Shown piece after piece: positions 1 to 64,000 of a stretch of DNA of 64,000 nucleotides. A model generated the notes under the pieces. It did not search any database and was not told the DNA's origin. It saw only the letters and a program-made list of their open reading frames with translations. Source of the DNA: Aquisalimonas sp. 2447 (GTDB lineage: Bacteria; Pseudomonadota; Gammaproteobacteria; Nitrococcales; Aquisalimonadaceae); the NCBI RefSeq assembly GCF_012044895.1, contig NZ_CP050695.1, positions 898,501 through 962,500 of the forward strand. Reading direction: 5' to 3'. Every line of letters starts with the position of its first letter. The first letter of the stretch is position 1. A program made the position numbers and the translations under genes.

Positions 1-513
1 CAGCAGGGCCGCGTCGGGGTCGTTGATGACGGCAGCACGCTGCACGTCATGGATCTGGAGACCGGCGAAGTGGTCGCCACCCATGGACTGTGCGCCGGCA
101 AGGGCGAGACGGTGCGCAACACCCACCACTACCGCGACCACGCGCAGCGCGTGGCGGATCTGGAGGCGAGCATCCAGACCCGTCTGGGCAGCGCCCTGGG
201 GGAGCAACTCTGTGGCCAGCTCAAGGCCACCGACCCGCGGATCTACAAGGACCAACTGCGTGGCGTCCGGGAGCTGCTGCGCCGCTATCCGCAGGCCGAC
301 GCCGGGCTACTCGCGGAACTCGCCGACCGCCCCGGCACCAGCGCCAGCACCGTCAAGCACTACCTCGAGGCCAGCGAGCGCGCCGATGCCCGCGGACGGG
401 ACGATACCGCCGGGACCGCAGCCGCCTCGCGGCTGCCCGACACGGGGCTGGAGGCGTACGCCCGCCTTGGCCGCCCCAGCGGCCACCAGGAGGTGACCCA
501 TGAGCCGGCTTGA
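1..513 (+). CDS. istA: IS21-family transposase IstA, C-terminal part (starts outside window)
   Basis: The reading frame is open from base 1 to the stop at 513, about 170 residues. It is the C-terminal third of a transposase; the catalytic DDE core would lie upstream of the window. The call rests on the context: it overlaps by 14 bases the start of an unmistakable IstB ATPase, the standard istA-istB arrangement of IS21 elements. The tail is rich in Ala, Arg and Gly. An internal ATG at 49 is not a real start, because the frame continues upstream of it. It shows no close resemblance to the second IstA in this window (33003-34538), so the two IS21 elements are different. Confidence 0.8.
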   Translation, partial: QQGRVGVVDDGSTLHVMDLETGEVVATHGLCAGKGETVRNTHHYRDHAQRVADLEASIQTRLGSALGEQLCGQLKATDPRIYKDQLRGVRELLRRYPQADAGLLAELADRPGTSASTVKHYLEASERADARGRDDTAGTAAASRLPDTGLEAYARLGRPSGHQEVTHEPA

Positions 514-1240
514 GGACACCGCAGGGCGCTACCGTAGCCTGCGCTGCAGTGCCGTGGCCACGGAGCTGCCGGATCTGCTCGCCCGGGCCGAGGACAACGC
601 GCTGTCGTATCTCGCCTTCGCTGATCTGCTCGCTGAGCGCGAGCAGCACGCCCGCGAGGCCAAACGCCTGCAGGCCAACCAGCGCAAGGCACGGCTGCCT
701 GGCGACAAACGTCTGGAGGCGTTCGACTACCGCCACCAGACCACGATCACCAAGCGCCAGGTCAACGCCTTGCTCGACTTCGGCTTCGTGGATAACCGCG
801 AGAACCTGGTGTTCATCGGCCCGCCCGGGGTGGGCAAGACCCACCTGGCCATCGGCATCGCCCGGAAGGCCCTGGAGGCCGGTTACAAGGTGGCGTTCCG
901 CAACGCCCTAGCCCTGGTCGAAGAACTCGAACTCGCCGAGATGAAAGGCGAGCTGAAGAAGAAGATCAGCCACCTGGCACGCTTCGATGTACTCATCATC
1001 GATGAGCTCGGCTACCTGCCCATGAGCCGCCAGGCACGCTACAACCTCTTCCAGCTCATCCACAGCCTCTACGAGTATCGCTCGGTGATCCTGACCACCA
1101 ACAAGGACTTCACCGACTGGGGCGAGTTCTTCCACAACGACAACGTCGCGGTGCCGATCATCGACCGCGTCATCCACCACTCACACATCTTCATGCTGGG
1201 AGGCGAGAGCTACCGACTCAAACAGAAAACCGCCGGCTAG
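500..1240 (+). CDS. istB: IS21-family helper ATPase IstB
   Basis: This 246-residue protein is the AAA+ ATPase that helps the IstA transposase choose and remodel target DNA. Walker A reads GPPGVGKT at about residues 107-114, and Walker B is DVLIIDELGY near residue 162. Length and motif spacing are normal for IstB. The start overlaps the end of istA, so the two are probably translationally coupled. The coding end is followed within 61 bases by the terminal repeats of the element. The gene looks intact, but whether the element is active depends on the istA part outside the window. Confidence 0.93.
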   Translation: MSRLEDTAGRYRSLRCSAVATELPDLLARAEDNALSYLAFADLLAEREQHAREAKRLQANQRKARLPGDKRLEAFDYRHQTTITKRQVNALLDFGFVDNRENLVFIGPPGVGKTHLAIGIARKALEAGYKVAFRNALALVEELELAEMKGELKKKISHLARFDVLIIDELGYLPMSRQARYNLFQLIHSLYEYRSVILTTNKDFTDWGEFFHNDNVAVPIIDRVIHHSHIFMLGGESYRLKQKTAG

Positions 1241-1247
1241 TCACCGG

Positions 1248-1301
1248 CACCCGGGTCAAAGTTGTTGGCCACGAACGGGTCAAAATAAATGGCCATTGAC
1301 A
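1248..1301. repeat. Right terminal repeats of the first IS21 element
   Basis: Two direct copies of a GGGTCAAA...TGGCCA unit lie in tandem just after istB, and the second runs into TTGACA. IS21 elements carry several internal terminal repeats that bind the transposase and end in CA, so the element probably ends at 1301. The left end is outside the window, so no target duplication can be checked. Confidence 0.65.
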
Positions 1302-1435
1302 CGCAAAGGAAGCGCTGAATCTCATGGCTTCTCAGCGCTCAAATCGTGTCGCCGAAAGCGGATCTCGGTCGCAGCAGAACCGATCTCGGCTTGATTGTGC
1401 TTGTCGGGGCGGCTTTGCCGCCCTCATTTCCGCCC

Positions 1436-2160
1436 TCAGAACGGACTTCTCCCCTGGAGGGCTGGCACTCGTCGCTGCGCAAGCACCAGGTTCTTCAGCC
1501 CGAACAGCGCGTAGAGCTGCGCTTCGTTCTTGGCAATGCCGCGGTAGCGCACCTTGCGATGGCCGAAGAGGTTCTTGACCACATGGAAGGCATGCTCGCC
1601 ACCCGCCCGCACTTTCGCCTTCGCCGTCTCAGTGGCTTCACGCATCCGATCCAGACTGCTTTTCGTGAGCGCCCGGCGCTGGCCCCGATTCATGGCAACG
1701 TGCCAGTCCACGTTAGTGCCAACCGTCTCGGCGGGCTTGTCCGCGCCCTGCTAACCCGAGTCGCCAAAGGCGTCTTCTTCGGCACCGTGGATCAGGTGAT
1801 GCGCCTGGGTGACGTCGGCCACGTTGGCCGCCGTGCCCTTCAACGAGTGAACGAACCCTTGTGGGCATCGCGGCCCACATGCGTCTTCAAGCCGAAGTAA
1901 TATTGATTCTCTTTTTTCGTCTGGTGCATCTCTGGCTCGCGGGCGTTGCCGTCCCGGTTCTTCGTCGACGGCGGCGCAGCAATCAGCGTGGCATCTACGA
2001 TGACCTTGCGCAGCATCAGGCCCTGCTCAGCCAGGTGCGCGTTGATCACCTCGAAGATGTTGCGCGTCAGACCGTAGCGCTCCGACAACCGACGGAACTT
2101 CAAAAGCGTCTTGGCGTCCGGCGCGTCGCAAACTGATTCCCTCTACCCAGTAACTCGCCA
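1436..2160 (-). pseudogene. Decayed IS5-family transposase
   Basis: On the minus strand, 2103-1840 encodes a segment with the IS5-type motif DATLIAAPPSTKNRDG, and 1711-1436 encodes the C-terminal part with FGHRKVRYRGIAKNEAQL. Between them (about 1840-1755) the coding sequence continues in another frame (VHSLKGTAANVADVTQAHHL) and then hits a stop. The N-terminus is cut off near 2160 and has an extra stop there. The gene therefore carries at least one frameshift and two stops and cannot make a transposase. It lies between an IS21 end and a lower-GC amine oxidase gene, so it marks an old insertion boundary. Confidence 0.85.
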
Positions 2161-2381
2161 CGTCGTGGTGCAGACAACCCTCCGATCGCGCTAACCGGGT
2201 GCATCAACCTTTAAATCCCGACCCATTTTCCTCCTTTTTTCAAGATTTTAGCCTTCTGGCACGTTGTTTGCTTGATCCGTTCAACAGGTGCCTTGTCGGG
2301 GTGCCTGACTTTCTTCAGGAGGGCTTGATCCTCTCGTTGGGATCTAGCAGCCGGGCAGAAAATACAGTGAGAGGAGCCATC

Positions 2382-4013
2382 ATGTCTGCAAATGACAGCT
2401 ACGAATCAAACGTTTCTCGCCGCCAGTTCTTGACAGCGCTGGGTGCCGCCGGCGGCACAGGAGTAATGTACAAGGCAATGGCGAGTCTGGGGTTATTCGC
2501 GCCACCTCTCGGCGCTCAAACACCCAATTGGGTTCCACCTGCGAGCGGCCATGGCCGTGGATCGGAAGTCGTCGTTTTGGGGGCAGGAATTGCCGGCCTC
2601 ACCGCCGCCTATGAACTCAATAAAGCCGGGTACAGTGTCACCCTTCTCGAGGGCCGTGAGCGGTCTGGCGGAAGAAACTGGACGGTACGCGGTGGCGATC
2701 GCTTTACTGAAACGGACGGCACCACACAGACATGCCAGTTCTCCGGCAATCAGTACATGAACATGGGTCCGGCGCGCATTCCGCAGCATCATACAACGAT
2801 CGAATACTGTCGTGAGCTCGGTGTCCCCTTGGAGCCGTTCGTTAATCAGAATGCTGATGCTTATTACTTCAACGACAGTGGCGCGCTCTCCGGTCAACCC
2901 GTGCGACACCGGACTGCTAAATCTGACCTGTACGGATATATTTCGCAAATGCTTGCCAAGGCCACCGACCAGGCCGCCTTGGATCTGCCACTGACTGCCA
3001 ATGAGAAAGAATTATTAGTTGACTTTCTCAGAAACTTCGGCGACCTCACGGAGGATAAGCTCTACACAGGAAGCACGCGTCGCGGTTACAGTAAGGAACC
3101 GTCTGCCGGGCTGCAGCCCGGCGAGATCGACCTGCCGCCGTTTAACTTCGGGGACTTGCTACGCTCAGAGTTCGGGTTGAATTTTTCGTTTGAATTCGGT
3201 TGGAATCAAGCCATGATGATGTTCCAGCCTGTAGGCGGAATGGACGCAATCCCCAATGCACTTGAAGAGGCCATACGGCCAAGAACACGGACGATATATG
3301 GCGCGAAGGTAAGTGGCATTTACAATACCGAGGATGGGGTCCAAGTGGTTTACAGTCGCTCCCTTGGCAGGGGCAGGGGGCGAGGTCAGCAGGGTCAAGA
3401 ACGTGAAATCGATGCAAAATACTGCATTTGCACCATACCACCTCAAATACTCAAAAAAATTGATTCCAACTTTTCGAATGCGGTGAAGCAAGCGCTTGAA
3501 GTGCCCACTCCTCTCTCAACGGGCAAGATTGGCCTGGAATACAACAAACGTTTTTGGGAAGAAGATGAAAGGATTCTTGGAGGAATAACCAACACGAACA
3601 TGGACGTAAATACGATCTGGTATCCGAGTAATGATTATCTATCTGACAGAGGTGTAGTTATAGGTTACTATAATTTCGGAGGCGCGCATGATGAATATTC
3701 TGCGCTGTCGCCGTTAGAAAGACAGGAAAGAGCCTTGAGCCGTGGAGAAAAAATCCATGGGCCAGCCTACCGGCGGTATTTGGCGAGTTCTGTGTCTGTC
3801 GCCTGGAACAAAACACCATTTAGTGAAGGTGGGTGGGTATTCTGGCCCACAACTGGAGGGGAGCGCGTTCCTGCTTATGAACTTTTGAATCAGCCCGCCG
3901 GGAATGTCCATTTCGCGGGAGACCACCTCAGTTACTACATTGCCTGGCAAGCCGGGGCGTTTGACTCGGCTAGAAAGGTAGTTATGGAAGTAGCAGAGAG
4001 GGATCGGGCATAA
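2382..4013 (+). CDS. Tat-exported flavin amine oxidase
   Basis: A 543-residue FAD-dependent amine oxidase of the monoamine/L-amino acid oxidase superfamily. It should oxidise an amine or amino acid to an imine and pass electrons to oxygen, giving H2O2. A twin-arginine signal SRRQFL sits at residues 12-17, followed by an Ala/Gly-rich segment, so the folded flavoprotein is probably exported. The dinucleotide-binding motif GAGIAG is at 67-72. The C-terminal flavin contact is HFAGDHLSYYIAWQAGAFDS. I chose the ATG at 2382 over an in-frame upstream ATG at 2199 because GAGAGGAG lies just before it and the Tat motif is then correctly N-terminal. GC content is lower than in the flanks. The next gene, 38 bases downstream, encodes an exported RidA-like protein. 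Substrate unknown. Confidence 0.88.
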   Translation: MSANDSYESNVSRRQFLTALGAAGGTGVMYKAMASLGLFAPPLGAQTPNWVPPASGHGRGSEVVVLGAGIAGLTAAYELNKAGYSVTLLEGRERSGGRNWTVRGGDRFTETDGTTQTCQFSGNQYMNMGPARIPQHHTTIEYCRELGVPLEPFVNQNADAYYFNDSGALSGQPVRHRTAKSDLYGYISQMLAKATDQAALDLPLTANEKELLVDFLRNFGDLTEDKLYTGSTRRGYSKEPSAGLQPGEIDLPPFNFGDLLRSEFGLNFSFEFGWNQAMMMFQPVGGMDAIPNALEEAIRPRTRTIYGAKVSGIYNTEDGVQVVYSRSLGRGRGRGQQGQEREIDAKYCICTIPPQILKKIDSNFSNAVKQALEVPTPLSTGKIGLEYNKRFWEEDERILGGITNTNMDVNTIWYPSNDYLSDRGVVIGYYNFGGAHDEYSALSPLERQERALSRGEKIHGPAYRRYLASSVSVAWNKTPFSEGGWVFWPTTGGERVPAYELLNQPAGNVHFAGDHLSYYIAWQAGAFDSARKVVMEVAERDRA

Positions 4014-4051
4014 CTCAATCAAGTAAATGATAAATGAACGGAGTAAACGCT

Positions 4052-4768
4052 ATGATGAATAACCTCAATTCGGCCATCATTTTCTCTTCGATCTTCACTG
4101 TAATTATGGTGAGCACAGCTCCGGCAACCTCGCTCGCCGAGCAACCTCGGCCCAACGAGATCGAATTCTTCATTCCGCCACTTGATGATGGATCTCAGAA
4201 CCCAGATCCATTTCTCGCGAGCGGCGTTTCTATAGGGAAAAACGTCGCGACGTACTACACGGCAGGTACTGGGCCAGCAGGAGGCAACAATCCCGGCACG
4301 GAGTTTCCGGATCCGGAATTTTTCGTAGATCCCGAAGTGATTGAGGGCTTCGCGGGCGGTGAGGAACTGCCGGCCGATATCACAGTCACAGAAGCACAAG
4401 GACTTAATGTGGTAAACAGAATCAAGGCGGACTTGGAGGAAAATGGGCTATCTCTTGAAGATGTCATTTTCCTCAGGATTTATCTCGAGGCTCCCGAGGG
4501 AGCAGATCGTGCGGATTACGCCGGCTGGAATCGTGCATATCGGAGGTACTTCGCAAACGTGGATCGCGATACTGGGCAGCCGATTGATGACTATGACCCG
4601 ATCGTTGTGAACGAGACTCGGCCTGCCCGCTCCAACATTGAGGTGGCAACGCTGCCCGTTGAAGGTTGGCTTGTGGAGATCGAAGCCGTGGCGGCTTACG
4701 CACAGGAGGGTGATACAAGGCCCCGGGGACAGGGGAATCCCCAAGGGCATGGCGGCGGTGGCCGCTGA
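4052..4768 (+). CDS. Exported RidA/YjgF-family protein
   Basis: A 238-residue protein with a Sec-type signal peptide (hydrophobic stretch at about residues 7-22, likely cut near SLA-EQ) and a C-terminal RidA-like domain. The family hallmark Arg is in RPARSNIEVATLPVEGWLVE, which resembles the imine-binding region of RidA. RidA proteins hydrolyse reactive enamine/imine intermediates to keto acid and ammonia, mostly in the cytosol, so an exported member is unusual. It follows the exported amine oxidase directly and may hydrolyse the imine that enzyme releases. The start at 4052 has CGGAG nine bases upstream; the ATG at 4034 is less well placed. The tail after about residue 225 is low-complexity Gly/His/Arg. 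Confidence 0.82.
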   Translation: MMNNLNSAIIFSSIFTVIMVSTAPATSLAEQPRPNEIEFFIPPLDDGSQNPDPFLASGVSIGKNVATYYTAGTGPAGGNNPGTEFPDPEFFVDPEVIEGFAGGEELPADITVTEAQGLNVVNRIKADLEENGLSLEDVIFLRIYLEAPEGADRADYAGWNRAYRRYFANVDRDTGQPIDDYDPIVVNETRPARSNIEVATLPVEGWLVEIEAVAAYAQEGDTRPRGQGNPQGHGGGGR

Positions 4769-4789
4769 TTCTCGCGAATGTGGCCGGGA

Positions 4790-4820
4790 AACCGCCGCCA
4801 GCAAGTGACTGGCGGCGGTT
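4790..4820 (+). terminator. Strong hairpin after the amine oxidase-RidA pair
   Basis: A perfect 12-bp stem (AACCGCCGCCAG with CTGGCGGCGGTT) encloses a 7-base loop, 22 bases after the RidA stop. The T tract after it is short, so it may be a weak intrinsic terminator or an mRNA-stabilising hairpin. Confidence 0.65.
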
Positions 4821-4994
4821 CTTGCTGGAGTTATACGAGTAATTCTTCATAAATCGAGCTCGGATCGGCCACAACAAAGACAAAGGATCAGGTCATAAGT
4901 TCCGGGCTTTTTTTACATCCGCTAAAACTGAGGAACAGGAACCGCCAGAACAGACTCCCCTCACTCGCCTTGGGATGTTTCACTCGCCGCCAAA

Positions 4995-5108
4995 AACTGA
5001 ACCATACCGGTTTCGTCCGCGTCGACTAAGTGGTGTGAGTCGCGCCATACCGAAAGCGGACCTCCGTTTGTGGAGAGTCACCGGCGGCTTAGGGTCGGAC
5101 AGTGACCC
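4995..5108 (+). repeat. Dispersed repeat, copy A (inverted partner at 7032-7145)
   Basis: This noncoding stretch matches the reverse complement of 7032-7145 over about 115 bases. The best-conserved core contains ATACCGAAAGCGGAC, then TCCGTTTGTG and AGGGTCG. Outside the repeat the 4821-5366 intergenic region shows no convincing gene. A short echo, GCGAAAGCGGACCTT, occurs at 7846-7860. Confidence 0.75.
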
Positions 5109-5366
5109 TTACGCCGCGGCTCAAGCCGCCGGGAGCATGGCTATCGATAGTCGACCCAGAGCTGACATCGGTTGACGCATCCCGAAGGTCTGCTCTCGGA
5201 TGGGTTAAATTTGTCCAATTCGGCCGGGCAAGGTCAGCAGCAGGCCCACCAACGTGGCACTAAAAACCCAGAACATATAGGAAAACGAATACTTCCTTGC
5301 TCACTCGGTCTTGTGGTGTCACCCTGAAACCAGAACAAACATTTAGGGGCGGGAGGTAGGGGTGCC

Positions 5367-5906
5367 ATGCGCGTTATTGTGCTCGGGGTTTTTCTGTATG
5401 CCTTTTCTCTACCAGTCGCTGCCGACCAGAACCGTGACTATTCCGGAGGGTACATAGGGGTAGGCGGGCTATTGTGGTCCTACGTAGACGAAACTGTGCG
5501 AGGAAGTGCGGAAGGATTTGGTGGCCAACTTCGCGGAGGGTACCGGTTCAATGACTTCGTCGGCTTTGAGGGGCGATTTAGTTCCGGTGGCTCGGGCACC
5601 CTTGGTGGCGTCGAAGTCCAGTTAAACAGCGCGGCGCAGTTCTTGGCGACCTTTTCTGTTCCGGTAACCCAAAAATTTCGTTTAGGCGCTTACGCCGGTT
5701 TTTCGATGGGTGAGATCGAGTTCAGCGCTTTCGGGTCCACTCGAACAGAATCAGATACAGGCGTCTCATTCGGTTCATTCCTAGAGTTAGGTGACCCGGA
5801 CGGGTGGGCTTTCTATGGAGACTTGGGAATCCTCCAATGGGGCAGTGTGCAAGGGAACACCTACATGAGTGCCGGCCTGTCTGCTGGTGCACTATACCGA
5901 TTCTAA
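5367..5906 (+). CDS. Small outer-membrane beta-barrel protein
   Basis: A 179-residue protein with a signal peptide (hydrophobic residues about 2-16, cleavage near VAA-DQ). Alternating short hydrophobic, Gly-rich strands follow, such as GGQLRGGYRFNDFVGFEGRF and LGAYAGFSMGEIEF, and it ends in Tyr-Arg-Phe, the typical C-terminal Phe recognised by the BAM complex. This pattern matches the OmpA-like/opacity family of eight-strand barrels. Function unknown; such proteins are often structural or adhesive. A GGGAGGTAGGGG ribosome site precedes the ATG. It is a single gene with no operon partner in sight. Confidence 0.75.
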   Translation: MRVIVLGVFLYAFSLPVAADQNRDYSGGYIGVGGLLWSYVDETVRGSAEGFGGQLRGGYRFNDFVGFEGRFSSGGSGTLGGVEVQLNSAAQFLATFSVPVTQKFRLGAYAGFSMGEIEFSAFGSTRTESDTGVSFGSFLELGDPDGWAFYGDLGILQWGSVQGNTYMSAGLSAGALYRF

Positions 5907-6215
5907 AAGAGAAATGATGTGGTGACTGGCACCATGTGACACGCACGGATAAATGGCGAATGCCAACCAATCATTTGACGGCCTTCTTTGCACAATTTCA
6001 CGACGAGCAGGCACTGCTGGCTCTGGAGCGAAGGTCCGCAAGGGGTCGGGGAATGCCAGTAATGCTGATCCGAGCGGCGCGGCTTCCTATCTTGCGCAAA
6101 CCGCGCAACTGGAAGCGGCGGCGTACTCTCATATGGCTGACTGGCGAGCCTGGGCTCAGCCTTTGGCGCCGCTCGCAGGGGGCTGCGGAATAGACGGGTC
6201 TGTTACCCTTCCCGC
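5907..6215. other. Intergenic stretch without a supported gene
   Basis: Short open frames exist here (for example 5953-6225 on plus), but they lack a ribosome site, have no recognisable domain and run into the start of djlA. I see no RNA gene or clear promoter. Confidence 0.5.
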
Positions 6216-6971
6216 ATGTTACTGATCTTCATTGGTGGTGTAATCGGGCTCTTGGTTGGGGGCTTCCCGGGGCTTATTGTCGGTGTCGGAGTGGGATACC
6301 TGGCCCGGTGGATCCTCCGGCGCGCCCTGCGACGCGGCCTGGCCAAGGTGCAGTCCCAGTTCCTAGACTCCACCTTTGCCGTCATGGGGGCGCTGTGCAA
6401 GGCCGACGGGGCTGTCAGCCGCGACGAGATCAAGGCTGCCGAGGCGCTGTTCGAGCGCCTTCATCTTTCCCCCGAGCAGCGGGAGTCGGCGAAGGAAGCG
6501 TTCGAGCGCGGCAAGGCGCCAGACTTTGCCCTCGACGCAGAAGTGAGGAAGCTGGCCCGGCTCTGTCGTGGCCGCGGCCCGATGCTGCAGACCTTTCTCC
6601 AGCTCCAGTTGACGGCTATTGCCGCCAATGGCGACGTGGATCCGGCCGAGCATGAGATGCTCGTGCGCGTAGCCCGCGGTCTCGGGCTCTCCGAGAACGA
6701 CGTGGCGCGGCTCGAATCGCTGCTCCGGGCATCCACCAGCGGCTCGTCCGGCAAGGAGCAGCTCGATGATGCGTATGCGGCGCTGGGTGTTTCCCCGTCG
6801 GCAAGCGATGCCCAGGTCAAGCGGGCCTATCGGCGTCTGATGAGTGAGAACCATCCGGACAAGCTGGCGAGCAAGGGCCTCCCGGAGACCATGCGGGAGG
6901 TGGCCGAGGAGAAGACACGCGAGATCGCCGCCGCCTATGAGCGCATCAAGGTAGCCCGCCAATTGGCGTAG
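6216..6971 (+). CDS. djlA: Membrane-anchored DnaJ-like co-chaperone DjlA
   Basis: A 251-residue protein with the DjlA architecture. It has a Gly-rich N-terminal membrane segment (residues 1-24), a TerB-like helical domain (about 45-165, including ALCKADGAVSRDEIKAAEAL and a second ANGDVDPAEHEML half), and a C-terminal J domain carrying the HPD signature in ENHPDKLASKG. DjlA stimulates DnaK ATPase through the HPD loop from the inner face of the cytoplasmic membrane. The length is close to that of E. coli DjlA (271 residues). The start follows the GC-rich end of the preceding intergenic region with only a weak ribosome site. It appears to be a core gene stranded among mobile DNA. Confidence 0.9.
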   Translation: MLLIFIGGVIGLLVGGFPGLIVGVGVGYLARWILRRALRRGLAKVQSQFLDSTFAVMGALCKADGAVSRDEIKAAEALFERLHLSPEQRESAKEAFERGKAPDFALDAEVRKLARLCRGRGPMLQTFLQLQLTAIAANGDVDPAEHEMLVRVARGLGLSENDVARLESLLRASTSGSSGKEQLDDAYAALGVSPSASDAQVKRAYRRLMSENHPDKLASKGLPETMREVAEEKTREIAAAYERIKVARQLA

Positions 6972-7031
6972 GCCATAGGCAACCCAGCCGGGTTTGCCGG
7001 AGAACGCCTACGTGCTTGCTCCTGGCGAGCC

Positions 7032-7145
7032 CGGGTCGCTGGTCGACCCTGAGCTGCCGGTGGCTCGTCACAAACGGAAGTCCGCTTTCGGTATTGATGC
7101 GACTCACACCAACGAGCCTCTGGGAAAGCGGGTACGGTTCAGTGG
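7032..7145 (-). repeat. Dispersed repeat, copy B (inverted partner at 4995-5108)
   Basis: The reverse complement of this stretch aligns along its whole length with 4995-5108, sharing GGTGTGAGTCGC, ATACCGAAAGCGGAC, CCGTTTGTG and AGGGTCG. It lies in the djlA downstream region and codes for nothing recognisable. The pair encloses the outer-membrane protein gene and djlA. Confidence 0.75.
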
Positions 7146-7280
7146 TCCTGTGGGTTTGACGGTCGGAGTGGTGTCCCACCGAAATCTAACCCATCGGGCT
7201 ACCGCCCCCTACTCAGCCGCGTTCACGCTAATCCGCGAAGAAGCAAGTATTTGTCGTTGGACCTGATTGCGACGTTACGG

Positions 7281-7748
7281 CTATTCGTCAGGATGCTGAC
7301 GAGAGGCGTACTTCTTGAGTGCCTCGGCCGGTGTAGACGCCTCGGTTGTCGAGGCGGGTAACGCCTCCAAGACATCGAGCCAAGGGAGACGGCCCTCGCA
7401 ACCCACTTGCTCCTCCGGCACGATGAGGTTTGGCCGATAAAGACAAGCCAGCGCGATGTCGATTCTGTCGCCTCCCACGTAGCGAAAATGAAGCGAGGTG
7501 CCGCAAGCCGAGCAAAAGCCGCGCTCAACCGCTTCTGAGGAGCGAAACCATGACGGCTGCAGGCGCGTCCATACAATATCGGTCAAAGGCAGTTCAGCGA
7601 AAGCCATGAACGGAGCGCCGGATGCCTTTTGGCACATTCGGCAATGGCAGACATGGGGCTTAGTTGGCCAACTGTGCAACTCGAATTTCACCGCCCCACA
7701 TTGGCAACCACCCCGTAAAGGGAGGATCGATGTTGAACTCGTTGTCAT
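7281..7748 (-). CDS. GFA-family (CENP-V/GFA) zinc protein
   Basis: A 155-residue protein of the glutathione-dependent formaldehyde-activating (GFA) fold. The three zinc-binding blocks are all present: GGCQCGAVKFEL near the N-terminus, CHCRMCQKASGAPF in the middle, and GFCSACGTSLHFR further on. GFA-fold proteins act on glutathione adducts or other small thiols, but most members have no proven substrate. I used the ATG at 7748, since the first Cys block usually starts within about 15 residues of the N-terminus; an upstream in-frame ATG at 7820 would add an atypical basic tail. It stands alone on the minus strand. Confidence 0.85.
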   Translation of the reverse strand: MTTSSTSILPLRGGCQCGAVKFELHSWPTKPHVCHCRMCQKASGAPFMAFAELPLTDIVWTRLQPSWFRSSEAVERGFCSACGTSLHFRYVGGDRIDIALACLYRPNLIVPEEQVGCEGRLPWLDVLEALPASTTEASTPAEALKKYASRQHPDE

Positions 7749-7905
7749 ACTAATGTTCCCGTAAAGGCGTTGTTTCACAAGAGATGTTCGAGGCCGCCCT
7801 CCTGACATTGCCCGGCTCAATCGGACGTTCTCGTGTGGTCTGGTAGCGAAAGCGGACCTTGAAAACAGCCAGGAGTGATAGCTCAGGCTTGGAATCTGCT
7901 ACTTC

Positions 7906-8262
7906 TTATCGCTCGTCTTCCGTGCCTTGCCATGGCCAACGACCTTCGAGTTCGAGGTGCAACGTCAGACTTAGAAAAGTGCGTATGAGCACGATGGCGG
8001 CAAGCACCATGATATCGGACAGTTCGGAGCCTGAGATCACCACTGTCTTGATGATGTCACCAGCAATCAGCAGGTCCAGGCCAAGCAGGATGGAGCGCCC
8101 GATCGAGTGACGCAGGCGGACGTAGGCTTTATGGTCGCTGAATCGATTCGGCGTAGCGAAATAGTGCCCTCCCGCCACAAGAAAGCCCAATAGCATCACA
8201 GCGACGCCAAGGGCTTCAATCGCAAATGCGATAGTCTCGACAACCACGAAAAACGTCTGCAT
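7906..8262 (-). CDS. DUF1622 inner-membrane protein
   Basis: A 118-residue membrane protein with about three hydrophobic segments (residues about 5-30, 55-75 and 80-98) and the family-typical central stretch RLRHSIGRSILLGLDLLIAGD. DUF1622 proteins are small inner-membrane proteins of unknown function, widespread in Proteobacteria. The gene is complete. It has no visible operon partner; the region downstream (7750-7905) is noncoding. Confidence 0.8.
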   Translation of the reverse strand: MQTFFVVVETIAFAIEALGVAVMLLGFLVAGGHYFATPNRFSDHKAYVRLRHSIGRSILLGLDLLIAGDIIKTVVISGSELSDIMVLAAIVLIRTFLSLTLHLELEGRWPWQGTEDER

Positions 8263-8405
8263 AAGAGTGATTCTCGACAGCGCCAGTGCCCCACCGACAG
8301 ATGGACAGATTCTACAGCAGGACCTGTGGCGCGCCGACTAATTGTCCTGTAAAGCGCACTCGTCGGATTTTACCTTGCCTTAACCGCGACCTCTGAAATT
8401 GCGAG

Positions 8406-8530
8406 CTAAGTCAGCCAGACGCCTTTCCCTTTTCGCTGAATCAGCTCTTCACGTTCCAAGCGTGCCAGCGCCGGGTAGACAGCCTCATGGGACAGCGCGA
8501 GTTCTGTGGCAACGGCCTTCCAGCTGGAAT
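8406..8530 (-). pseudogene. C-terminal remnant of a winged-helix regulator, cut by IS1380
   Basis: Reading the minus strand from the edge of IS1380, an open frame gives SSWKAVATELALSHEAVYPA, continues through ALARLEREELIQRKGKGVWL and stops at 8406. This looks like the recognition helix and wing of a Crp- or MarR-type DNA-binding domain. The upstream part is missing: the IS1380 end begins at 8531, and I could not find the rest of the gene beyond the other end of the element. It is therefore a truncated regulator gene of unknown identity. Confidence 0.6.
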
Positions 8531-10249
8531 CCCGCATAATTCATCGGCAGGGTAGAAAGAGGATGACGCAGCGCCGTAATCCCTTCAAAATCAGTGTTGT
8601 GACGACATTGATCAAGAGAGGGGACGCTGCGCCATGGGTGAAACGCTATCGCTGTTCGAGCCGTCGTTCAATGGCTCCGTGCGGGTGGAGACGCGCTCGG
8701 AGCGTCTCAGCGGCGATGCCGGTTTCCTGCTGTTGCGCGAAGTCCTCGATGAGACCGGCCTCATCGACCACCTCGTCGGGCGACTGCACGACCCGCGCTG
8801 CCCGGAGCGTGTCGTGCATTCACTCCCGGAGCTGCTGCGCGAGGCCGTTGCCATGATCGCCCAGGGCTGGGGTGATCAGAGTGACGCGCAACGGTTGCGC
8901 GACGACCCCTTGCTCGCCCTCGCCGGCAGTGACCGGCGTGGTATGGCTGCCGCCGGCAAGACGCTGGCTTCGCAGTCCACGTTCTCGCGGTTGCTGGACC
9001 TCCTCGCCCAGCCCGCCAACCAGGCGGTGATCGACACCGCGGCGCTGGAGCTTGCCTCGCGGCGGCGGGCCGCAGCCGGCGCACCGCCGGCGGCTGTGAT
9101 GACCGTCGATGTCGACGGCCTCCCGCTCACTGCCCACGGTGAACAGCCAGGCAGTGAGCACAACGGCCATGTCGGTGACCGGATCCACTACCCGCTGATC
9201 GCCTCGTGCGCCGAGACGGGCGACATGCTGGGCGGTCTGCTGCGCCCCGGCAACGCCGCCCCTGGCGCGCAGGCCGCAGCGTGGATCCCGCAGCTTGTCG
9301 CCACTCTGCGCGAGCGCGGCCTGGCCCGGCAGGTGTGCTGCCGGCTCGATGCCGGGTTCACCGATGGCGCCACCCTCGAGGCGCTGGACCAGGCCGGGAT
9401 CGGCTACCTGGGGCGGCTGCGCGATAATGCCGCGCTGGACCGCCACTTCGACCCGCACCGCCGGCGCGGACCGGGGCGCCCGGCCGAGCGGCCCCGGGAG
9501 TGGACCGAGGAGACCGTCTACGGGGCCGAGAGCTGGCAGCGCAAGCGCCGGGTGGTCATGGTCATCCAGGAGCACCCGGCGGAGCTCTTTCGCAGGTGTT
9601 TCTACATCGTCACCAACCTGCCCGCCTCGACCCACAGCGGCGAGCAGGTCCTGGCGCTGTACCGCCGCCGTGGCAAGGCCGAGGGGCACATGGGCGAGCT
9701 CAAGGACACCATCGGCACCTCGCTGCCGTGCACCTCGCGGGGACGGGCCAGTGAGGCCGAGGTCTTCGCCCGGGCGCAGGCGCTGCTGTCGCTGCGGCTG
9801 CTCGCCTATGAGCTGCTGCACGTGCTGCGCGCCCAGATGGAGGCGGCCACGGGACAGGGCTGGAGCCTGCGACGGCTGCGCGAGCGCGTGCTCAAGGCCG
9901 CAGCCCATGTGCAGTGTCATGCACGCCGGCTGCACATGATCCTGGAGCGTCGCGCCGCGACGCTGTGGCGCAAGCTCCTGGGGAGGCGTCACCGATGGCG
10001 ACTGGCCGCATGACGACGCACCGAAGCTGCCGACGACAACCACAACACCCCACTGGGAATCCCCGGTGACGGGCAGGCTCGTCTGCATCTCGGGAAACGG
10101 GCTCTCATAACGGCTCATGTGGCCAATGAGCGGGGTCGGTCAGGCCACTTCGGCACTACCCTGACCGCTGCCTCCCCCATCAACCTGCCCAGCGGCACCA
10201 TCTGGCACCGTGTGAGCATGACCTCACGCAGCCTCATGAATTACGCGGG
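8531..10249 (+). mobile_element. IS1380-family insertion sequence
   Basis: The ends form an imperfect inverted repeat: CCCGCATAATTCAT at 8531-8544 and ATGAATTACGCGGG at 10236-10249, 13 of 14 bases matching. The element is 1719 bp with one transposase gene. I see no clear target-site duplication (flanks GAAT and GTCA differ), so a deletion or recombination probably followed insertion. A second, solo right end of a related element lies at 19797-19969. Confidence 0.8.
8634..10013 (+). CDS. IS1380-family transposase
   Basis: A 459-residue transposase. The N-terminal region (LSGDAGFLLLREVLDETGL, then ELLREAVAMIAQGWGDQSDA) and the central TVDVDGLPLTAHG, with its catalytic-type Asp residues, match the IS1380 DDE family. 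A late stretch, YRRRGKAEGHMGELKDTIG, carries the expected downstream Glu. Length is normal (IS1380 transposases are about 450-480 residues). The ORF is uninterrupted, so the element could still be mobile. The start at 8634 gives the family-typical N-terminus. Confidence 0.9.
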   Translation: MGETLSLFEPSFNGSVRVETRSERLSGDAGFLLLREVLDETGLIDHLVGRLHDPRCPERVVHSLPELLREAVAMIAQGWGDQSDAQRLRDDPLLALAGSDRRGMAAAGKTLASQSTFSRLLDLLAQPANQAVIDTAALELASRRRAAAGAPPAAVMTVDVDGLPLTAHGEQPGSEHNGHVGDRIHYPLIASCAETGDMLGGLLRPGNAAPGAQAAAWIPQLVATLRERGLARQVCCRLDAGFTDGATLEALDQAGIGYLGRLRDNAALDRHFDPHRRRGPGRPAERPREWTEETVYGAESWQRKRRVVMVIQEHPAELFRRCFYIVTNLPASTHSGEQVLALYRRRGKAEGHMGELKDTIGTSLPCTSRGRASEAEVFARAQALLSLRLLAYELLHVLRAQMEAATGQGWSLRRLRERVLKAAAHVQCHARRLHMILERRAATLWRKLLGRRHRWRLAA

Positions 10250-10417
10250 GTCATGTCCGTGATGACGCAGATCAGGAACGGCAAACAAACTTGAGCGACG
10301 TCATCAGGCGGAATCGTGCGGTCACGCGGCTTGCAAGGAAGCCCTCCTCAAATTAGCTTTCCTGAGGCCGACCTTCACCGCCCCTGGGAGGGAATGAAGA
10401 GCCCCGGTGCACACACA

Positions 10418-10693
10418 TCAAATGGGCTCGCGCTCACTATCCTCGGCGAGGTCGTCGCGCAGTTCCTCAATGGACGGGAAATCCTCTATGCAAGGTAGAT
10501 CATCCCAGCCACCCCAAAGCGGTCGCGAAGAACCATGCCAGCCCTCCCCTAGCCTCTCGCGGATAACAGTAGCGATCCGTTCGCCTTCCGATAGGTTCTC
10601 GATTCGTGCCTTGGCACGGAGCTGTGAATCCAGCCCCTTCCCGCGCAAGGTGCCAGCTGCCGCATAACCGCTGTATGCTTGCCGACTTTGCAT
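10418..10693 (-). CDS. Small hypothetical protein, uncertain
   Basis: An open frame of about 91 residues whose C-terminal half looks protein-like: ENLSEGERIATVIRERLGEG followed by an acidic tail, SIEELRDDLAEDSEREPI. I do not recognise the family. The N-terminal half is low in structure, and the ATG at 10693 has no strong ribosome site; upstream in-frame starts exist up to 10825 but would overlap the MFS gene on the other strand. It could be a small acidic regulator or a chance frame. It sits between IS1380 and the divergent MFS gene. Confidence 0.35.
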   Translation of the reverse strand: MQSRQAYSGYAAAGTLRGKGLDSQLRAKARIENLSEGERIATVIRERLGEGWHGSSRPLWGGWDDLPCIEDFPSIEELRDDLAEDSEREPI

Positions 10694-10729
10694 GGCTTCG
10701 TACGGACACCCCTGACGAGTAGTCGATCC

Positions 10730-12034
10730 ATGACCCGAAATGACTTCAGCCAGCCACCCCCATTGCGGCTCGCATGGTTTATCTGGGCGCTTGGCGCAGC
10801 GCTCTATTTCGCTGGCTTTTTCCACCGGGTCGCTCCTGGGGTCATTACCGACGAACTGATGCGCGATTTCGGCCTGGGCGCAGCGGGATTGGGAGGCCTG
10901 TCGGCCTTCTACTTCTACACGTACGTTGCCATGCAGGTACCAACCGGCATCCTGGCAGATCGTCTAGGGCCGCGACCGCTACTGGGCTGGGGTGCCCTCA
11001 TTGCTTCCGTTGGCGCGATTATGTTCGCTCTCGCGCCCGGTTTCGCGATGGCGGCTGCCGGCCGCGCTCTGATCGGTGCCTCCGTGGCGGTGGCGTTTGT
11101 ATGCATGCTCAAGCTAGCGGCTCACTGGCTCGATGCGCGCCGCTTCGCTCTGGCCAGCGGCATGGCCCTTTGCGTAGGGATGATTGGGGCGGTATCCGCT
11201 GGTGTGCCCCTGCGCCTGGGGGTGGATGCATTCGGCTGGCGGCCAGTGATGATCGCCATTGCCGGGGCGACGCTGGTGATCGCCGTGCTCATCGCATGGT
11301 TCGTCCGTGAGGATCCGAATGCCTACGGCTATCAAAGCCACGCCCCCACCGATGCCCAGCCACCCAAGAGCGAAGGAATCCTGCGGGGGATTCTGAACGT
11401 CTTCCGTTACCGGAACTCCTGGCTCCTGGTCGTCATTCCCGGCGGCGTGGTCGGCCCCCTTCTCACATTCGCCGGCCTGTGGGGCGTTCCTTTCCTCACC
11501 AAGCACTACGGAATGTCGGCCAACGAGGCAGCCGTTTACACATCGGTATTGCTGCTGGCCTGGGCTGCAGGGGGGCCCGCATTCGGCGCCCTTGCCGACC
11601 ACCTGCAACGACGCAAAAGCGTCTATCTGGCTGGCGTCATCACGCTACTGGCCGGTTGGCTGCTGGTCATCCATATCCCCGATCTGCCGCGTGCGCTGCT
11701 ACTCGGCCTGTTGATCGTGATCGGGCTGGCGTCCGGGGCAATGATCGTCTCCTTCGCCTTCGGCAAGGAGTCGGTGCCTCCACACCTCGCCGGCACGAGC
11801 GCCGGGCTCATCAACATGGGCGTCATGGTCGGACCCATGATCCTGCAACCGTTGGTTGGCCGGATGCTGGAACGCGCCTGGGACGGCAGCAGGATCGACG
11901 GCACACCCGTCTACGCACTTGCCACCTACCAGTGGGCTTTCACCGCGATGCTGGTCTGGACGGCCGCTTCCGTCGTCCTGCTCGCATTCACCCGGGAAAC
12001 CTACGGTCACCAGCAGCGCGCCGACGCGGTGTGA
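10730..12034 (+). CDS. MFS transporter
   Basis: A 434-residue major facilitator with twelve predicted membrane segments. The loop 2-3 signature appears as ADRLGPRPLL, and the counterpart in the second half is LADHLQRRKS. Family members of this type (nitrate/nitrite or ACS-like) move small anions or organic acids with protons; the substrate cannot be read from sequence. I chose the ATG at 10730, giving MTRNDFSQPPPLRLAWFIWA, over an upstream in-frame ATG at 10679. It lies 109 bases before the YdiJ-TRAP operon but is separated from it by that operon's own promoter. Confidence 0.85.
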   Translation: MTRNDFSQPPPLRLAWFIWALGAALYFAGFFHRVAPGVITDELMRDFGLGAAGLGGLSAFYFYTYVAMQVPTGILADRLGPRPLLGWGALIASVGAIMFALAPGFAMAAAGRALIGASVAVAFVCMLKLAAHWLDARRFALASGMALCVGMIGAVSAGVPLRLGVDAFGWRPVMIAIAGATLVIAVLIAWFVREDPNAYGYQSHAPTDAQPPKSEGILRGILNVFRYRNSWLLVVIPGGVVGPLLTFAGLWGVPFLTKHYGMSANEAAVYTSVLLLAWAAGGPAFGALADHLQRRKSVYLAGVITLLAGWLLVIHIPDLPRALLLGLLIVIGLASGAMIVSFAFGKESVPPHLAGTSAGLINMGVMVGPMILQPLVGRMLERAWDGSRIDGTPVYALATYQWAFTAMLVWTAASVVLLAFTRETYGHQQRADAV

Positions 12035-12069
12035 GCGGCGCCGGACTCACCCTGACTGCGATGACACTG

Positions 12070-12106
12070 TTGCTTGCGGACGAAGGTCTGCTATGTTGTC
12101 TGACAA
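12070..12106 (+). promoter_or_regulatory. Promoter with FCD-GntR-type operator upstream of the ydiJ-TRAP operon
   Basis: A sigma-70-like promoter, TTGCTT at 12070-12075 and TATGTT at 12092-12097 with a 16-base spacer, is overlapped on its downstream side by the perfect palindrome TTGTC-T-GACAA at 12096-12106. This is the type of half-site used by FadR/FCD GntR repressors. A GntR gene of that family lies in the operon at 18125-18856, so autoregulation and repression in the absence of substrate are likely. Confidence 0.7.
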
Positions 12107-12142
12107 ATAACAGTGACTGGCACGACCTGAACCGGTGGCTCC

Positions 12143-15100
12143 GTGATCCTACCCCCGACAACACCGAAGAGCGAAAACCGCAGCGCTGCGCGGGTGTTTG
12201 CCGATGCGCTCCGGGAGGAGGCATTCACCGGTGAGATCTCAACCGAGGTCTCGTCACGCCTTCTTGCGGCCACCGACAACAGCATCTACCAGATCATGCC
12301 TGCGCTCGTGGTCTTCCCTCGGGACGGCGACGATCTTGACCGCATCGCTGCGGTGGCAGCGAGACCTGAACACCACACCATACGGTTTTCACCCCGCGGC
12401 GGCGGCACCGGCACCAATGGCCAATCACTGACCGAGCACGTCGTCATTGACACAAGTCGTCATACAAATCGGATTCTTTCGATCGAGCTAGAGCGTCTCA
12501 GAGCCACCGTTGAGCCCGGGGTGGTCCTCGCACAGCTCAACAGTGCACTGGAAGACGCTGACCTGTTCTTTCCTCCCTCTACTTCAACCGCCACCCGCGT
12601 CACCATCGGCGGCATGGTCGGCACTGACGCCTGTGGAAAAGGGTCTCGCGTCTACGGGCGCACTGGCGACTACATCGAATCCCTGGAATTGCTGCTACCC
12701 GATGGCCGCCAGATCACCTGTCGTCGCTACAGCGCCGAGGAACTCGATACCAGCCCAGACAACGCGAGCCTCGCCCTTGCTCGCGAGGTAAGGAACATTC
12801 TGCAAGGCGCAGAGACCGGCATTCGCACCCAGTTCCCGAAACTCAGCCGGTCTCTGACGGGTTACAACCTACGGGAAGCCCTCGGGCACGATGGCTCTAT
12901 TGACCTCGCCCGTCTTGTTACCGGAGCAGAAGGAACGTTGGGGCTCGTGCGCTCGATCACGGTTCGCCTCGAGCACAGGCCACAGCACAAGGCGGTCGTT
13001 GTAATTCGGTACCACAATTTCGATGAGGCATTGCGCGATGCCCAGTGGCTTCTTGAATCGGATCCCACAGCGATCGAGACACTCGATCATCGGCTTTATG
13101 GGCTGGCAAAGCGAGACGAGGGCTGGCATCTGGTGGCCGATGCCATGCAGGCCGACGATGCCGACAACCACGCTGTGACAACGAACTTTGTCGAGATCAG
13201 TGCCAGCACCAGCGGCGAGCTGGAAACCCGCCTACAGGAACTCGCGGAGAGATTGCGCGAGCGCGGAAGCAGTCACTCCATTACACGTGACCCGGTGCAG
13301 ATGGCAGAGCTGTGGAATATTCGCTCGCGCAGTGTGGGCATGCTTGGTCGCACCAGCGACACTCGCAAACCGATCCCTTTCGTCGAGGACACGGTTGTCC
13401 CGCCGGAGCATCTCGCAGACTACATCCGCGAATTTTGTGCGTTGCTGGATGATCATGGCGTCGACTACGCGATGTTCGGACACGTGGACGTGGGTTGCCT
13501 GCACGTCCGTCCCGCCCTGGACATGGCTTCCCCGGACGATGCCCGGCTGGTCCGCAGCATCAGTGACGAGGTTGTCGCCCTGGTAAAGCGTTACCGCGGG
13601 CTGCTGTGGGGCGAACACGGCAAGGGGTTCCGGGGCGAGTACACTCGGGAATTCTTCGGGGAATCCCTCTATCCCGTGCTCGGTCGGATCAAAGCCGCGT
13701 TTGACCCCAACAACAGAATGAACCCGGGCAAAATCGTCGACCCCATCGCCGGAGCCCAAGGGGTCATTGAGATCGACCAGGCACCGCTTCGCGGGGAACG
13801 TGATGCCCGCATCGGCGGAACCACGCGATTGGCGTGGAACGACGCCATCGCCTGCAACGGGAACGGGGTGTGTTTCGATTGGTCCTTTGCGAACACGATC
13901 TGCCCCAGCTACAAGGTGACACGCGACCGGGTCCACTCCCCGAAAGGCCGTGCGACGCTCCTGCGCGAGTGGCTCAAGCAACTCGCCGACAACGACCTGA
14001 CCCCGTCGGCAATCCCCTCTCGCCGCCCGCGCCGTCGACGCGCATCGCACCAGGAAGATTTCTCGCATGAAGTGTTCGATGCCATGTCGGGTTGCCTGGG
14101 GTGCAAGGCCTGCGCAACCCAGTGTCCGGTCCATGTCGATATCCCGGAGATGCGATCGCGTTTCCTGGAGGCCTATCATCGCGTCTACCGGCGGCCGTTG
14201 CGCGACTATGCTCTCGCAGGGACGGAGCTCGCTGCCCCTTGGCTTGGTCGTGCGCCGGCGCTCGGTCGGGTCATGCTGCGCAACAGAGGTGTACAGCGCT
14301 GTCTGAAGGCCTTCGGAATCAGCGATGCTCCTGCGCCGGCTTCGCCCGGGGGACTTGTCGTCGCGAAGCAGCACGGCTATCAGGTAGCCAGGTCCTGGCA
14401 ACAGGCCAAAGCACGACTCGCATCCTCCGGGAGTTGCGTTGCGCTGCTACCGGATGCCTTCACTGCCTACTACGAAAACGAGACACTGCCTGCGGTGTGC
14501 CGCCTCGTGGAGGCCAACGGGTATGAGCCTGTGGTGCTCCCCTATCGGCCGTCGGGGAAGGCCCTGCACGTCCACGGTTTCATGGACGGATTCCGAGGGA
14601 CTGCCGGGAAACTGGTCAGCGCGCTGGAATCGGTGCTGGAGACTCACCGCCCCGTGGTGGCCATCGAAGCCAGTGTCGGGTTATTCCTGCGGGACGAGTG
14701 CCGCGGGGTAACCACCGGCAAACGCCCTCTGCCCATCTGGCTCTTACCGGAGTGGCTCGCCCGGCACAGTGCAGCGTCGGCGCCGACCACCACCGCCCTC
14801 AGCGACAGCCCTTATCACCTGTTCCTCCACTGCACGGAGAAAACGGCAGTGCCCGCCGTGGGCAACCTTTGGGCGGAGGCCTTCCAGCAGGCAGGGCTTC
14901 CGATGCAAACCGTGAACAGCGGCTGCTGCGGCATGGCCGGCGCGTACGGTCACCAGAGCGAACACTACGAGCGCTCACACGCGCTCTACAACGCCAGTTG
15001 GGCGCCAACCGTCAACCAGCAACACCCAGACCGGATTCTGGCCACAGGCTTTTCCTGCCGATCTCAAACCGAACGATTCGGGGGCATACGACCACGCCAC

Positions 15101-15196
15101 CCGGCGGTTGCCCTCGCCGATGCTTTCAAGGAGAACGCGGGGCGCGCTCCCGCCGCGAATAAGCGAAATGCCAGGGACCATGCGGCCAGCGGCTGA
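12143..15196 (+). CDS. ydiJ: YdiJ-type FAD/Fe-S D-2-hydroxyacid dehydrogenase
   Basis: A 1017-residue fusion with the same architecture and nearly the same length as E. coli YdiJ (1018), which oxidises D-2-hydroxyglutarate. The FAD-binding FAD_binding_4 domain includes PRGGGTGTNGQSLTEHVVID, followed by the FAD-oxidase C domain. A ferredoxin-like section has CLGCKACATQCPVHVDIPEM, and the C-terminal CCG-type domain contains SGCCGMAGAYGH. Electrons should pass from the 2-hydroxyacid via FAD and Fe-S to the quinone pool or a carrier. The GTG start at 12143 gives the conserved N-terminus with TDNSIYQIMPALVVFPR. It is the first gene of an operon with a TRAP transporter, suggesting import and oxidation of a D-2-hydroxyacid or related acid. 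Confidence 0.9.
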   Translation: MILPPTTPKSENRSAARVFADALREEAFTGEISTEVSSRLLAATDNSIYQIMPALVVFPRDGDDLDRIAAVAARPEHHTIRFSPRGGGTGTNGQSLTEHVVIDTSRHTNRILSIELERLRATVEPGVVLAQLNSALEDADLFFPPSTSTATRVTIGGMVGTDACGKGSRVYGRTGDYIESLELLLPDGRQITCRRYSAEELDTSPDNASLALAREVRNILQGAETGIRTQFPKLSRSLTGYNLREALGHDGSIDLARLVTGAEGTLGLVRSITVRLEHRPQHKAVVVIRYHNFDEALRDAQWLLESDPTAIETLDHRLYGLAKRDEGWHLVADAMQADDADNHAVTTNFVEISASTSGELETRLQELAERLRERGSSHSITRDPVQMAELWNIRSRSVGMLGRTSDTRKPIPFVEDTVVPPEHLADYIREFCALLDDHGVDYAMFGHVDVGCLHVRPALDMASPDDARLVRSISDEVVALVKRYRGLLWGEHGKGFRGEYTREFFGESLYPVLGRIKAAFDPNNRMNPGKIVDPIAGAQGVIEIDQAPLRGERDARIGGTTRLAWNDAIACNGNGVCFDWSFANTICPSYKVTRDRVHSPKGRATLLREWLKQLADNDLTPSAIPSRRPRRRRASHQEDFSHEVFDAMSGCLGCKACATQCPVHVDIPEMRSRFLEAYHRVYRRPLRDYALAGTELAAPWLGRAPALGRVMLRNRGVQRCLKAFGISDAPAPASPGGLVVAKQHGYQVARSWQQAKARLASSGSCVALLPDAFTAYYENETLPAVCRLVEANGYEPVVLPYRPSGKALHVHGFMDGFRGTAGKLVSALESVLETHRPVVAIEASVGLFLRDECRGVTTGKRPLPIWLLPEWLARHSAASAPTTTALSDSPYHLFLHCTEKTAVPAVGNLWAEAFQQAGLPMQTVNSGCCGMAGAYGHQSEHYERSHALYNASWAPTVNQQHPDRILATGFSCRSQTERFGGIRPRHPAVALADAFKENAGRAPAANKRNARDHAASG

Positions 15197-15260
15197 AGTA
15201 GCCGCCGGACCGTGGCCGTTCAAAATACGATGACATAATCGAAAGTGAGGAGGCTCAATC

Positions 15261-16250
15261 ATGCGGTTCACAACATCAATTCTTGCCAGCGCCACTGCAG
15301 CCGCTCTGCTTGCAGCAACGGCCGCGAATGCGCAGACCACGCTGCGGCTGGGATGGACGACGTCTGACAGCGAAACGGATCCCTACGCCATTGCCGCACG
15401 CTATTTTGCCGAAGAACTGGAGAACGAAGCCCCGGGCGCATTCGATGTGCGCTACTTCCCGAGCAATGAACTCGGAGACGAATCCGAAATGCTGCAAGGC
15501 ATGCAACTCGGAACACTCGATGCTGGGGTCATTACCGGCACCCAGATTGCAACCGTCTCCTCTGCCTTTCAGTTGAACGATCTGCCGTTCCTCTATGAGG
15601 ACAACGCCCAGGCACAGCGTGTTCTGGACGGTGAAGTCGGCGAGACGATGCTTGCCAGCCTCGAGCCCGAAGGCATCGTGGGCCTGGGGTTTGCCGAGGC
15701 CGGCTTCCGGCACACGATTAACAATCGTGGCCCGATATATAGCCCGGACGACATCAGCGGGCTGCGCATGCGGGTACAACCCAGCGATCTCTTCATCGAC
15801 AGCTTCCGGGCCATCGGCGCAAACCCGGTGCCCATGGCGTGGAGCGATGTCTTTACCGCGGTACAGCAGGGAACCGTTGATGGGCTCGAGATCCCGCTTG
15901 CTGTGATCTATGCCAACAACTACCCGGACGTGACGGACTATCTCTCACTCACCAGCCACAGCTACAACGCGCTCGGGCTGCTCGTCTCCAAACAGACCTA
16001 TGACGGGTTGAGCGAAGAGCATCAGGAAGCGATGCAGACCGCCGCACGAAGCGCCATTGAACGCCAGCGCCAGACAGTGGCGGAAAATAACGATCAAATC
16101 GCCCAGAACATCGAAGATGCGGGCATGGAAATCAACGAAATCGATGACGTCGAAGCCTTCCGCGCTCTGGTCGAGGGTGTCTACGACGAATACCGCGATG
16201 CAATCGGCGGTGACCTGCTCGATATGGCACTGGAACAGGTCTCCGAGTGA
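15261..16250 (+). CDS. dctP: TRAP transporter substrate-binding protein DctP
   Basis: A 329-residue periplasmic binding protein with a signal peptide ending at ANA-QTTLRLGW. The DctP fold is clear: the stretch GLRMRVQPSDLFIDSF contains the conserved Arg that binds a carboxylate, followed by WSDVFTAVQQGTVDGLEIPL. It should capture a carboxylic acid in the periplasm and deliver it to DctQM. A GAGGAGG ribosome site precedes the ATG. It lies 64 bases after the YdiJ-type gene and is followed by a hairpin before dctQ, as is common where the binding protein must be made in excess. Confidence 0.93.
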   Translation: MRFTTSILASATAAALLAATAANAQTTLRLGWTTSDSETDPYAIAARYFAEELENEAPGAFDVRYFPSNELGDESEMLQGMQLGTLDAGVITGTQIATVSSAFQLNDLPFLYEDNAQAQRVLDGEVGETMLASLEPEGIVGLGFAEAGFRHTINNRGPIYSPDDISGLRMRVQPSDLFIDSFRAIGANPVPMAWSDVFTAVQQGTVDGLEIPLAVIYANNYPDVTDYLSLTSHSYNALGLLVSKQTYDGLSEEHQEAMQTAARSAIERQRQTVAENNDQIAQNIEDAGMEINEIDDVEAFRALVEGVYDEYRDAIGGDLLDMALEQVSE

Positions 16251-16255
16251 TCATG

Positions 16256-16290
16256 CTCCCCACGGCTTCGGTGCGCCGGGGCCGTGGGAG
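16256..16290 (+). promoter_or_regulatory. Intercistronic hairpin between dctP and dctQ
   Basis: CTCCCCACGGC at 16256-16266 pairs with GCCGTGGGAG at 16281-16290 with one bulged C, followed by TTTG. It may stabilise dctP mRNA or partly stop transcription, giving more DctP than DctQM. Confidence 0.55.
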
Positions 16291-16327
16291 TTTGTAGTCC
16301 GCCGCCGTGCAAAGGAGAGATCCTGAC

Positions 16328-16834
16328 ATGCTGCGCCGTGGCCTGGAAGCCATCAGCCGCTGGAGCGCCAACGTCACCGCTGTGGTCGCCTGCATAACGG
16401 GCATCACCATGGTGATCACGCTTCTCGTCGGAATCTTCTTTCGTTACGTCATGCAGGCCTCGCTCTCCTGGCCGGAAGAGGTCGCGCTGCTAACTTTCAC
16501 ATGGACAGTTTTCCTAACCGCCAGTCTCGGCGTGCGTGAGGATTTCCACGTGCGGGTCACGCTGTTGCGTGACGCCCTCCCCAACAACGCAGCCATCTGG
16601 CTTGAGCGCCTCCTGCTCGTTGGTATCGGCGGATTCGCGCTCGCCATGTTCTGGTACGGCTGGGAGTTTGCCGAGTTCACGCAACGCCAGGTTTCGCCGG
16701 CCATCCGCTACCCACTCTGGATCCGTAACGCCGCTGTCCCAGTAGCGGGAGCTCTAATGCTCCTTCATGTGGCCGCTCGACTCTCGAGGCCGGCCTGGCA
16801 CCGCCCCGACGCGAACGTGGAGACGTCGCTATGA
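16328..16834 (+). CDS. dctQ: TRAP transporter small membrane subunit DctQ
   Basis: A 168-residue protein with four membrane segments. The conserved DctQ core appears as SWPEEVALLTFTWTVFLTAS, followed by the GVREDFHVRVTLL segment. It pairs with DctM to form the membrane part of the transporter. The ATG at 16328 has AAGGAGAG placed correctly upstream; an in-frame ATG at 16307 lies before that site and is unlikely. Its 3' end overlaps dctM by four bases. Confidence 0.92.
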   Translation: MLRRGLEAISRWSANVTAVVACITGITMVITLLVGIFFRYVMQASLSWPEEVALLTFTWTVFLTASLGVREDFHVRVTLLRDALPNNAAIWLERLLLVGIGGFALAMFWYGWEFAEFTQRQVSPAIRYPLWIRNAAVPVAGALMLLHVAARLSRPAWHRPDANVETSL

Positions 16835-18111
16835 GCATGGTGGCCATCGTGATGGTCGTCGGCCTGCTATTGCTTCTCGCGATCGGAATGCCGATTGCTT
16901 TTACTCTGGGGATACTCGCACTGACAGGCCTCTTCCTGACAGATACGAATCCGCTCATCCTGGGCCAGCGCCTGGTCGCTGGAACCAACGTCAACAGCCT
17001 GCTCGCGATCCCGGGGTTCATCCTGGCCGGAGACCTAATGAGTTCCGGTGGGCTTTCACGACGGCTCGTCAAGATCGCATCGACCATCATCGGGCATCTG
17101 TCCGGCGGGCTGAGCATGGCAACCGTTGGTGCGGGCACATTCTTCGGGGCGATCTCGGGTTCGGCTCCGGCAACGACCGCGGCGATCGGCTCCGTCATGA
17201 CCGACGAATTGGAGAAACGCGGCTATGAACGGGGCTATGCAGCAGCGCTCGCAACGGCCGTTGGACCACTGGGACAGATGATTCCTCCCTCGATTCCCAT
17301 GATTATCTGGGGAGTTCTTTCGGAAGAATCCATCGCCAGACTTTTCCTTGCCGGCGTCGTTCCGGGCTTGATCGCGGCAAGCGGTTTTCTGGTCGTCAGC
17401 TACATCTATGCACGAGTCCATGGGGTGCCTCGTGTAGAACGCGCCACGGTTGGCGATATCGCCCTCGCGCTGCGGCAGGGTGTTTGGGCACTCCTTGCTC
17501 CCATCGTCATTCTCGGGGGCATTTACGGCGGCGTGTTTACGCCGACCGAGGCGGCTATGGTTGGCGCGCTGTACAGTTTCATCGTGGGTGTGTTCATCTA
17601 CCGAGAGATCGGGTGGCGGGAACTCCCCGGGATTCTGCTTCGCTCCCTGCGCACAAGTGCCATGATCATGTTCATCATCGCGACTGCGTATGCCTTCGCG
17701 TGGGTCATCGCGAACGAGCAGATTCCCGCTCAACTGGCTGCCAGCATGCTCGCCATCACGGACAATCCGCTCCTTCTTCTGCTGCTTCTGAACATTATGT
17801 TGCTTCTGCTTGGGGCCGTGATGGACAACATCTCGGCGATGGTCATACTGAGCAGCGTGCTCATGGCCGTAGGCGCCCAAATCGGACTCGACCCGATCCA
17901 GCTCGGCGCGATGGTGGTCATTAACTTCGCCGTGGGTATGGTGACCCCTCCTCTCGGCTACTCCATCTTCGTCGGAGCGTCCATAAGTGGGTTGCGTATC
18001 GAGACCGTCGCCCGTCACCTTTGGCCATTTCTCCTCGTCCTCCTGGCGGTCATCGCCATCGTTGCATACGTGCCGTGGGTCACCCTGTGGCTACCGGGCT
18101 TGTGGGATTGA
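16831..18111 (+). CDS. dctM: TRAP transporter large membrane subunit DctM
   Basis: A 426-residue, twelve-segment permease, the sodium-coupled translocating subunit of a TRAP transporter. Family stretches are present: FFGAISGSAPATTAAIGSVM in the first half, GIYGGVFTPTEAAMVGALYS in the middle, and INFAVGMVTPPLGYSIFVGA near the end. The start overlaps dctQ (ATGA type), so translation is coupled. Length is normal for the family. Confidence 0.94.
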   Translation: MSMVAIVMVVGLLLLLAIGMPIAFTLGILALTGLFLTDTNPLILGQRLVAGTNVNSLLAIPGFILAGDLMSSGGLSRRLVKIASTIIGHLSGGLSMATVGAGTFFGAISGSAPATTAAIGSVMTDELEKRGYERGYAAALATAVGPLGQMIPPSIPMIIWGVLSEESIARLFLAGVVPGLIAASGFLVVSYIYARVHGVPRVERATVGDIALALRQGVWALLAPIVILGGIYGGVFTPTEAAMVGALYSFIVGVFIYREIGWRELPGILLRSLRTSAMIMFIIATAYAFAWVIANEQIPAQLAASMLAITDNPLLLLLLLNIMLLLLGAVMDNISAMVILSSVLMAVGAQIGLDPIQLGAMVVINFAVGMVTPPLGYSIFVGASISGLRIETVARHLWPFLLVLLAVIAIVAYVPWVTLWLPGLWD

Positions 18112-18124
18112 GTGAGGGTTACGC

Positions 18125-18856
18125 ATGCATGCTCGAGAAATAGGACGACGTCTTCCTGCAGAACTGGCCAGCGTGCTTGAACGCGACATCCGGGAAGGGA
18201 AATTCGCTCCCGGAGCGAAACTGCCAACGGAGAGCGCGCTGGCAGAGCAGTTTGCCGTTAGTCGGCCGGCCGTGCGGGAGGCAATCGCACAGTTGCGGAG
18301 CGCAGGCCTTGTCCATACGCGCCAGGGCGCAGGCACCTTCGTGGCAGACGCCACCTCAGCCCGTTCCGCGTTCTCCTTGGCAGGCAGACAGCTGGATAAG
18401 GCAGAACTGTGCTACGTGTTCGAGATTCGTGAGGAAGTAGAAACGGGAGCCGCCGCATTGGCAGCACGCTACCGTTCCCTCGAGGATCTTGACGCAATGC
18501 GGGTATCGCTGAACCGGCTCAACGATGCGGTGGAACACGGGCAGCCGGCCGCGCAGCACGACATTGACTTCCATCATGCCATTGCCGCCGCTTCGGGGAA
18601 CCGGTTCTTCCACGAACTTCTGGAGCTATTTGCGGAGCAAATCGTTGAGTCCATCGTCATCGCGCGATCCAACACGGCCAGGACAGGCCGGCTCACGCAC
18701 AACGTCCAGCTCGAGCACCAGTCGATCTTTGAAGCCATCGAGGAGGGGAATCCGGAGGCGGCGCGAGCCGCCATGCACGTCCACCTCTCCAACGCGAAAA
18801 AACGCCTGGGTCTTCGACGCCCAGCAGAATCATCCCGAATCGAGGCCGCGGAATGA
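18125..18856 (+). CDS. FadR/FCD-family GntR regulator
   Basis: A 243-residue regulator. The N-terminal winged helix has the GntR signature GKFAPGAKLPTESALAEQFA followed by VSRPAVREAIAQLRSAGLV. The C-terminal all-helical FCD domain (about residues 90-225) shows the metal/effector His ligands in DIDFHHAIAAASGN and ARAAMHVHLSNA. It starts 13 bases after dctM and overlaps the next gene by four bases. The TTGTC-T-GACAA palindrome at the operon promoter is the probable binding site, with the transported acid or its product as inducer. Confidence 0.9.
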   Translation: MHAREIGRRLPAELASVLERDIREGKFAPGAKLPTESALAEQFAVSRPAVREAIAQLRSAGLVHTRQGAGTFVADATSARSAFSLAGRQLDKAELCYVFEIREEVETGAAALAARYRSLEDLDAMRVSLNRLNDAVEHGQPAAQHDIDFHHAIAAASGNRFFHELLELFAEQIVESIVIARSNTARTGRLTHNVQLEHQSIFEAIEEGNPEAARAAMHVHLSNAKKRLGLRRPAESSRIEAAE

Positions 18857-19755
18857 CGACCGACACCAACATCCCCATGACACCCGCACCTGTCGCTCGG
18901 CCAAGCAAGCCGGATACGCCGCTTCCGTCGGGCTCGTGCGATAGCCATGCACACGTTTTCGACCCAGCAGGCCGGACACCGCTGGTCCCGACAAGCGAGT
19001 ACGCTCCGGCTCCGGCGTCCCTCGTCGATTACGAGAACCTCCTCGCGACACTTGGTTTCGATCGAGGGGTCCTCGTCCAGCCCAGTGTCTACGGGACCGA
19101 CAATCGGAACATGCTGGAATGCCTGGAGAAGAAGGGGCCTGGCGGCGAGGATGTATTCCGCGGCGTCGTAGTCGTGGACGATTCCGTGACGGACCGGGAG
19201 CTCGAAGCGATGCACGCGGTAGGTGTCCGCGGAATTCGCGTCAACGTGGTTTTCGGAGGCGGTGTCGACTTCGACGTCCTCGCCAACCTCGGCGAACGCA
19301 TCGCGCCATTGGGCTGGCACGTGCAGTGCTTCGTCGATCTTTCAAGACTCCCGGACTTCGCGAAAAAGGCGGAGCGCCTTCCGGTTCCGGTTGTCGTGGA
19401 TCACATGGGTCACTTTCCGGTTGCGCGCCACACGGACCGGTTACCAGCTTTTCAGGACCTGGTTGCCATGGTTCGAGAGGGTCAGGCCTGGGTGAAGCTG
19501 TCGGGGCCCAACCGAATCAGCGGCCACGACCACCCACCCTTCGATGACGTCAGGAGCCTAGTTGATGCCTTGGTGGCGGCCAACCCGCAGCAGCTCGTGT
19601 TCGGGACCGATTGGCCCCACGTAAAGCTGCCAACGCCCGTGCCCGACGACGGTGCTCTGATCAACGCGTTCCATCAGTGGATCTCAGACATCGAGATCCG
19701 CCACGACATTCTCGTTCGAAATCCTGGAAGGCTTTACGGTTTCAACCACCCGTGA
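18853..19755 (+). CDS. Amidohydrolase_2-family lactonase-like hydrolase
   Basis: A 300-residue TIM-barrel protein of the COG3618 amidohydrolase group, which includes 2-pyrone-4,6-dicarboxylate lactonase and D-galactarolactone isomerase. It has the N-terminal CDSHAHVFDP metal-site motif, a central VVDHMGHFPV and a late VFGTDWPHVKLPTP with the catalytic Asp. Many relatives open or isomerise sugar-acid lactones. Being the last gene in an operon with a hydroxyacid dehydrogenase and a TRAP acid importer, it probably opens a lactone that feeds the dehydrogenase. The exact substrate is not visible. Confidence 0.82.
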   Translation: MTTDTNIPMTPAPVARPSKPDTPLPSGSCDSHAHVFDPAGRTPLVPTSEYAPAPASLVDYENLLATLGFDRGVLVQPSVYGTDNRNMLECLEKKGPGGEDVFRGVVVVDDSVTDRELEAMHAVGVRGIRVNVVFGGGVDFDVLANLGERIAPLGWHVQCFVDLSRLPDFAKKAERLPVPVVVDHMGHFPVARHTDRLPAFQDLVAMVREGQAWVKLSGPNRISGHDHPPFDDVRSLVDALVAANPQQLVFGTDWPHVKLPTPVPDDGALINAFHQWISDIEIRHDILVRNPGRLYGFNHP

Positions 19756-19796
19756 AGAGGCTGCCTTCAAGCGTCTAACTCCAGAGCCTCAGATCA

Positions 19797-19969
19797 CACT
19801 GGGGATTCTTGAATAACCGATGACAGACAACGGCTCATATGGCCAATGAGCGGGGCCGATCAAGCCACTTCAGCACTGACCTGATCGCTGCGTCCTCCTG
19901 TAACCTCGCGAGCAGCACCATCTGGCACCGTGGAAGCAGGGCCTCACGCGGTCTCACGAATTACGCGGG
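19797..19969 (+). mobile_element. Solo right end of an IS1380-type element
   Basis: This stretch aligns with the noncoding right end of the IS1380 element (about 10054-10249). It shares CGGCTCAT.TGGCCAATGAGCGGGG, a run with CACCATCTGGCACCGTG, and the terminal GAATTACGCGGG. No transposase coding sequence or left end accompanies it. It is a remnant, or the product of a deletion between two copies. Confidence 0.8.
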
Positions 19970-20066
19970 TGGGAAGAGAATACGGAACAGCGCCGAGCTT
20001 TCGCAGTGATGCGACGGTCCGCTCTTGGCCGACCGAGGTGACGGGGAGTCATGTTTCGGTGCCAGT

Positions 20067-20319
20067 CTAAATGGGGCGAATGCCGCGGCACGTCGGATAC
20101 GCACTGCACCCCCAGAATGAATGGCCAGCCTTGGCCCCTTTTCGGATGGTCTTGCGCTCCATCGCCGCGGAGCATTTCGGACACGGTGGTGGCGCATCGG
20201 CTCCCTTTGGCTGCGGCTCTCCAGCGTGGAGGGCGCTAGGAAGGCCTTCCTCGTCCAGGCCAAGGACCGGCTCGACCCTGGAGGAAGTGGCTCCCTGTGG
20301 CTGCGGCAGTTGGTCTTCA
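20067..20319 (-). pseudogene. C-terminal half of a DUF2726/zinc-ribbon protein, separated by IS66
   Basis: Reading minus from the IS66 edge, the frame gives EDQLPQPQGATSSRVEPVLG, a variable linker, then a topoisomerase-type zinc ribbon: CPKCSAAMERKTIRKG followed by AGHSFWGCSAYPTCRG, with four Cys. It stops at 20067. It continues in frame from the N-terminal half at 22643-23127 if the element and one target copy are removed. The intact gene would encode about 245 residues: a membrane-anchored DUF2726 nuclease-like domain plus zinc ribbon, a common architecture for DUF2726 proteins. Confidence 0.85.
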
Positions 20320-20349
20320 AGGGCTTCGTAAGCGCTCCGCGAACCCCAC

Positions 20350-21954
20350 CTACTCAGCGGGTTTGAGCGCGTATAGGCTCTCGTCCTGATGCCACGGCAG
20401 CAGTCGGTCGATGGCCTCGCCGGTTGTCGCGCCCGGCAGGTTCTTTAACACCTCGAGCAGGTACGCGTAGGGCTCCAGGCCGTTGATCTTGGCCGTCTCG
20501 ATGACGCTGTAGATCGTGGCACTGGCGTGCGCACCCCGCGGCGTCTGACTGAACAGCCAGTTTTTGCGCCCCACCACGAACGGCCGAATGGCGTTCTCCG
20601 CGGGGTTGTTGTCCAGCGGGATGCGGCCATCCTCCAGGAAGCGGATGAGCCGGGGCCATTGGCTGTTGAGGTAGTGCACGGCCTTGCCGATGGCGCTCTT
20701 CGGCGGCACCTTCTCCAGGGACTGGTCAAGCCACTGGCGCAGATCCTCGATCAGCGGCCGGCTGTGCGTGGCGCGCAGGCGTTCACGCTTCTCAACGGGC
20801 AGGCCCTGGGCTTCGCGCTCCACCCGGTAGAGCTTGCCGATGGACGCCAGCGCCCGGTCGGCCTTGCCGGTCTTGCCCTTGGGCTGGACCTTCTGGGCCT
20901 CTTTGAACTTGCGGCGCGCATGCGCCCAGCACCCGGCATGGGTGATGGCATTATCGCGCACGACCTGGGCATAGCCCTCGTAGCCGTCGGTGAGCAGGAT
21001 ACCACCATAGTCATCCAGCAGGCGCCGCGGGACCTGGCCCGAGCGGCTGGGATCGTAGTCGAACAGCACCACCTCGGCTCCGGGCGGCCCGCCGCGTTGG
21101 ACCCACATGTACGAGGTGCTGGAGGCGGCCCGCCCGGGCTCGGTGTTCACCTGCACGGTGGTCTCATCCATGTGGATGAGCTCCGCACTGTGCAAATGGG
21201 CGCGCATGCGCTCGGCCAGTGGCGCGAGCAACGCACCCAGGTCCACCATCCAGCGGGCGAGCGTGTTCCGTGGCAGCTCCAGGCCCAGTCGTTTGAAGAC
21301 CTGCTCCTGGCGGTACAGCGGCAGCGCGTCCTGGTACTTGGCGGTGGCGATATAGGCAAGCAGTCCGGGGCTCGCGTTGCTCTTCGGCAGCGGCTGCGGC
21401 GGCAGATCGGCGATCTGGACACCGTCCTCGCAGGCCCGGCAGGCGTACTTGATGCGCACATGGCGCAGCACCTGGATCTGGGCCGGGATGATGTCGAGCT
21501 GCTCGGTGACCTCTTCGCCGATGCGGGTGAGCGCACCGCAGCCGCAGGCACACTGCTGTTCGTCCTCGGGGAGATCGTGGACGATGTCCACGCGAGGCAG
21601 CTCCGGCGGCAGTGGGGCGCGCCCACCCCGGCGACGCTTGCCGCCACTGGGGGCCGGCTGGTTTTCCTCTTCCGCCTCGGCAGTCTCACCTGACTCGGCG
21701 GGCTCTTCCACCAGGCTCTCGGCCTCGTCGAAGAACAGGTCCTGCTGCTTGATGCTGTACTTCTCGGTGGAGGGGCCGAAGCGGTTGTCCAGCAGCAGCC
21801 GGATTTGCTCGAACAGCGAGCGCTTCTCTGCCGCCCACGCGGCCTCCTTCTCGGCGAGTTGGGCCTGGAGGCGTTCGACCAGAGCGCGCTGCTCATCGAG
21901 CTCGCGCTGGAGATCGGAACTGGATGGCAACGTGTTGGTATCGGCCCGTTTCAT
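20350..21954 (-). CDS. tnpC: IS66 transposase TnpC
   Basis: A 534-residue DDE transposase. It has an N-terminal coiled coil (about residues 14-50), a zinc-finger region with CACGCGALTRIGEEVTEQLD and CRACEDGV, and the DDE domain with HMDETTVQVN, LLTDGYEGYAQVV and the later IPLDNNPAENAIRPFVVGRK, which holds the final acidic residue. Length is normal for IS66 TnpC. It is the last gene of the tnpABC set. Confidence 0.95.
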   Translation of the reverse strand: MKRADTNTLPSSSDLQRELDEQRALVERLQAQLAEKEAAWAAEKRSLFEQIRLLLDNRFGPSTEKYSIKQQDLFFDEAESLVEEPAESGETAEAEEENQPAPSGGKRRRGGRAPLPPELPRVDIVHDLPEDEQQCACGCGALTRIGEEVTEQLDIIPAQIQVLRHVRIKYACRACEDGVQIADLPPQPLPKSNASPGLLAYIATAKYQDALPLYRQEQVFKRLGLELPRNTLARWMVDLGALLAPLAERMRAHLHSAELIHMDETTVQVNTEPGRAASSTSYMWVQRGGPPGAEVVLFDYDPSRSGQVPRRLLDDYGGILLTDGYEGYAQVVRDNAITHAGCWAHARRKFKEAQKVQPKGKTGKADRALASIGKLYRVEREAQGLPVEKRERLRATHSRPLIEDLRQWLDQSLEKVPPKSAIGKAVHYLNSQWPRLIRFLEDGRIPLDNNPAENAIRPFVVGRKNWLFSQTPRGAHASATIYSVIETAKINGLEPYAYLLEVLKNLPGATTGEAIDRLLPWHQDESLYALKPAE

Positions 21955-21999
21955 GTGGGTAATTGTACCAAAACGCCACCGGTGCGGCGAGCAAAAATT

Positions 22000-22356
22000 T
22001 CATCCAACCGACTGAAAATGCAACGCTTTGTGCGGCTGCATACGGGTGATGTCGATGCCGTCGAGCAACCAGTTGAGCTCCTGGCCCGAGAGCGTGAGCC
22101 GCTCCCGCTCACCGCAAGCCGGCCACTTGAACCGCTCCTGCTCGAGGCGTTTGTACCAGACCACAAAGCCGTTGCGCTCCCAGAACAGGATCTTCACCTT
22201 ATCCCGCGCCCGGTTGCAGAACACGAACACCGCCGCGGTGAACGGATCGCACGCCATGACCTCCTGGACGAGCAGCGACAAACCGTCAATCGACTTGCGC
22301 ATGTCCACGGGCTCGCGGCACAGATACACCGCCACATCCGTCCCGGGCCGGATCAT
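22000..22356 (-). CDS. tnpB: IS66 accessory protein TnpB
   Basis: A 118-residue IS66 Orf2-like protein with the family hallmark REPVDMRKSIDGLSLLVQE, followed by VFVFCNRARDKVKILFWERN. It is needed with TnpC for IS66 transposition. It overlaps tnpA by four bases. Confidence 0.95.
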   Translation of the reverse strand: MIRPGTDVAVYLCREPVDMRKSIDGLSLLVQEVMACDPFTAAVFVFCNRARDKVKILFWERNGFVVWYKRLEQERFKWPACGERERLTLSGQELNWLLDGIDITRMQPHKALHFQSVG

Positions 22357-22559
22357 GCCACCACCTCCACGGCCACGAACCGTGCGGGACGGTGACGCTC
22401 CGGAACCGGAACTCCGGCCTCATGCAGCCGGCGCTCCCAGTCCATCAACTCGGCGAGCGAGACATCCTGGCGCCGCGCATACTCACTCAGCGACAACCCC
22501 AAGGCATGGGCGTGATACAAATGACCCAGCCAGCGGGCGCGTACCGGGGATAACCACAT
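22353..22559 (-). CDS. tnpA: IS66 accessory protein TnpA
   Basis: A 68-residue protein with a helix-turn-helix-like segment, LGLSLSEYARRQDVSLAELM, typical of the short TnpA proteins of IS66 elements. It is the first gene of the element and overlaps tnpB. It is shorter than the ~100 residues of some TnpAs, but short forms are common. Confidence 0.85.
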   Translation of the reverse strand: MWLSPVRARWLGHLYHAHALGLSLSEYARRQDVSLAELMDWERRLHEAGVPVPERHRPARFVAVEVVA

Positions 22560-22642
22560 GCTCCAAGCCTCCCATCAATCTGGAAGGCTCAGTGTCGCGG
22601 AACTGGAATCGACTCAACAGATGGGGTTCGTGGAGCGCTTAC

Positions 22643-23127
22643 AGGGCTTCCAGGATCTGACTGCGGACTTGGGAGACGGTGTAAGCCTGTTTTGCCGGAA
22701 ACCGCAGCAGGGGAATTCCCGCCACCTGGCAAGCACGCTCGACGAACTGGTCACGCTGCCGGCTTGCCTTCCTCTGATGGGAGCCGTCGTCGAGTTCGAT
22801 GGCGCCCACGACCGACAAATCGTCTGCGCGGCACAGCACGAAGTCGACATGTTTCGACGAGATTTTGTTGAAGGCGCTGCTGTGCTTCGATCGGTTGGAT
22901 ACGCCGTGAACCTCGATGACGTCGGCGAGTCGCACTTTGCCGAAGACCCGATAGGACGGTCCCGCCGCCTGGTCGAGCACACCAAGGAACGACCGCTCCG
23001 CCGGCGTAAACAGCGCGGTGCACTTCCGGTACGGGAAGTCGGCGGTGCGCAAGGCCCGGCGTGACATCAACAACGCGGTCGTCACCAGGATGAGGATCAG
23101 AACGACAACCGTAGCGATGGATGCCAT
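22643..23127 (-). pseudogene. N-terminal half of a DUF2726 protein, cut by IS66
   Basis: The first 161 residues start with a membrane anchor (SIATVVVLILILVTTALL, residues 3-20) and continue into a DUF2726 domain. That domain has YRVFGKVRLADVIEV, VDFVLCRADDLSVVGAIELD and RACQVAGIPLLRFPAKQAYT, the PD-(D/E)xK-like core. The frame ends in IS66 right after QILEAL and resumes in frame at 20319. A good AGGAG site precedes the ATG at 23127. The product would now lack its zinc ribbon. The 23128-23413 region upstream of it holds no gene. Confidence 0.87.
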
Positions 23128-23413
23128 GAGAAACTCCTATCGGTTCGAGCGAGCACATTCGCATATGGCGAGGACCTTATTCCTGGTCAGCCATCACATC
23201 TCCTGGATCGGCGCCGCGCGACAACATCGACCCGAAGCCGCCGGCCACGCCTCAGCCCTTGGGCGTCCGCTTTGATCCCAGTAATGCTGCGCTTTTGGAG
23301 CGAAGCGGAAAACCTGTCCGGCAGCAGCGCAATGTAAGGTCAATTGTGCCGCCTGAAATGCTCCATTCGACAACCCCCTTCACCTAGCGCACAACCCATC
23401 CATATGTGAGAAG

Positions 23414-25297
23414 TCAAAGTAACTTATCGAAAAGCGCTTTCCACCTTTCTATATCGTCATCCTCAACGTATCGGCTCGTGTTCGCTAGAAGTTTATCTTT
23501 GACGCCCAGAGCTAGCTTAACCTTCCACCCATCCTCCATGGCGAAGCCTTCTGTTTCAGCCCAATTCTTTATTTGAGGAACTATTGGTTTCTTTGGATCA
23601 TGCACGTCTTCAAACTCTTCTTCGGCACGTCGCTCCATTCGGTCGAGCACTTGAATCATCAGACTGGTAGGTAGGAGGTCCTCGATTTCCGTACCTTTAA
23701 GGTCGGAAAACACTGCGTCAGTTTCAATTATCTTGTCCTTGTCATTAGAATAGAGATCCCCTTGAAGGGATTTGATAGTCTGCTTTCCAGCCGCGTCACT
23801 GTCTAGCAACACCTTCGGCAGGTCGTCATCTCTTCCAGACAAGATAGATGCGATAATCTTTGCGGTTTTGGCGCCACCGGACGGGGGAAAAACTAATTCG
23901 AACTTGGGTGCGATCTTTTCCTTGCCTATCAAAATACTTTTGATCGCGGTAAGGTAATGTTGATCTGATGGGCCTTCAACGATGATTGGCTGGCAGCCTA
24001 GAAGCAAACTTTCTGAAACAGTCAAGTTCAAGGCAGAATGAACCGCGTAGGTTGCCCCATTCTCTTTCAATCCTTTGGCTCCTCTCGTGACTCGTAGATC
24101 ACTTGACGCCTCTGTGCAGCCATCATCTCCCACGAATACTTTTCGGACCCGATCCAGACGGTCGGCGTCGATCATAAATGGCGAGTGCGTTGTAAAAATT
24201 AACTGGTTAGTTTCGGCTAGATTGTTGAAGAACGCTGTTAAATCTCGCTGTGCGAGTGGATGCAACGAATGCCCTGGCTCATCAAGAAGAACGACTGCCT
24301 CTTCATGTGCATCCTCGCTTTCATAGGTAAAGACTAGAAAGAAGCTCAGAAACCATTGAAGTCCAGCGCTCCTGTTCTCAAGTTCGATTTCCTCAGATCG
24401 GCGATCATCCGCGACCAAGATTCGAAAGTAGTTTCCATCAGCAACCAGCCGAAACCGATAGTTACCTTGTTTCCACCAGTCCGAGAAGGCTGTCGTCAGC
24501 TTAGATGATGCTGATTGCAACAATGCCAAACGCTCACGAAGTTTCGCGTCGTCTTCTTTTATCTCATCGTCGGTCTTGTTTGTAACGCTTCCGACCTTCT
24601 CTCCCTTTTGATTTACTCTCTCTACAACACCTGTTGAACGCGCTAGCTCTAACATTTCGTCAGCACTCAGGCTCACGAGGTCAAACAACACTTTAAGAGT
24701 CCGAGTCTTTGCAGCTTCTCGCGCCCCCAGATCATCGCGTTCCATGTTATCAACAACATGTGGTAAATAAATTTGATCGTCTAGATTTCCATAATTTGAA
24801 TAATATACGAAATATGGCAACCGACCCTTGAAACGTTGCCAAAGGCTCGGCCCCTTCTTCGGCTCTTCCCCTTCAGTTTCGGCCGGCTTTTCCAGTTCTG
24901 GGTTAAATGTATTTTTAAGGTCTACGTCTGGGAAATCAGGGAATTCGAAGCCGTACTGCCCCGCGAAATTTCGACGAGCAATGATGGTCGCTCCCACTTT
25001 AGCTTCGATACCGTAGCTGTTAGCAACTTCAATATCGGATTCATCCATTTCAAACTTGCAGTAAATGAATCGATGTGAACTTGGCTCATTGCGCATTTCC
25101 GCGTATCGACTTCGTGGCATGTCATCAAGAAGATTAATTCTACCGGATGCAGTTGGGTTAAATTTCCAAAGAGGCAGTAACAGATTTGTTTTTCCAGCTT
25201 CGTTTTCACCAATCAGGGCGGTTACATCGGAGACATCAATCCAACCACTGTCAGCGATGGATCGGAAATTGGTTACGCGGAATTGTATTAATTTCAT
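23414..25297 (-). CDS. OLD-family ATPase/TOPRIM nuclease, probable integron cassette gene
   Basis: A 627-residue protein with an ABC-type ATPase and a TOPRIM nuclease domain, as in OLD nucleases and GajA. Walker A is GENEAGKT at residues 30-37, and Walker B/D-loop is VVLLDEPGHSLHP at about 330-343. The TOPRIM acidic motifs are IIVEGPSDQHYL (about 435) and LLDSDAAGK (about 494). Such proteins cut DNA and often act in phage defence. No UvrD-like GajB partner follows, so it is not a Gabija pair. It is clearly AT-richer than its neighbours and starts 74 bases past an attC site in the same orientation, so it is probably the second cassette of the integron. No clear attC follows its stop. Confidence 0.87.
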   Translation of the reverse strand: MKLIQFRVTNFRSIADSGWIDVSDVTALIGENEAGKTNLLLPLWKFNPTASGRINLLDDMPRSRYAEMRNEPSSHRFIYCKFEMDESDIEVANSYGIEAKVGATIIARRNFAGQYGFEFPDFPDVDLKNTFNPELEKPAETEGEEPKKGPSLWQRFKGRLPYFVYYSNYGNLDDQIYLPHVVDNMERDDLGAREAAKTRTLKVLFDLVSLSADEMLELARSTGVVERVNQKGEKVGSVTNKTDDEIKEDDAKLRERLALLQSASSKLTTAFSDWWKQGNYRFRLVADGNYFRILVADDRRSEEIELENRSAGLQWFLSFFLVFTYESEDAHEEAVVLLDEPGHSLHPLAQRDLTAFFNNLAETNQLIFTTHSPFMIDADRLDRVRKVFVGDDGCTEASSDLRVTRGAKGLKENGATYAVHSALNLTVSESLLLGCQPIIVEGPSDQHYLTAIKSILIGKEKIAPKFELVFPPSGGAKTAKIIASILSGRDDDLPKVLLDSDAAGKQTIKSLQGDLYSNDKDKIIETDAVFSDLKGTEIEDLLPTSLMIQVLDRMERRAEEEFEDVHDPKKPIVPQIKNWAETEGFAMEDGWKVKLALGVKDKLLANTSRYVEDDDIERWKALFDKLL

Positions 25298-25370
25298 AAT
25301 TGACCTTTATGAGAAAGTTGGGCGCCGCTCGCGGCAGTAAGATAGCCTAGACCTCAATGGCTCGGCTTCG

Positions 25371-25445
25371 ACCTAACGGCCAGCGTAACCGGCGCCCAAC
25401 GGAACGCAGCGGAGTTGGGCGTCCGAGGTGACGCTGTTGTTAGAC
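25371..25445 (-). other. attC: Integron attC site
   Basis: Read on the minus strand, the site starts with GTCTAAC (25445-25439) and ends with GTTAGGT (25377-25371), matching RYYYAAC and GTTRRRY. Nested complementary arms AGCGT/ACGCT and CGCCCAAC/GTTGGGCG lie between, around a short variable loop. The 75-bp size, arm order and mismatched spacers are those of a folded attC substrate. The stop codon of the upstream PIN-like gene is inside the first core, as is common for integron cassettes. Confidence 0.88.
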
Positions 25446-26213
25446 AAGTCTTGCCAACTCCTCTGGTGTAAGGAACTGGACGCCATATCGCTGTTCCAGC
25501 CAGGTTCTGTTCGCGGCCGAGAACACAGAGTTATTGCCAGCAGCTTTGGCGATATCTCGCGTACACACATAATCATTGCCATACGCATAATGTGCAGATA
25601 TGGCATCACCATCCGCCCACTCAGCGACGGCTTTCGCTATGGGACCCTCTTCTGAGTCGGGGGCCGCCGAGATACCAGCGTGCCATGGCTCATGGGAAGA
25701 GGCGTACTCCTGTCCGATTGCTTTCAATTGGCTAATCCCGCAATCCTGCGCTTCGATATCCCTTCCGATTGTCCCGAACCGTTCGGCAATATCGTGGGTC
25801 ACAGGGATAAACCACTCGGATTTAAGGTCCGGATTCTTGGCCGTTGCTAACCTCGTGCAGTGAAGAATCTTGAATCCGATCTTTTCAGCATCTGCCCAAT
25901 GCTTCGAAAGGTAATGATTATTGCCGGGATGGGCATTTGGATCAGGGCCGATACCTATCGAAAAGGCTAGCGAACCGTCTGGTTGCTCTTTTTCTTCAAA
26001 GTTGACCTTAGCTTTGTACTCGGCCAGAAACTGGTGTCGCCCAGATTTCTTAACAGCTTCCAGCGTAAACACCGTTTCGGCAAGATACGCCTCAATAGTT
26101 CCTTGAGCTATCGCGTCATGGATCCGACGGAACTCAGCGATCGCGCTTTCGTTTGGAAAGGAATCGGGCGACGAGACGATCCGCCACACATTGGAATCAA
26201 ACGTAACCTTCAC
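25440..26213 (-). CDS. PIN-like nuclease, first integron cassette gene
   Basis: A 257-residue protein with GTG as the likely start: it lies three bases after GGGAGGGG, and the next residues, KVTFDSNVW, begin a PIN-type fold with its first catalytic Asp. The C-terminus matches the last PIN strand and helix: DYVCTRDIAKAAG, SVFSAANRTWLEQRYGVQFL. PIN domains are metal-dependent RNases, common as toxins. No antitoxin is visible in the cassette, so it may be a standalone nuclease or a defence gene. The longer frame to 26366 would read through the integron core site and is unlikely. The stop is embedded in attC. Confidence 0.72.
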   Translation of the reverse strand: MKVTFDSNVWRIVSSPDSFPNESAIAEFRRIHDAIAQGTIEAYLAETVFTLEAVKKSGRHQFLAEYKAKVNFEEKEQPDGSLAFSIGIGPDPNAHPGNNHYLSKHWADAEKIGFKILHCTRLATAKNPDLKSEWFIPVTHDIAERFGTIGRDIEAQDCGISQLKAIGQEYASSHEPWHAGISAAPDSEEGPIAKAVAEWADGDAISAHYAYGNDYVCTRDIAKAAGNNSVFSAANRTWLEQRYGVQFLTPEELARLV

Positions 26214-26228
26214 TGCCCCTCCCAATTT

Positions 26229-26235
26229 GTCTAAC
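26229..26235 (-). other. attI: Integron attI core (first cassette junction)
   Basis: GTTAGAC on the minus strand matches GTTRRRY. It lies 16 bases before the GTG start of the first cassette gene and between that gene and the divergent integrase gene, where the attI insertion point belongs. The rest of the 26214-26370 region holds no gene; I could not assign a cassette promoter with confidence. Confidence 0.65.
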
Positions 26236-26370
26236 AGTGAATGGATCGCCGTCACGATGATTCGATCACCGTGAAGGCGACATATCCACCGTGACGGGCC
26301 TCGGCCCTTCGATTTTTGCTCGTTCTTTCGGGAGGTTACCGCAGGAGGGTCATGCGGGGCCACCAATCAC

Positions 26371-26416
26371 TTGACGGCGCGTTTTCGCGCCGTAATCATG
26401 CTGTATATGCACACAG
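26371..26416 (+). promoter_or_regulatory. intI promoter with LexA (SOS) box
   Basis: TTGACG (26371-26376) and TAATCA (26393-26398), 16 bases apart, form a plausible promoter. CTGTATATGCACACAG at 26401-26416 is a close match to the LexA box (CTG-N10-CAG), just downstream and 23 bases before the ATG at 26440. The spacer is a perfect hairpin (ACGGCGCG-TTTT-CGCGCCGT). LexA control of integron integrases is established in other integrons. Confidence 0.8.
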
Positions 26417-26473
26417 TTGGCACGGAGGCCACAAAAGCAATGAACACGCCGGAGCGCCCGCTTCGACTGCGGG

Positions 26474-27664
26474 ATGTCGTTAGGGATGTTCATGCGCACG
26501 CGGCGCTACAGCCCGAGAACCGAGAAGACCTACTGGTACTGGATCCGGTATTTCATTCGGTTCCACAACATGTCCCACCCGCGTGAACTCGGCGAGGCCG
26601 ACGTACAGGCGTTCTTGACCTGGCTTGCTGTAGAGCGAGGGGTTGCCGCCTCGACACAGAACCAGGCGTTGAACGCCTTGGTTTTCCTGTATGGGAAGGT
26701 TCTGGAGAGTCCGCTTGGCGATATCGGTAACGTTGTCCGCGCTCAACGCCCACGCCGATTACCAACCGTATTGAGCCACGGAGAGGCCATGGCCGTGATT
26801 GGGCAACTCCAGGCTCCCTACGATCTCATGGCGTCCCTGATGTGCGGTGCAGGCCTCCGGGTGAGCGAGGTGGCACGCCTCCGGGTGAAGGACCTCGACT
26901 TTGATCAGCGCATGATCACGGTGCGCAATGGCAAGGGTGGCAAGGATCGGACGACGCTATTACCAGCAACGTTGGTCGAACCATTGCGAACCCGTGTTTC
27001 CGGGATTCGTGCGCGTCATCCGTGTGAGGCCGATAGGGATTCGGTGCCCGTGAGCCTCCCGGACGCGTTGATGCGAAAGTATCCCAACGCCGGCAGGTCG
27101 GTGCAGTGGAAGTGGCTTTTCCCCTCGGACGCGCTGTGCCAAGACCAGTGGGGCAACATCGTTCGTCATCACGTCCACGTCAGCGCCGTGCAGAAGGCGG
27201 TTAGCAAGGCCGTGAAACTCTCTGGATGTTCGAAGCCAGCCGGGTGCCATACCTTTCGGCATAGCTTCGCAACGGAACTCCTCAAGCGGGACACGGACAT
27301 CCGAACTGTCCAGGAGTTGCTCCGTCACAAGGACGTCAAGACGACACAGATCTATACGCATGTCGTCGGTCAGGCGTTCGCAGGCGTCGGCAGCCCCCTT
27401 TCTGAACCTCGTGCTACACGATTGCCGAGCCGAGAGCGGTCATTGATGTACATAGCGCGACCGTCCGCTCCGGGTCGACTCCCGCCCTTCAATTTCACGA
27501 TGTCGTTAACGCCAGAACGTAGCGCTCCTGCCCGGTCGTCTCCACAGCCCCGGGCCGTGCGGCACGAACCTCTTTCAGGGCCTGCTGAGGCGGCATGCCT
27601 CGCTCGACCAGGATGCGGCAGGCAGCAAGCCCCGTGCGCCCGAGCCCGCCCAGGCAGTGGATGA
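26474..27664 (+). CDS. intI: Integron integrase IntI (N-terminus frameshifted, C-terminus extended)
   Basis: A tyrosine recombinase with the integron-specific insertion VSLPDALMRKYPNAGRSVQW, which only IntI proteins carry. The catalytic R-H-R-Y set is in GLRVSEVARL, CHTFRHSFATELL, LRHKD and IYTHV. The family N-terminus MNTPERPLRLRDVVRDV is encoded at 26440-26490 in another frame and joins MRTRRYSPRTEKTYWYWIR after a one-base shift, so the native start is probably 26440. The normal C-terminus ends soon after GVGSPLS, but here the frame runs about 75 residues further, 170 bases into the opposite phosphatase gene. Function may be impaired, or one of these changes may be a sequencing error. Confidence 0.88.
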   Translation: MSLGMFMRTRRYSPRTEKTYWYWIRYFIRFHNMSHPRELGEADVQAFLTWLAVERGVAASTQNQALNALVFLYGKVLESPLGDIGNVVRAQRPRRLPTVLSHGEAMAVIGQLQAPYDLMASLMCGAGLRVSEVARLRVKDLDFDQRMITVRNGKGGKDRTTLLPATLVEPLRTRVSGIRARHPCEADRDSVPVSLPDALMRKYPNAGRSVQWKWLFPSDALCQDQWGNIVRHHVHVSAVQKAVSKAVKLSGCSKPAGCHTFRHSFATELLKRDTDIRTVQELLRHKDVKTTQIYTHVVGQAFAGVGSPLSEPRATRLPSRERSLMYIARPSAPGRLPPFNFTMSLTPERSAPARSSPQPRAVRHEPLSGPAEAACLARPGCGRQQAPCARARPGSG

Positions 27665-28064
27665 CGATGCGCTCGCCCCGGTCGAGGCGGTCATAGAGCG
27701 GGTCACGCCATATTTGCCACTGCGCCTCCCAGACAGCATCCGGGGTGCTGCAATCCATGATCGGCAGATGCAGCCAGCCGGCCTCACCGTAGCGGGCGCG
27801 GGCCCGCTCCCCCAAATCCTGGGCCTGGTAGTCGATCAACTCGTGGAGTTCCATGAGCGTGATCAGACACCGGGTACCCCAGGCATCCAGAGCCTGGAGA
27901 TCGTGCTCCAGGTTACGCACCCAGGGATGCCGGTTCCCCGGACCGATCTTGCCAGGGCACAGCGTCATGCCGATGACGACACCGCCGGGTGCGTCCACTG
28001 TAGCAATCCGCAGTGGCGAAGAGTGGCTGGTGGCAACGCCCTGGTCGAGGTGGTTCGTGGACAT
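27495..28064 (-). CDS. Tyrosine/dual-specificity protein phosphatase
   Basis: A 189-residue phosphatase of the CDKN3/dual-specificity type. The active-site loop is HCLGGLGRTG (Cys at about residue 135), the CX5R motif, preceded by the general-acid region with LPIMDCSTPD. It should remove phosphate from Tyr or Ser/Thr residues or from a small phosphorylated molecule. I used the ATG at 28064, preceded by GGGAGGG; the one at 28085 is too far upstream. It follows the ADP-ribosylglycohydrolase gene by 17 bases in one transcription unit. Its 3' end is overlapped on the other strand by the extended integron integrase frame. Confidence 0.85.
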   Translation of the reverse strand: MSTNHLDQGVATSHSSPLRIATVDAPGGVVIGMTLCPGKIGPGNRHPWVRNLEHDLQALDAWGTRCLITLMELHELIDYQAQDLGERARARYGEAGWLHLPIMDCSTPDAVWEAQWQIWRDPLYDRLDRGERIVIHCLGGLGRTGLAACRILVERGMPPQQALKEVRAARPGAVETTGQERYVLALTTS

Positions 28065-28081
28065 ACTGCTCCCTCCCTTGA

Positions 28082-28858
28082 TCACGCGGCGCGAGCAGCC
28101 GCTTCCTGGTAGAACCGCTCAATCAATTGGACTTGCTGAGGGTCGAGTCGCTCCATCACCGCCTCGCGGATCCACGCCGGGACCCCGAAGCGTGCCTCGG
28201 CAATACCGCCAGCAATGCACGCCAGGGTGTCGGTGTCCGCATCGAGCCCGATGCACACCTCCATGACCTCCTCGAACGAGGTCGCCTCGCAGGCGATACG
28301 GATCGCAGGCGGCACCGTGCCCTGGCAGATCTCGTTGTGGCGCAAGGTGCGCTGGATGACCGGGATCGACTCATCCAGGGCGTAGCTGTGGTGCTCGCGC
28401 ACTGCCTCCAGGATCGCCTCGCCGGTGGCCCCGGTGCGGGCGAGCACGATGGCGTGCGCGGTCGCCTGCGCACCGCGGATGCCCTCCGGATGGTCATGGG
28501 TGACAGCGGCGGAACGCTCGGCCTCCCGGAGTGCGTCCTCCAGCGAGCCGGTCCAGAACCCGATGGGGCTCACCCGCATGGCGGAGCCGTTGCCGAAGCT
28601 GTTGTACGGGCCCCTATCCGGGTCATCCCCCCACTGCATGAACCGAAGCCCCCAGGAATGGTTGCGGTTCGCCTGGTAGGCGTCGCGGTAGGCCGTCGCG
28701 TAGTCGACGCCGTCGAGCAGACAGCGGGCGGTGGCCGAGGTCAGTACCGTGTCGTCGGTGTAGTGGCTGTGGGGCTTGATGAGCGGCGTCCCCGGCACCG
28801 CCGGCGGGCCGAACTCGTGGATGGATCCGATGATGTCGCCGGCAATCGCTCCGAGCAT
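28082..28858 (-). CDS. ADP-ribosylglycohydrolase (DraG/ARH family)
   Basis: A 258-residue ADP-ribosylglycohydrolase. Metal-binding motifs are TDDT (residues 34-37) and GLDADTDTLACIAGGIAEA (about 205-225), with GNGSAMRVSPIGFW and the HDHPEGIRGA motif between them. It should remove ADP-ribose from a target protein, nucleic acid or small molecule, with two Mg ions. It is the first gene of a two-gene unit with a tyrosine phosphatase. A 26-bp palindromic sequence lies about 100 bases upstream. No matching ADP-ribosyltransferase is seen in the window. Confidence 0.9.
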   Translation of the reverse strand: MLGAIAGDIIGSIHEFGPPAVPGTPLIKPHSHYTDDTVLTSATARCLLDGVDYATAYRDAYQANRNHSWGLRFMQWGDDPDRGPYNSFGNGSAMRVSPIGFWTGSLEDALREAERSAAVTHDHPEGIRGAQATAHAIVLARTGATGEAILEAVREHHSYALDESIPVIQRTLRHNEICQGTVPPAIRIACEATSFEEVMEVCIGLDADTDTLACIAGGIAEARFGVPAWIREAVMERLDPQQVQLIERFYQEAAARAA

Positions 28859-28960
28859 GACCTTCTCCTGTTGCTGGGGGTCCAGTGTGGCATCCCGCTG
28901 CGACGCATCGTGTCGCAGGGCGACACCCTCGGGGTTGTCTGCGTCCTCAGTGGTTCGTCA

Positions 28961-28986
28961 GAATACTATATATAATTACAGTATTC
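28961..28986. promoter_or_regulatory. Palindromic operator in the ARH divergent promoter region
   Basis: GAATACT (28961-28967) and AGTATTC (28980-28986) are perfect arms around a 12-base AT-rich spacer containing TATATA. The site lies between the minus-strand ADP-ribosylglycohydrolase gene and a small plus-strand gene. The nearby WYL regulator is a plausible binder. Confidence 0.6.
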
Positions 28987-28998
28987 ACGGTGAGCGCC

Positions 28999-29367
28999 AT
29001 GATCGAGGACATCGCCTTCGACCCGGTCCAGGTCCACAGCCCCGGCTGGCAGGAGCTTGCTCGTGCGGGAGCGGCCTCCCTGGGGGAGGCCCGCAGCGTG
29101 GTGATCCGCGAGCGGCCCGGGCAGCTCGTGGTCCACTGCGACGTCACCGGTTTGGCCGTTGCCCAGCGCAAGGCCTGTGTCCGGGTGATCACCTGGCTGC
29201 AGGCAACAGCCGCGCAGACCTGCCAGACCTGTGGCAGCCAGAGCGAGGCGATTGCCTCGCCTGATGGGCGCAGTCCGCTTCGGTTGTGTCGTACGTGTAT
29301 CAGTCGTAGCGGTCAGCCGCCCGTCGCAGCGTCGCTGCAATGGTCTGCCGCAGAGACCGCGGGCTGA
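28999..29367 (+). CDS. Small Cys-rich hypothetical protein
   Basis: A 122-residue protein that I do not recognise. The N-terminal ~75 residues are mixed alpha/beta (for example EARSVVIRERPGQLVVHCDV). The C-terminal part has two CxxC pairs, CQTC and CRTC about 20 residues apart, probably a zinc site. The last 68 bases overlap the 3' end of the opposite WYL gene, so the true C-terminus could be in doubt. The start is next to the palindrome at 28961-28986, and codon use looks like real coding DNA. Confidence 0.55.
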   Translation: MIEDIAFDPVQVHSPGWQELARAGAASLGEARSVVIRERPGQLVVHCDVTGLAVAQRKACVRVITWLQATAAQTCQTCGSQSEAIASPDGRSPLRLCRTCISRSGQPPVAASLQWSAAETAG

Positions 29368-30295
29368 GCACCTCCACCTGATCGCCGAGGCCGAGCAGCC
29401 ACCAGCGCACCTGGGCCGTATCCACCACAGTGGCGGTGAGCCGGACACGGCGGTCCGCGGTGTCCTCCATGACTTGATCGTGGCTCAACGGCGTCTCACG
29501 CAGATGGAACGCGGTCTCGGCTTCCAGTAATAGCTCCAAGGCGAGCGGGGTATCGCTGAGTTTAAAGTTGAGCCCGCCGTCATCGACATAGCGCCCAAGA
29601 TCGAAGCCCTCTGGACGATGCACGGGCGTGTCCAGGGGCTCGGCGGCGAGCACCCGGTGGAGGGCAAGTTGGAGCACGTCGTCGTAGTCGTAGAGCGTAC
29701 AGACGAGATAGACCACGCCGTCGCGGAAGACGACGCCGAGCGGGTTCACCACATAGTCCTTCACCGCGCCATCGTGGCGGCGGTGATAGCGGGCCTGGAA
29801 CTGGCGATCGTTGAACAGCGCATCGTAGACGGCTTCAAACATCTCGGGATCAACCGTGGGCGCGATCAGCGCCTGGCCGCGGGTGATGGCCTGGACCTTG
29901 TCCGGCCAGGCGCGCACGGGGCTCGAGGTGTCCGCAAGCACCTGCTCGGCGCGGCGGAAGTAGGGTGAGAGCGCCTGGAGCGTAGCCGGTGCCATGAGGG
30001 GACCAGCGAAGTGTTCGGCAAGTTTGAACGCGAGCGCCGTTTGCGGCTCCATGCCGGGGATGTCGAACTGCGCGGCATCCCGGTCCCAGTACCAGCCATG
30101 TGGCCGAGAGCGATCATCTACCGCCAGGCCGAAGAGCTGTCCCGAGAGTTCCTGGAGATCGCGCTGGATGGTGCGCTCGGTGGTCGGGTAGCCCTGCTCG
30201 CGCAGGCGCTCGTGCAGGGTGCTGACCGTGATCTTGCGCGGGTGCCTGGGGATGTGGCGGAGCATGGTCCATTGGCGTAGCAGGGTGTCCGACAT
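29300..30295 (-). CDS. WYL-domain transcription regulator
   Basis: A 331-residue regulator. The N-terminal winged HTH (about residues 18-75) has KITVSTLHERLREQGYPTTE followed by RTIQRDLQELS. The WYL ligand-binding domain follows (about 145-235), seen in QARYHRRHDGAVKDYVVNPL and VVFRDGVVYLVCTLYDYDDV, then a C-terminal WCX extension with WWLLGLGDQVEVLSP. WYL regulators bind nucleic acids or nucleotides and are frequent in phage-defence islands, where they repress neighbouring genes. It is downstream of the helix-hairpin-helix membrane gene by 54 bases, in the same direction. Confidence 0.92.
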   Translation of the reverse strand: MSDTLLRQWTMLRHIPRHPRKITVSTLHERLREQGYPTTERTIQRDLQELSGQLFGLAVDDRSRPHGWYWDRDAAQFDIPGMEPQTALAFKLAEHFAGPLMAPATLQALSPYFRRAEQVLADTSSPVRAWPDKVQAITRGQALIAPTVDPEMFEAVYDALFNDRQFQARYHRRHDGAVKDYVVNPLGVVFRDGVVYLVCTLYDYDDVLQLALHRVLAAEPLDTPVHRPEGFDLGRYVDDGGLNFKLSDTPLALELLLEAETAFHLRETPLSHDQVMEDTADRRVRLTATVVDTAQVRWWLLGLGDQVEVLSPRSLRQTIAATLRRAADRYD

Positions 30296-30349
30296 GGGTG
30301 ATCCGGCTCTGTTGTTGTCGTGGCGTCCGTGGACAGGGTATCGATGGGG

Positions 30350-31600
30350 TCAGGAGCAGTACGCCCCGGCGGCGCGGAGATCCTCCAGGCGCTTGGGGCC
30401 GATGCCATCGACTGCCTGGAGTGCGCCGAGATCCTGCACCGGGCGCAGCGCGATCACCGCCTGGGCGCGCTCCGGCCCCAAATGCGGCAGTGTCTGGAGT
30501 TCTTCGAGGCCGGCGGTGTTGATATCAATACCGGAGGAGACAGGTCTCGCGCCCTGGTCCGGAGCCGCCGGTTCCGGTGCAGCCTCCGGCTCGGCCTCGA
30601 CTTCCTGCAGTCGCACGCCGGCGAAGTCGGCAAAGACCTCGAGCAGCTCTTCCTGCAGCACGGAGCGTGGCCCGTCCTGCAGGGCCAGGTCATCGGCCTG
30701 CAGCAGCACCTCGGCGAGTTCCTCAGCGGGCAGCGCACGCAGGTGCCGGGCGAGGACGGCGACGACGGCGTGTGAGCCCGGCTGGTCTTCCGTTGCACCG
30801 CCGCGGGCCGCCTCCAGGCTAGACGTCGTGTCGTCCAGTTCCTGAGTGGTCGGCGCCAGGACAGGGAAGCCCGCATCGTCGGTCGACAGACGCTGCCGCA
30901 ACGCGTCCTTGATCTCCGTCGCCGCATGCCCAGGCCCCCAGCCCAGGTAGGCCAGGAGCCAGCCGGCGAGGTGCGCATCGGCACGCCACTGCTGTATCGG
31001 GGGCTGGAAGGCGAGGTCCGTGTCCGGTAGCTCCCGCTCGAGACCGCGGTTGCGACGGCGCCGCTGCCAGTTGTTCCAGGCATAAGGGGCGGCCAGGACC
31101 AGCCTGTACGCGAACCCGCCTACCTCAAGGACCAGCCGGACGGCACCGATGAGGACGGCTGCGACCAACTGCACCACGGCCAAGACCGCGGCGAAGAGCA
31201 TGTAGACGATCTGGATCTGTGCCGCCGTCTTGCCGCGGACCTGGACGCCGGCGAGCTTGGCCGAGGAGCGGTTGGGCCGGAACCAGTTGAATGAGCCCAG
31301 GCGGTTGCGCGTTGAGACTGTTGCGCCAGTCTTCGAGAGGTTCAAGTGAAACGGCCCGGAGCGGTAGCGCCCCCGCAGGATGAAGCGCCCGTTCTGGAAC
31401 GCTACCTGGGTGTTCCTGGCCGGTGTGCCGGAGACCCGGAACCCGTGCGACGTGTTGGCCGTCACGTTCACGCCGGCCGCCTTGGCCTGGGCGCGCAGGG
31501 CGACACCGCCGGTGCGGCTGGCGCGCAGATACCGCCCCCGATGCTCGATGCGGCGCTGTTTGCCGTAGGCGTCCTTCTTGCCGAGGTTGAGAAATGCCAT
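30350..31600 (-). CDS. Membrane protein with C-terminal ComEA-like helix-hairpin-helix
   Basis: A 416-residue protein. The N-terminal ~110 residues are basic and resemble a DUF4236-type beta fold, ending in LNLSKTGATVSTRNRLGSFN. Two hydrophobic segments follow (about residues 128-150 and 157-172), then a charged helical middle section. The end is a ComEA-type helix-hairpin-helix: IDINTAGLEELQTLPHLGPE and DLGALQAVDGIGPKRLEDLR. HhH modules bind DNA without sequence specificity, so this may tether DNA at the membrane. It is first in a two-gene unit with the WYL regulator. Family assignment of the N-terminus is a guess. Confidence 0.7.
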   Translation of the reverse strand: MAFLNLGKKDAYGKQRRIEHRGRYLRASRTGGVALRAQAKAAGVNVTANTSHGFRVSGTPARNTQVAFQNGRFILRGRYRSGPFHLNLSKTGATVSTRNRLGSFNWFRPNRSSAKLAGVQVRGKTAAQIQIVYMLFAAVLAVVQLVAAVLIGAVRLVLEVGGFAYRLVLAAPYAWNNWQRRRRNRGLERELPDTDLAFQPPIQQWRADAHLAGWLLAYLGWGPGHAATEIKDALRQRLSTDDAGFPVLAPTTQELDDTTSSLEAARGGATEDQPGSHAVVAVLARHLRALPAEELAEVLLQADDLALQDGPRSVLQEELLEVFADFAGVRLQEVEAEPEAAPEPAAPDQGARPVSSGIDINTAGLEELQTLPHLGPERAQAVIALRPVQDLGALQAVDGIGPKRLEDLRAAGAYCS

Positions 31601-31765
31601 GGGTGCTCCGGCCCTGATTGCCAGCTACTGTGCCATGGGACCCGCGCTCACCGACAGATTGTGTCGTAGTCGCATCGTACCGGTGATGATTGCTCTGAAA
31701 TGCTGCCGGAGTTCGGGTTACGACGTCAGATAGGAGCGGTAGTGGCGTGTGCCGCATATGGGGAC

Positions 31766-31807
31766 CCGATGATAGGACATCTGGGGTGGGGAACTCGTCG
31801 GGCAGGG
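31766..31807 (-). pseudogene. Distal scrap of the PIN toxin gene beyond IS21
   Basis: Past the IS21 left end the minus strand continues the PIN-type protein as PDEFPTPDVL and then diverges into unrelated sequence. The rest of the PIN gene has been deleted. Its N-terminal part is at 34773-34850. The 31600-31765 stretch shows no gene. Confidence 0.7.
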
Positions 31808-31900
31808 TGCGTATTCCGGTGAACGTGACCGCTGATTCCGCTGTTCGTGACCGGTTCGCGGCGCGGTGTGCGCTGGGCCGTGTTCATTGAGCGTGATCGG

Positions 31901-32233
31901 TCACGATGGGTCAAGCGCGACCGGTGGTGGAGGCGTGCCGTCGAGGAGCCAGTTGGCGTAGTGGGTGGATAGTTTTGTATCCGCCACGACGGTGAGGACC
32001 TCGCGCTGGAGCCACTGGCTAACGGCAACGCGGCCGGGGTCGTTGTGCTCATCGAGGCGGTGCTGCAGCCAGCGCCGCACGGCCTGATGCGCCTGGGGTG
32101 TTTCGGGCTCAAGACCCAGGCGGATGGCGAGGTAGCTGGATAGCAGTGTATCCAGGGTGACGGTGGTGCGCCGTTCACCAAGGCGCAGATGGAAGCGCGT
32201 GTTGCGCGACAGGCCGGGTTCCCAGGTGTTCAT
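31901..32233 (-). CDS. Third, small gene of the IS21 element, unknown function
   Basis: A 110-residue protein whose ATG overlaps the istB stop by four bases, so it is coupled to the transposition genes. It starts with TRFHLRLGERRTTVTLDTLL, which could be a beta-strand plus helix DNA-binding or ribbon-helix-helix-like fold, followed by a helical region and a Pro-rich tail. IS21 elements normally have only istA and istB. The product may be an accessory or regulatory protein, or an unrelated passenger. I do not recognise the family. Confidence 0.65.
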   Translation of the reverse strand: MNTWEPGLSRNTRFHLRLGERRTTVTLDTLLSSYLAIRLGLEPETPQAHQAVRRWLQHRLDEHNDPGRVAVSQWLQREVLTVVADTKLSTHYANWLLDGTPPPPVALDPS

Positions 32234-32979
32234 TGGTCGGCCTCCGCGATGGTTGTGGTCTGGCGCATGGACGCGCCTTTCATGGGCAGGCGGTGGGCGT
32301 TGTGCAGCAGCCGGTCGAGGATGGCGTCGGCGAGCGTGGGCTCGCCGAGGTAGTCGTGCCAGTGCTCGACGGGGAGCTGGCTGGCGATGAGTGTCGATCG
32401 CAGGCCGTGGCGGTCCTCGATGAGCTCCATGAGGTCCTGGCGCTGGCTGGCGGTCAGCGGCGCGATGGCCCAGTCGTCAAGGATGAGCAGATCCGTGCGT
32501 GCGAGCTGCTGCATCAGCCGCGGGTAGGAGCCGTCGGCGTGGGCGATGTGGATGGCCTCGAGCAGCCGCGGGAGGCGGACGTAGCGCGTGGACAGGCCCT
32601 GACGACAGGCCTGGTTGCCGAGCGCGCAGGCGAGGTAGGTCTTGCCGGTGCCGGTGGGGCCGGTGAGCAGCAGGTTCTGCTTGTGGTGGATCCACTGGCA
32701 GGAGCCGAGCTGGGCCATCTGCGGGCGCTGCAGCCCGCGGGCGTGGCGGTAGTCGACGTCCTCCAGGCAGGCGCCGGGGATACGCAGCCGGGCGGCCTTG
32801 AGCAGCCGCGTCAGTCGGCGGTTGTCACGGGCGAGGATCTCGCGGTCGAGCAGCAGCGCAAGGCGTTCCTCGAAGGCGAGCTCCTGCGTGGCCGGTTGGG
32901 CGATCTGGTCTTCGAGGGCCTCGCGCATGCCGGTGAGCTTCAGCGCCTGGAGTTTCTCCAGAGTCGGTTCGTTGAGCAT
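32230..32979 (-). CDS. istB: IS21-family helper ATPase IstB
   Basis: A 249-residue AAA+ ATPase. Walker A GPTGTGKT is at residues 107-114, Walker B is DLLILDDWAIAPL, and the sensor region is STLIASQLPVEHWHDYLG. It differs clearly from the first IstB at 500-1240, so the two elements are separate members of the family. It starts 23 bases after istA and overlaps the small third gene. Confidence 0.95.
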   Translation of the reverse strand: MLNEPTLEKLQALKLTGMREALEDQIAQPATQELAFEERLALLLDREILARDNRRLTRLLKAARLRIPGACLEDVDYRHARGLQRPQMAQLGSCQWIHHKQNLLLTGPTGTGKTYLACALGNQACRQGLSTRYVRLPRLLEAIHIAHADGSYPRLMQQLARTDLLILDDWAIAPLTASQRQDLMELIEDRHGLRSTLIASQLPVEHWHDYLGEPTLADAILDRLLHNAHRLPMKGASMRQTTTIAEADQ

Positions 32980-33002
32980 GATCGGTGTCTCTTGGTGCGA
33001 GG

Positions 33003-34538
33003 TCAGTGGTAGTAGCCGGGGCCGCGGACGTTGGCGTGCAGCGGCAGGGCCTGGGTCTCAGTGGTCGCCTCCACAGTGGCGCGATCGAGGCCGCTTTTGA
33101 GGATCGACTTGATGCTGCGGTAGCCCGGCGAGCCGATGTGCACCGCCCTGGCACATGCGGCCTCCAGGCGGGCGTTGCCGTAGTGGCGAGCGAGGTTGAG
33201 CAGCCCGAGGCAGGCGCGGTAGCCGTGCTCGGGATGGGGGCGGCCTTCGAGCTGGGCGCGGATGACCTGGCGTGTTGCCGGGCCGATGGCCTGCGCCCAG
33301 TTGAGGAACCGCCCCGGGGTCCACTGCTGGTGCTTGCGGTGGGCGGCGGGCATGTGCTCGGCCAGGGTGCTGTGGGCCCCCGTGCCGTGGCGGGCGTGAA
33401 CGGCGACGCGCTGACCCTTGTGGTAGACCTCCACCGTGGTGGCGGTGACCCTCGCCTCGATCCGGTGGCCGACCAGGGCGTGGGGGACGGAGTAGAACCG
33501 GCGATCGATCTCGATGTGGTAGTCGATGCCGGGTTTGACGTACTTCCACTCGGCGTAGACGTAGGGCTCTGCGGGCAGGGGCTGCATGGCGGGGCGGTCG
33601 AGGCGCTCGAACAGCTCCCGGCGGCTGTGGGGCTGGCGCTGGAGGCGGCGTTCGTTGAGTTCGACGAGCAGATCCTTGATGGCGGCGTTGAGCGCGGCCA
33701 GGGAGTGGAACGTGTGGTGGCGCAGCCGCGCCAGGATCCAGCGCTCGACCACCTGCACGGCCACCTCGACCTTGGCCTTGTCCCGGGGCTTGTAGGGCCG
33801 TGCCGGCAGCACCGCCATCCCGTAGTGCCGGGCCATCTCCATATAGGTGTCGTTGACCTCCGGGGTGTAACGCGAGGCCCGGGTGACGGCGGCTTTGAGG
33901 TTGTCGGGGACCAGCAGCATGGGACAGCCCCCGAAGTACGTGAGCGCCCGCTGATGGGAGGCGATCCAGTCGGGCAGCGACTGGGTGCGTGTGGCCTCGG
34001 CATAGGTGTAGCTCGACGCGCCCCACACGGCGACGAAGATCGCCGCGGGGTGGATCTCCCCGGTACCCGGGTCGATCACTGGGACCGTGGGGCCGCAGTA
34101 GTCGATGAACAGCTTCTCCCCGGCCCGGTGCTGCTGGCGCATGGACCGCCGCTGCAGGGCGCGCCAGCGCCGGTAGCGCTCGCAGAACTGGCTGTAGCGA
34201 AGCGCCCCCGCCCCGTGGGCGGCCGCGTACTCCGCCCAGAGCAACTGCAGCGTCACCTCCTTGCGCTTGAGCTCCTGATGGATGGTGTTGTGGTCCGGCT
34301 CCGCCCCCCGCCCGGGCAGCACTGGGGCGGGGAACAGCAGCCGCTCCAGCGCGGCCTCGTCCATGCCCTCGGGCAGGGGCCAGCCCACGCCCTTGGCACG
34401 GGCGAGGCTGACGTACTTGTTGACCACGCCCTTGGAGAGATCCAGGACGGCGGCGATGCGGGCGTGGCTGAGTCCGGCCTGGTGTTTGAGACGCAGAATC
34501 TCGCTGAGTTGTCGCATGGTAATCCTCGGTGCCGGCAT
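33003..34538 (-). CDS. istA: IS21-family transposase IstA
   Basis: A 511-residue transposase, normal length. It has an N-terminal HTH (GLSHARIAAVLDLSKGVVNK), and an RNase H-like DDE core with LFIDYCGPTVPVIDP, DNLKAAVTRASRYTPEVNDT and the later catalytic Glu region with PYKPRDKAKVEVAVQVVERW. A C-terminal beta-barrel region follows (YSVPHALVGHRIEARVT). The ATG at 34538 is preceded by GGGGAGAGGG. The long opposite-strand open frame (32985-34628) is a shadow. Confidence 0.95.
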   Translation of the reverse strand: MPAPRITMRQLSEILRLKHQAGLSHARIAAVLDLSKGVVNKYVSLARAKGVGWPLPEGMDEAALERLLFPAPVLPGRGAEPDHNTIHQELKRKEVTLQLLWAEYAAAHGAGALRYSQFCERYRRWRALQRRSMRQQHRAGEKLFIDYCGPTVPVIDPGTGEIHPAAIFVAVWGASSYTYAEATRTQSLPDWIASHQRALTYFGGCPMLLVPDNLKAAVTRASRYTPEVNDTYMEMARHYGMAVLPARPYKPRDKAKVEVAVQVVERWILARLRHHTFHSLAALNAAIKDLLVELNERRLQRQPHSRRELFERLDRPAMQPLPAEPYVYAEWKYVKPGIDYHIEIDRRFYSVPHALVGHRIEARVTATTVEVYHKGQRVAVHARHGTGAHSTLAEHMPAAHRKHQQWTPGRFLNWAQAIGPATRQVIRAQLEGRPHPEHGYRACLGLLNLARHYGNARLEAACARAVHIGSPGYRSIKSILKSGLDRATVEATTETQALPLHANVRGPGYYH

Positions 34539-34559
34539 GCCCTCTCCCCGGGAACAGTG

Positions 34560-34772
34560 AAAAGAGAGCTATATGCCTGCAGTCAAAGGGAATTACCAGC
34601 GCACACCACGCCGATTCCGGCATCGTGACCAGCGATTCCGGGACCGTGACCAATGATTCCGGCGCCAGGGCCAAAATCGGTCACGCTCCGGCCGGAATCG
34701 CCGGTCACGATGCGCCGGAAACAGCGGTCACGATCAATCGGAATGAGCGGTCACGATGGGCCGGAATACGCA
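34560..34772. repeat. Multiple terminal repeats at the IS21 right end
   Basis: At least four copies of CGGTCAC..(N2-4)..CCGGAA-type units point toward the end, and two to three more copies lie in the opposite orientation further in (ATTCCGG..(N)..CGTGACC). They occupy the whole istA-to-end gap. The same unit starts the left end (31808-31850). They are the probable IstA binding sites. Confidence 0.75.
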
Positions 34773-34850
34773 CAGGGCAAACATACGCTCCAGCGGCTCG
34801 CCCACTTCCATGTCGATGAGAACGTTGGCGTTACTGATGAGCAGCGGCAT
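34773..34850 (-). pseudogene. N-terminus of a PIN-domain toxin, cut by IS21
   Basis: The minus strand from the ATG at 34850 gives MPLLISNANVLIDMEVGEPL, then ERMFAL, before the IS21 end. This is the first strand of a PIN-domain protein with its catalytic Asp. It starts 10 bases after the stop of the XRE-ImmA gene, as in toxin-antitoxin pairs of this type. The reading frame continues across the element at 31807 once one target copy is removed. The toxin is dead. Confidence 0.8.
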
Positions 34851-34860
34851 CCGTCTCGGT

Positions 34861-35910
34861 CTACGTCAGCGATCGGTTTTGCTGGAATTGACTTGCCGAC
34901 ACGCCGAGAAGCTCTGCAGCTTTGGACTGGCCAATGAACTCCTCCGCCAGGGCGCGATAGACCAGATGCTCGAACAAGAGAGAGTGTTCAGGCTCCACAG
35001 GGTCACCGGGCTCCTCTTTGTGCCAGCCGCGCTTCCGCAGTTCGACAAACGCCTGCTTCTTGCGTCGCCCATCGATAATGCCCGCTTGAGCAGCACGGGA
35101 AAGGCACGCTGCCATACTGATCCCGAACTCGTGCTTGAGTAGATACAACTCGCGCCATTCCAGGGCGGTACGGTGATCCCCAACGCGGTCACGAACCGCT
35201 CGCCGAGGCAGCAGGAATGCGCCGCCCAGCCGGTTGCAGGCGGTCTCCTCGTCAAGGTCTGCAGCGAGGCGGCCGGCCAGCAGCCGATGCCCAAGCTCGC
35301 GCGCCAGCGTCAGACGTTGCCGATCCCCAGGAACACACTTGGAGACAACGAGGACCTGTTGCTCCCCGACCTCTCCGGCTAAACCATCGAAGCGCGTTCC
35401 ATCCGGCACAGTGACAAGGATGACCAGCAGTCCTAGACCCTCAAGCGTGTCGAAGAGGTCCAGGGTGGGCTTCTCGCCAAGGCCCCAATCCTGTCGAACG
35501 CCCTGGGCGATCCCTTCCAGCTGCTCGTAGTCCGTGATCAGGGGAGGAACAGAAGCTGGCACTTCAAACCGTTTGATCGGGAACTCCGGGTACAAGTCCA
35601 GCAACTCCATCCAACGCTCGGCCTGATCCAGCACGTCCGCGGTGATGCGGTCCAGGACTTTCTTGGGAGTCTTGTAGTGCGTGTGGTATTCGACCTCCTC
35701 CAGATCCACTTCGGCCCGCTCCGGTCGAAGCAAGTATTCGGTCCGCACGCCAAGGGCGCGGCTCAGCTTGATGAGCTGCTCGGACGAGGGGGTAAGCGTC
35801 CCGTGCTCGAACTTGTTGAGGGTGGTAAGGCTGAGCCCCGTCTGTTCGGCGAGGGCACGGAGTGACATGCCGGCTGCCTTGCGAGCCCGCGAGATGCGGA
35901 TGGCGACCAT
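34861..35910 (-). CDS. XRE-family regulator with ImmA/IrrE peptidase-like domain
   Basis: A 349-residue protein with an N-terminal XRE HTH (AGMSLRALAEQTGLSLTTLN, residues 13-32) and an ImmA/IrrE-type domain. The zinc-peptidase motif, usually HExxH, reads RELGH here (in TLARELGHRLL, about residue 200): the first His ligand is replaced by Arg, so peptidase activity is doubtful. A C-terminal HTH-like segment, IGQSKAAELLGVSASQFQQN, closes the protein. It precedes the remnant of a PIN gene, so it probably was the regulator or antitoxin of a PIN toxin that IS21 destroyed. The following 35911-36161 stretch contains nothing recognisable. Confidence 0.87.
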   Translation of the reverse strand: MVAIRISRARKAAGMSLRALAEQTGLSLTTLNKFEHGTLTPSSEQLIKLSRALGVRTEYLLRPERAEVDLEEVEYHTHYKTPKKVLDRITADVLDQAERWMELLDLYPEFPIKRFEVPASVPPLITDYEQLEGIAQGVRQDWGLGEKPTLDLFDTLEGLGLLVILVTVPDGTRFDGLAGEVGEQQVLVVSKCVPGDRQRLTLARELGHRLLAGRLAADLDEETACNRLGGAFLLPRRAVRDRVGDHRTALEWRELYLLKHEFGISMAACLSRAAQAGIIDGRRKKQAFVELRKRGWHKEEPGDPVEPEHSLLFEHLVYRALAEEFIGQSKAAELLGVSASQFQQNRSLT

Positions 35911-36161
35911 GGAGATGCTCCTGAAGTTTAAGATGATCTTATTCTTCTACTGAAAGAAAACTAGATGGCCGCCGTTGAACAGAGCGTAGTGGCTGCACAG
36001 CGGGATCTCTCGTCTCGCGGGAGAGGCAGGCCGATATCTGCCGGAAGCAAAGGTAGAAGAGTTCCGTCATGCCCGAGACACGCCGACCACAGTCCTTCTC
36101 GGGAAGCCTGGGCCGAACCGTACCGGTGTCGCCAAAGGGCGGGTGGCTGCCCTTGCCGTTG

Positions 36162-36884
36162 TCAGTCGCTGGTTAGTGACTGAAGTTCGGGAGCCAGAGG
36201 TGACCGGATCGTGCCGTCCAGTACCTCCTGGGGAGGCCAGCCTAATGCCCGGGCTACTTCAGCTGCCTTCTCCGCTTTACTACGCACGCTGGCCCGGGTC
36301 AGGCCCCGGAATCGCCAGGCGGCCGGAATGTGGAAGACACTGCGCACGAGGTGACCGCCCTTGTGCAGGTCGCGCTCGGCTGAGGCTTTCGTGATCAGTC
36401 CCACATGGCGAGCCGTCAGCAGGGCGCGAGCGTAGTTGTCGAATTCGCCGACCAGGTAGGCGCCCATGTAGCCGTAGGGGGTCGAGAAGTCGAGAGGGAT
36501 CTGGATCGGCTCCAGGCTCTCTGCGACGTCGATCTCGACGTTCGGCATTACCTCCAGACGCGCCTCCGCCTGCTGTCGCAGGACGGCAAGAGTCTCCCGG
36601 TTTTCGTTGATGGCGTGGTAGGCCCGTAGCAGCAGCCAGTCCGCCCAGGGGTCATCCCTTTCTGCGGCGCGCCAGGCCCAGCGCATGAGTGTGGCGAACC
36701 GCGCGAGGCCGATGATCTCGGGCTTGCCTTCGCCTTCCCGACGGGTGCGGCCACGCATCACGCGTTGCGCCTGGCGGGTTTGTATGGTCATCCGAGCGCG
36801 CCCGCGCAGGCCACCGGGTTGTTCTTGGGCTGCGGACCAGGTCGCAATCACGTTGTCGGACTTCTCGGCTTGGGCCTCAGTCAT
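36162..36884 (-). CDS. ICE protein of the PFL_4669/TIGR03761 family
   Basis: A 240-residue protein of the integrating-conjugative-element family PFL_4669, found beside STY4528-type replication genes in SPI-7/PFGI-1-like ICEs. Typical stretches are IGLARFATLMRWAWRAAERD and DFSTPYGYMGAYLVGEFDNY. Function unknown. The ATG at 36884, preceded by GGAGG, overlaps the end of the bPH pseudogene by four bases. After this gene the usual ICE order (single-strand binding protein, topoisomerase III, pilus genes) is missing, so the element is cut here. Confidence 0.85.
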   Translation of the reverse strand: MTEAQAEKSDNVIATWSAAQEQPGGLRGRARMTIQTRQAQRVMRGRTRREGEGKPEIIGLARFATLMRWAWRAAERDDPWADWLLLRAYHAINENRETLAVLRQQAEARLEVMPNVEIDVAESLEPIQIPLDFSTPYGYMGAYLVGEFDNYARALLTARHVGLITKASAERDLHKGGHLVRSVFHIPAAWRFRGLTRASVRSKAEKAAEVARALGWPPQEVLDGTIRSPLAPELQSLTSD

Positions 36885-37616
36885 GGCCGCCTCCTCCACG
36901 GGTTTGCCCGTTCGATGCGTTCCTGGATGGTTGCCTTTACGCTGGTTGGTTGGCGGATGCCCGCGAGCCGGACCTCGCCAGTCTCTCCGCCGCCGGCGGA
37001 CGAGACTGCAACGGTTCCTATCCCGAGAACGCGCTCCAGCAGGCCCTGCGTCCAGGGTGGGAATTCGGGCATTGCGGTAATACATCTGGCGCACTCGGCG
37101 GGCGAGGATGCCCTCCTGAACGCAGATGGCCTCCGCGCCGAGCTCGTAGCGGTAGTAGAAAATCGCGACAATCAAGCGAACGGACGCGATGGCCAGGATC
37201 AGCGCCGCTACCGTGGCCAGGGCGACCTGTGCGGCGCTCATGGCGCCGGCGATCGGCACCGTCACCGGTTGGGCGGCCGTCGCGCCCAAAGCCGCGGGAA
37301 GCCCGACGAGTGTGTCGACCAGTGCCGGTGTGGCGAACAACAGAGCGAGGCCCGTGAGCCACCAGGTAAGCAAACCCACGTGGCCGCGCACGGCTGGCCG
37401 CAGGACAATCGGCGACCCCTCGTCTGTCTCACAGTGGGTGGCCACTCCGGCGGTGCCGGCGGTGGTATCGGTACCGCGCCGTCTGACAACGTAACCGTCG
37501 GTCTCCTGCATGGCCTCGAAGGTATGACCGGTGTATTGGCCGAGTGCATCACGAACCGCCTCGGCCTGGTCGAGCGTGGGGTACGGGGTTCCATTGCGTT
37601 GTCGGATCGCTGTCAT
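36881..37616 (-). pseudogene. Bacterial PH-domain membrane protein with a frameshift
   Basis: From the ATG at 37616 (after AACGGAGG) the frame encodes a soluble N-terminus, two membrane segments (residues about 72-92 and 110-135) and the start of a YdbT-like bPH domain, YYRYELGAEAICVQEGILAR. At about 37044-37046 (a run of three C on plus) the frame breaks. The domain then resumes in the next frame with GLLERVLGIGTVAVSSAGGG and RLAGIRQPTSVKATIQERI. Removing one base would restore a complete protein of about 244 residues. It could be a real mutation or a homopolymer sequencing error. Confidence 0.75.
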
Positions 37617-37731
37617 GACTGACCTCCGTTCATCTCCTTCAGACTGCTGGCGCCGGACGAGTGTCGAGCCGGGAAAGGTTTCCCGGGGGCGCCGCACTTT
37701 CCTCGTCTACCGACATTACTTCCATCGCGGT

Positions 37732-39129
37732 TCACGATTGCCCTCCGGTACTCGCTGGGTCATCCCGTTCGAGCTGTGCGCCCAACTCCGGCGGGATAGG
37801 CTTGCCGGCGGCCTGGAGCAGTTGCGCGAGTTCCTCGGCGCCGCGTCGGCGGCTGAGCCGATCCTGTTCATTCACAGGCTGGCTCCGCCTGGCTGGGGGC
37901 GGGGGAGATTCCGGGCCTGTGCTCGGCGGCGAAGCAGACCGACGTTGCTGCGAGTAAGTGGGAACGAATGTGCCGCTGCGGGCCGCTCGTGCGAGTTTCG
38001 ACAGGTAGCGGATGGGGTTGCGAATCGGAGCGCGCTCTCTGTCCTCCAGGCATCCGGCAAGCTCATCGAGAACCTGCTGGGCCATTCCTGGCTCGAGCTC
38101 ACCGAGGCAGAGGTGGGCCAGTTCACGCTGATCCTTGGTGAGTTGCCGCGGGTACTCCAGGGGCGCCTGTGGTTCCTCGGCAGTGCCACTCCCCCCAGAC
38201 CCCCCTGTAGTTGTTGTGTTGTTACTACTACTACTACCACTACTACCCGTGCGCGCGCGTGAGCGGTTAAGTTGCTTAACATGGGTGGAAGTTGTTGATT
38301 TTTCGGGGCTGTCATCCGGGTTAAGTTGCTTAACCCGGTGCTCGTTGCCCGAGTTAAGCTCGTTAACCCGGGTGTCCGGGTTAATCTGGTGAACCTGGGT
38401 GCGAGTCGTTTCGGCCTTTCCTGCAGCCTCATTCCGGTTCGGTTCGCGTGGTCCGTGGTGTGCACGGAGTGCGTCGCCGAAGGCGCCGGTCGCGAAAGCG
38501 TCCGAGTTCGCCTGGTGGGCGGAGAGCCGGAGTTCGAATCGGGTCGTGATGTCCTGCGCCTCCACGGGTTCAGTGCCGTCCATCAGACCGGCCTGGATGG
38601 TGGCGAGGACTGCTTCGGCAACCATCCGCACGCGGGAGTGATAGTGGTTGCACATCTCCCGGACGAAGCCCACGTACCCCTCGTCGAGTTCCATGGCCTC
38701 GGCGAGGCAGACCGGTTCGTCGTGGAGCGCGTAGATGTTGCCGCGATACCGTCCCTTCTCGTCGCGTACCTGGCGGCATAGCGAGATCCAGCGCGTGACA
38801 CGGAGCAGGGCGATGGAAGCGGCGATGGTTGGCTTGCTGCCGACGCCGGCGGCAGCGAAGTCGTCGTACGACGGGAAGGCAGCCGGTGTCCGTGGGTCGC
38901 TGTGTGCCTTGATGACCATCCAGGCGATCTTGTCCCTGGCCTCAAGGGCCGGGTCGTACAGCAGGCGTCGGGGATGTGTGTCCTGCCAGTTGCCGGCATA
39001 GAGGACGGCGCCGCCTTCGCTGACGGCTGTCTCCGCAGAGGTCGGTATCTCGCACAGCTGACGCGCCGCTTCGGCCATTGCTCCCTGAAAGTTCGTGCCA
39101 CGGGCGGAGGAGGGTGATTCGCTCATCAT
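37732..39129 (-). CDS. STY4528-family ICE/pathogenicity-island replication protein
   Basis: A 465-residue protein in the position of STY4528, the putative replication gene of SPI-7-type islands. The N-terminal half has an HTH-like region (GVGSKPTIAASIALLRVTRW) and RDEKGRYRGNIYALHDEPVC, typical of the family. The centre contains spaced Val-x-x-Leu-Asn units followed by a Ser/Asn/Thr/Gly tract, and the DNA there is an array of palindromes (38266-38394). The C-terminal half is helical with a basic tail. It starts after AGGAGG, four bases from the DUF2857 stop. Confidence 0.82.
   Translation of the reverse strand: MMSESPSSARGTNFQGAMAEAARQLCEIPTSAETAVSEGGAVLYAGNWQDTHPRRLLYDPALEARDKIAWMVIKAHSDPRTPAAFPSYDDFAAAGVGSKPTIAASIALLRVTRWISLCRQVRDEKGRYRGNIYALHDEPVCLAEAMELDEGYVGFVREMCNHYHSRVRMVAEAVLATIQAGLMDGTEPVEAQDITTRFELRLSAHQANSDAFATGAFGDALRAHHGPREPNRNEAAGKAETTRTQVHQINPDTRVNELNSGNEHRVKQLNPDDSPEKSTTSTHVKQLNRSRARTGSSGSSSSNNTTTTGGSGGSGTAEEPQAPLEYPRQLTKDQRELAHLCLGELEPGMAQQVLDELAGCLEDRERAPIRNPIRYLSKLARAARSGTFVPTYSQQRRSASPPSTGPESPPPPARRSQPVNEQDRLSRRRGAEELAQLLQAAGKPIPPELGAQLERDDPASTGGQS
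38266..38394. repeat. Palindrome array inside the STY4528 gene
   Basis: Four copies of a 15-base unit based on GTTAAGTTGCTTAAC lie at 38266-38280, 38320-38334, 38353-38367 and 38380-38394. The second copy extends to a perfect 23-bp palindrome with arms CCGGGTTAAG. Copies 1 and 2 are identical; 3 and 4 are diverged. Spacings are 54, 33 and 27 bases, all multiples of three. The encoded protein repeats VKQLN/VNELN-type units. They could be iteron-like replication or regulatory sites. Confidence 0.75.
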
Positions 39130-39132
39130 GAC

Positions 39133-39732
39133 CTACTCCTCCTGCGCCGCGTGGTGTGTGACCAGGGGGACCACGTCCGGCGGTCCGGCACCATTGCCGC
39201 TTGCCGCCTGGATGGCCCGGCTTTCCTGGACGAGGCGCCAGACCGCCTGGGCCGAGACGTCGCAGTCGCGCGCGACCCGGAGATGGCGCTCGGGCTCATC
39301 CAGATCCGCGTGCGCCTGCCACAGCCGCCAGATACGGTCCTCTTTGGTGGGCGGCAGCCGTGGTGGCCGCCCCTGGGGACGTTGAACGCCGAGCATCCGT
39401 CGACGGCGGCACACTTCGCCCGGGGTAAGGCCGCACAGGGCATGCAGCATTTCGGTGCCGGCGCCCTGGCGAATCAGGTCGTCCTGGGTGCACTCGGTGC
39501 GGGCTTCGTCCCGGGCATGAGTGAGTGCGTGGTTCAGACAGCGGTGATCCACGGCCACGTCCAGGAAGTGCGTACCCATACGCGCGAGATGGTGAAGCTC
39601 GCCGACGGTCATCTGCTCCATGGCCCGGATCTCGTCGGGCTCGAAACCAAGGTCGGAGACGGCGTTGAGATCTCCGGTTTTCAGTTTGTCCACGGCGAAG
39701 CGAATCACTTGGTAAGCCAGTTCCGTGCTCAT
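39133..39732 (-). CDS. DUF2857 ICE regulatory protein
   Basis: A 199-residue DUF2857 protein, usually found between parB and STY4528 in ICEs of this family. The N-terminus AYQVIRFAVDKLKTGDLNAV and the later GLTPGEVCRRRRMLGVQRPQ-GRPPRLP stretch fit. Remote relatives of the flagellar regulator FlhC type have been proposed for the family; function is not proven. The ATG at 39732 overlaps the parB stop by four bases, so the par and replication genes form one transcription unit. Confidence 0.82.
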   Translation of the reverse strand: MSTELAYQVIRFAVDKLKTGDLNAVSDLGFEPDEIRAMEQMTVGELHHLARMGTHFLDVAVDHRCLNHALTHARDEARTECTQDDLIRQGAGTEMLHALCGLTPGEVCRRRRMLGVQRPQGRPPRLPPTKEDRIWRLWQAHADLDEPERHLRVARDCDVSAQAVWRLVQESRAIQAASGNGAGPPDVVPLVTHHAAQEE

Positions 39733-41360
39733 GTCCGATCCCTCCAGATGTCCATGCCCTGCCGCTGGGCGCTCCGTGCGATTTGGCGGCAGATGCGCAT
39801 GAGGGTCATCAGGTCGTCGAAGTCCGTGTCGGGGGTCTCCGGGTGCGAGAAGAACTCCGTGGCCGCCGTGGTGAGGTACGGGTAACCGACGCGATAGTGG
39901 ACGGCACGGTGGTTGTTCTCTTGCAGCATCCGGCCCAGCTCGAACCGCTCCGGGAAACTCCCGCGGGCCTTGCTGTCGTCCATGGCCTCGGACCACACGA
40001 CCAGCAGCCACCACACCCAGCCGCGGCGTGCCCCCTGGGGATCCTGCGGCTCCCGGAGCACGTCCTCCGGGGGCGGCAGATCCATGAGGAACCCCATGCC
40101 GCGGTCCCAGGAGTTCATGTAGATGTCCAGCCGGTATCGGCGGGCGACGCGTTCGGCCACCGCACGGGCGCGCTTGCGTAGTTCGCCGACGTCCGTGCCG
40201 GTTCCCGAGTCTTCGTGTTCGACAGGTGTCGGTTCTGGCTCGCTAGTGGATTCCGACAGTGCGGGGCCGGAAGGTGTGGGCGCCGTATGCGGCGTTTCCG
40301 TGTTTTCATGAACTGGAGGTGGTTCATTGTCGGAATCCGGTGATGCTGCGGACTTGTCGCCCGTGGATACCGGGGACTGAGTGGTAGCGTCGTTCTGGGA
40401 AGCACCTGATGAAACAGCTTCTGTTTCGGGGCCCGAAGCCTTTGGCGGCCGCGAGTCACCAGTAGGCGGGACGTCGCGACTGTTGTCCGCCCGCGTCCGC
40501 TGGAGACGCGTCTCAAACTCCATGCGAACCCGCCTCAACGGAAGGTCCAGGGCAGTGGCCAGTTCCCGCTCCAGTTCTTCGCGACCAATGCTCACGTCCC
40601 AGTCCGGGCCGTCGGTCGCCTGCAGGGCCTGGGTCCAGAGCGGCTCCAGGAGCTCCTCGTCGTAACCGTGCTCTGTCCAGAGTTCAGAGGTGACCTGGTG
40701 CAGTCGGCGAAGTTCTTCGACCGCCGGCCCTCCAAGCCCAGCCCCTAGCGCCTCAGGGATCGCCGGGAGGAGTTGGGTCGCGGCGTATTCGAATCGGGAG
40801 AGCAGGCGGCGGGAGACCGTGTAGCCCACTTGCTCCAGCCGCCGCTGGAACTCGGAGCGATTCAGGCGTTCGCCCGCCTCACGCTCGAACTCCGCCCGCA
40901 GTTCTTCCAGGCCCACGGCCTTGTCGATCAGGGTCATTTCCCCGCGCAGCTCGTTCTCGACAAGGTGGCCGACGAGAACTTGGGCATCGTCCTGCCAGGG
41001 ATGATAAAGGCAGTGGATGCGGCGGAAGGCCTCATCCCCCGTTTCTTCGTGGAGTTTTTGAAGGATTTTCAGGCGCGTGTTCCCGCCGGCGCGAATCATG
41101 TAGAGCTCATCACCCGGCCTCCGCGTGATTTCGAGCGCGTTGTTGAGGCCGCGCTGAGCCCGTATTGACGCCTTGATCTCCGAGTAGCGGGGGTTCAGTT
41201 TCCTTCGCGGGTTTCGGTCGTACGGTTTCACCTGGTCGATATCGAGGACCATCTGCGTGACGGTGACCGGCTCACCGGGGGCAAGTTCGCGGGCGGATTG
41301 CCCGAAATGCCCCTGGTAGAGGGTCTGTCGCAGCTTGCCGCGGTCGATTTCCTTAGCCAT
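39729..41360 (-). CDS. parB: ICE-type ParB protein
   Basis: A 543-residue ParB of the PFGI-1 ICE type. The ParB/Srx nuclease-like fold is at the front (PYDRNPRRKLNPRYSEIKAS, RAGGNTRLKILQKLHEETGD with the GGNTR box), followed by an HTH region. A long acidic, Pro/Ser-rich linker then leads to a C-terminal ICE-specific domain. The protein partitions or stabilises the excised element with ParA. The start MAKEIDRG at 41360 overlaps the parA stop by eight bases. Confidence 0.9.
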   Translation of the reverse strand: MAKEIDRGKLRQTLYQGHFGQSARELAPGEPVTVTQMVLDIDQVKPYDRNPRRKLNPRYSEIKASIRAQRGLNNALEITRRPGDELYMIRAGGNTRLKILQKLHEETGDEAFRRIHCLYHPWQDDAQVLVGHLVENELRGEMTLIDKAVGLEELRAEFEREAGERLNRSEFQRRLEQVGYTVSRRLLSRFEYAATQLLPAIPEALGAGLGGPAVEELRRLHQVTSELWTEHGYDEELLEPLWTQALQATDGPDWDVSIGREELERELATALDLPLRRVRMEFETRLQRTRADNSRDVPPTGDSRPPKASGPETEAVSSGASQNDATTQSPVSTGDKSAASPDSDNEPPPVHENTETPHTAPTPSGPALSESTSEPEPTPVEHEDSGTGTDVGELRKRARAVAERVARRYRLDIYMNSWDRGMGFLMDLPPPEDVLREPQDPQGARRGWVWWLLVVWSEAMDDSKARGSFPERFELGRMLQENNHRAVHYRVGYPYLTTAATEFFSHPETPDTDFDDLMTLMRICRQIARSAQRQGMDIWRDRT

Positions 41361-42195
41361 GGCTCTCGACCTCCCTGTCATCATCGACCAGATGGGGGAG
41401 GCACTCGGCGGCGAGCGCACGCATGGTCTCGGCCGCTGCGGGTGTCGGACCGGAGCGTCGCGTCTCCCAGCGATGCACGGGGATCTGATGGGTAGCCGCT
41501 TCCCGGTACGCCACCGTGGCGGGTACCGCTGTATCCAGAACGGTGATCTGCCCCCGGCTCGGGCCGTAGGATTCTCGACGCAGTTCGTCGGCGATGACCC
41601 GAGCGTCGGCCGTCCGGTCCATCCGGTAGAGCATGCCGCGGAGCGGGCCGATGGGCGCGCCGAGGGCGGCCATCGGCCGCAGTCGTTCCAGCATGGTCAC
41701 CGTGCCGCGCGCGAACTCCCGAGCTGACAGGATCTCCGGTGGAATCGGTGAGAGCAGGAGGTCGGCGGCGAGAACAGCCGCATCCTGGAGTGGGCCGACT
41801 GCGCCCTGGGTATCGATCAGGATGGCGTCATAGATCTCGTCGTAATCCGAGAGGATATGCCGGAGCCGCACGCGACCATCCGGTGTATGCAGAATCCAGT
41901 TCTGGAGTGCGCCGTCGGGGTCGTTGGAGAGCACGACGTCCAGCGTGCCTCGGCCTTCGGCCTCAAGCGCCGTGGTGCTCACCGTGGAGCCGGTTTCGCC
42001 GGCCGTGATGAGTTCCGTGAGCCCGTAATCGGATTGTTGCGCCAGCGGGAAGTAGCTGGACAGCGTTGGTTGGATATCGGCGTCGATCAGAAGCACCCGG
42101 TAGCCCAGGTCCGCGATGTACGCGCCGAGGTTGGCCGTGACGGTCGTCTTCCCGACGCCGCCCTTGGTCGAAGTGACGGTCAGCTTGATTGCCAT
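41353..42195 (-). CDS. parA: ICE-type ParA ATPase
   Basis: A 280-residue ParA. The deviant Walker A KGGVGKTT is at residues 11-18, and Walker B and sensor regions appear in VLLIDADIQPTLSSYF and DAILIDTQGAVGPLQDA. It works with ParB to maintain the excised element and is the first gene of a par-replication operon running toward the element interior. Its start lies about 90 bases from the tRNA-derived att site. An inverted repeat GAGCTAG/CTAGCTC at 42213-42233 between them may be an operator. Confidence 0.93.
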   Translation of the reverse strand: MAIKLTVTSTKGGVGKTTVTANLGAYIADLGYRVLLIDADIQPTLSSYFPLAQQSDYGLTELITAGETGSTVSTTALEAEGRGTLDVVLSNDPDGALQNWILHTPDGRVRLRHILSDYDEIYDAILIDTQGAVGPLQDAAVLAADLLLSPIPPEILSAREFARGTVTMLERLRPMAALGAPIGPLRGMLYRMDRTADARVIADELRRESYGPSRGQITVLDTAVPATVAYREAATHQIPVHRWETRRSGPTPAAAETMRALAAECLPHLVDDDREVESHG

Positions 42196-42286
42196 ATCAG
42201 CCTCCACAGAGCTAGTTGCTTGCCTAGCTCCGGGGAGGAGATACCGTGGTTTCTCGTTACGAGAATTCGTAAGCTATTGATTTAGC

Positions 42287-42331
42287 TTCGTAATCAGTAG
42301 GTCGGCGGTTCGATTCCGTCCACCGGCACCA
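42287..42331 (+). other. att: attachment site: 3' half of tRNA-Thr(CGT)
   Basis: The segment contains an anticodon loop TTCGTAA (anticodon CGT, threonine), the 3' anticodon strand, a variable loop, a TPsiC arm around GGTTCGATTCC, and the acceptor strand CACCGGC followed by ACCA. The 5' half of the tRNA is absent. This is the usual footprint of an ICE that integrates into the 3' end of a tRNA gene; the ParA side carries the partial copy. The complete tRNA should be at the other end, outside this window or lost. Confidence 0.85.
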
Positions 42332-42373
42332 TAAAATCAACAATATAGGTCGGGCACTGCCATCCACGAACGT

Positions 42374-42538
42374 CTACGGGGCTCTAGCCGAAAAGACTCG
42401 GCATGGGAGCCTGGCCTTCCCGGCGAAGTGGTAGAGAATGAGCCTGGCGGCCCCCAGATCGGCCCTTGGGGCGGCTCGGTGGAGGGCTTCTTCGCCGTTG
42501 GCCAACGGTCCGTCTGCTTCTGCGTACTGCCCCGACAT
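42374..42538 (-). pseudogene. Possible ankyrin-like remnant
   Basis: A 54-codon open frame on the minus strand contains GEEALHRAAPRADLGAARLI, which resembles one ankyrin repeat, and then ends at 42374. It has no ribosome site and no upstream partner. It could be a scrap of a chromosomal gene next to the ICE end, or chance. Confidence 0.25.
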
Positions 42539-42603
42539 TAAAAGCGTTTTGCTATTGGGACTGTCGGTCCAAATGTGGATACCCGGAGATTGGGCCGTGC
42601 AGG

Positions 42604-43113
42604 TTACGTCCCCGAGGGCGGACAGGCGTCGATCCCGTACAGAACCAGCGCAAATGGCCCGGCCTGCTTGCCGGAGATGAACAGACTGAGCGACGCGATA
42701 CGTGCAGGATCCAGCGCCGGGGCGTCGGGCAGAGTGCGGCCCCGGAAGGATGGAACGAACCCGGCGAACGGCAGCATGATCGGCTCCCGGCAATCGGCCG
42801 TGGTCGCAAACGCGTGCTGATACACCGGGGCGTTGCGGTCCCACGTCATGCGCAGGCCCAGCTTGTACTCCTTGCCGTCGCCGCGGACGTCCAGCACCAC
42901 GCCGTCGTGGCCCGACAGATCCAGGGTGGGAACGTCGCATTTGACCGAGGCAAAGCCGCCGCCATTCGCCAGGCTGACCTCACCCCGGAAGACACTGCTC
43001 TCGGCGTCCAGCGGCTCCACGGCCCCGGTGGACTGGCCCCCCATGACCGGGTCGCCCACGGACACCCATTGGGCGGGCCCCGCCTGCAGACCGAAGCGTG
43101 CAACTGCGACCAT
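42604..43113 (-). CDS. CIA30-family protein
   Basis: A 169-residue beta-sandwich protein of the CIA30 (NDUFAF1-like) family, with DPVMGGQSTGAVEPLDAES near the N-terminus, VVLDVRGDGKEYKLGLRMTW in the centre and SLSLFISGKQAGPFALVL at the end. In mitochondria CIA30 helps assemble complex I; bacterial members have unknown roles and the fold resembles carbohydrate-binding modules. AGGAGG precedes the ATG at 43113. It is transcribed divergently from the HDAC-like gene. Confidence 0.85.
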   Translation of the reverse strand: MVAVARFGLQAGPAQWVSVGDPVMGGQSTGAVEPLDAESSVFRGEVSLANGGGFASVKCDVPTLDLSGHDGVVLDVRGDGKEYKLGLRMTWDRNAPVYQHAFATTADCREPIMLPFAGFVPSFRGRTLPDAPALDPARIASLSLFISGKQAGPFALVLYGIDACPPSGT

Positions 43114-43211
43114 GCATCCTCCTCGGGCGTGCCCGGTTGCCAGGCTGTTCGCGGAGCAGTGTATTCTGCGCGCTTGCCGGAATCGATCCATCCTGCTCAC
43201 CGGGAGCCGCC

Positions 43212-44123
43212 ATGGGGTTAGCAACCGTCCACCATCCGGGCTACACCATCGATCTGCCCGACACGCATCCGTTCCCCATGCGCAAGTTCCGGGTTCTGCG
43301 GGAACAGCTCGCGGCCGCGCCGTATGCGCGTGTGGCGGAGTGGCTGCAACCGGAGCCGGTGGATCTGGCCCTGCTCACCCGTGTGCACACGCCGGAGTAC
43401 ATCGATGCGTTCCTGAATGGTCGGACCGAGCGCGCCGCCCAGCGGCGGACGGGGTTCCAGTGGTCAGAGGACCTGGTGGCCCGGGTGCGTCTGGAGACCG
43501 GTGGCACGGTGCGCACGGTGCAGGCGGCCCTGGAGTGCGGAATGGCCCTGAATACGGCCGGCGGCACCCACCATGCGCACGCCGATGCCGGCAGCGGTTA
43601 CTGCCTCATCAACGACATCGCCGTAGCCGCCGTCCATGCCCTGGCGAGTGGCTGGGCGCGGCGCATCCTGGTGGTGGATCTGGACGTGCACCAGGGTGAT
43701 GGCACCGCCGGGTTGCTCCGGGATGAGTCCGCGGTGTTCACGTTCTCCATGCATGCCCGCACCAACTTCCCGGCACGCAAACGCGCAAGCGATCTGGACA
43801 TCGCGCTGGATAAAGGGGTCGCGGACGGCGAGTACATGGACACGCTGGAACGCACGCTGCCTCGGCTGCTGTCGCAGGTGCGCCCGGAGCTGGTGATCTA
43901 CGACGCGGGGGTGGATGTGCATGCGCAGGACCGCCTGGGCCACCTGAACCTCTCCGACGCGGGCATCACCCGGCGCGATACCTATGTGCTGCAGACGTGC
44001 CGCGAGAGCGGCATTCCCGTGGCGGGGGTCATCGGCGGCGGTTACGACCGCGACATCGACGCACTGGCACATCGCCATGCGCTGCTGTTTCACGCCGCAC
44101 AGGGGGTGTGGCACGCCTCCTAG
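43212..44123 (+). CDS. HDAC/acetoin-utilisation-type deacetylase
   Basis: A 303-residue arginase-fold deacetylase. The zinc and catalytic motifs are all visible: AGGTHHAHADAGSGYCLIND (paired His), VVDLDVHQGDGTA (Asp and His zinc ligands), FSMHARTNFP and YDAGVDVHAQDRLG (third zinc Asp). The active site is complete, so hydrolysis of an acetyl-lysine or acetylpolyamine is likely. The ATG at 43212 follows GGGAG and gives the typical N-terminus; an upstream in-frame start at 43098 would overlap the CIA30 gene. Confidence 0.92.
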   Translation: MGLATVHHPGYTIDLPDTHPFPMRKFRVLREQLAAAPYARVAEWLQPEPVDLALLTRVHTPEYIDAFLNGRTERAAQRRTGFQWSEDLVARVRLETGGTVRTVQAALECGMALNTAGGTHHAHADAGSGYCLINDIAVAAVHALASGWARRILVVDLDVHQGDGTAGLLRDESAVFTFSMHARTNFPARKRASDLDIALDKGVADGEYMDTLERTLPRLLSQVRPELVIYDAGVDVHAQDRLGHLNLSDAGITRRDTYVLQTCRESGIPVAGVIGGGYDRDIDALAHRHALLFHAAQGVWHAS

Positions 44124-44278
44124 CCGTGAGAAGCGGGCGGCAACTGGATCTAGTTCCGACGCCGGTCCCACGCTCGTTCGGCGGCTGCCGGGCCAGTGGC
44201 AGCTCGGGGTCGGTGGCCTGCATGTACCGCGGGGGATGAGTTTGACGCAGTCGGTGACTTGGCCCGTATCAGCGCTGG

Positions 44279-45373
44279 CTACAGCATCGCCCGCGCCTCA
44301 GTCCAGATTTGGGTGACAAGCTCGCCAGCGGGTTTCGCAGCAGCCATGGCCGCCGACTGTCCTGCCCACGCTTGCATGCGACGAATATCGTTAGCGGCTG
44401 CGCCGGCTTGCTTCATGGCCCCGATCAGGCCTCGCTGGATGGGGTAGGGGGCCGGCGCTTGTGCCTCGGGGGCCGCCATGGCGCGCACGAAATCGGTGTC
44501 AATGGAGCGGCCCGCCCGGCCGGTGAAAGCGCGGGTGAGCACCGTGTTCTCCGGTTCCAGGTGCTTCAGCGCATTGGCCCAGCTGGCGTGCGTTTCCGCC
44601 TCCGGGCAACGCAGGAAACCCGTTCCCATGATGGCGGCGCTTGCGCCGAGGGTGAGCGCCGCGGCGACCCCTCGGCCGTCCGCAATGCCGCCGGCGGCGA
44701 TAACGGGGATGTCCACGTGATCGGTAATCCGCGGCAGCAGGGCGAAAAGCCCGACTGACTGGCGTTCGCCGCGGGCCGGATCAAAGGAACCGCGATGGCC
44801 GCCGGCCTCGGCACCCTGGGCAATAATTGCATCGGCACCAGCCTCCTGCGCCTGCTGCGCCTCTTCGAGGGTGGTGGCTGTTGCAAACCAGCGAATGCCT
44901 GCCTGCTTGAAGCGCTCCACGAACTGCGGCGGGAACAGCCCCATGATGGAAGAGACGACGGGCGGCTGTGCCTCCAGGAATGCTTCGCACTGCGCCTCGA
45001 AGCCCGGGAGCGGAAGGTCCGCCGCGGATTCGGGGACCTCGGGTCCCCAGTTTGCGAGGAAAGCGCGCATGCGCGCTTCCGCGGCTGTGTCACGGTGTGC
45101 CGGCGGATCGGGAATCCAGACATTGAGCTGGAACGGACCGCGACTGTCGGCGCGGAATCCGTTCACCCACTCGTGTATGCCCTCAGGGGACGTCAGTAGC
45201 GCGCCCATCGCTCCCATGCTGCCGGCGTTGGCGACGGCGACCGAGAGGCTCACCGGGCAGGCGCCGGCCATGGGTGCGAGGAGGACGGGGACATCGAGCC
45301 CGTACGCGTCACAGAATTGTTCGGCGCGCTCGAGCGGGCTGATAGCAGGCGTTGGATGTCGTGACGGGCGCAT
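44279..45373 (-). CDS. Nitronate monooxygenase-like flavoprotein
   Basis: A 364-residue TIM-barrel flavoprotein of the 2-nitropropane dioxygenase/nitronate monooxygenase family. The FMN site is marked by [20 protein letters not shown] near the N-terminus, [20 protein letters not shown] (with the catalytic-region His) and [20 protein letters not shown]. These enzymes oxidise alkyl nitronates with O2, or in some members act as enoyl reductases. I chose the ATG at 45373, with AAGGAA upstream. It is monocistronic. Confidence 0.9.
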
Positions 45374-45477
45374 TGGTAGTTCCTTGTGGCGCGGGCGGCC
45401 GACGGTGGCCCTCGTAAGCGACTTGATCCGGTACATCCACCGTGATGTGATTCAGGACTTCCTTGGGATGAGCTGTT

Positions 45478-45590
45478 TAGACGAGCGGTGAGCGTCCCAT
45501 GTTCGAACTGGATGAGGGTAGCATGGCGGAGTCCGATCTGTTCCGCGAGGGAGTGGCGTTACATGCCGGCGGCCTTGCAACCCCGATTAC
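45478..45590 (-). pseudogene. Fragment of an XRE HTH gene
   Basis: The minus strand reads CKAAGM, a stop, then RHSLAEQIGLRHATLIQFEH and GTLT. This is clearly similar to the HTH of the XRE-ImmA protein at 34861-35910 (RKAAGMSLRALAEQTGL...LNKFEHGTLT). It has an in-frame stop and no continuation, so it is a small relic of a second antitoxin-type gene. Confidence 0.7.
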
Positions 45591-45620
45591 TCCTTCAGCA
45601 GCGCCCTGTATCCATACGCC

Positions 45621-46238
45621 ATGCCCAGAGCTGACGACCTGAAGCCTCATGTTGCCCCGTACTCCGAGCGGGCCCGAGAGTTCTTCCAGCAGTACGAGTC
45701 GATCCGGTTCGAGGAAGCGCATGCGCCGTGGTTGCAGTGCATGCCGGAGTCGCCGGGATTGGCCCTGGATGTCGGTTCGGGCAGTGGTCGTGATGCCCGC
45801 GCGCTTGCTGCACGGGGGTGGCGCGTAACCGCCGTAGAGCCGGCGGCTGGTCTGCGCGACCTGGCCGTTGCCGCAACTCGCGATGTATCCGGTGTGGAGT
45901 GGGTCGACAGCGCACTCCCGGAGCTTGCAGGCGTTGCTCCCGAAGGAGATGGGTTCGGTCTGATCCTCCTTTCCGCAGTGTGGATGCACTTGGTCCCGGA
46001 GGCCGGTCCGCGCGCGATGCTGCGGCTTGCCGAGCTGTTGGCACCACAGGGCGTGGTTGTGATGACTCTGCGCCATGGGCCGTCGCCGGATGAACGACAA
46101 TTCCACCCCTGTGATCGAGAGGTACTGGAAGAGCTTGCCCGGAAGTGCGGACTTGCCGTGCGGTTTGAAAACCGTGCCGACGACCAGTTGGGCCGCGACG
46201 GCGTGCGCTGGGAGACGGTTGTTCTCGGCTGGTCCTGA
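45621..46238 (+). CDS. Class I SAM-dependent methyltransferase
   Basis: A 205-residue methyltransferase. Motif I is LALDVGSGSGRDARALAARG, followed by the acidic VTAVEPA that binds the ribose of SAM, and a later GFGLILLSAVWMHL motif. It has no extra target domain, and the target could be a small molecule or protein. The family is common next to DUF3427 helicases and in regulators of stress, but the helicase here is on the opposite strand with a two-base gap, so the two are convergent and not an operon. Confidence 0.85.
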   Translation: MPRADDLKPHVAPYSERAREFFQQYESIRFEEAHAPWLQCMPESPGLALDVGSGSGRDARALAARGWRVTAVEPAAGLRDLAVAATRDVSGVEWVDSALPELAGVAPEGDGFGLILLSAVWMHLVPEAGPRAMLRLAELLAPQGVVVMTLRHGPSPDERQFHPCDREVLEELARKCGLAVRFENRADDQLGRDGVRWETVVLGWS

Positions 46239-46240
46239 GT

Positions 46241-49200
46241 CTATCCCTGCAGCCGCAGCGTGACACTCATGGGCGCTGTGCCGGTGTGGGACTCGTAGTC
46301 CACCGGGCCCAGGTACTGGAACGGGGCTGCCTTGCCGTCGGGGCCAAGCTTGTTCTCGCGCACGAACAGGTGAATGGTGATGCCGCGACGGGTATGTTCG
46401 ATGATTACCCGGCCCCGTTTGCTCTGCGGGGTGGTGCTGTTCTGCGTCTGCCAGTGGAAGGTGCGTTCGTCGATGAAGTAGTCCTGGTAGCGGTGGTCTT
46501 CGCCCTTGCCCTGTTTGTTCAGGGTGACCAGTAGCACGTGCGCCTTTTGCTCCGGGAGCACGATATGGCCGCTGTTCCAGCTCCCGGGGTTGAATGTGGT
46601 ACCGAAAAGCTCCGGGATGTCCTCGCGCATGAGCCACTGCCCCACCGCCAGTTCCAGTGGATCAAGTACGGCGCGCAATCGCGCACGGCTGCGCATGCTG
46701 TCGTCGGCGATGACGTCGTCGTAATCGGGATTGGTTGCCTTGAGGACGTAACGGCCATCGGCTGCTTTGGTGACGACACGCAGCAGATACTGGCTGTCGC
46801 CAGTTTCGTCCTGGCGCTCGATGACCACGGTGTCGCCGGTGATGGATCCTGCACTGCCGGGGGTGACGTGCTCCAGCAGGAGGTAATCGCCGTCATGAAC
46901 GGGGTTGCGACCGCCGTTCATGGACTCCCCGGACGCCCGGGCGATGAAGTGTCGTTCGGGGTCGATGCGACCGTGACCGGGGCCGACGGTACGGTACTCC
47001 TCGGCATCGGCGCGTCCGCTCTTGAAGTGGCCGCAGGCCACGCGGATGTTGGGAAAGTAGGGGAGTTCCGGCCGCGACGATGCTCCTGGGAACGGCACGA
47101 CGGTTCCGGAGCCCTCTGGGGTGTGCGGTAGCCGCTGCTCCCGATAGCGGGCCAGCCGGTAGTCCACGATCTCCTGCAGCATGGCGGCGAATGCATCCAG
47201 CTGCTCGGATGCGACGACTCGCGCAGGAGTGAACCGGCCCTCACGCAGCGTGAACCAGGACTGCTTCTGCTTGCCCTGATTGCCCCCGGTCCAGGCGTTG
47301 ATGGGGTTCCTTTGCCAGTACGCGCGCCAGGCCTCCGGGTCGATGCTGTCCAGCGCGTCGAACTGGCCCTCCAGGTCGGCAGCCAGATCGGGTCGCCGGC
47401 GCAGAACGTCCAGGGACGCCGTCGCCAGCGCATCCACCGTCGGCGGGTCCTGGAAGCCATCGATCTCCAGCAGCGCCTCCAGCAGCACCATCTTGAACGA
47501 CTTGGTCATGGCGGTGGTTTCAACTTCCCGGAAGAAGTCGCCGTGGGCGGCCAGGCAGGCCTGCTCCGTGGAGTCGAGATCGCCGCACTCGTCCACGAAT
47601 GCCCACCAACTTCCGTACTGGCGTCGAAGCTGCTCCATGGCGATGCCGGAGCGGTAGAACTCCAGCAGAGTCGGACGCCGGCCCATGCTTGCCTTGAGGC
47701 CGTCGTACTCGTCGGCGATGCCGGATGGATTCAGCGACTTCAGAAACTCGATGAGCTGCAGGTCGTAGTTCACATAGCAACCCGGCGGGAGCTCGATGGT
47801 CTGCTTCTCTGCGCGTTCGGCGAATGCAGCAAGGGCACTGCGTGTGCCGGCGACCTCGAACAGTGCCTGCGGCTTGTTGAGAAACCCGCGGTGGTTGCCG
47901 ATGAAGTCGAGAATGGTCAGGCGCTCCTTGTTCGGAGCGGGGCGCAGCCCACGGCCGATCTGCTGCAGGAACAGGACCTTGGAGTCCGTGGGGCGCAGCA
48001 TCATGACGGTGTCGATGTCCGGCACGTCCACGCCTTCGTTGAACAGGTCCACGGAGAAGATGACCTGCGTGGCGCCGTTGCGGAGCTGGTCCACTGCCTC
48101 ATGCCGGTTGATTGCCGAGCGCGAATGGACGGCAACGGCACTGACGCCCGCTCCGGCGAACTGCTCCGCCATGAAGTCGGCATGGCTCGTGGATACGCAG
48201 AACGCGAGTGTGCGATGGCCCGCCTTGTCGCGCCACTCGCGCAGGGCGTGGCGGGCTCGGGCCAGGGTCGCGAGCCGGGTGCTCAGGGTCGCCGGGTCGA
48301 AGCGCCCGTTGCGCCACGGGATCTCTTCGTAGTCCACGTTCTCATCGAAGATCCCGTAGTAGGAGAACGGGCACAGCAGGTTCGAGCGGACGCCGTCGAA
48401 CAGGTTGCGTGTGTAGACCAGGTTGTCGTCGCACAGCGCCAGAATGTCGGCCTGGTCGGAGCGGTCCGGTGTGGCCGTAAGCCCGAGCAGAAAGCTGGGT
48501 GCGAAGTGCTGCAGCAAGCGGCGGTAGGTGCCGGCCGCGGCGTGGTGAAACTCGTCCACGACGATGTAATCGAAGTGATCCCGCGGGAACCGGCGTAGAT
48601 GCGCCTGGCGGTGCAGTGTCTGCACCGAGGCGAAGACCATGTCCGCCTCTTCCTCCCGTTGCTCGGCATAGTACCGCCCGACCCGGGCCCGGGGGAGAAC
48701 CCGCTGGAAGGTGGCTTCAGCCTGCATCAGGATCTCTTCACGGTGGGCCACGAACAGCACGCGCTTGGCCCCCATCTGCCGTGCATCGAAGGCGGCGAGA
48801 AAGGTCTTGCCGAGGCCGGTGGCCATGACCACCAGACCGCGCTGAAACCCGGCCTGCCGTGTGGTCGCCAGTGCGCCCAGGGCCTGTTGCTGCTCGCTGT
48901 TGGGTTGCGCCGGGGCGGGCTCGGGCTCGTCGCTGCCGGGCGCCACGCTGGGCGTATTCGGCCGCCGGCGACGTTCATACGCCTCGATCCAGCTGTGGCT
49001 CAGCGGCGTCGCCGCCGGGTCGTGGAACAGCCGCTGGAATGCCTGGCGGATCTCGGCGAAGCCGCGGCGTCCGGAGTCGTCGGCGGCGCCGGGATCCGTT
49101 ACGCGGTAGTTCCACTCCAGCCCGCTGGTCAGCGCGGTCTGACTGATGTTGCTCGACCCCACAAAGGCATCACCGCAGAGCACGCCCTGATCCGTGCGCA

Positions 49201-49525
49201 CGAAGATGTACGCCTTCAGGTGGAAGCTTTGGCCCGCGCTTTCATAGACGCGGACATCGGCACCGGCGTCCGCCAACAACATCAGTCGCCGCAGGGCGGC
49301 CGGGTCAGTGACGTCCAGGTAATCGCTGGTGAGGATGCGCACGCGTGCGTACGGCTGCTCTTCCAGTCGGCGGGCGAGTGCCTGGAACAGCAGCTCCAGG
49401 CCGCTTGCCTTGATGAAGGCCACGGCGAGGTCGATTTCGTCCGCGCGGTGAATCGCGTCCAGAAGTTCGCGGATCAGCGGTTGATCCGCGCCCCCGGTGA
49501 TGAGGTGCGGCTGCTCGGACTGCAT
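46241..49525 (-). CDS. PLD-nuclease/SF2 helicase/S24-like/DUF3427 protein
   Basis: A 1094-residue multidomain protein. An N-terminal phospholipase D-like nuclease (SFHLKAYIF with the HxK motif at about residue 103 and GSSNIS at about 124) is followed by an SF2 helicase: Walker A MATGLGKT near 234, the DEFHH box near 319, and VIFSVDLFNEGVDVPD plus QQIGRGLRP in the second RecA domain. A DUF3427 region follows, containing an S24/LexA-like segment (ARASGESMNGGRNPVHDGDY) and DTVVIERQ. The final ~200 residues complete DUF3427. Such proteins are thought to act in DNA restriction or phage defence. The domain order is known in databases, but its function is not established. Confidence 0.9.
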   Translation of the reverse strand: MQSEQPHLITGGADQPLIRELLDAIHRADEIDLAVAFIKASGLELLFQALARRLEEQPYARVRILTSDYLDVTDPAALRRLMLLADAGADVRVYESAGQSFHLKAYIFVRTDQGVLCGDAFVGSSNISQTALTSGLEWNYRVTDPGAADDSGRRGFAEIRQAFQRLFHDPAATPLSHSWIEAYERRRRPNTPSVAPGSDEPEPAPAQPNSEQQQALGALATTRQAGFQRGLVVMATGLGKTFLAAFDARQMGAKRVLFVAHREEILMQAEATFQRVLPRARVGRYYAEQREEEADMVFASVQTLHRQAHLRRFPRDHFDYIVVDEFHHAAAGTYRRLLQHFAPSFLLGLTATPDRSDQADILALCDDNLVYTRNLFDGVRSNLLCPFSYYGIFDENVDYEEIPWRNGRFDPATLSTRLATLARARHALREWRDKAGHRTLAFCVSTSHADFMAEQFAGAGVSAVAVHSRSAINRHEAVDQLRNGATQVIFSVDLFNEGVDVPDIDTVMMLRPTDSKVLFLQQIGRGLRPAPNKERLTILDFIGNHRGFLNKPQALFEVAGTRSALAAFAERAEKQTIELPPGCYVNYDLQLIEFLKSLNPSGIADEYDGLKASMGRRPTLLEFYRSGIAMEQLRRQYGSWWAFVDECGDLDSTEQACLAAHGDFFREVETTAMTKSFKMVLLEALLEIDGFQDPPTVDALATASLDVLRRRPDLAADLEGQFDALDSIDPEAWRAYWQRNPINAWTGGNQGKQKQSWFTLREGRFTPARVVASEQLDAFAAMLQEIVDYRLARYREQRLPHTPEGSGTVVPFPGASSRPELPYFPNIRVACGHFKSGRADAEEYRTVGPGHGRIDPERHFIARASGESMNGGRNPVHDGDYLLLEHVTPGSAGSITGDTVVIERQDETGDSQYLLRVVTKAADGRYVLKATNPDYDDVIADDSMRSRARLRAVLDPLELAVGQWLMREDIPELFGTTFNPGSWNSGHIVLPEQKAHVLLVTLNKQGKGEDHRYQDYFIDERTFHWQTQNSTTPQSKRGRVIIEHTRRGITIHLFVRENKLGPDGKAAPFQYLGPVDYESHTGTAPMSVTLRLQG

Positions 49526-49912
49526 CGCGGGTCCCTGACGCCCAAGGTGATTGTTTTTCTCGGTCGGAAACCGAGCGCAGTCCGTGTGCTCCGTGTTCCG
49601 CGCGCCCAGGATAACCGAATGATCAGGGGGTCACGAAAACGAGCATATTCTTGCGGTCGCTGTGCGGGTCGACTGGCTGACGGGCAGCGTGTAAGGCCAC
49701 TTTTCGGGGCTGTATGCTGTTGCGCTCCCTTGATGTGGAACCACCACGCCTGCGCTCGCGCGCCTTGTCGGCAAGGCGCACAACGTGAGCTCTGACACTA
49801 TGTCCTGAAATGTTGGTAACTTCGTATTCAGGCCGCCGTCGCCGGGGGAGGCGATGTACCTGGCTGCCTGGAAATCAGCTGCATGTGGCGTGCAGGCGCC
49901 AAGGAGTTTCCC
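49526..49912. other. Intergenic region between the helicase and SRAP genes
   Basis: Both neighbours are transcribed away from here, so it must hold two promoters, but I see no convincing -35/-10 pair. A perfect hairpin GCGCCTTG-TCGG-CAAGGCGC lies at 49760-49779. No gene is apparent. AAGGAG at 49901-49906 is the SRAP ribosome site. Confidence 0.5.
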
Positions 49913-50572
49913 GTGTGCGGCCGTTACGCGTTCTACGATTCCCGTCGACGCATCGCCGAATTGCTCCACTTGGACTCTGACGAGCCGGAGTTCACTCCGC
50001 ACTACAACATCACCCCGGGAACTCATCCGCCCGTGGTCTGGCAGGACGATGATGGTCTCCAGCTTCGGCAGTGCCTGTGGGGGTTCCGCCCTCCCTGGGC
50101 CGGCGACGACGCACCGCGCCCCATCAACGCCCGCGCCGAGAAGGTTGCCACGTCCCCTTTCTTCCGTCATGCGTTTGCGCGCCACCGGTGCCTGGTGCCG
50201 GCCAACGGTTGGTTCGAATGGCAAACCCGGGAAGGTAAGGGCAAGGTCCCTCACTACATCACGCACGCCGAGAATGGCGAACTGCTGATGTTCGCCGGAA
50301 TCTATGATCCTCAGCGCGAAGACAAGGAGGCCAACTTCGCCATCATCACCCAGCCCGCCGCGACGCCGATCGCCCACATCCATCCGCGAATGCCGCTTGT
50401 GCTTGACCCCGGGTCATATGGCGCCTGGCTCGACCCTTCACTGACCGAGCGCGATGCCATCAAGGCGGCGGTCCGGTCGCGCAACGCGGGGGAACTGCTC
50501 CACTGGGCTGTGAGCACCCGGGTGAACAAGCCCGATAACGATGATGCGGGTATTATCTCGAACGAGGAGTGA
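49913..50572 (+). CDS. yedK: SRAP-domain protein (YedK/HMCES family)
   Basis: A 219-residue SRAP protein that forms a DNA-protein crosslink at abasic sites in single-stranded DNA to protect them. The start must be the GTG at 49913: AAGGAG is six bases upstream, and the next codon is Cys, which becomes the catalytic N-terminal residue after Met removal (then GRYAFY). The other active-site residues are present: Asn in HYNITPG, Glu in GWFEWQ and His in HIHPRMP. Starting upstream at 49883 would bury the Cys and abolish function. It is divergent from the PLD helicase gene. Confidence 0.92.
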   Translation: MCGRYAFYDSRRRIAELLHLDSDEPEFTPHYNITPGTHPPVVWQDDDGLQLRQCLWGFRPPWAGDDAPRPINARAEKVATSPFFRHAFARHRCLVPANGWFEWQTREGKGKVPHYITHAENGELLMFAGIYDPQREDKEANFAIITQPAATPIAHIHPRMPLVLDPGSYGAWLDPSLTERDAIKAAVRSRNAGELLHWAVSTRVNKPDNDDAGIISNEE

Positions 50573-50711
50573 TCCCCGTCTCTTCGGAACATGAACGATC
50601 CGAAGACGGTGAGAAGCACATGCTGTCCCGTCGCGTTAGCGCAGGGTGCTGGTGCCCATGGCCCGGATGCCCGCTGACCACTGTGCTGTGCGCCGATCGT
50701 CGGCGGGTGGC

Positions 50712-51704
50712 TCAGGGCTCGTCAGGGTACTGCAACGCCCACTGGGTTCGCAGTTCATCCATGGTTGCAGCGATGGCGACGGATTCGGCCAGGGGCATGG
50801 TCGGGTGCTCCTTGCGCCCGCGTCGCACCATGTCGGCAACCTCCCGGGCCTCGTGGCCGTAGCCGTTTCCGGTCACCGGGTGGTATTGGTGGTTCGTCTC
50901 GCCATTGTTGCGAGTGAGCGAAACGCACTCCGGTCGGAAGAAAGGTGCTTGCAGCGTGAGACGTCCTTGAGTTCCGCAAAGGACCGCCTGCTGTGGGGTG
51001 TTCAGTTCCAGTGCACCGAAGAGTTGGGCAACAGCTCCGCTGCCGTATGCCAGGGTGTAGGCGCTGTGCCCGTCGACGCCGGTCTCCGTCCAGCGTGCCC
51101 TCCCGTACACATTGGTGGGGCGGCCGAGGGCCTTATGAGCCAGGGCGATGGTGTACACGCCCACGTCCAGTAGTGCGCCCCCGCCCAGCGCGGGGTTGAA
51201 CAGTCGACTGTCCGGTGCCAACGGGACATCGATACCGAAATCCGCAAACAGCGCTCGGGGTTCGCCGATGGCTCCCTGGCGCAGAAGTGTCATGAAGGCG
51301 TTCATGGCCGGCAGGAAGCGGCTCCACATCGCCTCCATGAGAAAGACGCCACGCTTCTGGGCGAGGTCGGCGAGAGCGGTGACCTGAGCCACGTTCAGAC
51401 CCATGGGTTTCTCGCAGAGCACCGGGTATTCGCTCTGCAGCGCGGCCATGGTTGCGGGGAGGTGATCGCTGTGCGGGGTTGCGATGTAGATTGCGTCGAT
51501 GTTGCCGCTGGACGTCAGCGCATTGATGCTGTCCGTGACGGTGGCCCGCAATCGTTGTGACTGCGCGAACGCGTGTCCGCGGTCACGGCTTCGTGATACG
51601 ACCGCCGTGACCTCCATGCCCGGCTCTTGCTGAATGTCTTCGGCGAAGATAGTTGCGATTCTCCCGGTGCCCACGATTCCCCAGCAGAATGTGTCCTCAC
51701 GCAT
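50712..51704 (-). CDS. Gfo/Idh/MocA-family oxidoreductase
   Basis: A 330-residue NAD(P)-dependent oxidoreductase. The Rossmann motif is FCWGIVGTGRIATIFAED, the substrate-site Lys is in VLCEKPMGLN, and GGGALLDVGVYTIALAHKAL is the family's C-terminal-domain motif. Members dehydrogenate sugars, inositols or dihydrodiols; this one is closest in look to trans-1,2-dihydrobenzene-1,2-diol dehydrogenase-type proteins, but I cannot assign a substrate. The ATG at 51704, after AGGAG, is clearly the start; the frame extends upstream only into a BCCT remnant. Confidence 0.9.
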   Translation of the reverse strand: MREDTFCWGIVGTGRIATIFAEDIQQEPGMEVTAVVSRSRDRGHAFAQSQRLRATVTDSINALTSSGNIDAIYIATPHSDHLPATMAALQSEYPVLCEKPMGLNVAQVTALADLAQKRGVFLMEAMWSRFLPAMNAFMTLLRQGAIGEPRALFADFGIDVPLAPDSRLFNPALGGGALLDVGVYTIALAHKALGRPTNVYGRARWTETGVDGHSAYTLAYGSGAVAQLFGALELNTPQQAVLCGTQGRLTLQAPFFRPECVSLTRNNGETNHQYHPVTGNGYGHEAREVADMVRRGRKEHPTMPLAESVAIAATMDELRTQWALQYPDEP

Positions 51705-51748
51705 GAATCGCTCCTGTCTGGCGTCTGCCGGCGATGAGCGTTGCCTGC

Positions 51749-52211
51749 GCTCGCCGAGAAAGGGATAGAACACCGAGCTCACGCGCGTCGGCAGCCTGTA
51801 CCGGGAGATGATGAAGGCGAACGTCAGGCCTGGGAGGGTGCAGATCGCCCAGGTGTGCAGGCCCAGATGATAGAGCGAGAAGTCCGTGGCTTCGCGTGTT
51901 GCCTATACGGTATAGGGCTTGGTGTCTGCGTAGGGGGGCTTGCGAGGTGCAGGGTCGGCTTGGCCTCGCCCTAGGACATCAACACCGTGCCGATGCCGCC
52001 GGCGAAGAGCATGGTGAACCAGGACAGCAGGGAAATATTCGGGACGGTCGTCCAGCTCACCGAGGCGTAGCGCGCCGAAAGGGCTGAAGGCAAGCCAGAG
52101 CAGGAACAACAGTCAGCTGGTTGCGCCGAAGATGAAGAGCCAGCCGAGATAGGTCACGATCCAGCCGCGCCCATCCAGTGCAACCGCACCAACGAGGTGC
52201 CGACCCAACAT
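51749..52211 (-). pseudogene. N-terminal part of a BCCT-type transporter, broken
   Basis: On the minus strand, GWIVTYLGWLFIFGATS, then LLFLLWLAFSPFGALRLGEL, ADTKPYTV and FSLYHLGLHTWAICTLPGLT follow the N-terminal order of betaine/carnitine/choline transporters. They are interrupted by an in-frame stop near 52110 and by frame changes around 51975-52060. The frame ends at FYPFLGER, less than a third of a normal BCCT protein. It is a dead remnant of an osmolyte transporter. 52212-52509 beyond it holds no recognisable gene. Confidence 0.8.
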
Positions 52212-52509
52212 CTGTCATGTAGACCGTTTGGGGCCGTGAACAACTGTTACTTGACCTGGGTGACCAGCGTGACAACCGAAGACCGTGACCAGCCGCAGCC
52301 GAAGTTCGGGACCACATCCGGATATTCCCTGTGCGCTATCTCAGTGCGTCCTGCACGCTCCCGCGTCAGGCAGGAGTGCGCAGGAAACCTCGTGAAAGGG
52401 TGGGCATGACACGCTTTTCGGTCAGCATGGCACGAGGTCTGCAAAGGTCAGATCGCCCACTGGATCCGAATGAGGAGCCAGGGTGTCGATCAAACATCTG
52501 GAGCAGAGC

Positions 52510-52905
52510 ATGAATGACCTCGCCTATCGCATCATTGCCGGTGCCCCGAGCCCGGTCGCACCGTTCAGCCATGCTGTCGAAACCGGCGACTGGGTTTTTC
52601 TCACGGGGCAGATACCCCAGGACCCGACCAATGATGCCGCAAGCTTCCCCGTGGACATCGCGGCCCAGACCCGACAGACCATGGAGAACCTGAAAACGGT
52701 TTTGAAAGGACTTGATCTCGGGCTTGGGAACGTGGTCGCCGTCCGCGTCTTTCTCACCGACTTTTACCGCGACTACGCGGAAATGAACGCTATCTACGAA
52801 AGCTATTTCCCGAAGGATCAGCGCCCAGCAAGGACTTGCATCGGAGTCACCGGGCTCGCCAGAGAGGCGCTCGTTGAGATCGATCTGATCGCCCGGCGAA
52901 CCTGA
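52510..52905 (+). CDS. RidA-family protein of the amino acid ABC operon
   Basis: A 131-residue cytoplasmic RidA/YjgF protein with the family features GDWVFLTGQIPQDP near the N-terminus, the central MENLKTVLKGLDLGLGNVVA and the C-terminal RPARTCIGVTGLAREALVEI with the imine-binding Arg. RidA hydrolyses reactive imine/enamine intermediates from amino acid metabolism. It starts at 52510 after GGAGCA; an in-frame GTG at 52483 is possible. It is the first gene of a unit that includes an amino acid importer. Confidence 0.9.
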   Translation: MNDLAYRIIAGAPSPVAPFSHAVETGDWVFLTGQIPQDPTNDAASFPVDIAAQTRQTMENLKTVLKGLDLGLGNVVAVRVFLTDFYRDYAEMNAIYESYFPKDQRPARTCIGVTGLAREALVEIDLIARRT

Positions 52906-52953
52906 ACGACCATGACCTTCCAAAGTGTCGACATACTAACGAGGTAAACCACC

Positions 52954-53062
52954 ATGAAATCAGCCGTCAACGCAATTGGAGTGACGCTCTCCGCCATAGC
53001 AATTTTCCTTGCCGGAACGGCGCAGGCCGATCGGTTGCAGGATATTCTGAGTGATCGGGAGC
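52954..53062 (+). pseudogene. 5' part of the amino acid binding-protein gene, cut by IS30
   Basis: The ATG at 52954 starts a protein with a clear signal peptide (KSAVNAIGVTLSAIAIFLAG, then TAQA-DRLQ) and the first mature residues LQDILSDRE before the IS30 end. The coding sequence continues in frame at 54154 if the element and one target copy are removed, giving SDRELTVGYITYDELTYRDS. A GAGGTAAACC site precedes the ATG. Confidence 0.85.
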
Positions 53063-54149
53063 CTTGGATTCAAGAATCAAGTGCAACGGATTTTGAGAAC
53101 GCATGAAGCTCTTCGTTCATGGCCTCTTCGGGTGTTTTCCAGCCGAGCGTTTTGCGGGGGCGCTGGTTGAGCAGCCGCGCAATGTCGTTGAGCTGGGTCT
53201 GGCTGGCTTCGCTGAGATCTGCACCTTTGGGCAGGAACTGGCGCAGCAGGCCATTGGTGTTCTCGTTGCTGCCGCGCTGCCACGGCGCGTGCGGATCGGC
53301 GAACCAGATATCGAGTCTCAAGCGCCGAGCCAGTTCGGCATGACAGGCCATTTCGCTGCCCCGGTCGTAGGTCATGCTCTGGCGCAGGATGGCGGGCAGA
53401 TAACCCATCTGCCGGGAGAAGCCCTCCAGGGCGGCTTCAGCGGTCGTTGCGTTCATTTTGCTGAGCACCACGAAGCGCGTCTTGCGCTCGACAACGGTGC
53501 CCACCGCCGAGCGGTTGTACGCGCCCTTGATAAAGTCGCCTTCCCAGTGGCCCGGCATCAGGCGCTGTTCGATCTCTTCGGGTCGGTGGCGGATGCGCAG
53601 CGATTCGGGAACCATGGAGCCGCCCGCCGGCGTTGTTCGCCGCTGGCCGCGTTGGCCCTTGGCTCGGCGCAGAGCATCGATCATCGCCTTGCGCAGCGTC
53701 CCTTTCGGGTGGGCATAGATGGCCGCGTAAATGGTCTCGTGGCTGACGTACTTGTCGGGATCATCGGGGTCCATGGCCTTAAGTCTGCCGGCGATCTGCT
53801 CCGGCGACCAAGCCCTGTGGATCAACCGATCGCGCACCCAGGCATGAAGCCATGTGCCGGCCACCAATTTCTGGCCCCGCCCGCAGCGGCTGCGCCGCGC
53901 CCTGTATGCCTGCGAGGCGTGCGTCGGGCAATACGCGCCTGTGGCTGGCGAGTGCCCGCGCCGCAGTTCACGACTCACAGTCGCTGGGCAGCGACCAATC
54001 CGATGAGCCGTCTCTCGAATGCTCATGCCCCGTTGGTGTTCACAGAAGATCACGGCGCGCTCTTCACTGCTGAGGTGTCGGTATCCGGTATTCATCGCAA
54101 CAGCCTACCTCCCAAGGGGGCAGGTGTTGCACTTGAAGGTTGAGCCTAA
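53063..54149 (-). mobile_element. IS30-family element splitting the binding-protein gene
   Basis: The 1087-bp element is bounded by imperfect inverted repeats sharing TCAAGTGCAAC (about 53076-53086 and 54126-54136). GAGC flanks both sides (53059-53062 and 54150-54153); removing one copy restores the reading frame exactly, so the boundaries are well fixed to within about one base. The transposase gene runs opposite to the interrupted gene. Confidence 0.88.
53070..54095 (-). CDS. IS30-family transposase
   Basis: A 341-residue transposase with the IS30 N-terminal HTH (YRHLSSEERAVIFCEHQRGM, then SIRETAHRIGRCPATVSREL). The DDE core includes EGDFIKGAYNRSAVGTVVER, MTYDRGSEMACHAELARRL and PWQRGSNENTNGLLRQFLPK. 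Length and motifs are normal, and the gene is intact, so the element may be active. Confidence 0.95.
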   Translation of the reverse strand: MNTGYRHLSSEERAVIFCEHQRGMSIRETAHRIGRCPATVSRELRRGHSPATGAYCPTHASQAYRARRSRCGRGQKLVAGTWLHAWVRDRLIHRAWSPEQIAGRLKAMDPDDPDKYVSHETIYAAIYAHPKGTLRKAMIDALRRAKGQRGQRRTTPAGGSMVPESLRIRHRPEEIEQRLMPGHWEGDFIKGAYNRSAVGTVVERKTRFVVLSKMNATTAEAALEGFSRQMGYLPAILRQSMTYDRGSEMACHAELARRLRLDIWFADPHAPWQRGSNENTNGLLRQFLPKGADLSEASQTQLNDIARLLNQRPRKTLGWKTPEEAMNEELHAFSKSVALDS

Positions 54150-54153
54150 GAGC

Positions 54154-54890
54154 TTACCGTGGGGTACATAACCTATGATGAACTTACGTATCGGGATTCC
54201 GATACCAATGAGATCAAGGGATTTTTCCCGGAGCTTCTGGAACTCATCGCTGAGGAGATGGGCATTGACAGCGGTGATATCGAGTATGTTGCGACGGATT
54301 GGTCCGATTTCGCCACCGGCCTTCAGACCGGCCGCTACGACTTCGCTATCGCGGGTCTTTTCTCAACCATACCACGTGCCACGTCTGCAGCGTTTACTGA
54401 TCCGATTTTCTACCTTGGCAATTCCGCAATGGTGCTGGACGGCGATGATCGCTTCGACGATATCGAGAACGTCATGGATCTCGATCAGGAGGATCTCACC
54501 ATCGCGGTGGTCTCCGGGGAGCAAAGCCACGATTTCGTGCGCAACAACTTCGAGAACGCCGAAATCGAAGTGGTTCGTTCGAGTGATCTCACGTCCGCGA
54601 TGCTGCAGGTCATGTCCCGGCGGGCGGACGTCGCCATGTCCGACCATTTCGTGGTGCGCAAGTTTGTCGCCCAGCAGGATGGGACACGCGACCTGTTTCC
54701 TGACAACCCCTGGAATATTCAGCCCATTACATGGGCCGTCCGGCACGAAGACCAACAGCTGCTCACGTTCCTGAACAACGCCATTGAGTACATGGTGAGC
54801 ACCGGCCAGTTGCAGGAACTCATGCGTGATCCGCGCTACGAGGACGTGCCGTTCATTCGCCCGGTTCGCGAGCTCGAACCCATCAACTGA
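54154..54890 (+). pseudogene. 3' part of a polar amino acid ABC binding protein
   Basis: From the IS30 edge the frame encodes the rest of a family 3 solute-binding protein: GFFPELLELIAEEMGIDSGD, YVATDWSDFATGLQTGRYDF with the ligand-site residues, and AVVSGEQSHDFVRNNF. The predicted intact protein is 281 residues. Without the signal peptide this half cannot function in the periplasm even if an internal GTG at 54159 is used. The neighbouring permease and ATPase remain intact. Confidence 0.85.
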
Positions 54891-54910
54891 AGTGATCACT
54901 GGAGGCGTCC

Positions 54911-55591
54911 ATGGACTACCAGTTCAATTTCGCCGTTGTATGGGAGTACCGGTGGGTTCTCGGTCAGAGCATCTGGATTACGTTACAGATCTCTCTGGCC
55001 GCCATTCTCCTGGGTACGGCCATGGGCGTTCTCCTCGGGTCTGTACGTCACTATGCGGCCAGAAGTCTACTGGCATTTCCGGCGTGGGCATTGGCAACAG
55101 GCTATGTCTACCTATTCCTGTCCATCCCCGCGCTGGTTTTCATGCTCTGGCTGTACTACTGCCTGCCGCTGTTCGGCATCAATATCAGCGCCTATTACAC
55201 GGCGATTCTGGCTTTGGCTCTGAACCTCTCGCCCTTTGCCGCGGAAATCTTCCGGTCCGGACTGGCGAATATTCCGAAGGGAGAACTGAACGCCGCCCAG
55301 GCCATTGGCTACACACGCCTGCAAACACTGGCGTTGTTCATGGTGCCGCAAATCTTCCGCAACTCGGTTCCACCGATGATGAATCAGTACTACACCACGA
55401 TTAAGCTTTCGTCGCTGGCCTCGGTGATTGGCGTCTTCGAGATCGTGAATACGTCCCAGGAAGTCATTAATCAGACTTATCGGACCCTCGAGGTCTACAC
55501 AGCGGTGGCGCTTTGTTATGCCGTGATTATCGTGCCGCTGGCCGTGCTCAGCAAGAAGTACGAGGACCGGGTTCTCATCAAGCGGGTATGA
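54911..55591 (+). CDS. Polar amino acid ABC transporter permease
   Basis: A 226-residue inner-membrane permease with about five membrane segments and the HisMQ-type EAA loop near NAAQAIGYTRLQTLALFMVP. It forms the translocation pore of a PAAT-family importer, usually as a homodimer or with a second permease; only one permease is present here. A GGAGG site is six bases before the ATG at 54911. It is followed by the ATPase gene after four bases. Confidence 0.92.
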   Translation: MDYQFNFAVVWEYRWVLGQSIWITLQISLAAILLGTAMGVLLGSVRHYAARSLLAFPAWALATGYVYLFLSIPALVFMLWLYYCLPLFGINISAYYTAILALALNLSPFAAEIFRSGLANIPKGELNAAQAIGYTRLQTLALFMVPQIFRNSVPPMMNQYYTTIKLSSLASVIGVFEIVNTSQEVINQTYRTLEVYTAVALCYAVIIVPLAVLSKKYEDRVLIKRV

Positions 55592-55595
55592 AGCC

Positions 55596-56366
55596 ATGAA
55601 GACAGGAATCGAAGTACGGGACCTCGCCGCATCCTACGGCGAGGGGCGCAAGCAGGTCTCCGTTTTCACAGATCTCACGTTCAAGATCGGTCTGGGCGAG
55701 ATCGCTATGGTCATCGGCCCCAGTGGTGCGGGAAAGAGTACGCTTCTTAATGCTGTCGCCGGGATGCACCCTCTAGACTCCGGGTCAGTCGTGTTGGCGG
55801 TGGATCATCCCAACGGCGGTATTCAACACACTCCCGATCAAGGTCTGAAACCACGCGACCGCAGAAGGGTTGGAATCGCGTACCAGAAGCCGAATCTGTG
55901 GTCGCACCTCAATGTGCGCGAAAACCTGCTGCATCCCCAGCGTTGGTTGTTGGGCCGGCCCCGCCGAGAGGCGCGCGAACGCGCTGACGCGTTGCTGGAG
56001 GCTATGGGTGTCTCCGAGTACGCCAATGCACCGGTGACGGATCTCTCAGGCGGCCAGGCCCAGCGCGTCGGAATTCTTCGTTCCCTGGCTCTGGAGCCCG
56101 ACGTATTGCTGTTGGATGAGGTGACCGCCAGCCAGGATCCTCAGAACGCGCAGCTTGTTTTCGAACTGCTACGGGACTATGTGCAGCGGACTCAGTGCAC
56201 GGTGCTCACCATTTCCCATGACATGGGATTCGTGGAGCGCATCGCCGATCAAGTTTTGTTTCTGGCTGACGGGAGGCTCCGCAATGGCGGGCCCCCGAAG
56301 TCCGTATTCCGCGGGGAAACGGATCCGGAAATAGCGGCATTTGTCCAGGGCGAGAATGCGGCGTAG
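55596..56366 (+). CDS. Amino acid ABC transporter ATP-binding protein
   Basis: A 256-residue ATPase with Walker A GPSGAGKST, the Q-loop AYQKPNLWSHLNV, the signature LSGGQAQRVGILRSLAL, Walker B VLLLDEVTAS and the H-loop TISHDMG. It drives the importer whose permease lies just upstream. The signature LSGGQ is intact, so the ATPase itself should work; the operon is crippled only by loss of the binding protein. Confidence 0.94.
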   Translation: MKTGIEVRDLAASYGEGRKQVSVFTDLTFKIGLGEIAMVIGPSGAGKSTLLNAVAGMHPLDSGSVVLAVDHPNGGIQHTPDQGLKPRDRRRVGIAYQKPNLWSHLNVRENLLHPQRWLLGRPRREARERADALLEAMGVSEYANAPVTDLSGGQAQRVGILRSLALEPDVLLLDEVTASQDPQNAQLVFELLRDYVQRTQCTVLTISHDMGFVERIADQVLFLADGRLRNGGPPKSVFRGETDPEIAAFVQGENAA

Positions 56367-56653
56367 TGGCGATCAAAGCGATGGAGCCAACACGTTCCAC
56401 GGACGGGCAACGTGATCTCCTCGGTACGTGCATCCGGGTGCTTGAGGGTGATACCTCCGACGAGGTGCTGGACAGCCTCGCGCCGGGGGAGGTAATCACT
56501 CGGAGGCACCTTGGTATGATTACCGTGGTGCCGTTGATGGTTCAAGTCTGCCACCTGTTCGTGGAGGCGTTGAGACCATGGGTGACGAGGTCCGATCAGC
56601 GCGGCGGCAATGGCAACTCCCACCTGAGTGTGTTCATACAAAAATTGTACTAA
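56366..56653 (+). CDS. Hypothetical protein, possibly truncated
   Basis: A 95-residue frame with a GTG start overlapping the ATPase stop by one base. The first ~70 residues look real (LGTCIRVLEGDTSDEVLDSL, APGEVITRRHLGMITVVPLM), but the last part reads into low-complexity sequence. I do not recognise the family. It may be the start of a metabolic gene of the same operon that has been cut near 56580. Confidence 0.4.
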   Translation: MAIKAMEPTRSTDGQRDLLGTCIRVLEGDTSDEVLDSLAPGEVITRRHLGMITVVPLMVQVCHLFVEALRPWVTRSDQRGGNGNSHLSVFIQKLY

Positions 56654-56748
56654 TATCGTAGGATCTTTGAGCAAGTGATGGCAGTCTCCGTGGCGGAACA
56701 GGGAACCAACAGCCAGTCTTTCTCATCCCGGGAATCAGAGGTGCATGA

Positions 56749-57231
56749 ATGGTGCTCGGCAATCAACCGGTCGTTGGTGAGGCAGCGACCACCATCCATC
56801 GGCCGGTGGAATCGGTTTTCCGCTTCATTGCCGATGAGTTCGAGACCAATTACCCGCGCTGGTCACCGGAAGTGATCGAATTGAAGGTCCTCAGTGCCGG
56901 TGCGCTGGACTGCGACTGGTTCGCGCGTCAAACCCGCGTGGATCACGGACACAAGACCACCTCGACGTTTCGGGTCGTCGATATTCAACGACCCAACTGG
57001 ATCGTCTTCTCCGGGGTGTCGGCCGAGTTCATGTGCACATACGCGCTCGACCATATCGGGGCGAGCAGCGAGAACGCCCGGCTACGATTTCGCTTCGAAT
57101 TCCCGCGGCTGGAGCTGCGCATGCGCCCGTTCCGTAAACTGATCCAGACCTCCGTTCAGGAGGGAGCAGAACGAACGGTCTATAATCTCAAGGGGCTGGT
57201 CGAGCAAGCCGACGCATCGGCAGCACCCTGA
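56749..57231 (+). CDS. SRPBCC (START-like) family protein
   Basis: A 160-residue single-domain SRPBCC protein with the helix-grip pattern: AATTIHRPVESVFRFIADEF at the start, VVDIQRPNWIVFSGVS in the middle and a long C-terminal helix, FRKLIQTSVQEGAERTVYNL. Such proteins bind a hydrophobic ligand in a central cavity; some are polyketide cyclases or stress proteins. It lies 21 bases before a LOV photoreceptor gene on the same strand, so the two are probably co-transcribed. Confidence 0.85.
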   Translation: MVLGNQPVVGEAATTIHRPVESVFRFIADEFETNYPRWSPEVIELKVLSAGALDCDWFARQTRVDHGHKTTSTFRVVDIQRPNWIVFSGVSAEFMCTYALDHIGASSENARLRFRFEFPRLELRMRPFRKLIQTSVQEGAERTVYNLKGLVEQADASAAP

Positions 57232-57252
57232 GCACGTTTGAGGACGGAGCTA

Positions 57253-57708
57253 ATGACCTTTGTTGTCGAGAAGGATCCGGGCGTGATCCCGACAGTGCTC
57301 ACCGAGCTGCTGGATCACTGTGCCACGGGTATCACGTTGGCCGATCCCGACGAACCGGATATGCCCATCGTGTACGCCAATGCCGTTTTCGAGCAGCTGA
57401 CCGGTTACAGCCAGAACGAAACCATCGGGCGCAACTGCCGGTTTCTGCAGGGCGACGACTCGGCGCAGCCCGAGATCGAGCAGCTGCGGCGTGCGATTGC
57501 TGCGGGAGAGCCGATCACGGTAACCCTCCGGAATTACCGCAAGGATGGCAGCAGGTTCCACAACCGCCTGTCATTGACACCGTTGCGGGATCCGCGTGAT
57601 GTATTGGTGTACTACTTGGGGGTGCAGTACGACATCACCGCCCAGGTGGAAGCGGAAGCGGAGAACAAGCGCCTGCGGAGCCTTCTCGGGCAGAAGGGCG
57701 TCGATTAG
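57253..57708 (+). CDS. Short LOV blue-light photoreceptor
   Basis: A 151-residue PAS protein with the LOV signature GRNCRFLQG (residues 59-67); Cys62 is the residue that forms a reversible adduct with FMN under blue light. The FMN-binding pocket continues with LRNYRKDGSRFHNRLSLTPL. There is no output domain, only a short C-terminal Ala/Glu-rich helix (J-alpha-like) after residue 130. It is therefore a short LOV protein, like those in Pseudomonas putida. The ATG at 57253 follows GGAG. The SRPBCC gene upstream may be its functional partner. Confidence 0.92.
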   Translation: MTFVVEKDPGVIPTVLTELLDHCATGITLADPDEPDMPIVYANAVFEQLTGYSQNETIGRNCRFLQGDDSAQPEIEQLRRAIAAGEPITVTLRNYRKDGSRFHNRLSLTPLRDPRDVLVYYLGVQYDITAQVEAEAENKRLRSLLGQKGVD

Positions 57709-57809
57709 CCGGATGAGGTCAGCACGGGAGAAGTTCGCTGACGCAGGGCACACCGGCATGGTGACGTCCGTTCGCAGACACGATCGCACCGAACGGGAAT
57801 TGAGACCCT

Positions 57810-58331
57810 ATGCTGCACGAGGGATGGCATGTTCACACCCTGGCGGAGCTGGCTGCCAAGTATCCGGTGACCAATCATCCCGGGTATGTCCCACCGGCCG
57901 GCGAGCGCCAGTTCATCTTCGATTACAGCGGTGTCGGCGGTACGCCGCACCAGGGCGCATGTTTCGTGCACATCCGCCGCTTCGGCGACGATGGCTCGGC
58001 GATCATCATGCTGGTCGACATCGACCGGGCCGGCGTGTGTGTCTCCGAAGTCGCCGGCGAGATCTCCATCGCCCTGCACCGTTTCTGCTTGCGGGACATG
58101 GTGCCGCAGTACACGCCCGACCTGCTGACCTTCCTGGAGCGTGACCGGCTTGGCGACTGGGCCCATATCGAACTGGAATGGAAGACCTTCCGGGAGCGGC
58201 TGCACACGCGGGTAGTGAAATGGCGCCCCCTGCCCTTGATGCACGGGGAAGGGCCGATTTGCGGGGCCCACCTCGACTGGTGCCGGAACAATCTCCCGGA
58301 TGTCGCGTTCTCCCCGAACCCGGAGTGGTAG
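57810..58331 (+). CDS. Conserved-looking hypothetical protein
   Basis: A 173-residue soluble protein with Trp, His, Asp and Cys spread through it (for example GERQFIFDYSGVGGTPHQGA and CGAHLDWCRNNLPDVAFSPN). No signal peptide or membrane segment is visible, and I do not recognise the family. Third-position GC bias supports coding in this frame. The ribosome site is weak. It lies about 100 bases after the LOV gene on the same strand, and runs up to the truncated DSD1 gene on the other. Confidence 0.6.
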   Translation: MLHEGWHVHTLAELAAKYPVTNHPGYVPPAGERQFIFDYSGVGGTPHQGACFVHIRRFGDDGSAIIMLVDIDRAGVCVSEVAGEISIALHRFCLRDMVPQYTPDLLTFLERDRLGDWAHIELEWKTFRERLHTRVVKWRPLPLMHGEGPICGAHLDWCRNNLPDVAFSPNPEW

Positions 58332-58760
58332 GTGCGCAGCAGCAGGTACGAATGACAATAGGGCCAGGGCCTTGATGGAGACGGCGTGTCGCAGGGCAGC
58401 GGCGTTGATCTGAGCGATATTGTCCAGGTCGTCTACGCATACCAGCACCCGCGCCTGGCGGGCGAGGGCGGTCAGGCGGTCGATCATGTGCGGGTTGATC
58501 ACCTGGTTGGAGACCATCACGTCGCGCACCCCGCCGTCGACCATGGCTTCGGCCTCGCTGACCTTCTGGCAGCAGACGCCCACGGCGCCGTTGGCGATCT
58601 GGTGCAGGGCGATGTCCGGCGACTTGTGTGTCTTGGCGTGTGCGCGGTGGCGCAGCCCCTGGCTTTTCGCGTAGTGCGCCATGCGTCCCACGTTGCGCTC
58701 GTAGGCGTCCAGGTCCAGAAGCAGGCAGGGGGTGAGCACATCGTTCAGGGGCGTGTTCAC
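58332..58760 (-). pseudogene. Truncated DSD1/alanine-racemase-N type PLP enzyme
   Basis: From a GTG at 58760 (overlapping the dehalogenase stop) the frame encodes TPLNDVLTPCLLLDLDAYER, LRHRAHAKTHKSPDIALHQI with the PLP Lys in AKTHKS, and MVDGGVRDVMVSNQVINPHM. This matches the first third of D-threonine aldolase/D-serine dehydratase-like (DSD1) proteins. After about residue 137 (SIKALALL) the similarity ends and the frame runs into the opposite gene. The normal length is about 370 residues, so the gene has lost its C-terminal two thirds. Confidence 0.78.
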
Positions 58761-59635
58761 GGAAGAAGGCGGTACCAGTCGGCCAGCGCCTCGCCGATGG
58801 CCTGTGGTGCGTCCTCCTGGATGAAGTGGCTGCCGGGCACGGTGACTTCCGCCTGATTGTGCCAGCTCCGGCAGGTCTCCCGAGCGGGGCCGATCAGAAT
58901 GGCGCCGGGGTCGGCGTTGATGAACAGCTTCGGTATGGCATTGCCGCCCATCCACGCGGCGTACTCGGCAACAATGTCGTGGACGTCGGCGGGTTCAGCG
59001 TCCAGCGGGATCTCCCGCGGCCATGTGAGCGTTGGTCGTCGCGCTTCGCCGGTGTCGGAAAACGGGCGTCGGTACTCTGCCATCTCCGCCGGCTCCAGCT
59101 CCCGCAGGATCGAGCCCGGCAGGATGCGCTCCACGAAGACGTTCTTTTCCAGGATCATCTGTTCCCCGGCGTCCGAGCGAAGTCCCTGGAACACCGGTTT
59201 GATGGCGTCGGGCCATTCCTCCCACTGCAGGGGGCGCACGATGGCCTCCATGTAGGCAATGCCCTTGATCCGGTCCTGGTGCCGGCACGCCCAGTCGAAG
59301 CCCAGGGCCGAGCCCCAGTCGTGGAGTACGAGCGTGACGCGATCACCGAGATCCAGCTGCTCAAGCAGGGCATCGAGGTACTCCCGGTGCTCCACGAAGC
59401 GGTAACGGCCGGGGCCCGACTCGGCCAGCTTGGCGGAATCACCCATGCCGATGAGATCGGGTGCAATGCAGCGGGCGTGGCCCTCCATGTAGGGGATGAT
59501 GTTGCGCCACAGGTAGGACGACGTCGGATTCCCGTGGAGAAAGACGACCGTGTCGCCTCGCCCCCGGTCGACGTACGCCATGCTGTGGCCGTTCACGTTC
59601 AGCGTGTTCTTTGCGGGCACGTCCGTGGACAGCAT
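58757..59635 (-). CDS. dhaA: Haloalkane dehalogenase (HLD-II type)
   Basis: A 292-residue alpha/beta hydrolase whose active-site numbering matches DhaA of Rhodococcus closely. The nucleophile is Asp106 (in [12 protein letters not shown]) and the halide-binding Trp107 is next to it. Asn36 in HGNPTSS is the second halide ligand, Glu130 in AYMEAIVRP is the catalytic acid, and the His is in GSHFIQEDA. It should hydrolyse haloalkanes to alcohol plus halide. LinB/DhaA-type enzymes occur in many marine bacteria without known pollutant use. Its stop overlaps the truncated DSD1 gene, with which it was probably co-transcribed. Confidence 0.9.
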
Positions 59636-59779
59636 AGGGCGCCTCTCGGTAGCGACATCTCGAACAACGTCCTTGGGCTTGAGTCAGGGTTCCGTGCCCC
59701 GAGTATTGCACCGAAGGACGCACGCTGCCGAGGACGGAGGTGTTTGTCACCACCGCCCGTCGCTGTCCCGCGATGCGCG

Positions 59780-60217
59780 TCAGAAGCGCCCGTATACCTC
59801 GGGATCCTCGGCATCGGCGGTGATGCGGTAGACGGTGAAGGGTTCCTGCTTCTCGCCGGGCATGCCGGGTGAGCCGGTGGGCATGCCGGGCAGGGTAATG
59901 CCGCGGATCATCGGCCGCTCCTCGAGCAGTTGCTCGATGACCTCCACGGGCATGTGACCGATCACCGTGTAGGGGCCCACTTCCGTGGTATGGCAGCTTG
60001 CCATGGTGCGGTCGATCCCGGCCTCCCGGAAAAGCGGCACCATGCTGTCATGATCGACAACGTCCACATCGAAGCCCTGGGCCTCCAGGTACTCCACGTA
60101 GAAATCGCAGCAGCCGCAGGTGGGCGTCTTGTGCACGGTGGCGGCCGTGGCCAGGGCCGTGCCGGGCACGGCCAGGGCCGCGGCCATGAGCAGGCGTCGC
60201 AGAGTGTACTGATTCAT
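59780..60217 (-). CDS. DUF411 metal-binding protein
   Basis: A 145-residue exported DUF411 protein. A signal peptide covers residues 1-26, and the CGCC metal/thiol motif is at 34-37, in KTPTCGCCDFYVEYLEAQGF. The rest has the thioredoxin-like DUF411 pattern SCHTTEVGPYTVIGHMPVEV and IRGITLPGMPTGSPGM. DUF411 proteins are linked to copper handling; a role here is inferred only. It is transcribed away from the zinc-related operon and has no own operon partner. Confidence 0.87.
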   Translation of the reverse strand: MNQYTLRRLLMAAALAVPGTALATAATVHKTPTCGCCDFYVEYLEAQGFDVDVVDHDSMVPLFREAGIDRTMASCHTTEVGPYTVIGHMPVEVIEQLLEERPMIRGITLPGMPTGSPGMPGEKQEPFTVYRITADAEDPEVYGRF

Positions 60218-60432
60218 CGCTGGTTCCTCGTGTTGCATTCGTGTCGTCAGGCGGACCTGCGGGCCAGGCGCGGCGCCGCCGCGTAACAGCGGGCATCAGG
60301 AGCGCAACGCCGACGCGCCTGCGTCGATCCAGCTGGTGGCACCATAACCGGGATCGGCACGATCACAATTGATCCGGGTCAAGCCCGGAGAGAAACCGTT
60401 GTTGCGCGCGCACCTCTTTCCGGAATATTGAG

Positions 60433-60450
60433 TGATATGTTATAACGTCA
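60433..60450 (+). promoter_or_regulatory. Zur-like box upstream of the DUF1826 operon
   Basis: TGATATGTTATAACGTCA contains the perfect palindromic core GTTATAAC, as in gammaproteobacterial Zur boxes. It lies 37 bases before the DUF1826 ATG at 60487. A related sequence, ATGATATAACGTCC, is at 62959-62972 upstream of the CobN-like gene, and the genes controlled by both fit a zinc-starvation response. Confidence 0.7.
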
Positions 60451-60486
60451 TGCACTGGACTCGGTAACTAAAGGGCGCTCCCGCCA

Positions 60487-61149
60487 ATGGAAACGGTGAC
60501 AACTTCGGGTAGTGCGGCTGTCCGTCCGGGTGGCGGAACATCGGTCGAGGGGGCCGGATGCGACGTGCTGGACAACGCCACTGCCCAGGGCGTGAACATG
60601 GCGATCTGGCGTCGCGGGCCCATGCCCGAACTCGGTCGGGAGGTGGCCGGCATTGGTCCGGACTGGTGTGAGGCCCTCCGCCTGAATACCGCCGTCACGA
60701 GTGCCGATGTGGCACTGGCCCGGGCGCTCGACGGCGCTGACCTTGATCCGCAGGCCCTCAAGCACTGGATCATGGACATGGCCGGTCTTGCAGCCGTCTT
60801 CGCCAGGCTCCTGGGCAAGTCGTCCGTGCAGATCCGCATCGAAGCCATGCGCGCCACCATGTGCCCGCGGTTCCACGTCGATCACAATGATCTTCGGCTG
60901 CTGTGTACCTATCGTGGCCCGGCGACCGAATGGTTGACCAATGACCAGGTCGACCGTCACGCCCTGGCCAACGGGCGCCCGAACGAGGAGTTGATGCGCT
61001 TCGGGCCGGCGCAGTGCATGGAGCCGCTGTGGGTCGGCATCATGAAAGGGGGCCGCTTCCCCGGCAACGAAGGCAATGGTCTCGTCCACCGTTCCCCGCC
61101 GGTGGAGAACCCGGACCGGACCCGCATCCTGTTCTGTGTCGACGCCTGA
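60487..61149 (+). CDS. DUF1826 protein of the zinc-starvation cluster
   Basis: A 220-residue DUF1826 protein, with MRATMCPRFHVDHNDLRLLC in the centre, where paired His and Cys residues suggest a metal site, and an NRTRILFCVDA-like end. DUF1826 genes are often found beside CobW-type GTPases and under Zur control. Function unknown. It starts 36 bases after the Zur-like box and leads an operon with cobW and dksA2. Confidence 0.88.
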   Translation: METVTTSGSAAVRPGGGTSVEGAGCDVLDNATAQGVNMAIWRRGPMPELGREVAGIGPDWCEALRLNTAVTSADVALARALDGADLDPQALKHWIMDMAGLAAVFARLLGKSSVQIRIEAMRATMCPRFHVDHNDLRLLCTYRGPATEWLTNDQVDRHALANGRPNEELMRFGPAQCMEPLWVGIMKGGRFPGNEGNGLVHRSPPVENPDRTRILFCVDA

Positions 61150-61197
61150 ACTGCCATCGCCGTAACGCTTGCTCATTCATCACAAGGAGCGTCTTCC

Positions 61198-62439
61198 ATG
61201 TCCGTGTATGGATCTCCGGTGACGGGACGCCTTCCCGTCACCGTACTGTCCGGTTTCCTCGGTGCCGGCAAGACCACGCTGTTGAACCACGTGTTGCATA
61301 ACCGCGCAGGGCAGCGGGTTGCGGTCATCGTCAACGACATGTCCGAAGTCAACATCGACGCCAACGAGGTGCGGAACAGCACGGCGTCGCTGTCGCGTGC
61401 GGACGAGCAGCTGGTGGAGATGAGCAACGGCTGCATCTGCTGCACGCTGCGTGACGACCTGCTGCAGGAAGTCAGGCGCCTGGCCGGCGAAGGGCGGTTC
61501 GATTACCTGCTCATCGAGTCCACGGGGATCTCGGAGCCCATGCCGGTGGCGGAGACCTTCACCTTCCGCGACGAAAACGGGGTGAGTCTGGGCGACCAGG
61601 CGCGCCTCGATACCCTGGTCACGGCGGTGGACGCGCGCAACTTTCTGGCCGACTACAGCTCGCAGGACCAGTTGACCGCGCGCGGCGAGTCCGCCGGCGC
61701 GGAGGACGAGCGCACCGTCGTCGACCTGCTGGTGGACCAGGTGGAATTCGCGGACGTCCTGGTGCTGAACAAGACGGATCTGGTCGCCCCGGAGGAACTG
61801 GAGCGTCTGGAAGCCATCCTGAGCAGCCTGAACACACGCGCGCGGATCATCCGTAGCGAATTCGGGCAGGTCCCGCTGGAGCAGATCCTCAATACCGGCC
61901 TGTTCGACTTCGATGCGGCCATGAACGCGCCCGGTTGGCTCGCAAGCCTGCACGAGGAGGTGGTGCCGGAAACCGAAGAGTACGGCATTGGCCACTTCGT
62001 CTATCGGGCCCGGCGCCCGTTTCACCCGCAGCGGTTCTGGGACTGGATCCAGTGCGAATGGCCGGGCGTGATTCGCTCCAAGGGGCTGTTCTGGCTCGCA
62101 TCCCGGCCGGACATGGTGGGCAACTGGTCGCAGGCGGGCGCGGTTGCCCGGCACGGCCTGGCCGGCATCTGGTGGGCTGACATCGACCCTGCCGACTGGC
62201 CCGTGGACCCGGAACTGCTGGCGACCATTCGCGGACGTTGGCAGGAGCCCTACGGCGACCGGCAGCAGGAACTGGTGCTGATCGGCATGAACATGGACGA
62301 GGCCATGCTCCGCGGCCGGCTGGACGCTTGCCTGCTAACGGATGAGGAACTTGCGCTGGGCCCGAGTGGCTGGCGGTCCCTGCCGGACCCGTTCCCGCGA
62401 TGGGCATTCGCCGGCGAGGAGGAGGAAGCCCCGGCATGA
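61198..62439 (+). CDS. zigA: CobW/ZigA-type GTPase metallochaperone
   Basis: A 413-residue G3E GTPase of the COG0523 group. Walker A GAGKTT is at residues 22-27, the metal-binding CxCC motif is in [13 protein letters not shown], and the nucleotide motif NKTD follows further on. The C-terminal CobW_C domain includes [23 protein letters not shown]0523 proteins deliver zinc to client enzymes during starvation. It is 48 bases after the DUF1826 gene and overlaps the DksA-like gene by four bases. The Zur-like box upstream supports the zinc role. Confidence 0.9.
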
Positions 62440-62867
62440 GCGTGCCATCCGGTCGATCGGGAGGCATCAGCCAGGCCGAACTGCTGAGCATGCCCGAGCA
62501 CGAGTACATGAATCGCGAGCAGCTGGAATTCTTCCGGGAGCTCCTCCTGGCCCAGCGCCGGGAACTCCTGGAAGCCGCCGAGGCCAGCATCACTGAACTC
62601 AGGGAGCGGCCCGTGTTCCCGGATGAGGCGGACCGTGCCAGCTCCGAGGAAGAGTTCACGCTGTTACTGCGGCTGCGCGACCGGGAGCGCAAGCTCCTAC
62701 CCAAGATTGACCAGGCTCTCAATCGCATCGATCAGGGCACCTACGGCTGGTGCGAGCAGACGGGCGAACCCATCGGCCTCCGGCGTCTGCTCGCGCGCCC
62801 CACGGCGACGCTGAGTGTCGAGGGGCAGGAGTACAAGGAAGCCAGGGAGCGGCACTACAGCAAGTAA
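62436..62867 (+). CDS. dksA2: DksA2: zinc-independent DksA paralogue
   Basis: A 143-residue DksA-family protein. The coiled-coil region ([20 protein letters not shown] and then [20 protein letters not shown], including the tip Asp-x-x-Asp-like acids) is intact. The C-terminal zinc finger is degenerate: only one Cys, in [11 protein letters not shown], remains where four are usual. This is the hallmark of DksA2, which replaces zinc-loaded DksA when zinc is scarce, as in Pseudomonas aeruginosa. It starts within the cobW stop (ATGA). It should act with ppGpp at RNA polymerase. Confidence 0.9.
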
Positions 62868-62957
62868 CTCTGTGGCAATCACCCGTTTGTCGGGCGTTGC
62901 GTTCCGCAGTGATTCATCCCGCCATCCCGATCTCCCGGCATCTGCCACACGAAATAA

Positions 62958-62972
62958 AATGATATAACGTCC
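62958..62972 (+). promoter_or_regulatory. Second Zur-like box
   Basis: AATGATATAACGTCC shares TATAACGTC with the first Zur-like box and differs by one base in the core. It is 36 bases before the ATG of the CobN-like gene. The AT-rich segment after it could hold a promoter. Confidence 0.6.
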
Positions 62973-63008
62973 TTTTATTATATAGCATGACCTTTCAGGA
63001 GGGCAGTC

Positions 63009-64000
63009 ATGAGATACCTTAGAGGCGCTCTGCCGACCACGATGGCCGGCTCGCTTCTGCTCGTCTTCGCGTCCGGACTCCAGGCCGTTCGTGCCGGTGA
63101 GCGGCGGCCCGGCCATGACGGATGTGGTGGCGCCCGACGGGGAGTCGGCGATCGATGCACTGCTGTTCTACCGTGTCACCCTCAACCCGGAAGGGCGGCG
63201 CGCGGATTTCCTGGCCCTCGACGTGCCGGTGCTCCAGGGCATGATCTACCGCGACGGCCCGGAGTCGGCCTGGCGGGCCGATGATGTCGGCTTTCCCCGG
63301 GGCAGTACGCCGTTCTACTTCGCCATGGCGGAGATGGCGGGCATCACGGACCCCACGGTGGTCGCCGCGGAACGCCAGGGCGATGACCAGGTGGTTGCCG
63401 TCCGCCCGGAACTGGACATGCTGGTACAGCGGGCATTCAACGCCGTGGAACTGCGGCGCACGCCCAACGCCGACAAGCGGTTCGGCATCTATATCTACAA
63501 CTACCCGTCAGGCGAAACGAACTTCTCCGCATCCAACCTGAATGTCCCCGAGAGCCTGGCGGCGACCGTGCAGGACCTGGCCGACGCCGGCTACAGCGTC
63601 GACCTCGTCGATGCCGACGCCATGACCGACGCCGGCAAGCGGCTGGTGGGCGCGTATTACCGGGATGCGGAGCTGGACGCCCTGATCGAGGATGACCTGG
63701 CCGTGCGCTACCCGGTGAGCGCGTACCGCGAGTGGTTCGACAGCCGGAGTGACGCCCTGCGCGAGCGGGTCAGCGAGGAGTGGGGTGACCCGGAGGGAGC
63801 ACGTACCGTGGTCGAGCATGAGGGCGAGCCCCATTTCGTGATCCCGCGCCTGCGGCTCGGGCACGTGGCGTTGCTGCCGCAACCGCCTCGCGCCATGCCG
63901 GACGACCCGGAGCGGGAAGGGGAGTACCACGACACTGATCTGCCCTTCAGCCATGATTACCTGGCCAGCTACGCCTGGCTCCACCAGCAGCATCGGGCCG
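63009..64000 (+). pseudogene. cobN: CobN-like chelatase subunit, N-terminal frameshift/deletion, runs off the window
   Basis: The ATG at 63009 (after GGAGGG) starts a signal-peptide-like segment, PTTMAGSLLLVFASGLQA. Around 63085-63095 coding switches to another frame, which is then open to the end of the window (from ATG 63115). It contains VQRAFNAVELRRTPNADKRF, then GIYIYNYPSGETNFSASNLN, the hallmark of CobN/magnesium-chelatase large subunits. In typical CobN proteins this motif lies hundreds of residues in; here it is about 105 from the ATG, so a deletion plus frameshift is likely. Zinc-repressed CobN-like proteins occur beside CobW in Pseudomonas. A start at 63115 for a short form cannot be excluded. 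Confidence 0.65.

Follow-up and report, generated by a model that had tools for sequence, protein, structure and literature searches.

Evidence for a decaying sedentary chromosomal integron with nuclease cassettes in Aquisalimonas sp. 2447

The locus described here lies in the window, a 64-kb stretch (bases 898501-962500) of the single-contig 3.97-Mb genome of Aquisalimonas sp. 2447, in which a first-pass annotation had recognised a small chromosomal integron with SOS-type control and putative defence cassettes. Every feature that it named is found in place. On the minus strand, the intI region is followed by the attI core, the PIN gene, the attC site and the OLD gene; the cassettes are divergent from intI, which is carried by the plus strand, as had been noticed. 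The features are listed below in positions of the window; R1 and R2 are the attC covariance models presented further on.

26474 to 27664, plus strand: longest open frame of intI, 396 aa (TIGR02249 385.1 bits, cut-off 265)
26440 to 26490, plus strand: original intI start, ATG 26440 and the first ~17 codons, now out of frame (congener alignment)
26401 to 26416, plus strand: LexA-type box CTGTATATGCACACAG, the sole perfect CTGT-N8-ACAG in 64 kb
26371 to 26399, plus strand: predicted intI promoter TTGACG-17-AATCAT (9/12 matches)
26229 to 26235, minus strand: attI core GTTAGAC, where the homology to three congeners ends; the attI side extends upward from 26235
25377 to 26234, minus strand: cassette 1, 858 bp between two G/TT cut points (junction comparison), G+C 52.8%
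25440 to 26213, minus strand: predicted PIN-domain nuclease gene, 257 aa, GTG start (AlphaFold model, fold alignment, invariant acidic residues)
25371 to 25445, minus strand: attC, 75 nt, GTCTAAC ... GTTAGGT (R2 34.3 bits; R1 61 bits)
23414 to 25297, minus strand: cassette 2 gene, OLD-type ATPase-TOPRIM nuclease, 627 aa (PADLOC, PDB 6p74); the cassette starts at 25376

The G+C contents of cassette 1 and of cassette 2 (46.3%) are lower than that of the window (62.6%), which we count in favour of an integron. An Rfam scan of the 64-kb window yields no family, and ARAGORN no tRNA.

The alignment of the recombinase displays the insertion found only in IntI proteins, in agreement with the initial reading, and the active-site residues R, K, HxxR, H and Y are retained by inspection. 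The phylogeny that had been proposed as a check places it inside the IntI clade with a support of 100/100, in a tree of 19 rows, 14 of them of the IntI clade (midpoint root, with a long-branch warning for the outer rows). There it forms a four-row group (100/99) with the proteins of G013, G010 and G018, to which it is 70, 64 and 63% identical. Over 310 codons compared with G013, 187 differences fall in third positions versus 70 in first and 57 in second positions, an excess which indicates that the frame has long been under selection.

The integrase is not intact, a point that had escaped the initial reading. Relative to all three congeners compared (G001, G002 and G003), the DNA of the window carries one extra base near 26490, which puts the first ~17 codons, read from ATG 26440, out of frame; G003 reads through the same stretch in a single frame. 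The unbroken frame from the start codon that is expected of a functional integron is thus missing. Furthermore, the TIGR02249 match ends at 27403, and the frame runs on for another 86 residues, in part over sequence that is antisense to the gene behind it. The extra base itself may be an artefact of base calling. If it is real, the broken start would leave the integrase absent or N-truncated, and the array would then probably be frozen or nearly so. On the other hand, in-frame internal ATGs at 26474, 26486 and 26492 could yield an integrase short of about 17 residues. In addition, the protein deviates alone at 3 columns that are otherwise invariant, and such deviations number 0-10 per row in the 12 IntI rows compared; the loss of integrase activity is therefore probable rather than proved. 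An integron still active through such a start, the lost N-terminal stretch being dispensable, is rather unlikely in our opinion: the frame is otherwise open for 300 codons with its catalytic residues and the LexA box is perfect, unlike in the congeners with a truncated or fragmented intI, but the first helix is kept by the other IntI rows of the alignment, the changes proper to the window include G284R within the LLGH motif, and the congeners have lost intI. Indeed, their copies are all shortened or in pieces, the homology being confined to residues 7-55 in G001, to residues 3-65 in G003 and, in G002, where the copy lies close to the start of a contig, to residues 7-47 in one frame and 37-108 in another. 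The intI gene of the window is less decayed than these three copies.

The LexA box that had been reported upstream of the integrase is confirmed by a scan of the 64 kb. It lies just after the TTGACG-17-AATCAT pair, which is weak by itself and near background, 3 promoter-like pairs being found in the region scanned versus 1.0 expected. The three closest long intI orthologues possess perfect boxes as well (CTGTATAAATGAACAG in G013, CTGTGTATCCATACAG in G018 and CTGTACATATGCACAG in G010), and in all four genes the box stands 88-91 nt ahead of the homologous codon. Among the 12 order-level intI loci, a perfect box is found in four, those of G013, G018 and G010 and L127, a copy with stops; it is missing in the other eight, which include a partial relative of 67%. 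The IntI of G010 is devoid of four residues, among them the catalytic Arg of HxxR, and a perfect box is therefore no proof of an active integrase. A lexA gene is found in all five genomes of the genus, preceded by CTGT-N8-ACAG in G001 and G003 and by CTGT-N8-CCAG in the own genome of the window, so that a box at the promoter and a host LexA are both present and the box is a predicted binding site. At the intI promoter of the decayed congeners, no perfect box is found: G003 has lost the segment by deletion, G001 and G002 have an imperfect one, and the single perfect match of G002 (L034 898) lies past the junction, towards the cassettes. Such a pattern agrees with the correlation between lost LexA control and integrase inactivation published in PMC3108266. 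The window has its box at the intI promoter like the LexA-controlled integrases described there, and departs from the pattern reported in that it keeps a perfect box though its frame is broken.

The GTTAGAC core, which had been proposed to mark attI, is seen at 26229-26235 on the minus strand, and the comparison of congeners supports this role. The DNA from attI to intI is common to the window and to G001 (L038), G002 (L034) and G003 (L030). The G/TT cut is predicted between 26235 and 26234; the blastn homology begins at positions 26232, 26233 and 26232 of the window, respectively, that is at most 3 nt from the cut in all three cases, and a gapped alignment in G001 extends 3 bases beyond the blastn start. 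Beyond the junction, G001 presents an ORF of 80 codons, after which R2 recognises a site of 23.4 bits, and G003 and G002 present other ORFs. An attI with a G/TT cassette junction is thus found beside intI. This comparison was made on selected stretches of the congener genomes, G004 being represented by two short loci. The same attI with differing DNA past the cut is expected if different cassettes have been inserted into a single attI, and the insertion point is clearly displayed here in nature, with one attI and differing DNA beyond it in four species. In each species separately, IntI would have recombined a folded attC with attI and so brought the cassettes in; their transcription would run leftward and start at a promoter located in the attI/intI region.

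Cassette 1 had been described as closed by a complete attC with the stop codon of its gene inside the first core. Both observations stand: the site at 25371-25445 has paired R''/R' and L''/L' boxes, and inspection places the stop codon of the PIN gene (25440-25442) in its first core. The covariance check suggested at the outset was carried out with two models. R1 was built from 10 sites that include the attC of the window and two others of its own genome, and its scores on these are consequently not independent. To avoid this circularity, R2 was built from congeners only (14 sites of G001 and G002, own genome held out); with the 7 pairs of its default structure, it is mainly a sequence profile. 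R2 finds the attC at 34.3 bits (E 1.5e-6), and its only other match in the window scores 11.9 bits (E 0.96). Besides the site of the window, R1 marks at least three other attC places in the own genome (at 179.9, 183.7 and 608.7 kb), 150 of 4611 first-look candidates being scored, and R2 gives 66.8 bits at 179.9 kb, 40.8 at 183.7 kb and 19.7 (E 0.021) at 608.7 kb; this genome may contain further attC sites. A simple consensus finder was also tried and proved unspecific, with 5 other rows in the window and 2 matches in two shuffled 64-kb sequences (one strand), and we relied consequently on the covariance models and on the congener comparison.

As read from its sequence, the locus has an integrase of the canonical IntI clade, a LexA box at the predicted promoter, an attI and one attC which closes cassette 1. 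All the evidence considered jointly, we hold it very probable that it is a sedentary chromosomal integron in decay with nuclease cassettes, which is the best overall explanation. The initial interpretation is upheld for the chromosomal integron, the IntI clade, attI, attC, the divergent cassettes and the SOS-type control, and it is not supported as regards an intact integrase and an attC for each of the two cassettes. An integron is present in four of the five genomes of the genus examined, and the locus shows integrases decaying while cassettes remain. The Xanthomonas integrons with decayed intI described in PMC12444791 offer the same picture of a genus-wide platform, lineage-specific loss of intI and retained cassettes; their arrays are often longer, and in the genus of the window, intI remnants are found at several sites per genome.

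The gene of cassette 2 had been called an OLD-type nuclease, and its AAA_15 and TOPRIM motifs bear this out. In the PADLOC collection, 116 models match the protein, with AriA (93.4 bits) scoring about as high as Old (92.6 bits), and PDB 6p74 is matched at E 1.5e-6, with only 30 bits. It has in common with the OLD nucleases (6p74, PADLOC Old) an ABC ATPase N-terminus and a C-terminal TOPRIM (E, DxD), the motifs being recognised by inspection, and it would act as an ATP-regulated DNA nuclease. Four relatives on plasmids are 46-55% identical and 659-700 aa long as annotated. Aligned with the relative from the Paracoccus plasmid, the cassette protein is 80 residues short, and 72 of these fall in a single gap, which is in line with the tendency to shortening reported for defence genes in integrons in PMC12409362.

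No attC follows the OLD gene: R1, applied to 22300-23420 with filters off, gives 2.8 bits at best, and R2 has no site there either. Only cassette 1 is thus closed by its own attC, and the cassette status of the OLD gene is argued from position, orientation and composition. The G+C content rises near 23400, just after the OLD stop, and we read this limit of the low G+C as that of a truncated cassette, which would have lost its 3' end. The neighbouring DUF2726 gene is not found in four congeners and is weakly represented in one other of 14 genomes of the family; being nearly absent elsewhere, it does not allow the integron edge to be fixed. Could the OLD gene be a mere neighbour that some other event has placed beside attC? 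The nearby IS66 genes (20350-22559), the missing downstream attC and the occurrence of the four plasmid relatives among ordinary plasmid genes speak for such an origin. We find it clearly unlikely, as the gene is oriented like a cassette gene and begins 79 nt from the attC cut point, its low G+C extends no further than just past its stop, and another OLD-type gene of the genus is followed by an attC model match in both G000 and G003. In the own genome, an ATPase-TOPRIM gene 24% identical to OLD, with a stop at residue 206, precedes the 179.9-kb attC. In G003, the counterpart of this gene has an open frame next to an intI remnant, and R2 recognises a site of 25.5 bits after it. The integrons of the genus thus harbour two distinct OLD-type genes, this one and that of the window.

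In the case of cassette 1, the protein has no match in Pfam (E up to 10), NCBIfam, PADLOC or PHROGs, nor in a sequence search of the PDB. Among the 14 sequences of alignment A5, one matches PIN_3 at E 0.086 at best and one matches DUF5691 at 0.0058. Its AlphaFold model (pLDDT 90.7) is aligned by structure with the Pyrococcus protein 1y82 (Z 9.1), VapC4 (8.9), HARP RNase P (8.8) and more VapC chains, and D6, E46, D201 and D220 are invariant in 14 sequences. This fold and these acidic residues lead us to read it as a predicted solo PIN nuclease, in keeping with the PIN-like nuclease first suspected. Foldseek alone gives nothing at E <= 0.001 (best PRORP at 7.3e-3), and nothing useful against viral models. 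The PIN fold and the acidic residues are shared with the VapC toxins and the HARP minimal RNase P, from which the protein differs by its 257 aa, by a cassette without antitoxin gene and by its lack of a PDB sequence match. Indeed, the 774-bp gene and the attC fill the 858-bp cassette, leaving no room for the adjacent antitoxin gene of a VapBC pair. The predicted activity is that of a metal-dependent ribonuclease. With this gene, the pool of integron cassettes gains a PIN nuclease that no family model matches.

Phage defence by the PIN and OLD cassettes is plausible, and both would most likely serve single-gene phage defence or growth-arrest functions. A role outside defence, in RNA turnover, plasmid exclusion, DNA repair or addiction, is nevertheless a real possibility, to which we give somewhat less than even chances: the PIN protein escapes the four family collections and is by its fold equally near the tRNA-processing HARP enzymes and VapC. 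Against such a role stand the 116 defence models (best 93 bits) matched by the OLD-type protein, and the plasmid relatives of the PIN gene, which in 4 of 6 records, amid transfer and IS genes, have MazF, HipA, AbiEii or restriction genes no more than a few genes away; one of the two other records is without such genes and one has a methyltransferase and a GIY-YIG gene. Integrons as biobanks of defence genes are already published (Darracq et al. 2025, Kieffer et al. 2025 in Science and Getz et al. for V. parahaemolyticus, as presented in PMC12409362), and the present locus is a further case. It has in common with the integrons treated in PMC12409362, some of whose cassettes are anti-phage, the intI, attI, attC and single-gene cassettes; it differs by one complete and one truncated cassette and by a broken intI start.

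Where does the PIN gene come from? Among 14 genomes of the family, it is found in the own genome only, and it is absent from phage records. By tblastn, 9 of 72,556 plasmid records, from Bradyrhizobium and Acetobacter, encode relatives 27-31% identical, and a genome scan gives 14 loci, with one viral contig match besides. The best relatives belong to an Akkermansiaceae (Verrucomicrobiota) MAG (46%) and to Aurantibacter aestuarii (Flavobacteriaceae, 40%), followed by a Neomarinimicrobiota MAG (39%) and an alphaproteobacterial MAG (35%). In the Aurantibacter contig L052, the PIN gene (3382-4146) lies between repeats at 3164-3361 and 4156-4287, which are two of a series between genes of the same strand. 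An attC-like covariance model, R3, built from seven L052 repeats, recovers these seven, three more complete sites and a cut site at the contig end. In L051, whose genome has two IntI genes above cut-off, R3 finds a weak site (23.2 bits) one gene after PIN. The remaining PIN loci, L053 and L054 among them, contain no R3 site, and R1 recognises nothing at all 15, so that 13 of 15 loci are without an attC model match near the PIN gene; the consensus finder, run over the 15 loci and six plasmid stretches, gives one match (L064). Judged from these sites, the cassette status of the PIN gene is demonstrated in the window, strong in Aurantibacter, weak in L051 and without support in the other 13.

On L078, another Aurantibacter contig, a recombinase gene (8092-9270) is followed by six complete R3 sites and one cut site, the attC-like sites of this organism measuring about 130 nt. 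The best NCBIfam match of the recombinase is XerA_Arch, 'tyrosine recombinase/integron integrase' (222 bits, cut-off 220); against TIGR02249 it scores 210 bits, below the cut-off of 265, and sub-cut-off matches to this model occur in 14 of 14 control genomes. In the midpoint-rooted tree, the Aurantibacter and Neomarinimicrobiota rows belong neither to the IntI clade nor to the three Xer rows and are placed between them, so that the Aurantibacter enzyme does not group with IntI against Xer. Relatives of the recombinase (E 1e-40) occur in 37 of 60 genomes of Aurantibacter and its kin. Among 20 loci examined out of 39 matches, R3 sites at E < 0.001 are found in 9, Aurantibacter included, and none in 11; by their coordinates, the sites of these 9 loci are all downstream of the recombinase and on its strand. 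In larger stretches of six of the 20 loci, the counts of sites with an E of 0.1 or less are 15, 9, 6, 1, 0 and 0, not including one echo on the opposite strand. On this evidence, the flavobacterial recombinase with its site arrays looks like an integron-like platform. A survey names one complete Bacteroidetes integron, in Salinibacter (PMC9024848), and no description of flavobacterial integron-like arrays was found in the mainly open-access journal literature searched.

The Aurantibacter recombinase is without the insertion specific to IntI, and this insertion is missing from all 17 recombinases extractable from the 20 loci, one of them cut short by a stop. Messier and Roy reportedly found in 2001 that an additional domain is necessary for integron integrase activity. 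The PIN gene thus leads to a flavobacterial cassette platform whose recombinase lacks a domain said to be indispensable, and this link is the freshest lead from the locus. Could the PIN gene represent a family of solo nucleases carried on cassettes which has passed between canonical IntI/attC integrons and the flavobacterial integron-like platform, with its recombinase related to IntI? Such a transfer is possible but doubtful, and its canonical side would comprise the window and perhaps Verrucomicrobiota. Downstream of the Neomarinimicrobiota recombinase (L081), R3 recognises a site of 31.7 bits.

The integron locus at 604-608 kb of the source genome combines a degraded integrase gene with a single recombination site:

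G000:C1:604311-608790, intI remnant and one attC, the latter scoring only 19.7 bits with the attC covariance model built from G001 and G002 (R2)

The flank of this locus is common to two congeners, G001 (90%) and G003 (87%), and in G001 the same locus holds 14 attC model matches between 1663538 and 1676468. The locus, with the flank that it has in common with G001 and G003, is on sequence comparison an ancestral integron site. Elsewhere, the source genome carries a second cassette of the OLD type, which has no adjoining intI and whose gene is interrupted by a stop at residue 206; its counterpart in G003, 86% identical, is open and adjoins an intI remnant.

G000:C1:178211-179971 (L026 18211-19972), second OLD-type cassette with attC

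The integron of the window lies among the following genes:

20350-22559, IS66-family transposase genes, to one side of the integron region
27495-28858, dual-specificity phosphatase and ADP-ribosylglycohydrolase genes, into which the intI frame extends antisense
32230-32979, IstB-like ATPase gene, to the other side (by inspection)

Window positions 27515-28200 (688 bp) are 82% identical to a second place in the source genome (L005).

The LexA box of the IntI orthologue in G010 (C111, L132) is perfect, and the integrase itself lacks four residues, among them the catalytic Arg of HxxR.

By inspection, another PIN-type gene of VapC size, preceded by a small ORF, lies near an integron remnant in G002 (C189, L034 2324-2755).

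Arrays of attC-like sites of about 130 nt, with a tyrosine recombinase immediately upstream, were seen in Aurantibacter and 8 more of the 20 kin loci scanned. The recombinase heading them is kin of IntI, yet falls outside the IntI clade and is devoid of the IntI additional domain.

L078 (Aurantibacter) 8092-9270, tyrosine recombinase gene; attC-like sites at 9996-17341
L052 (Aurantibacter), L138, L141, L144, L156, L158 and L159, other loci with such arrays
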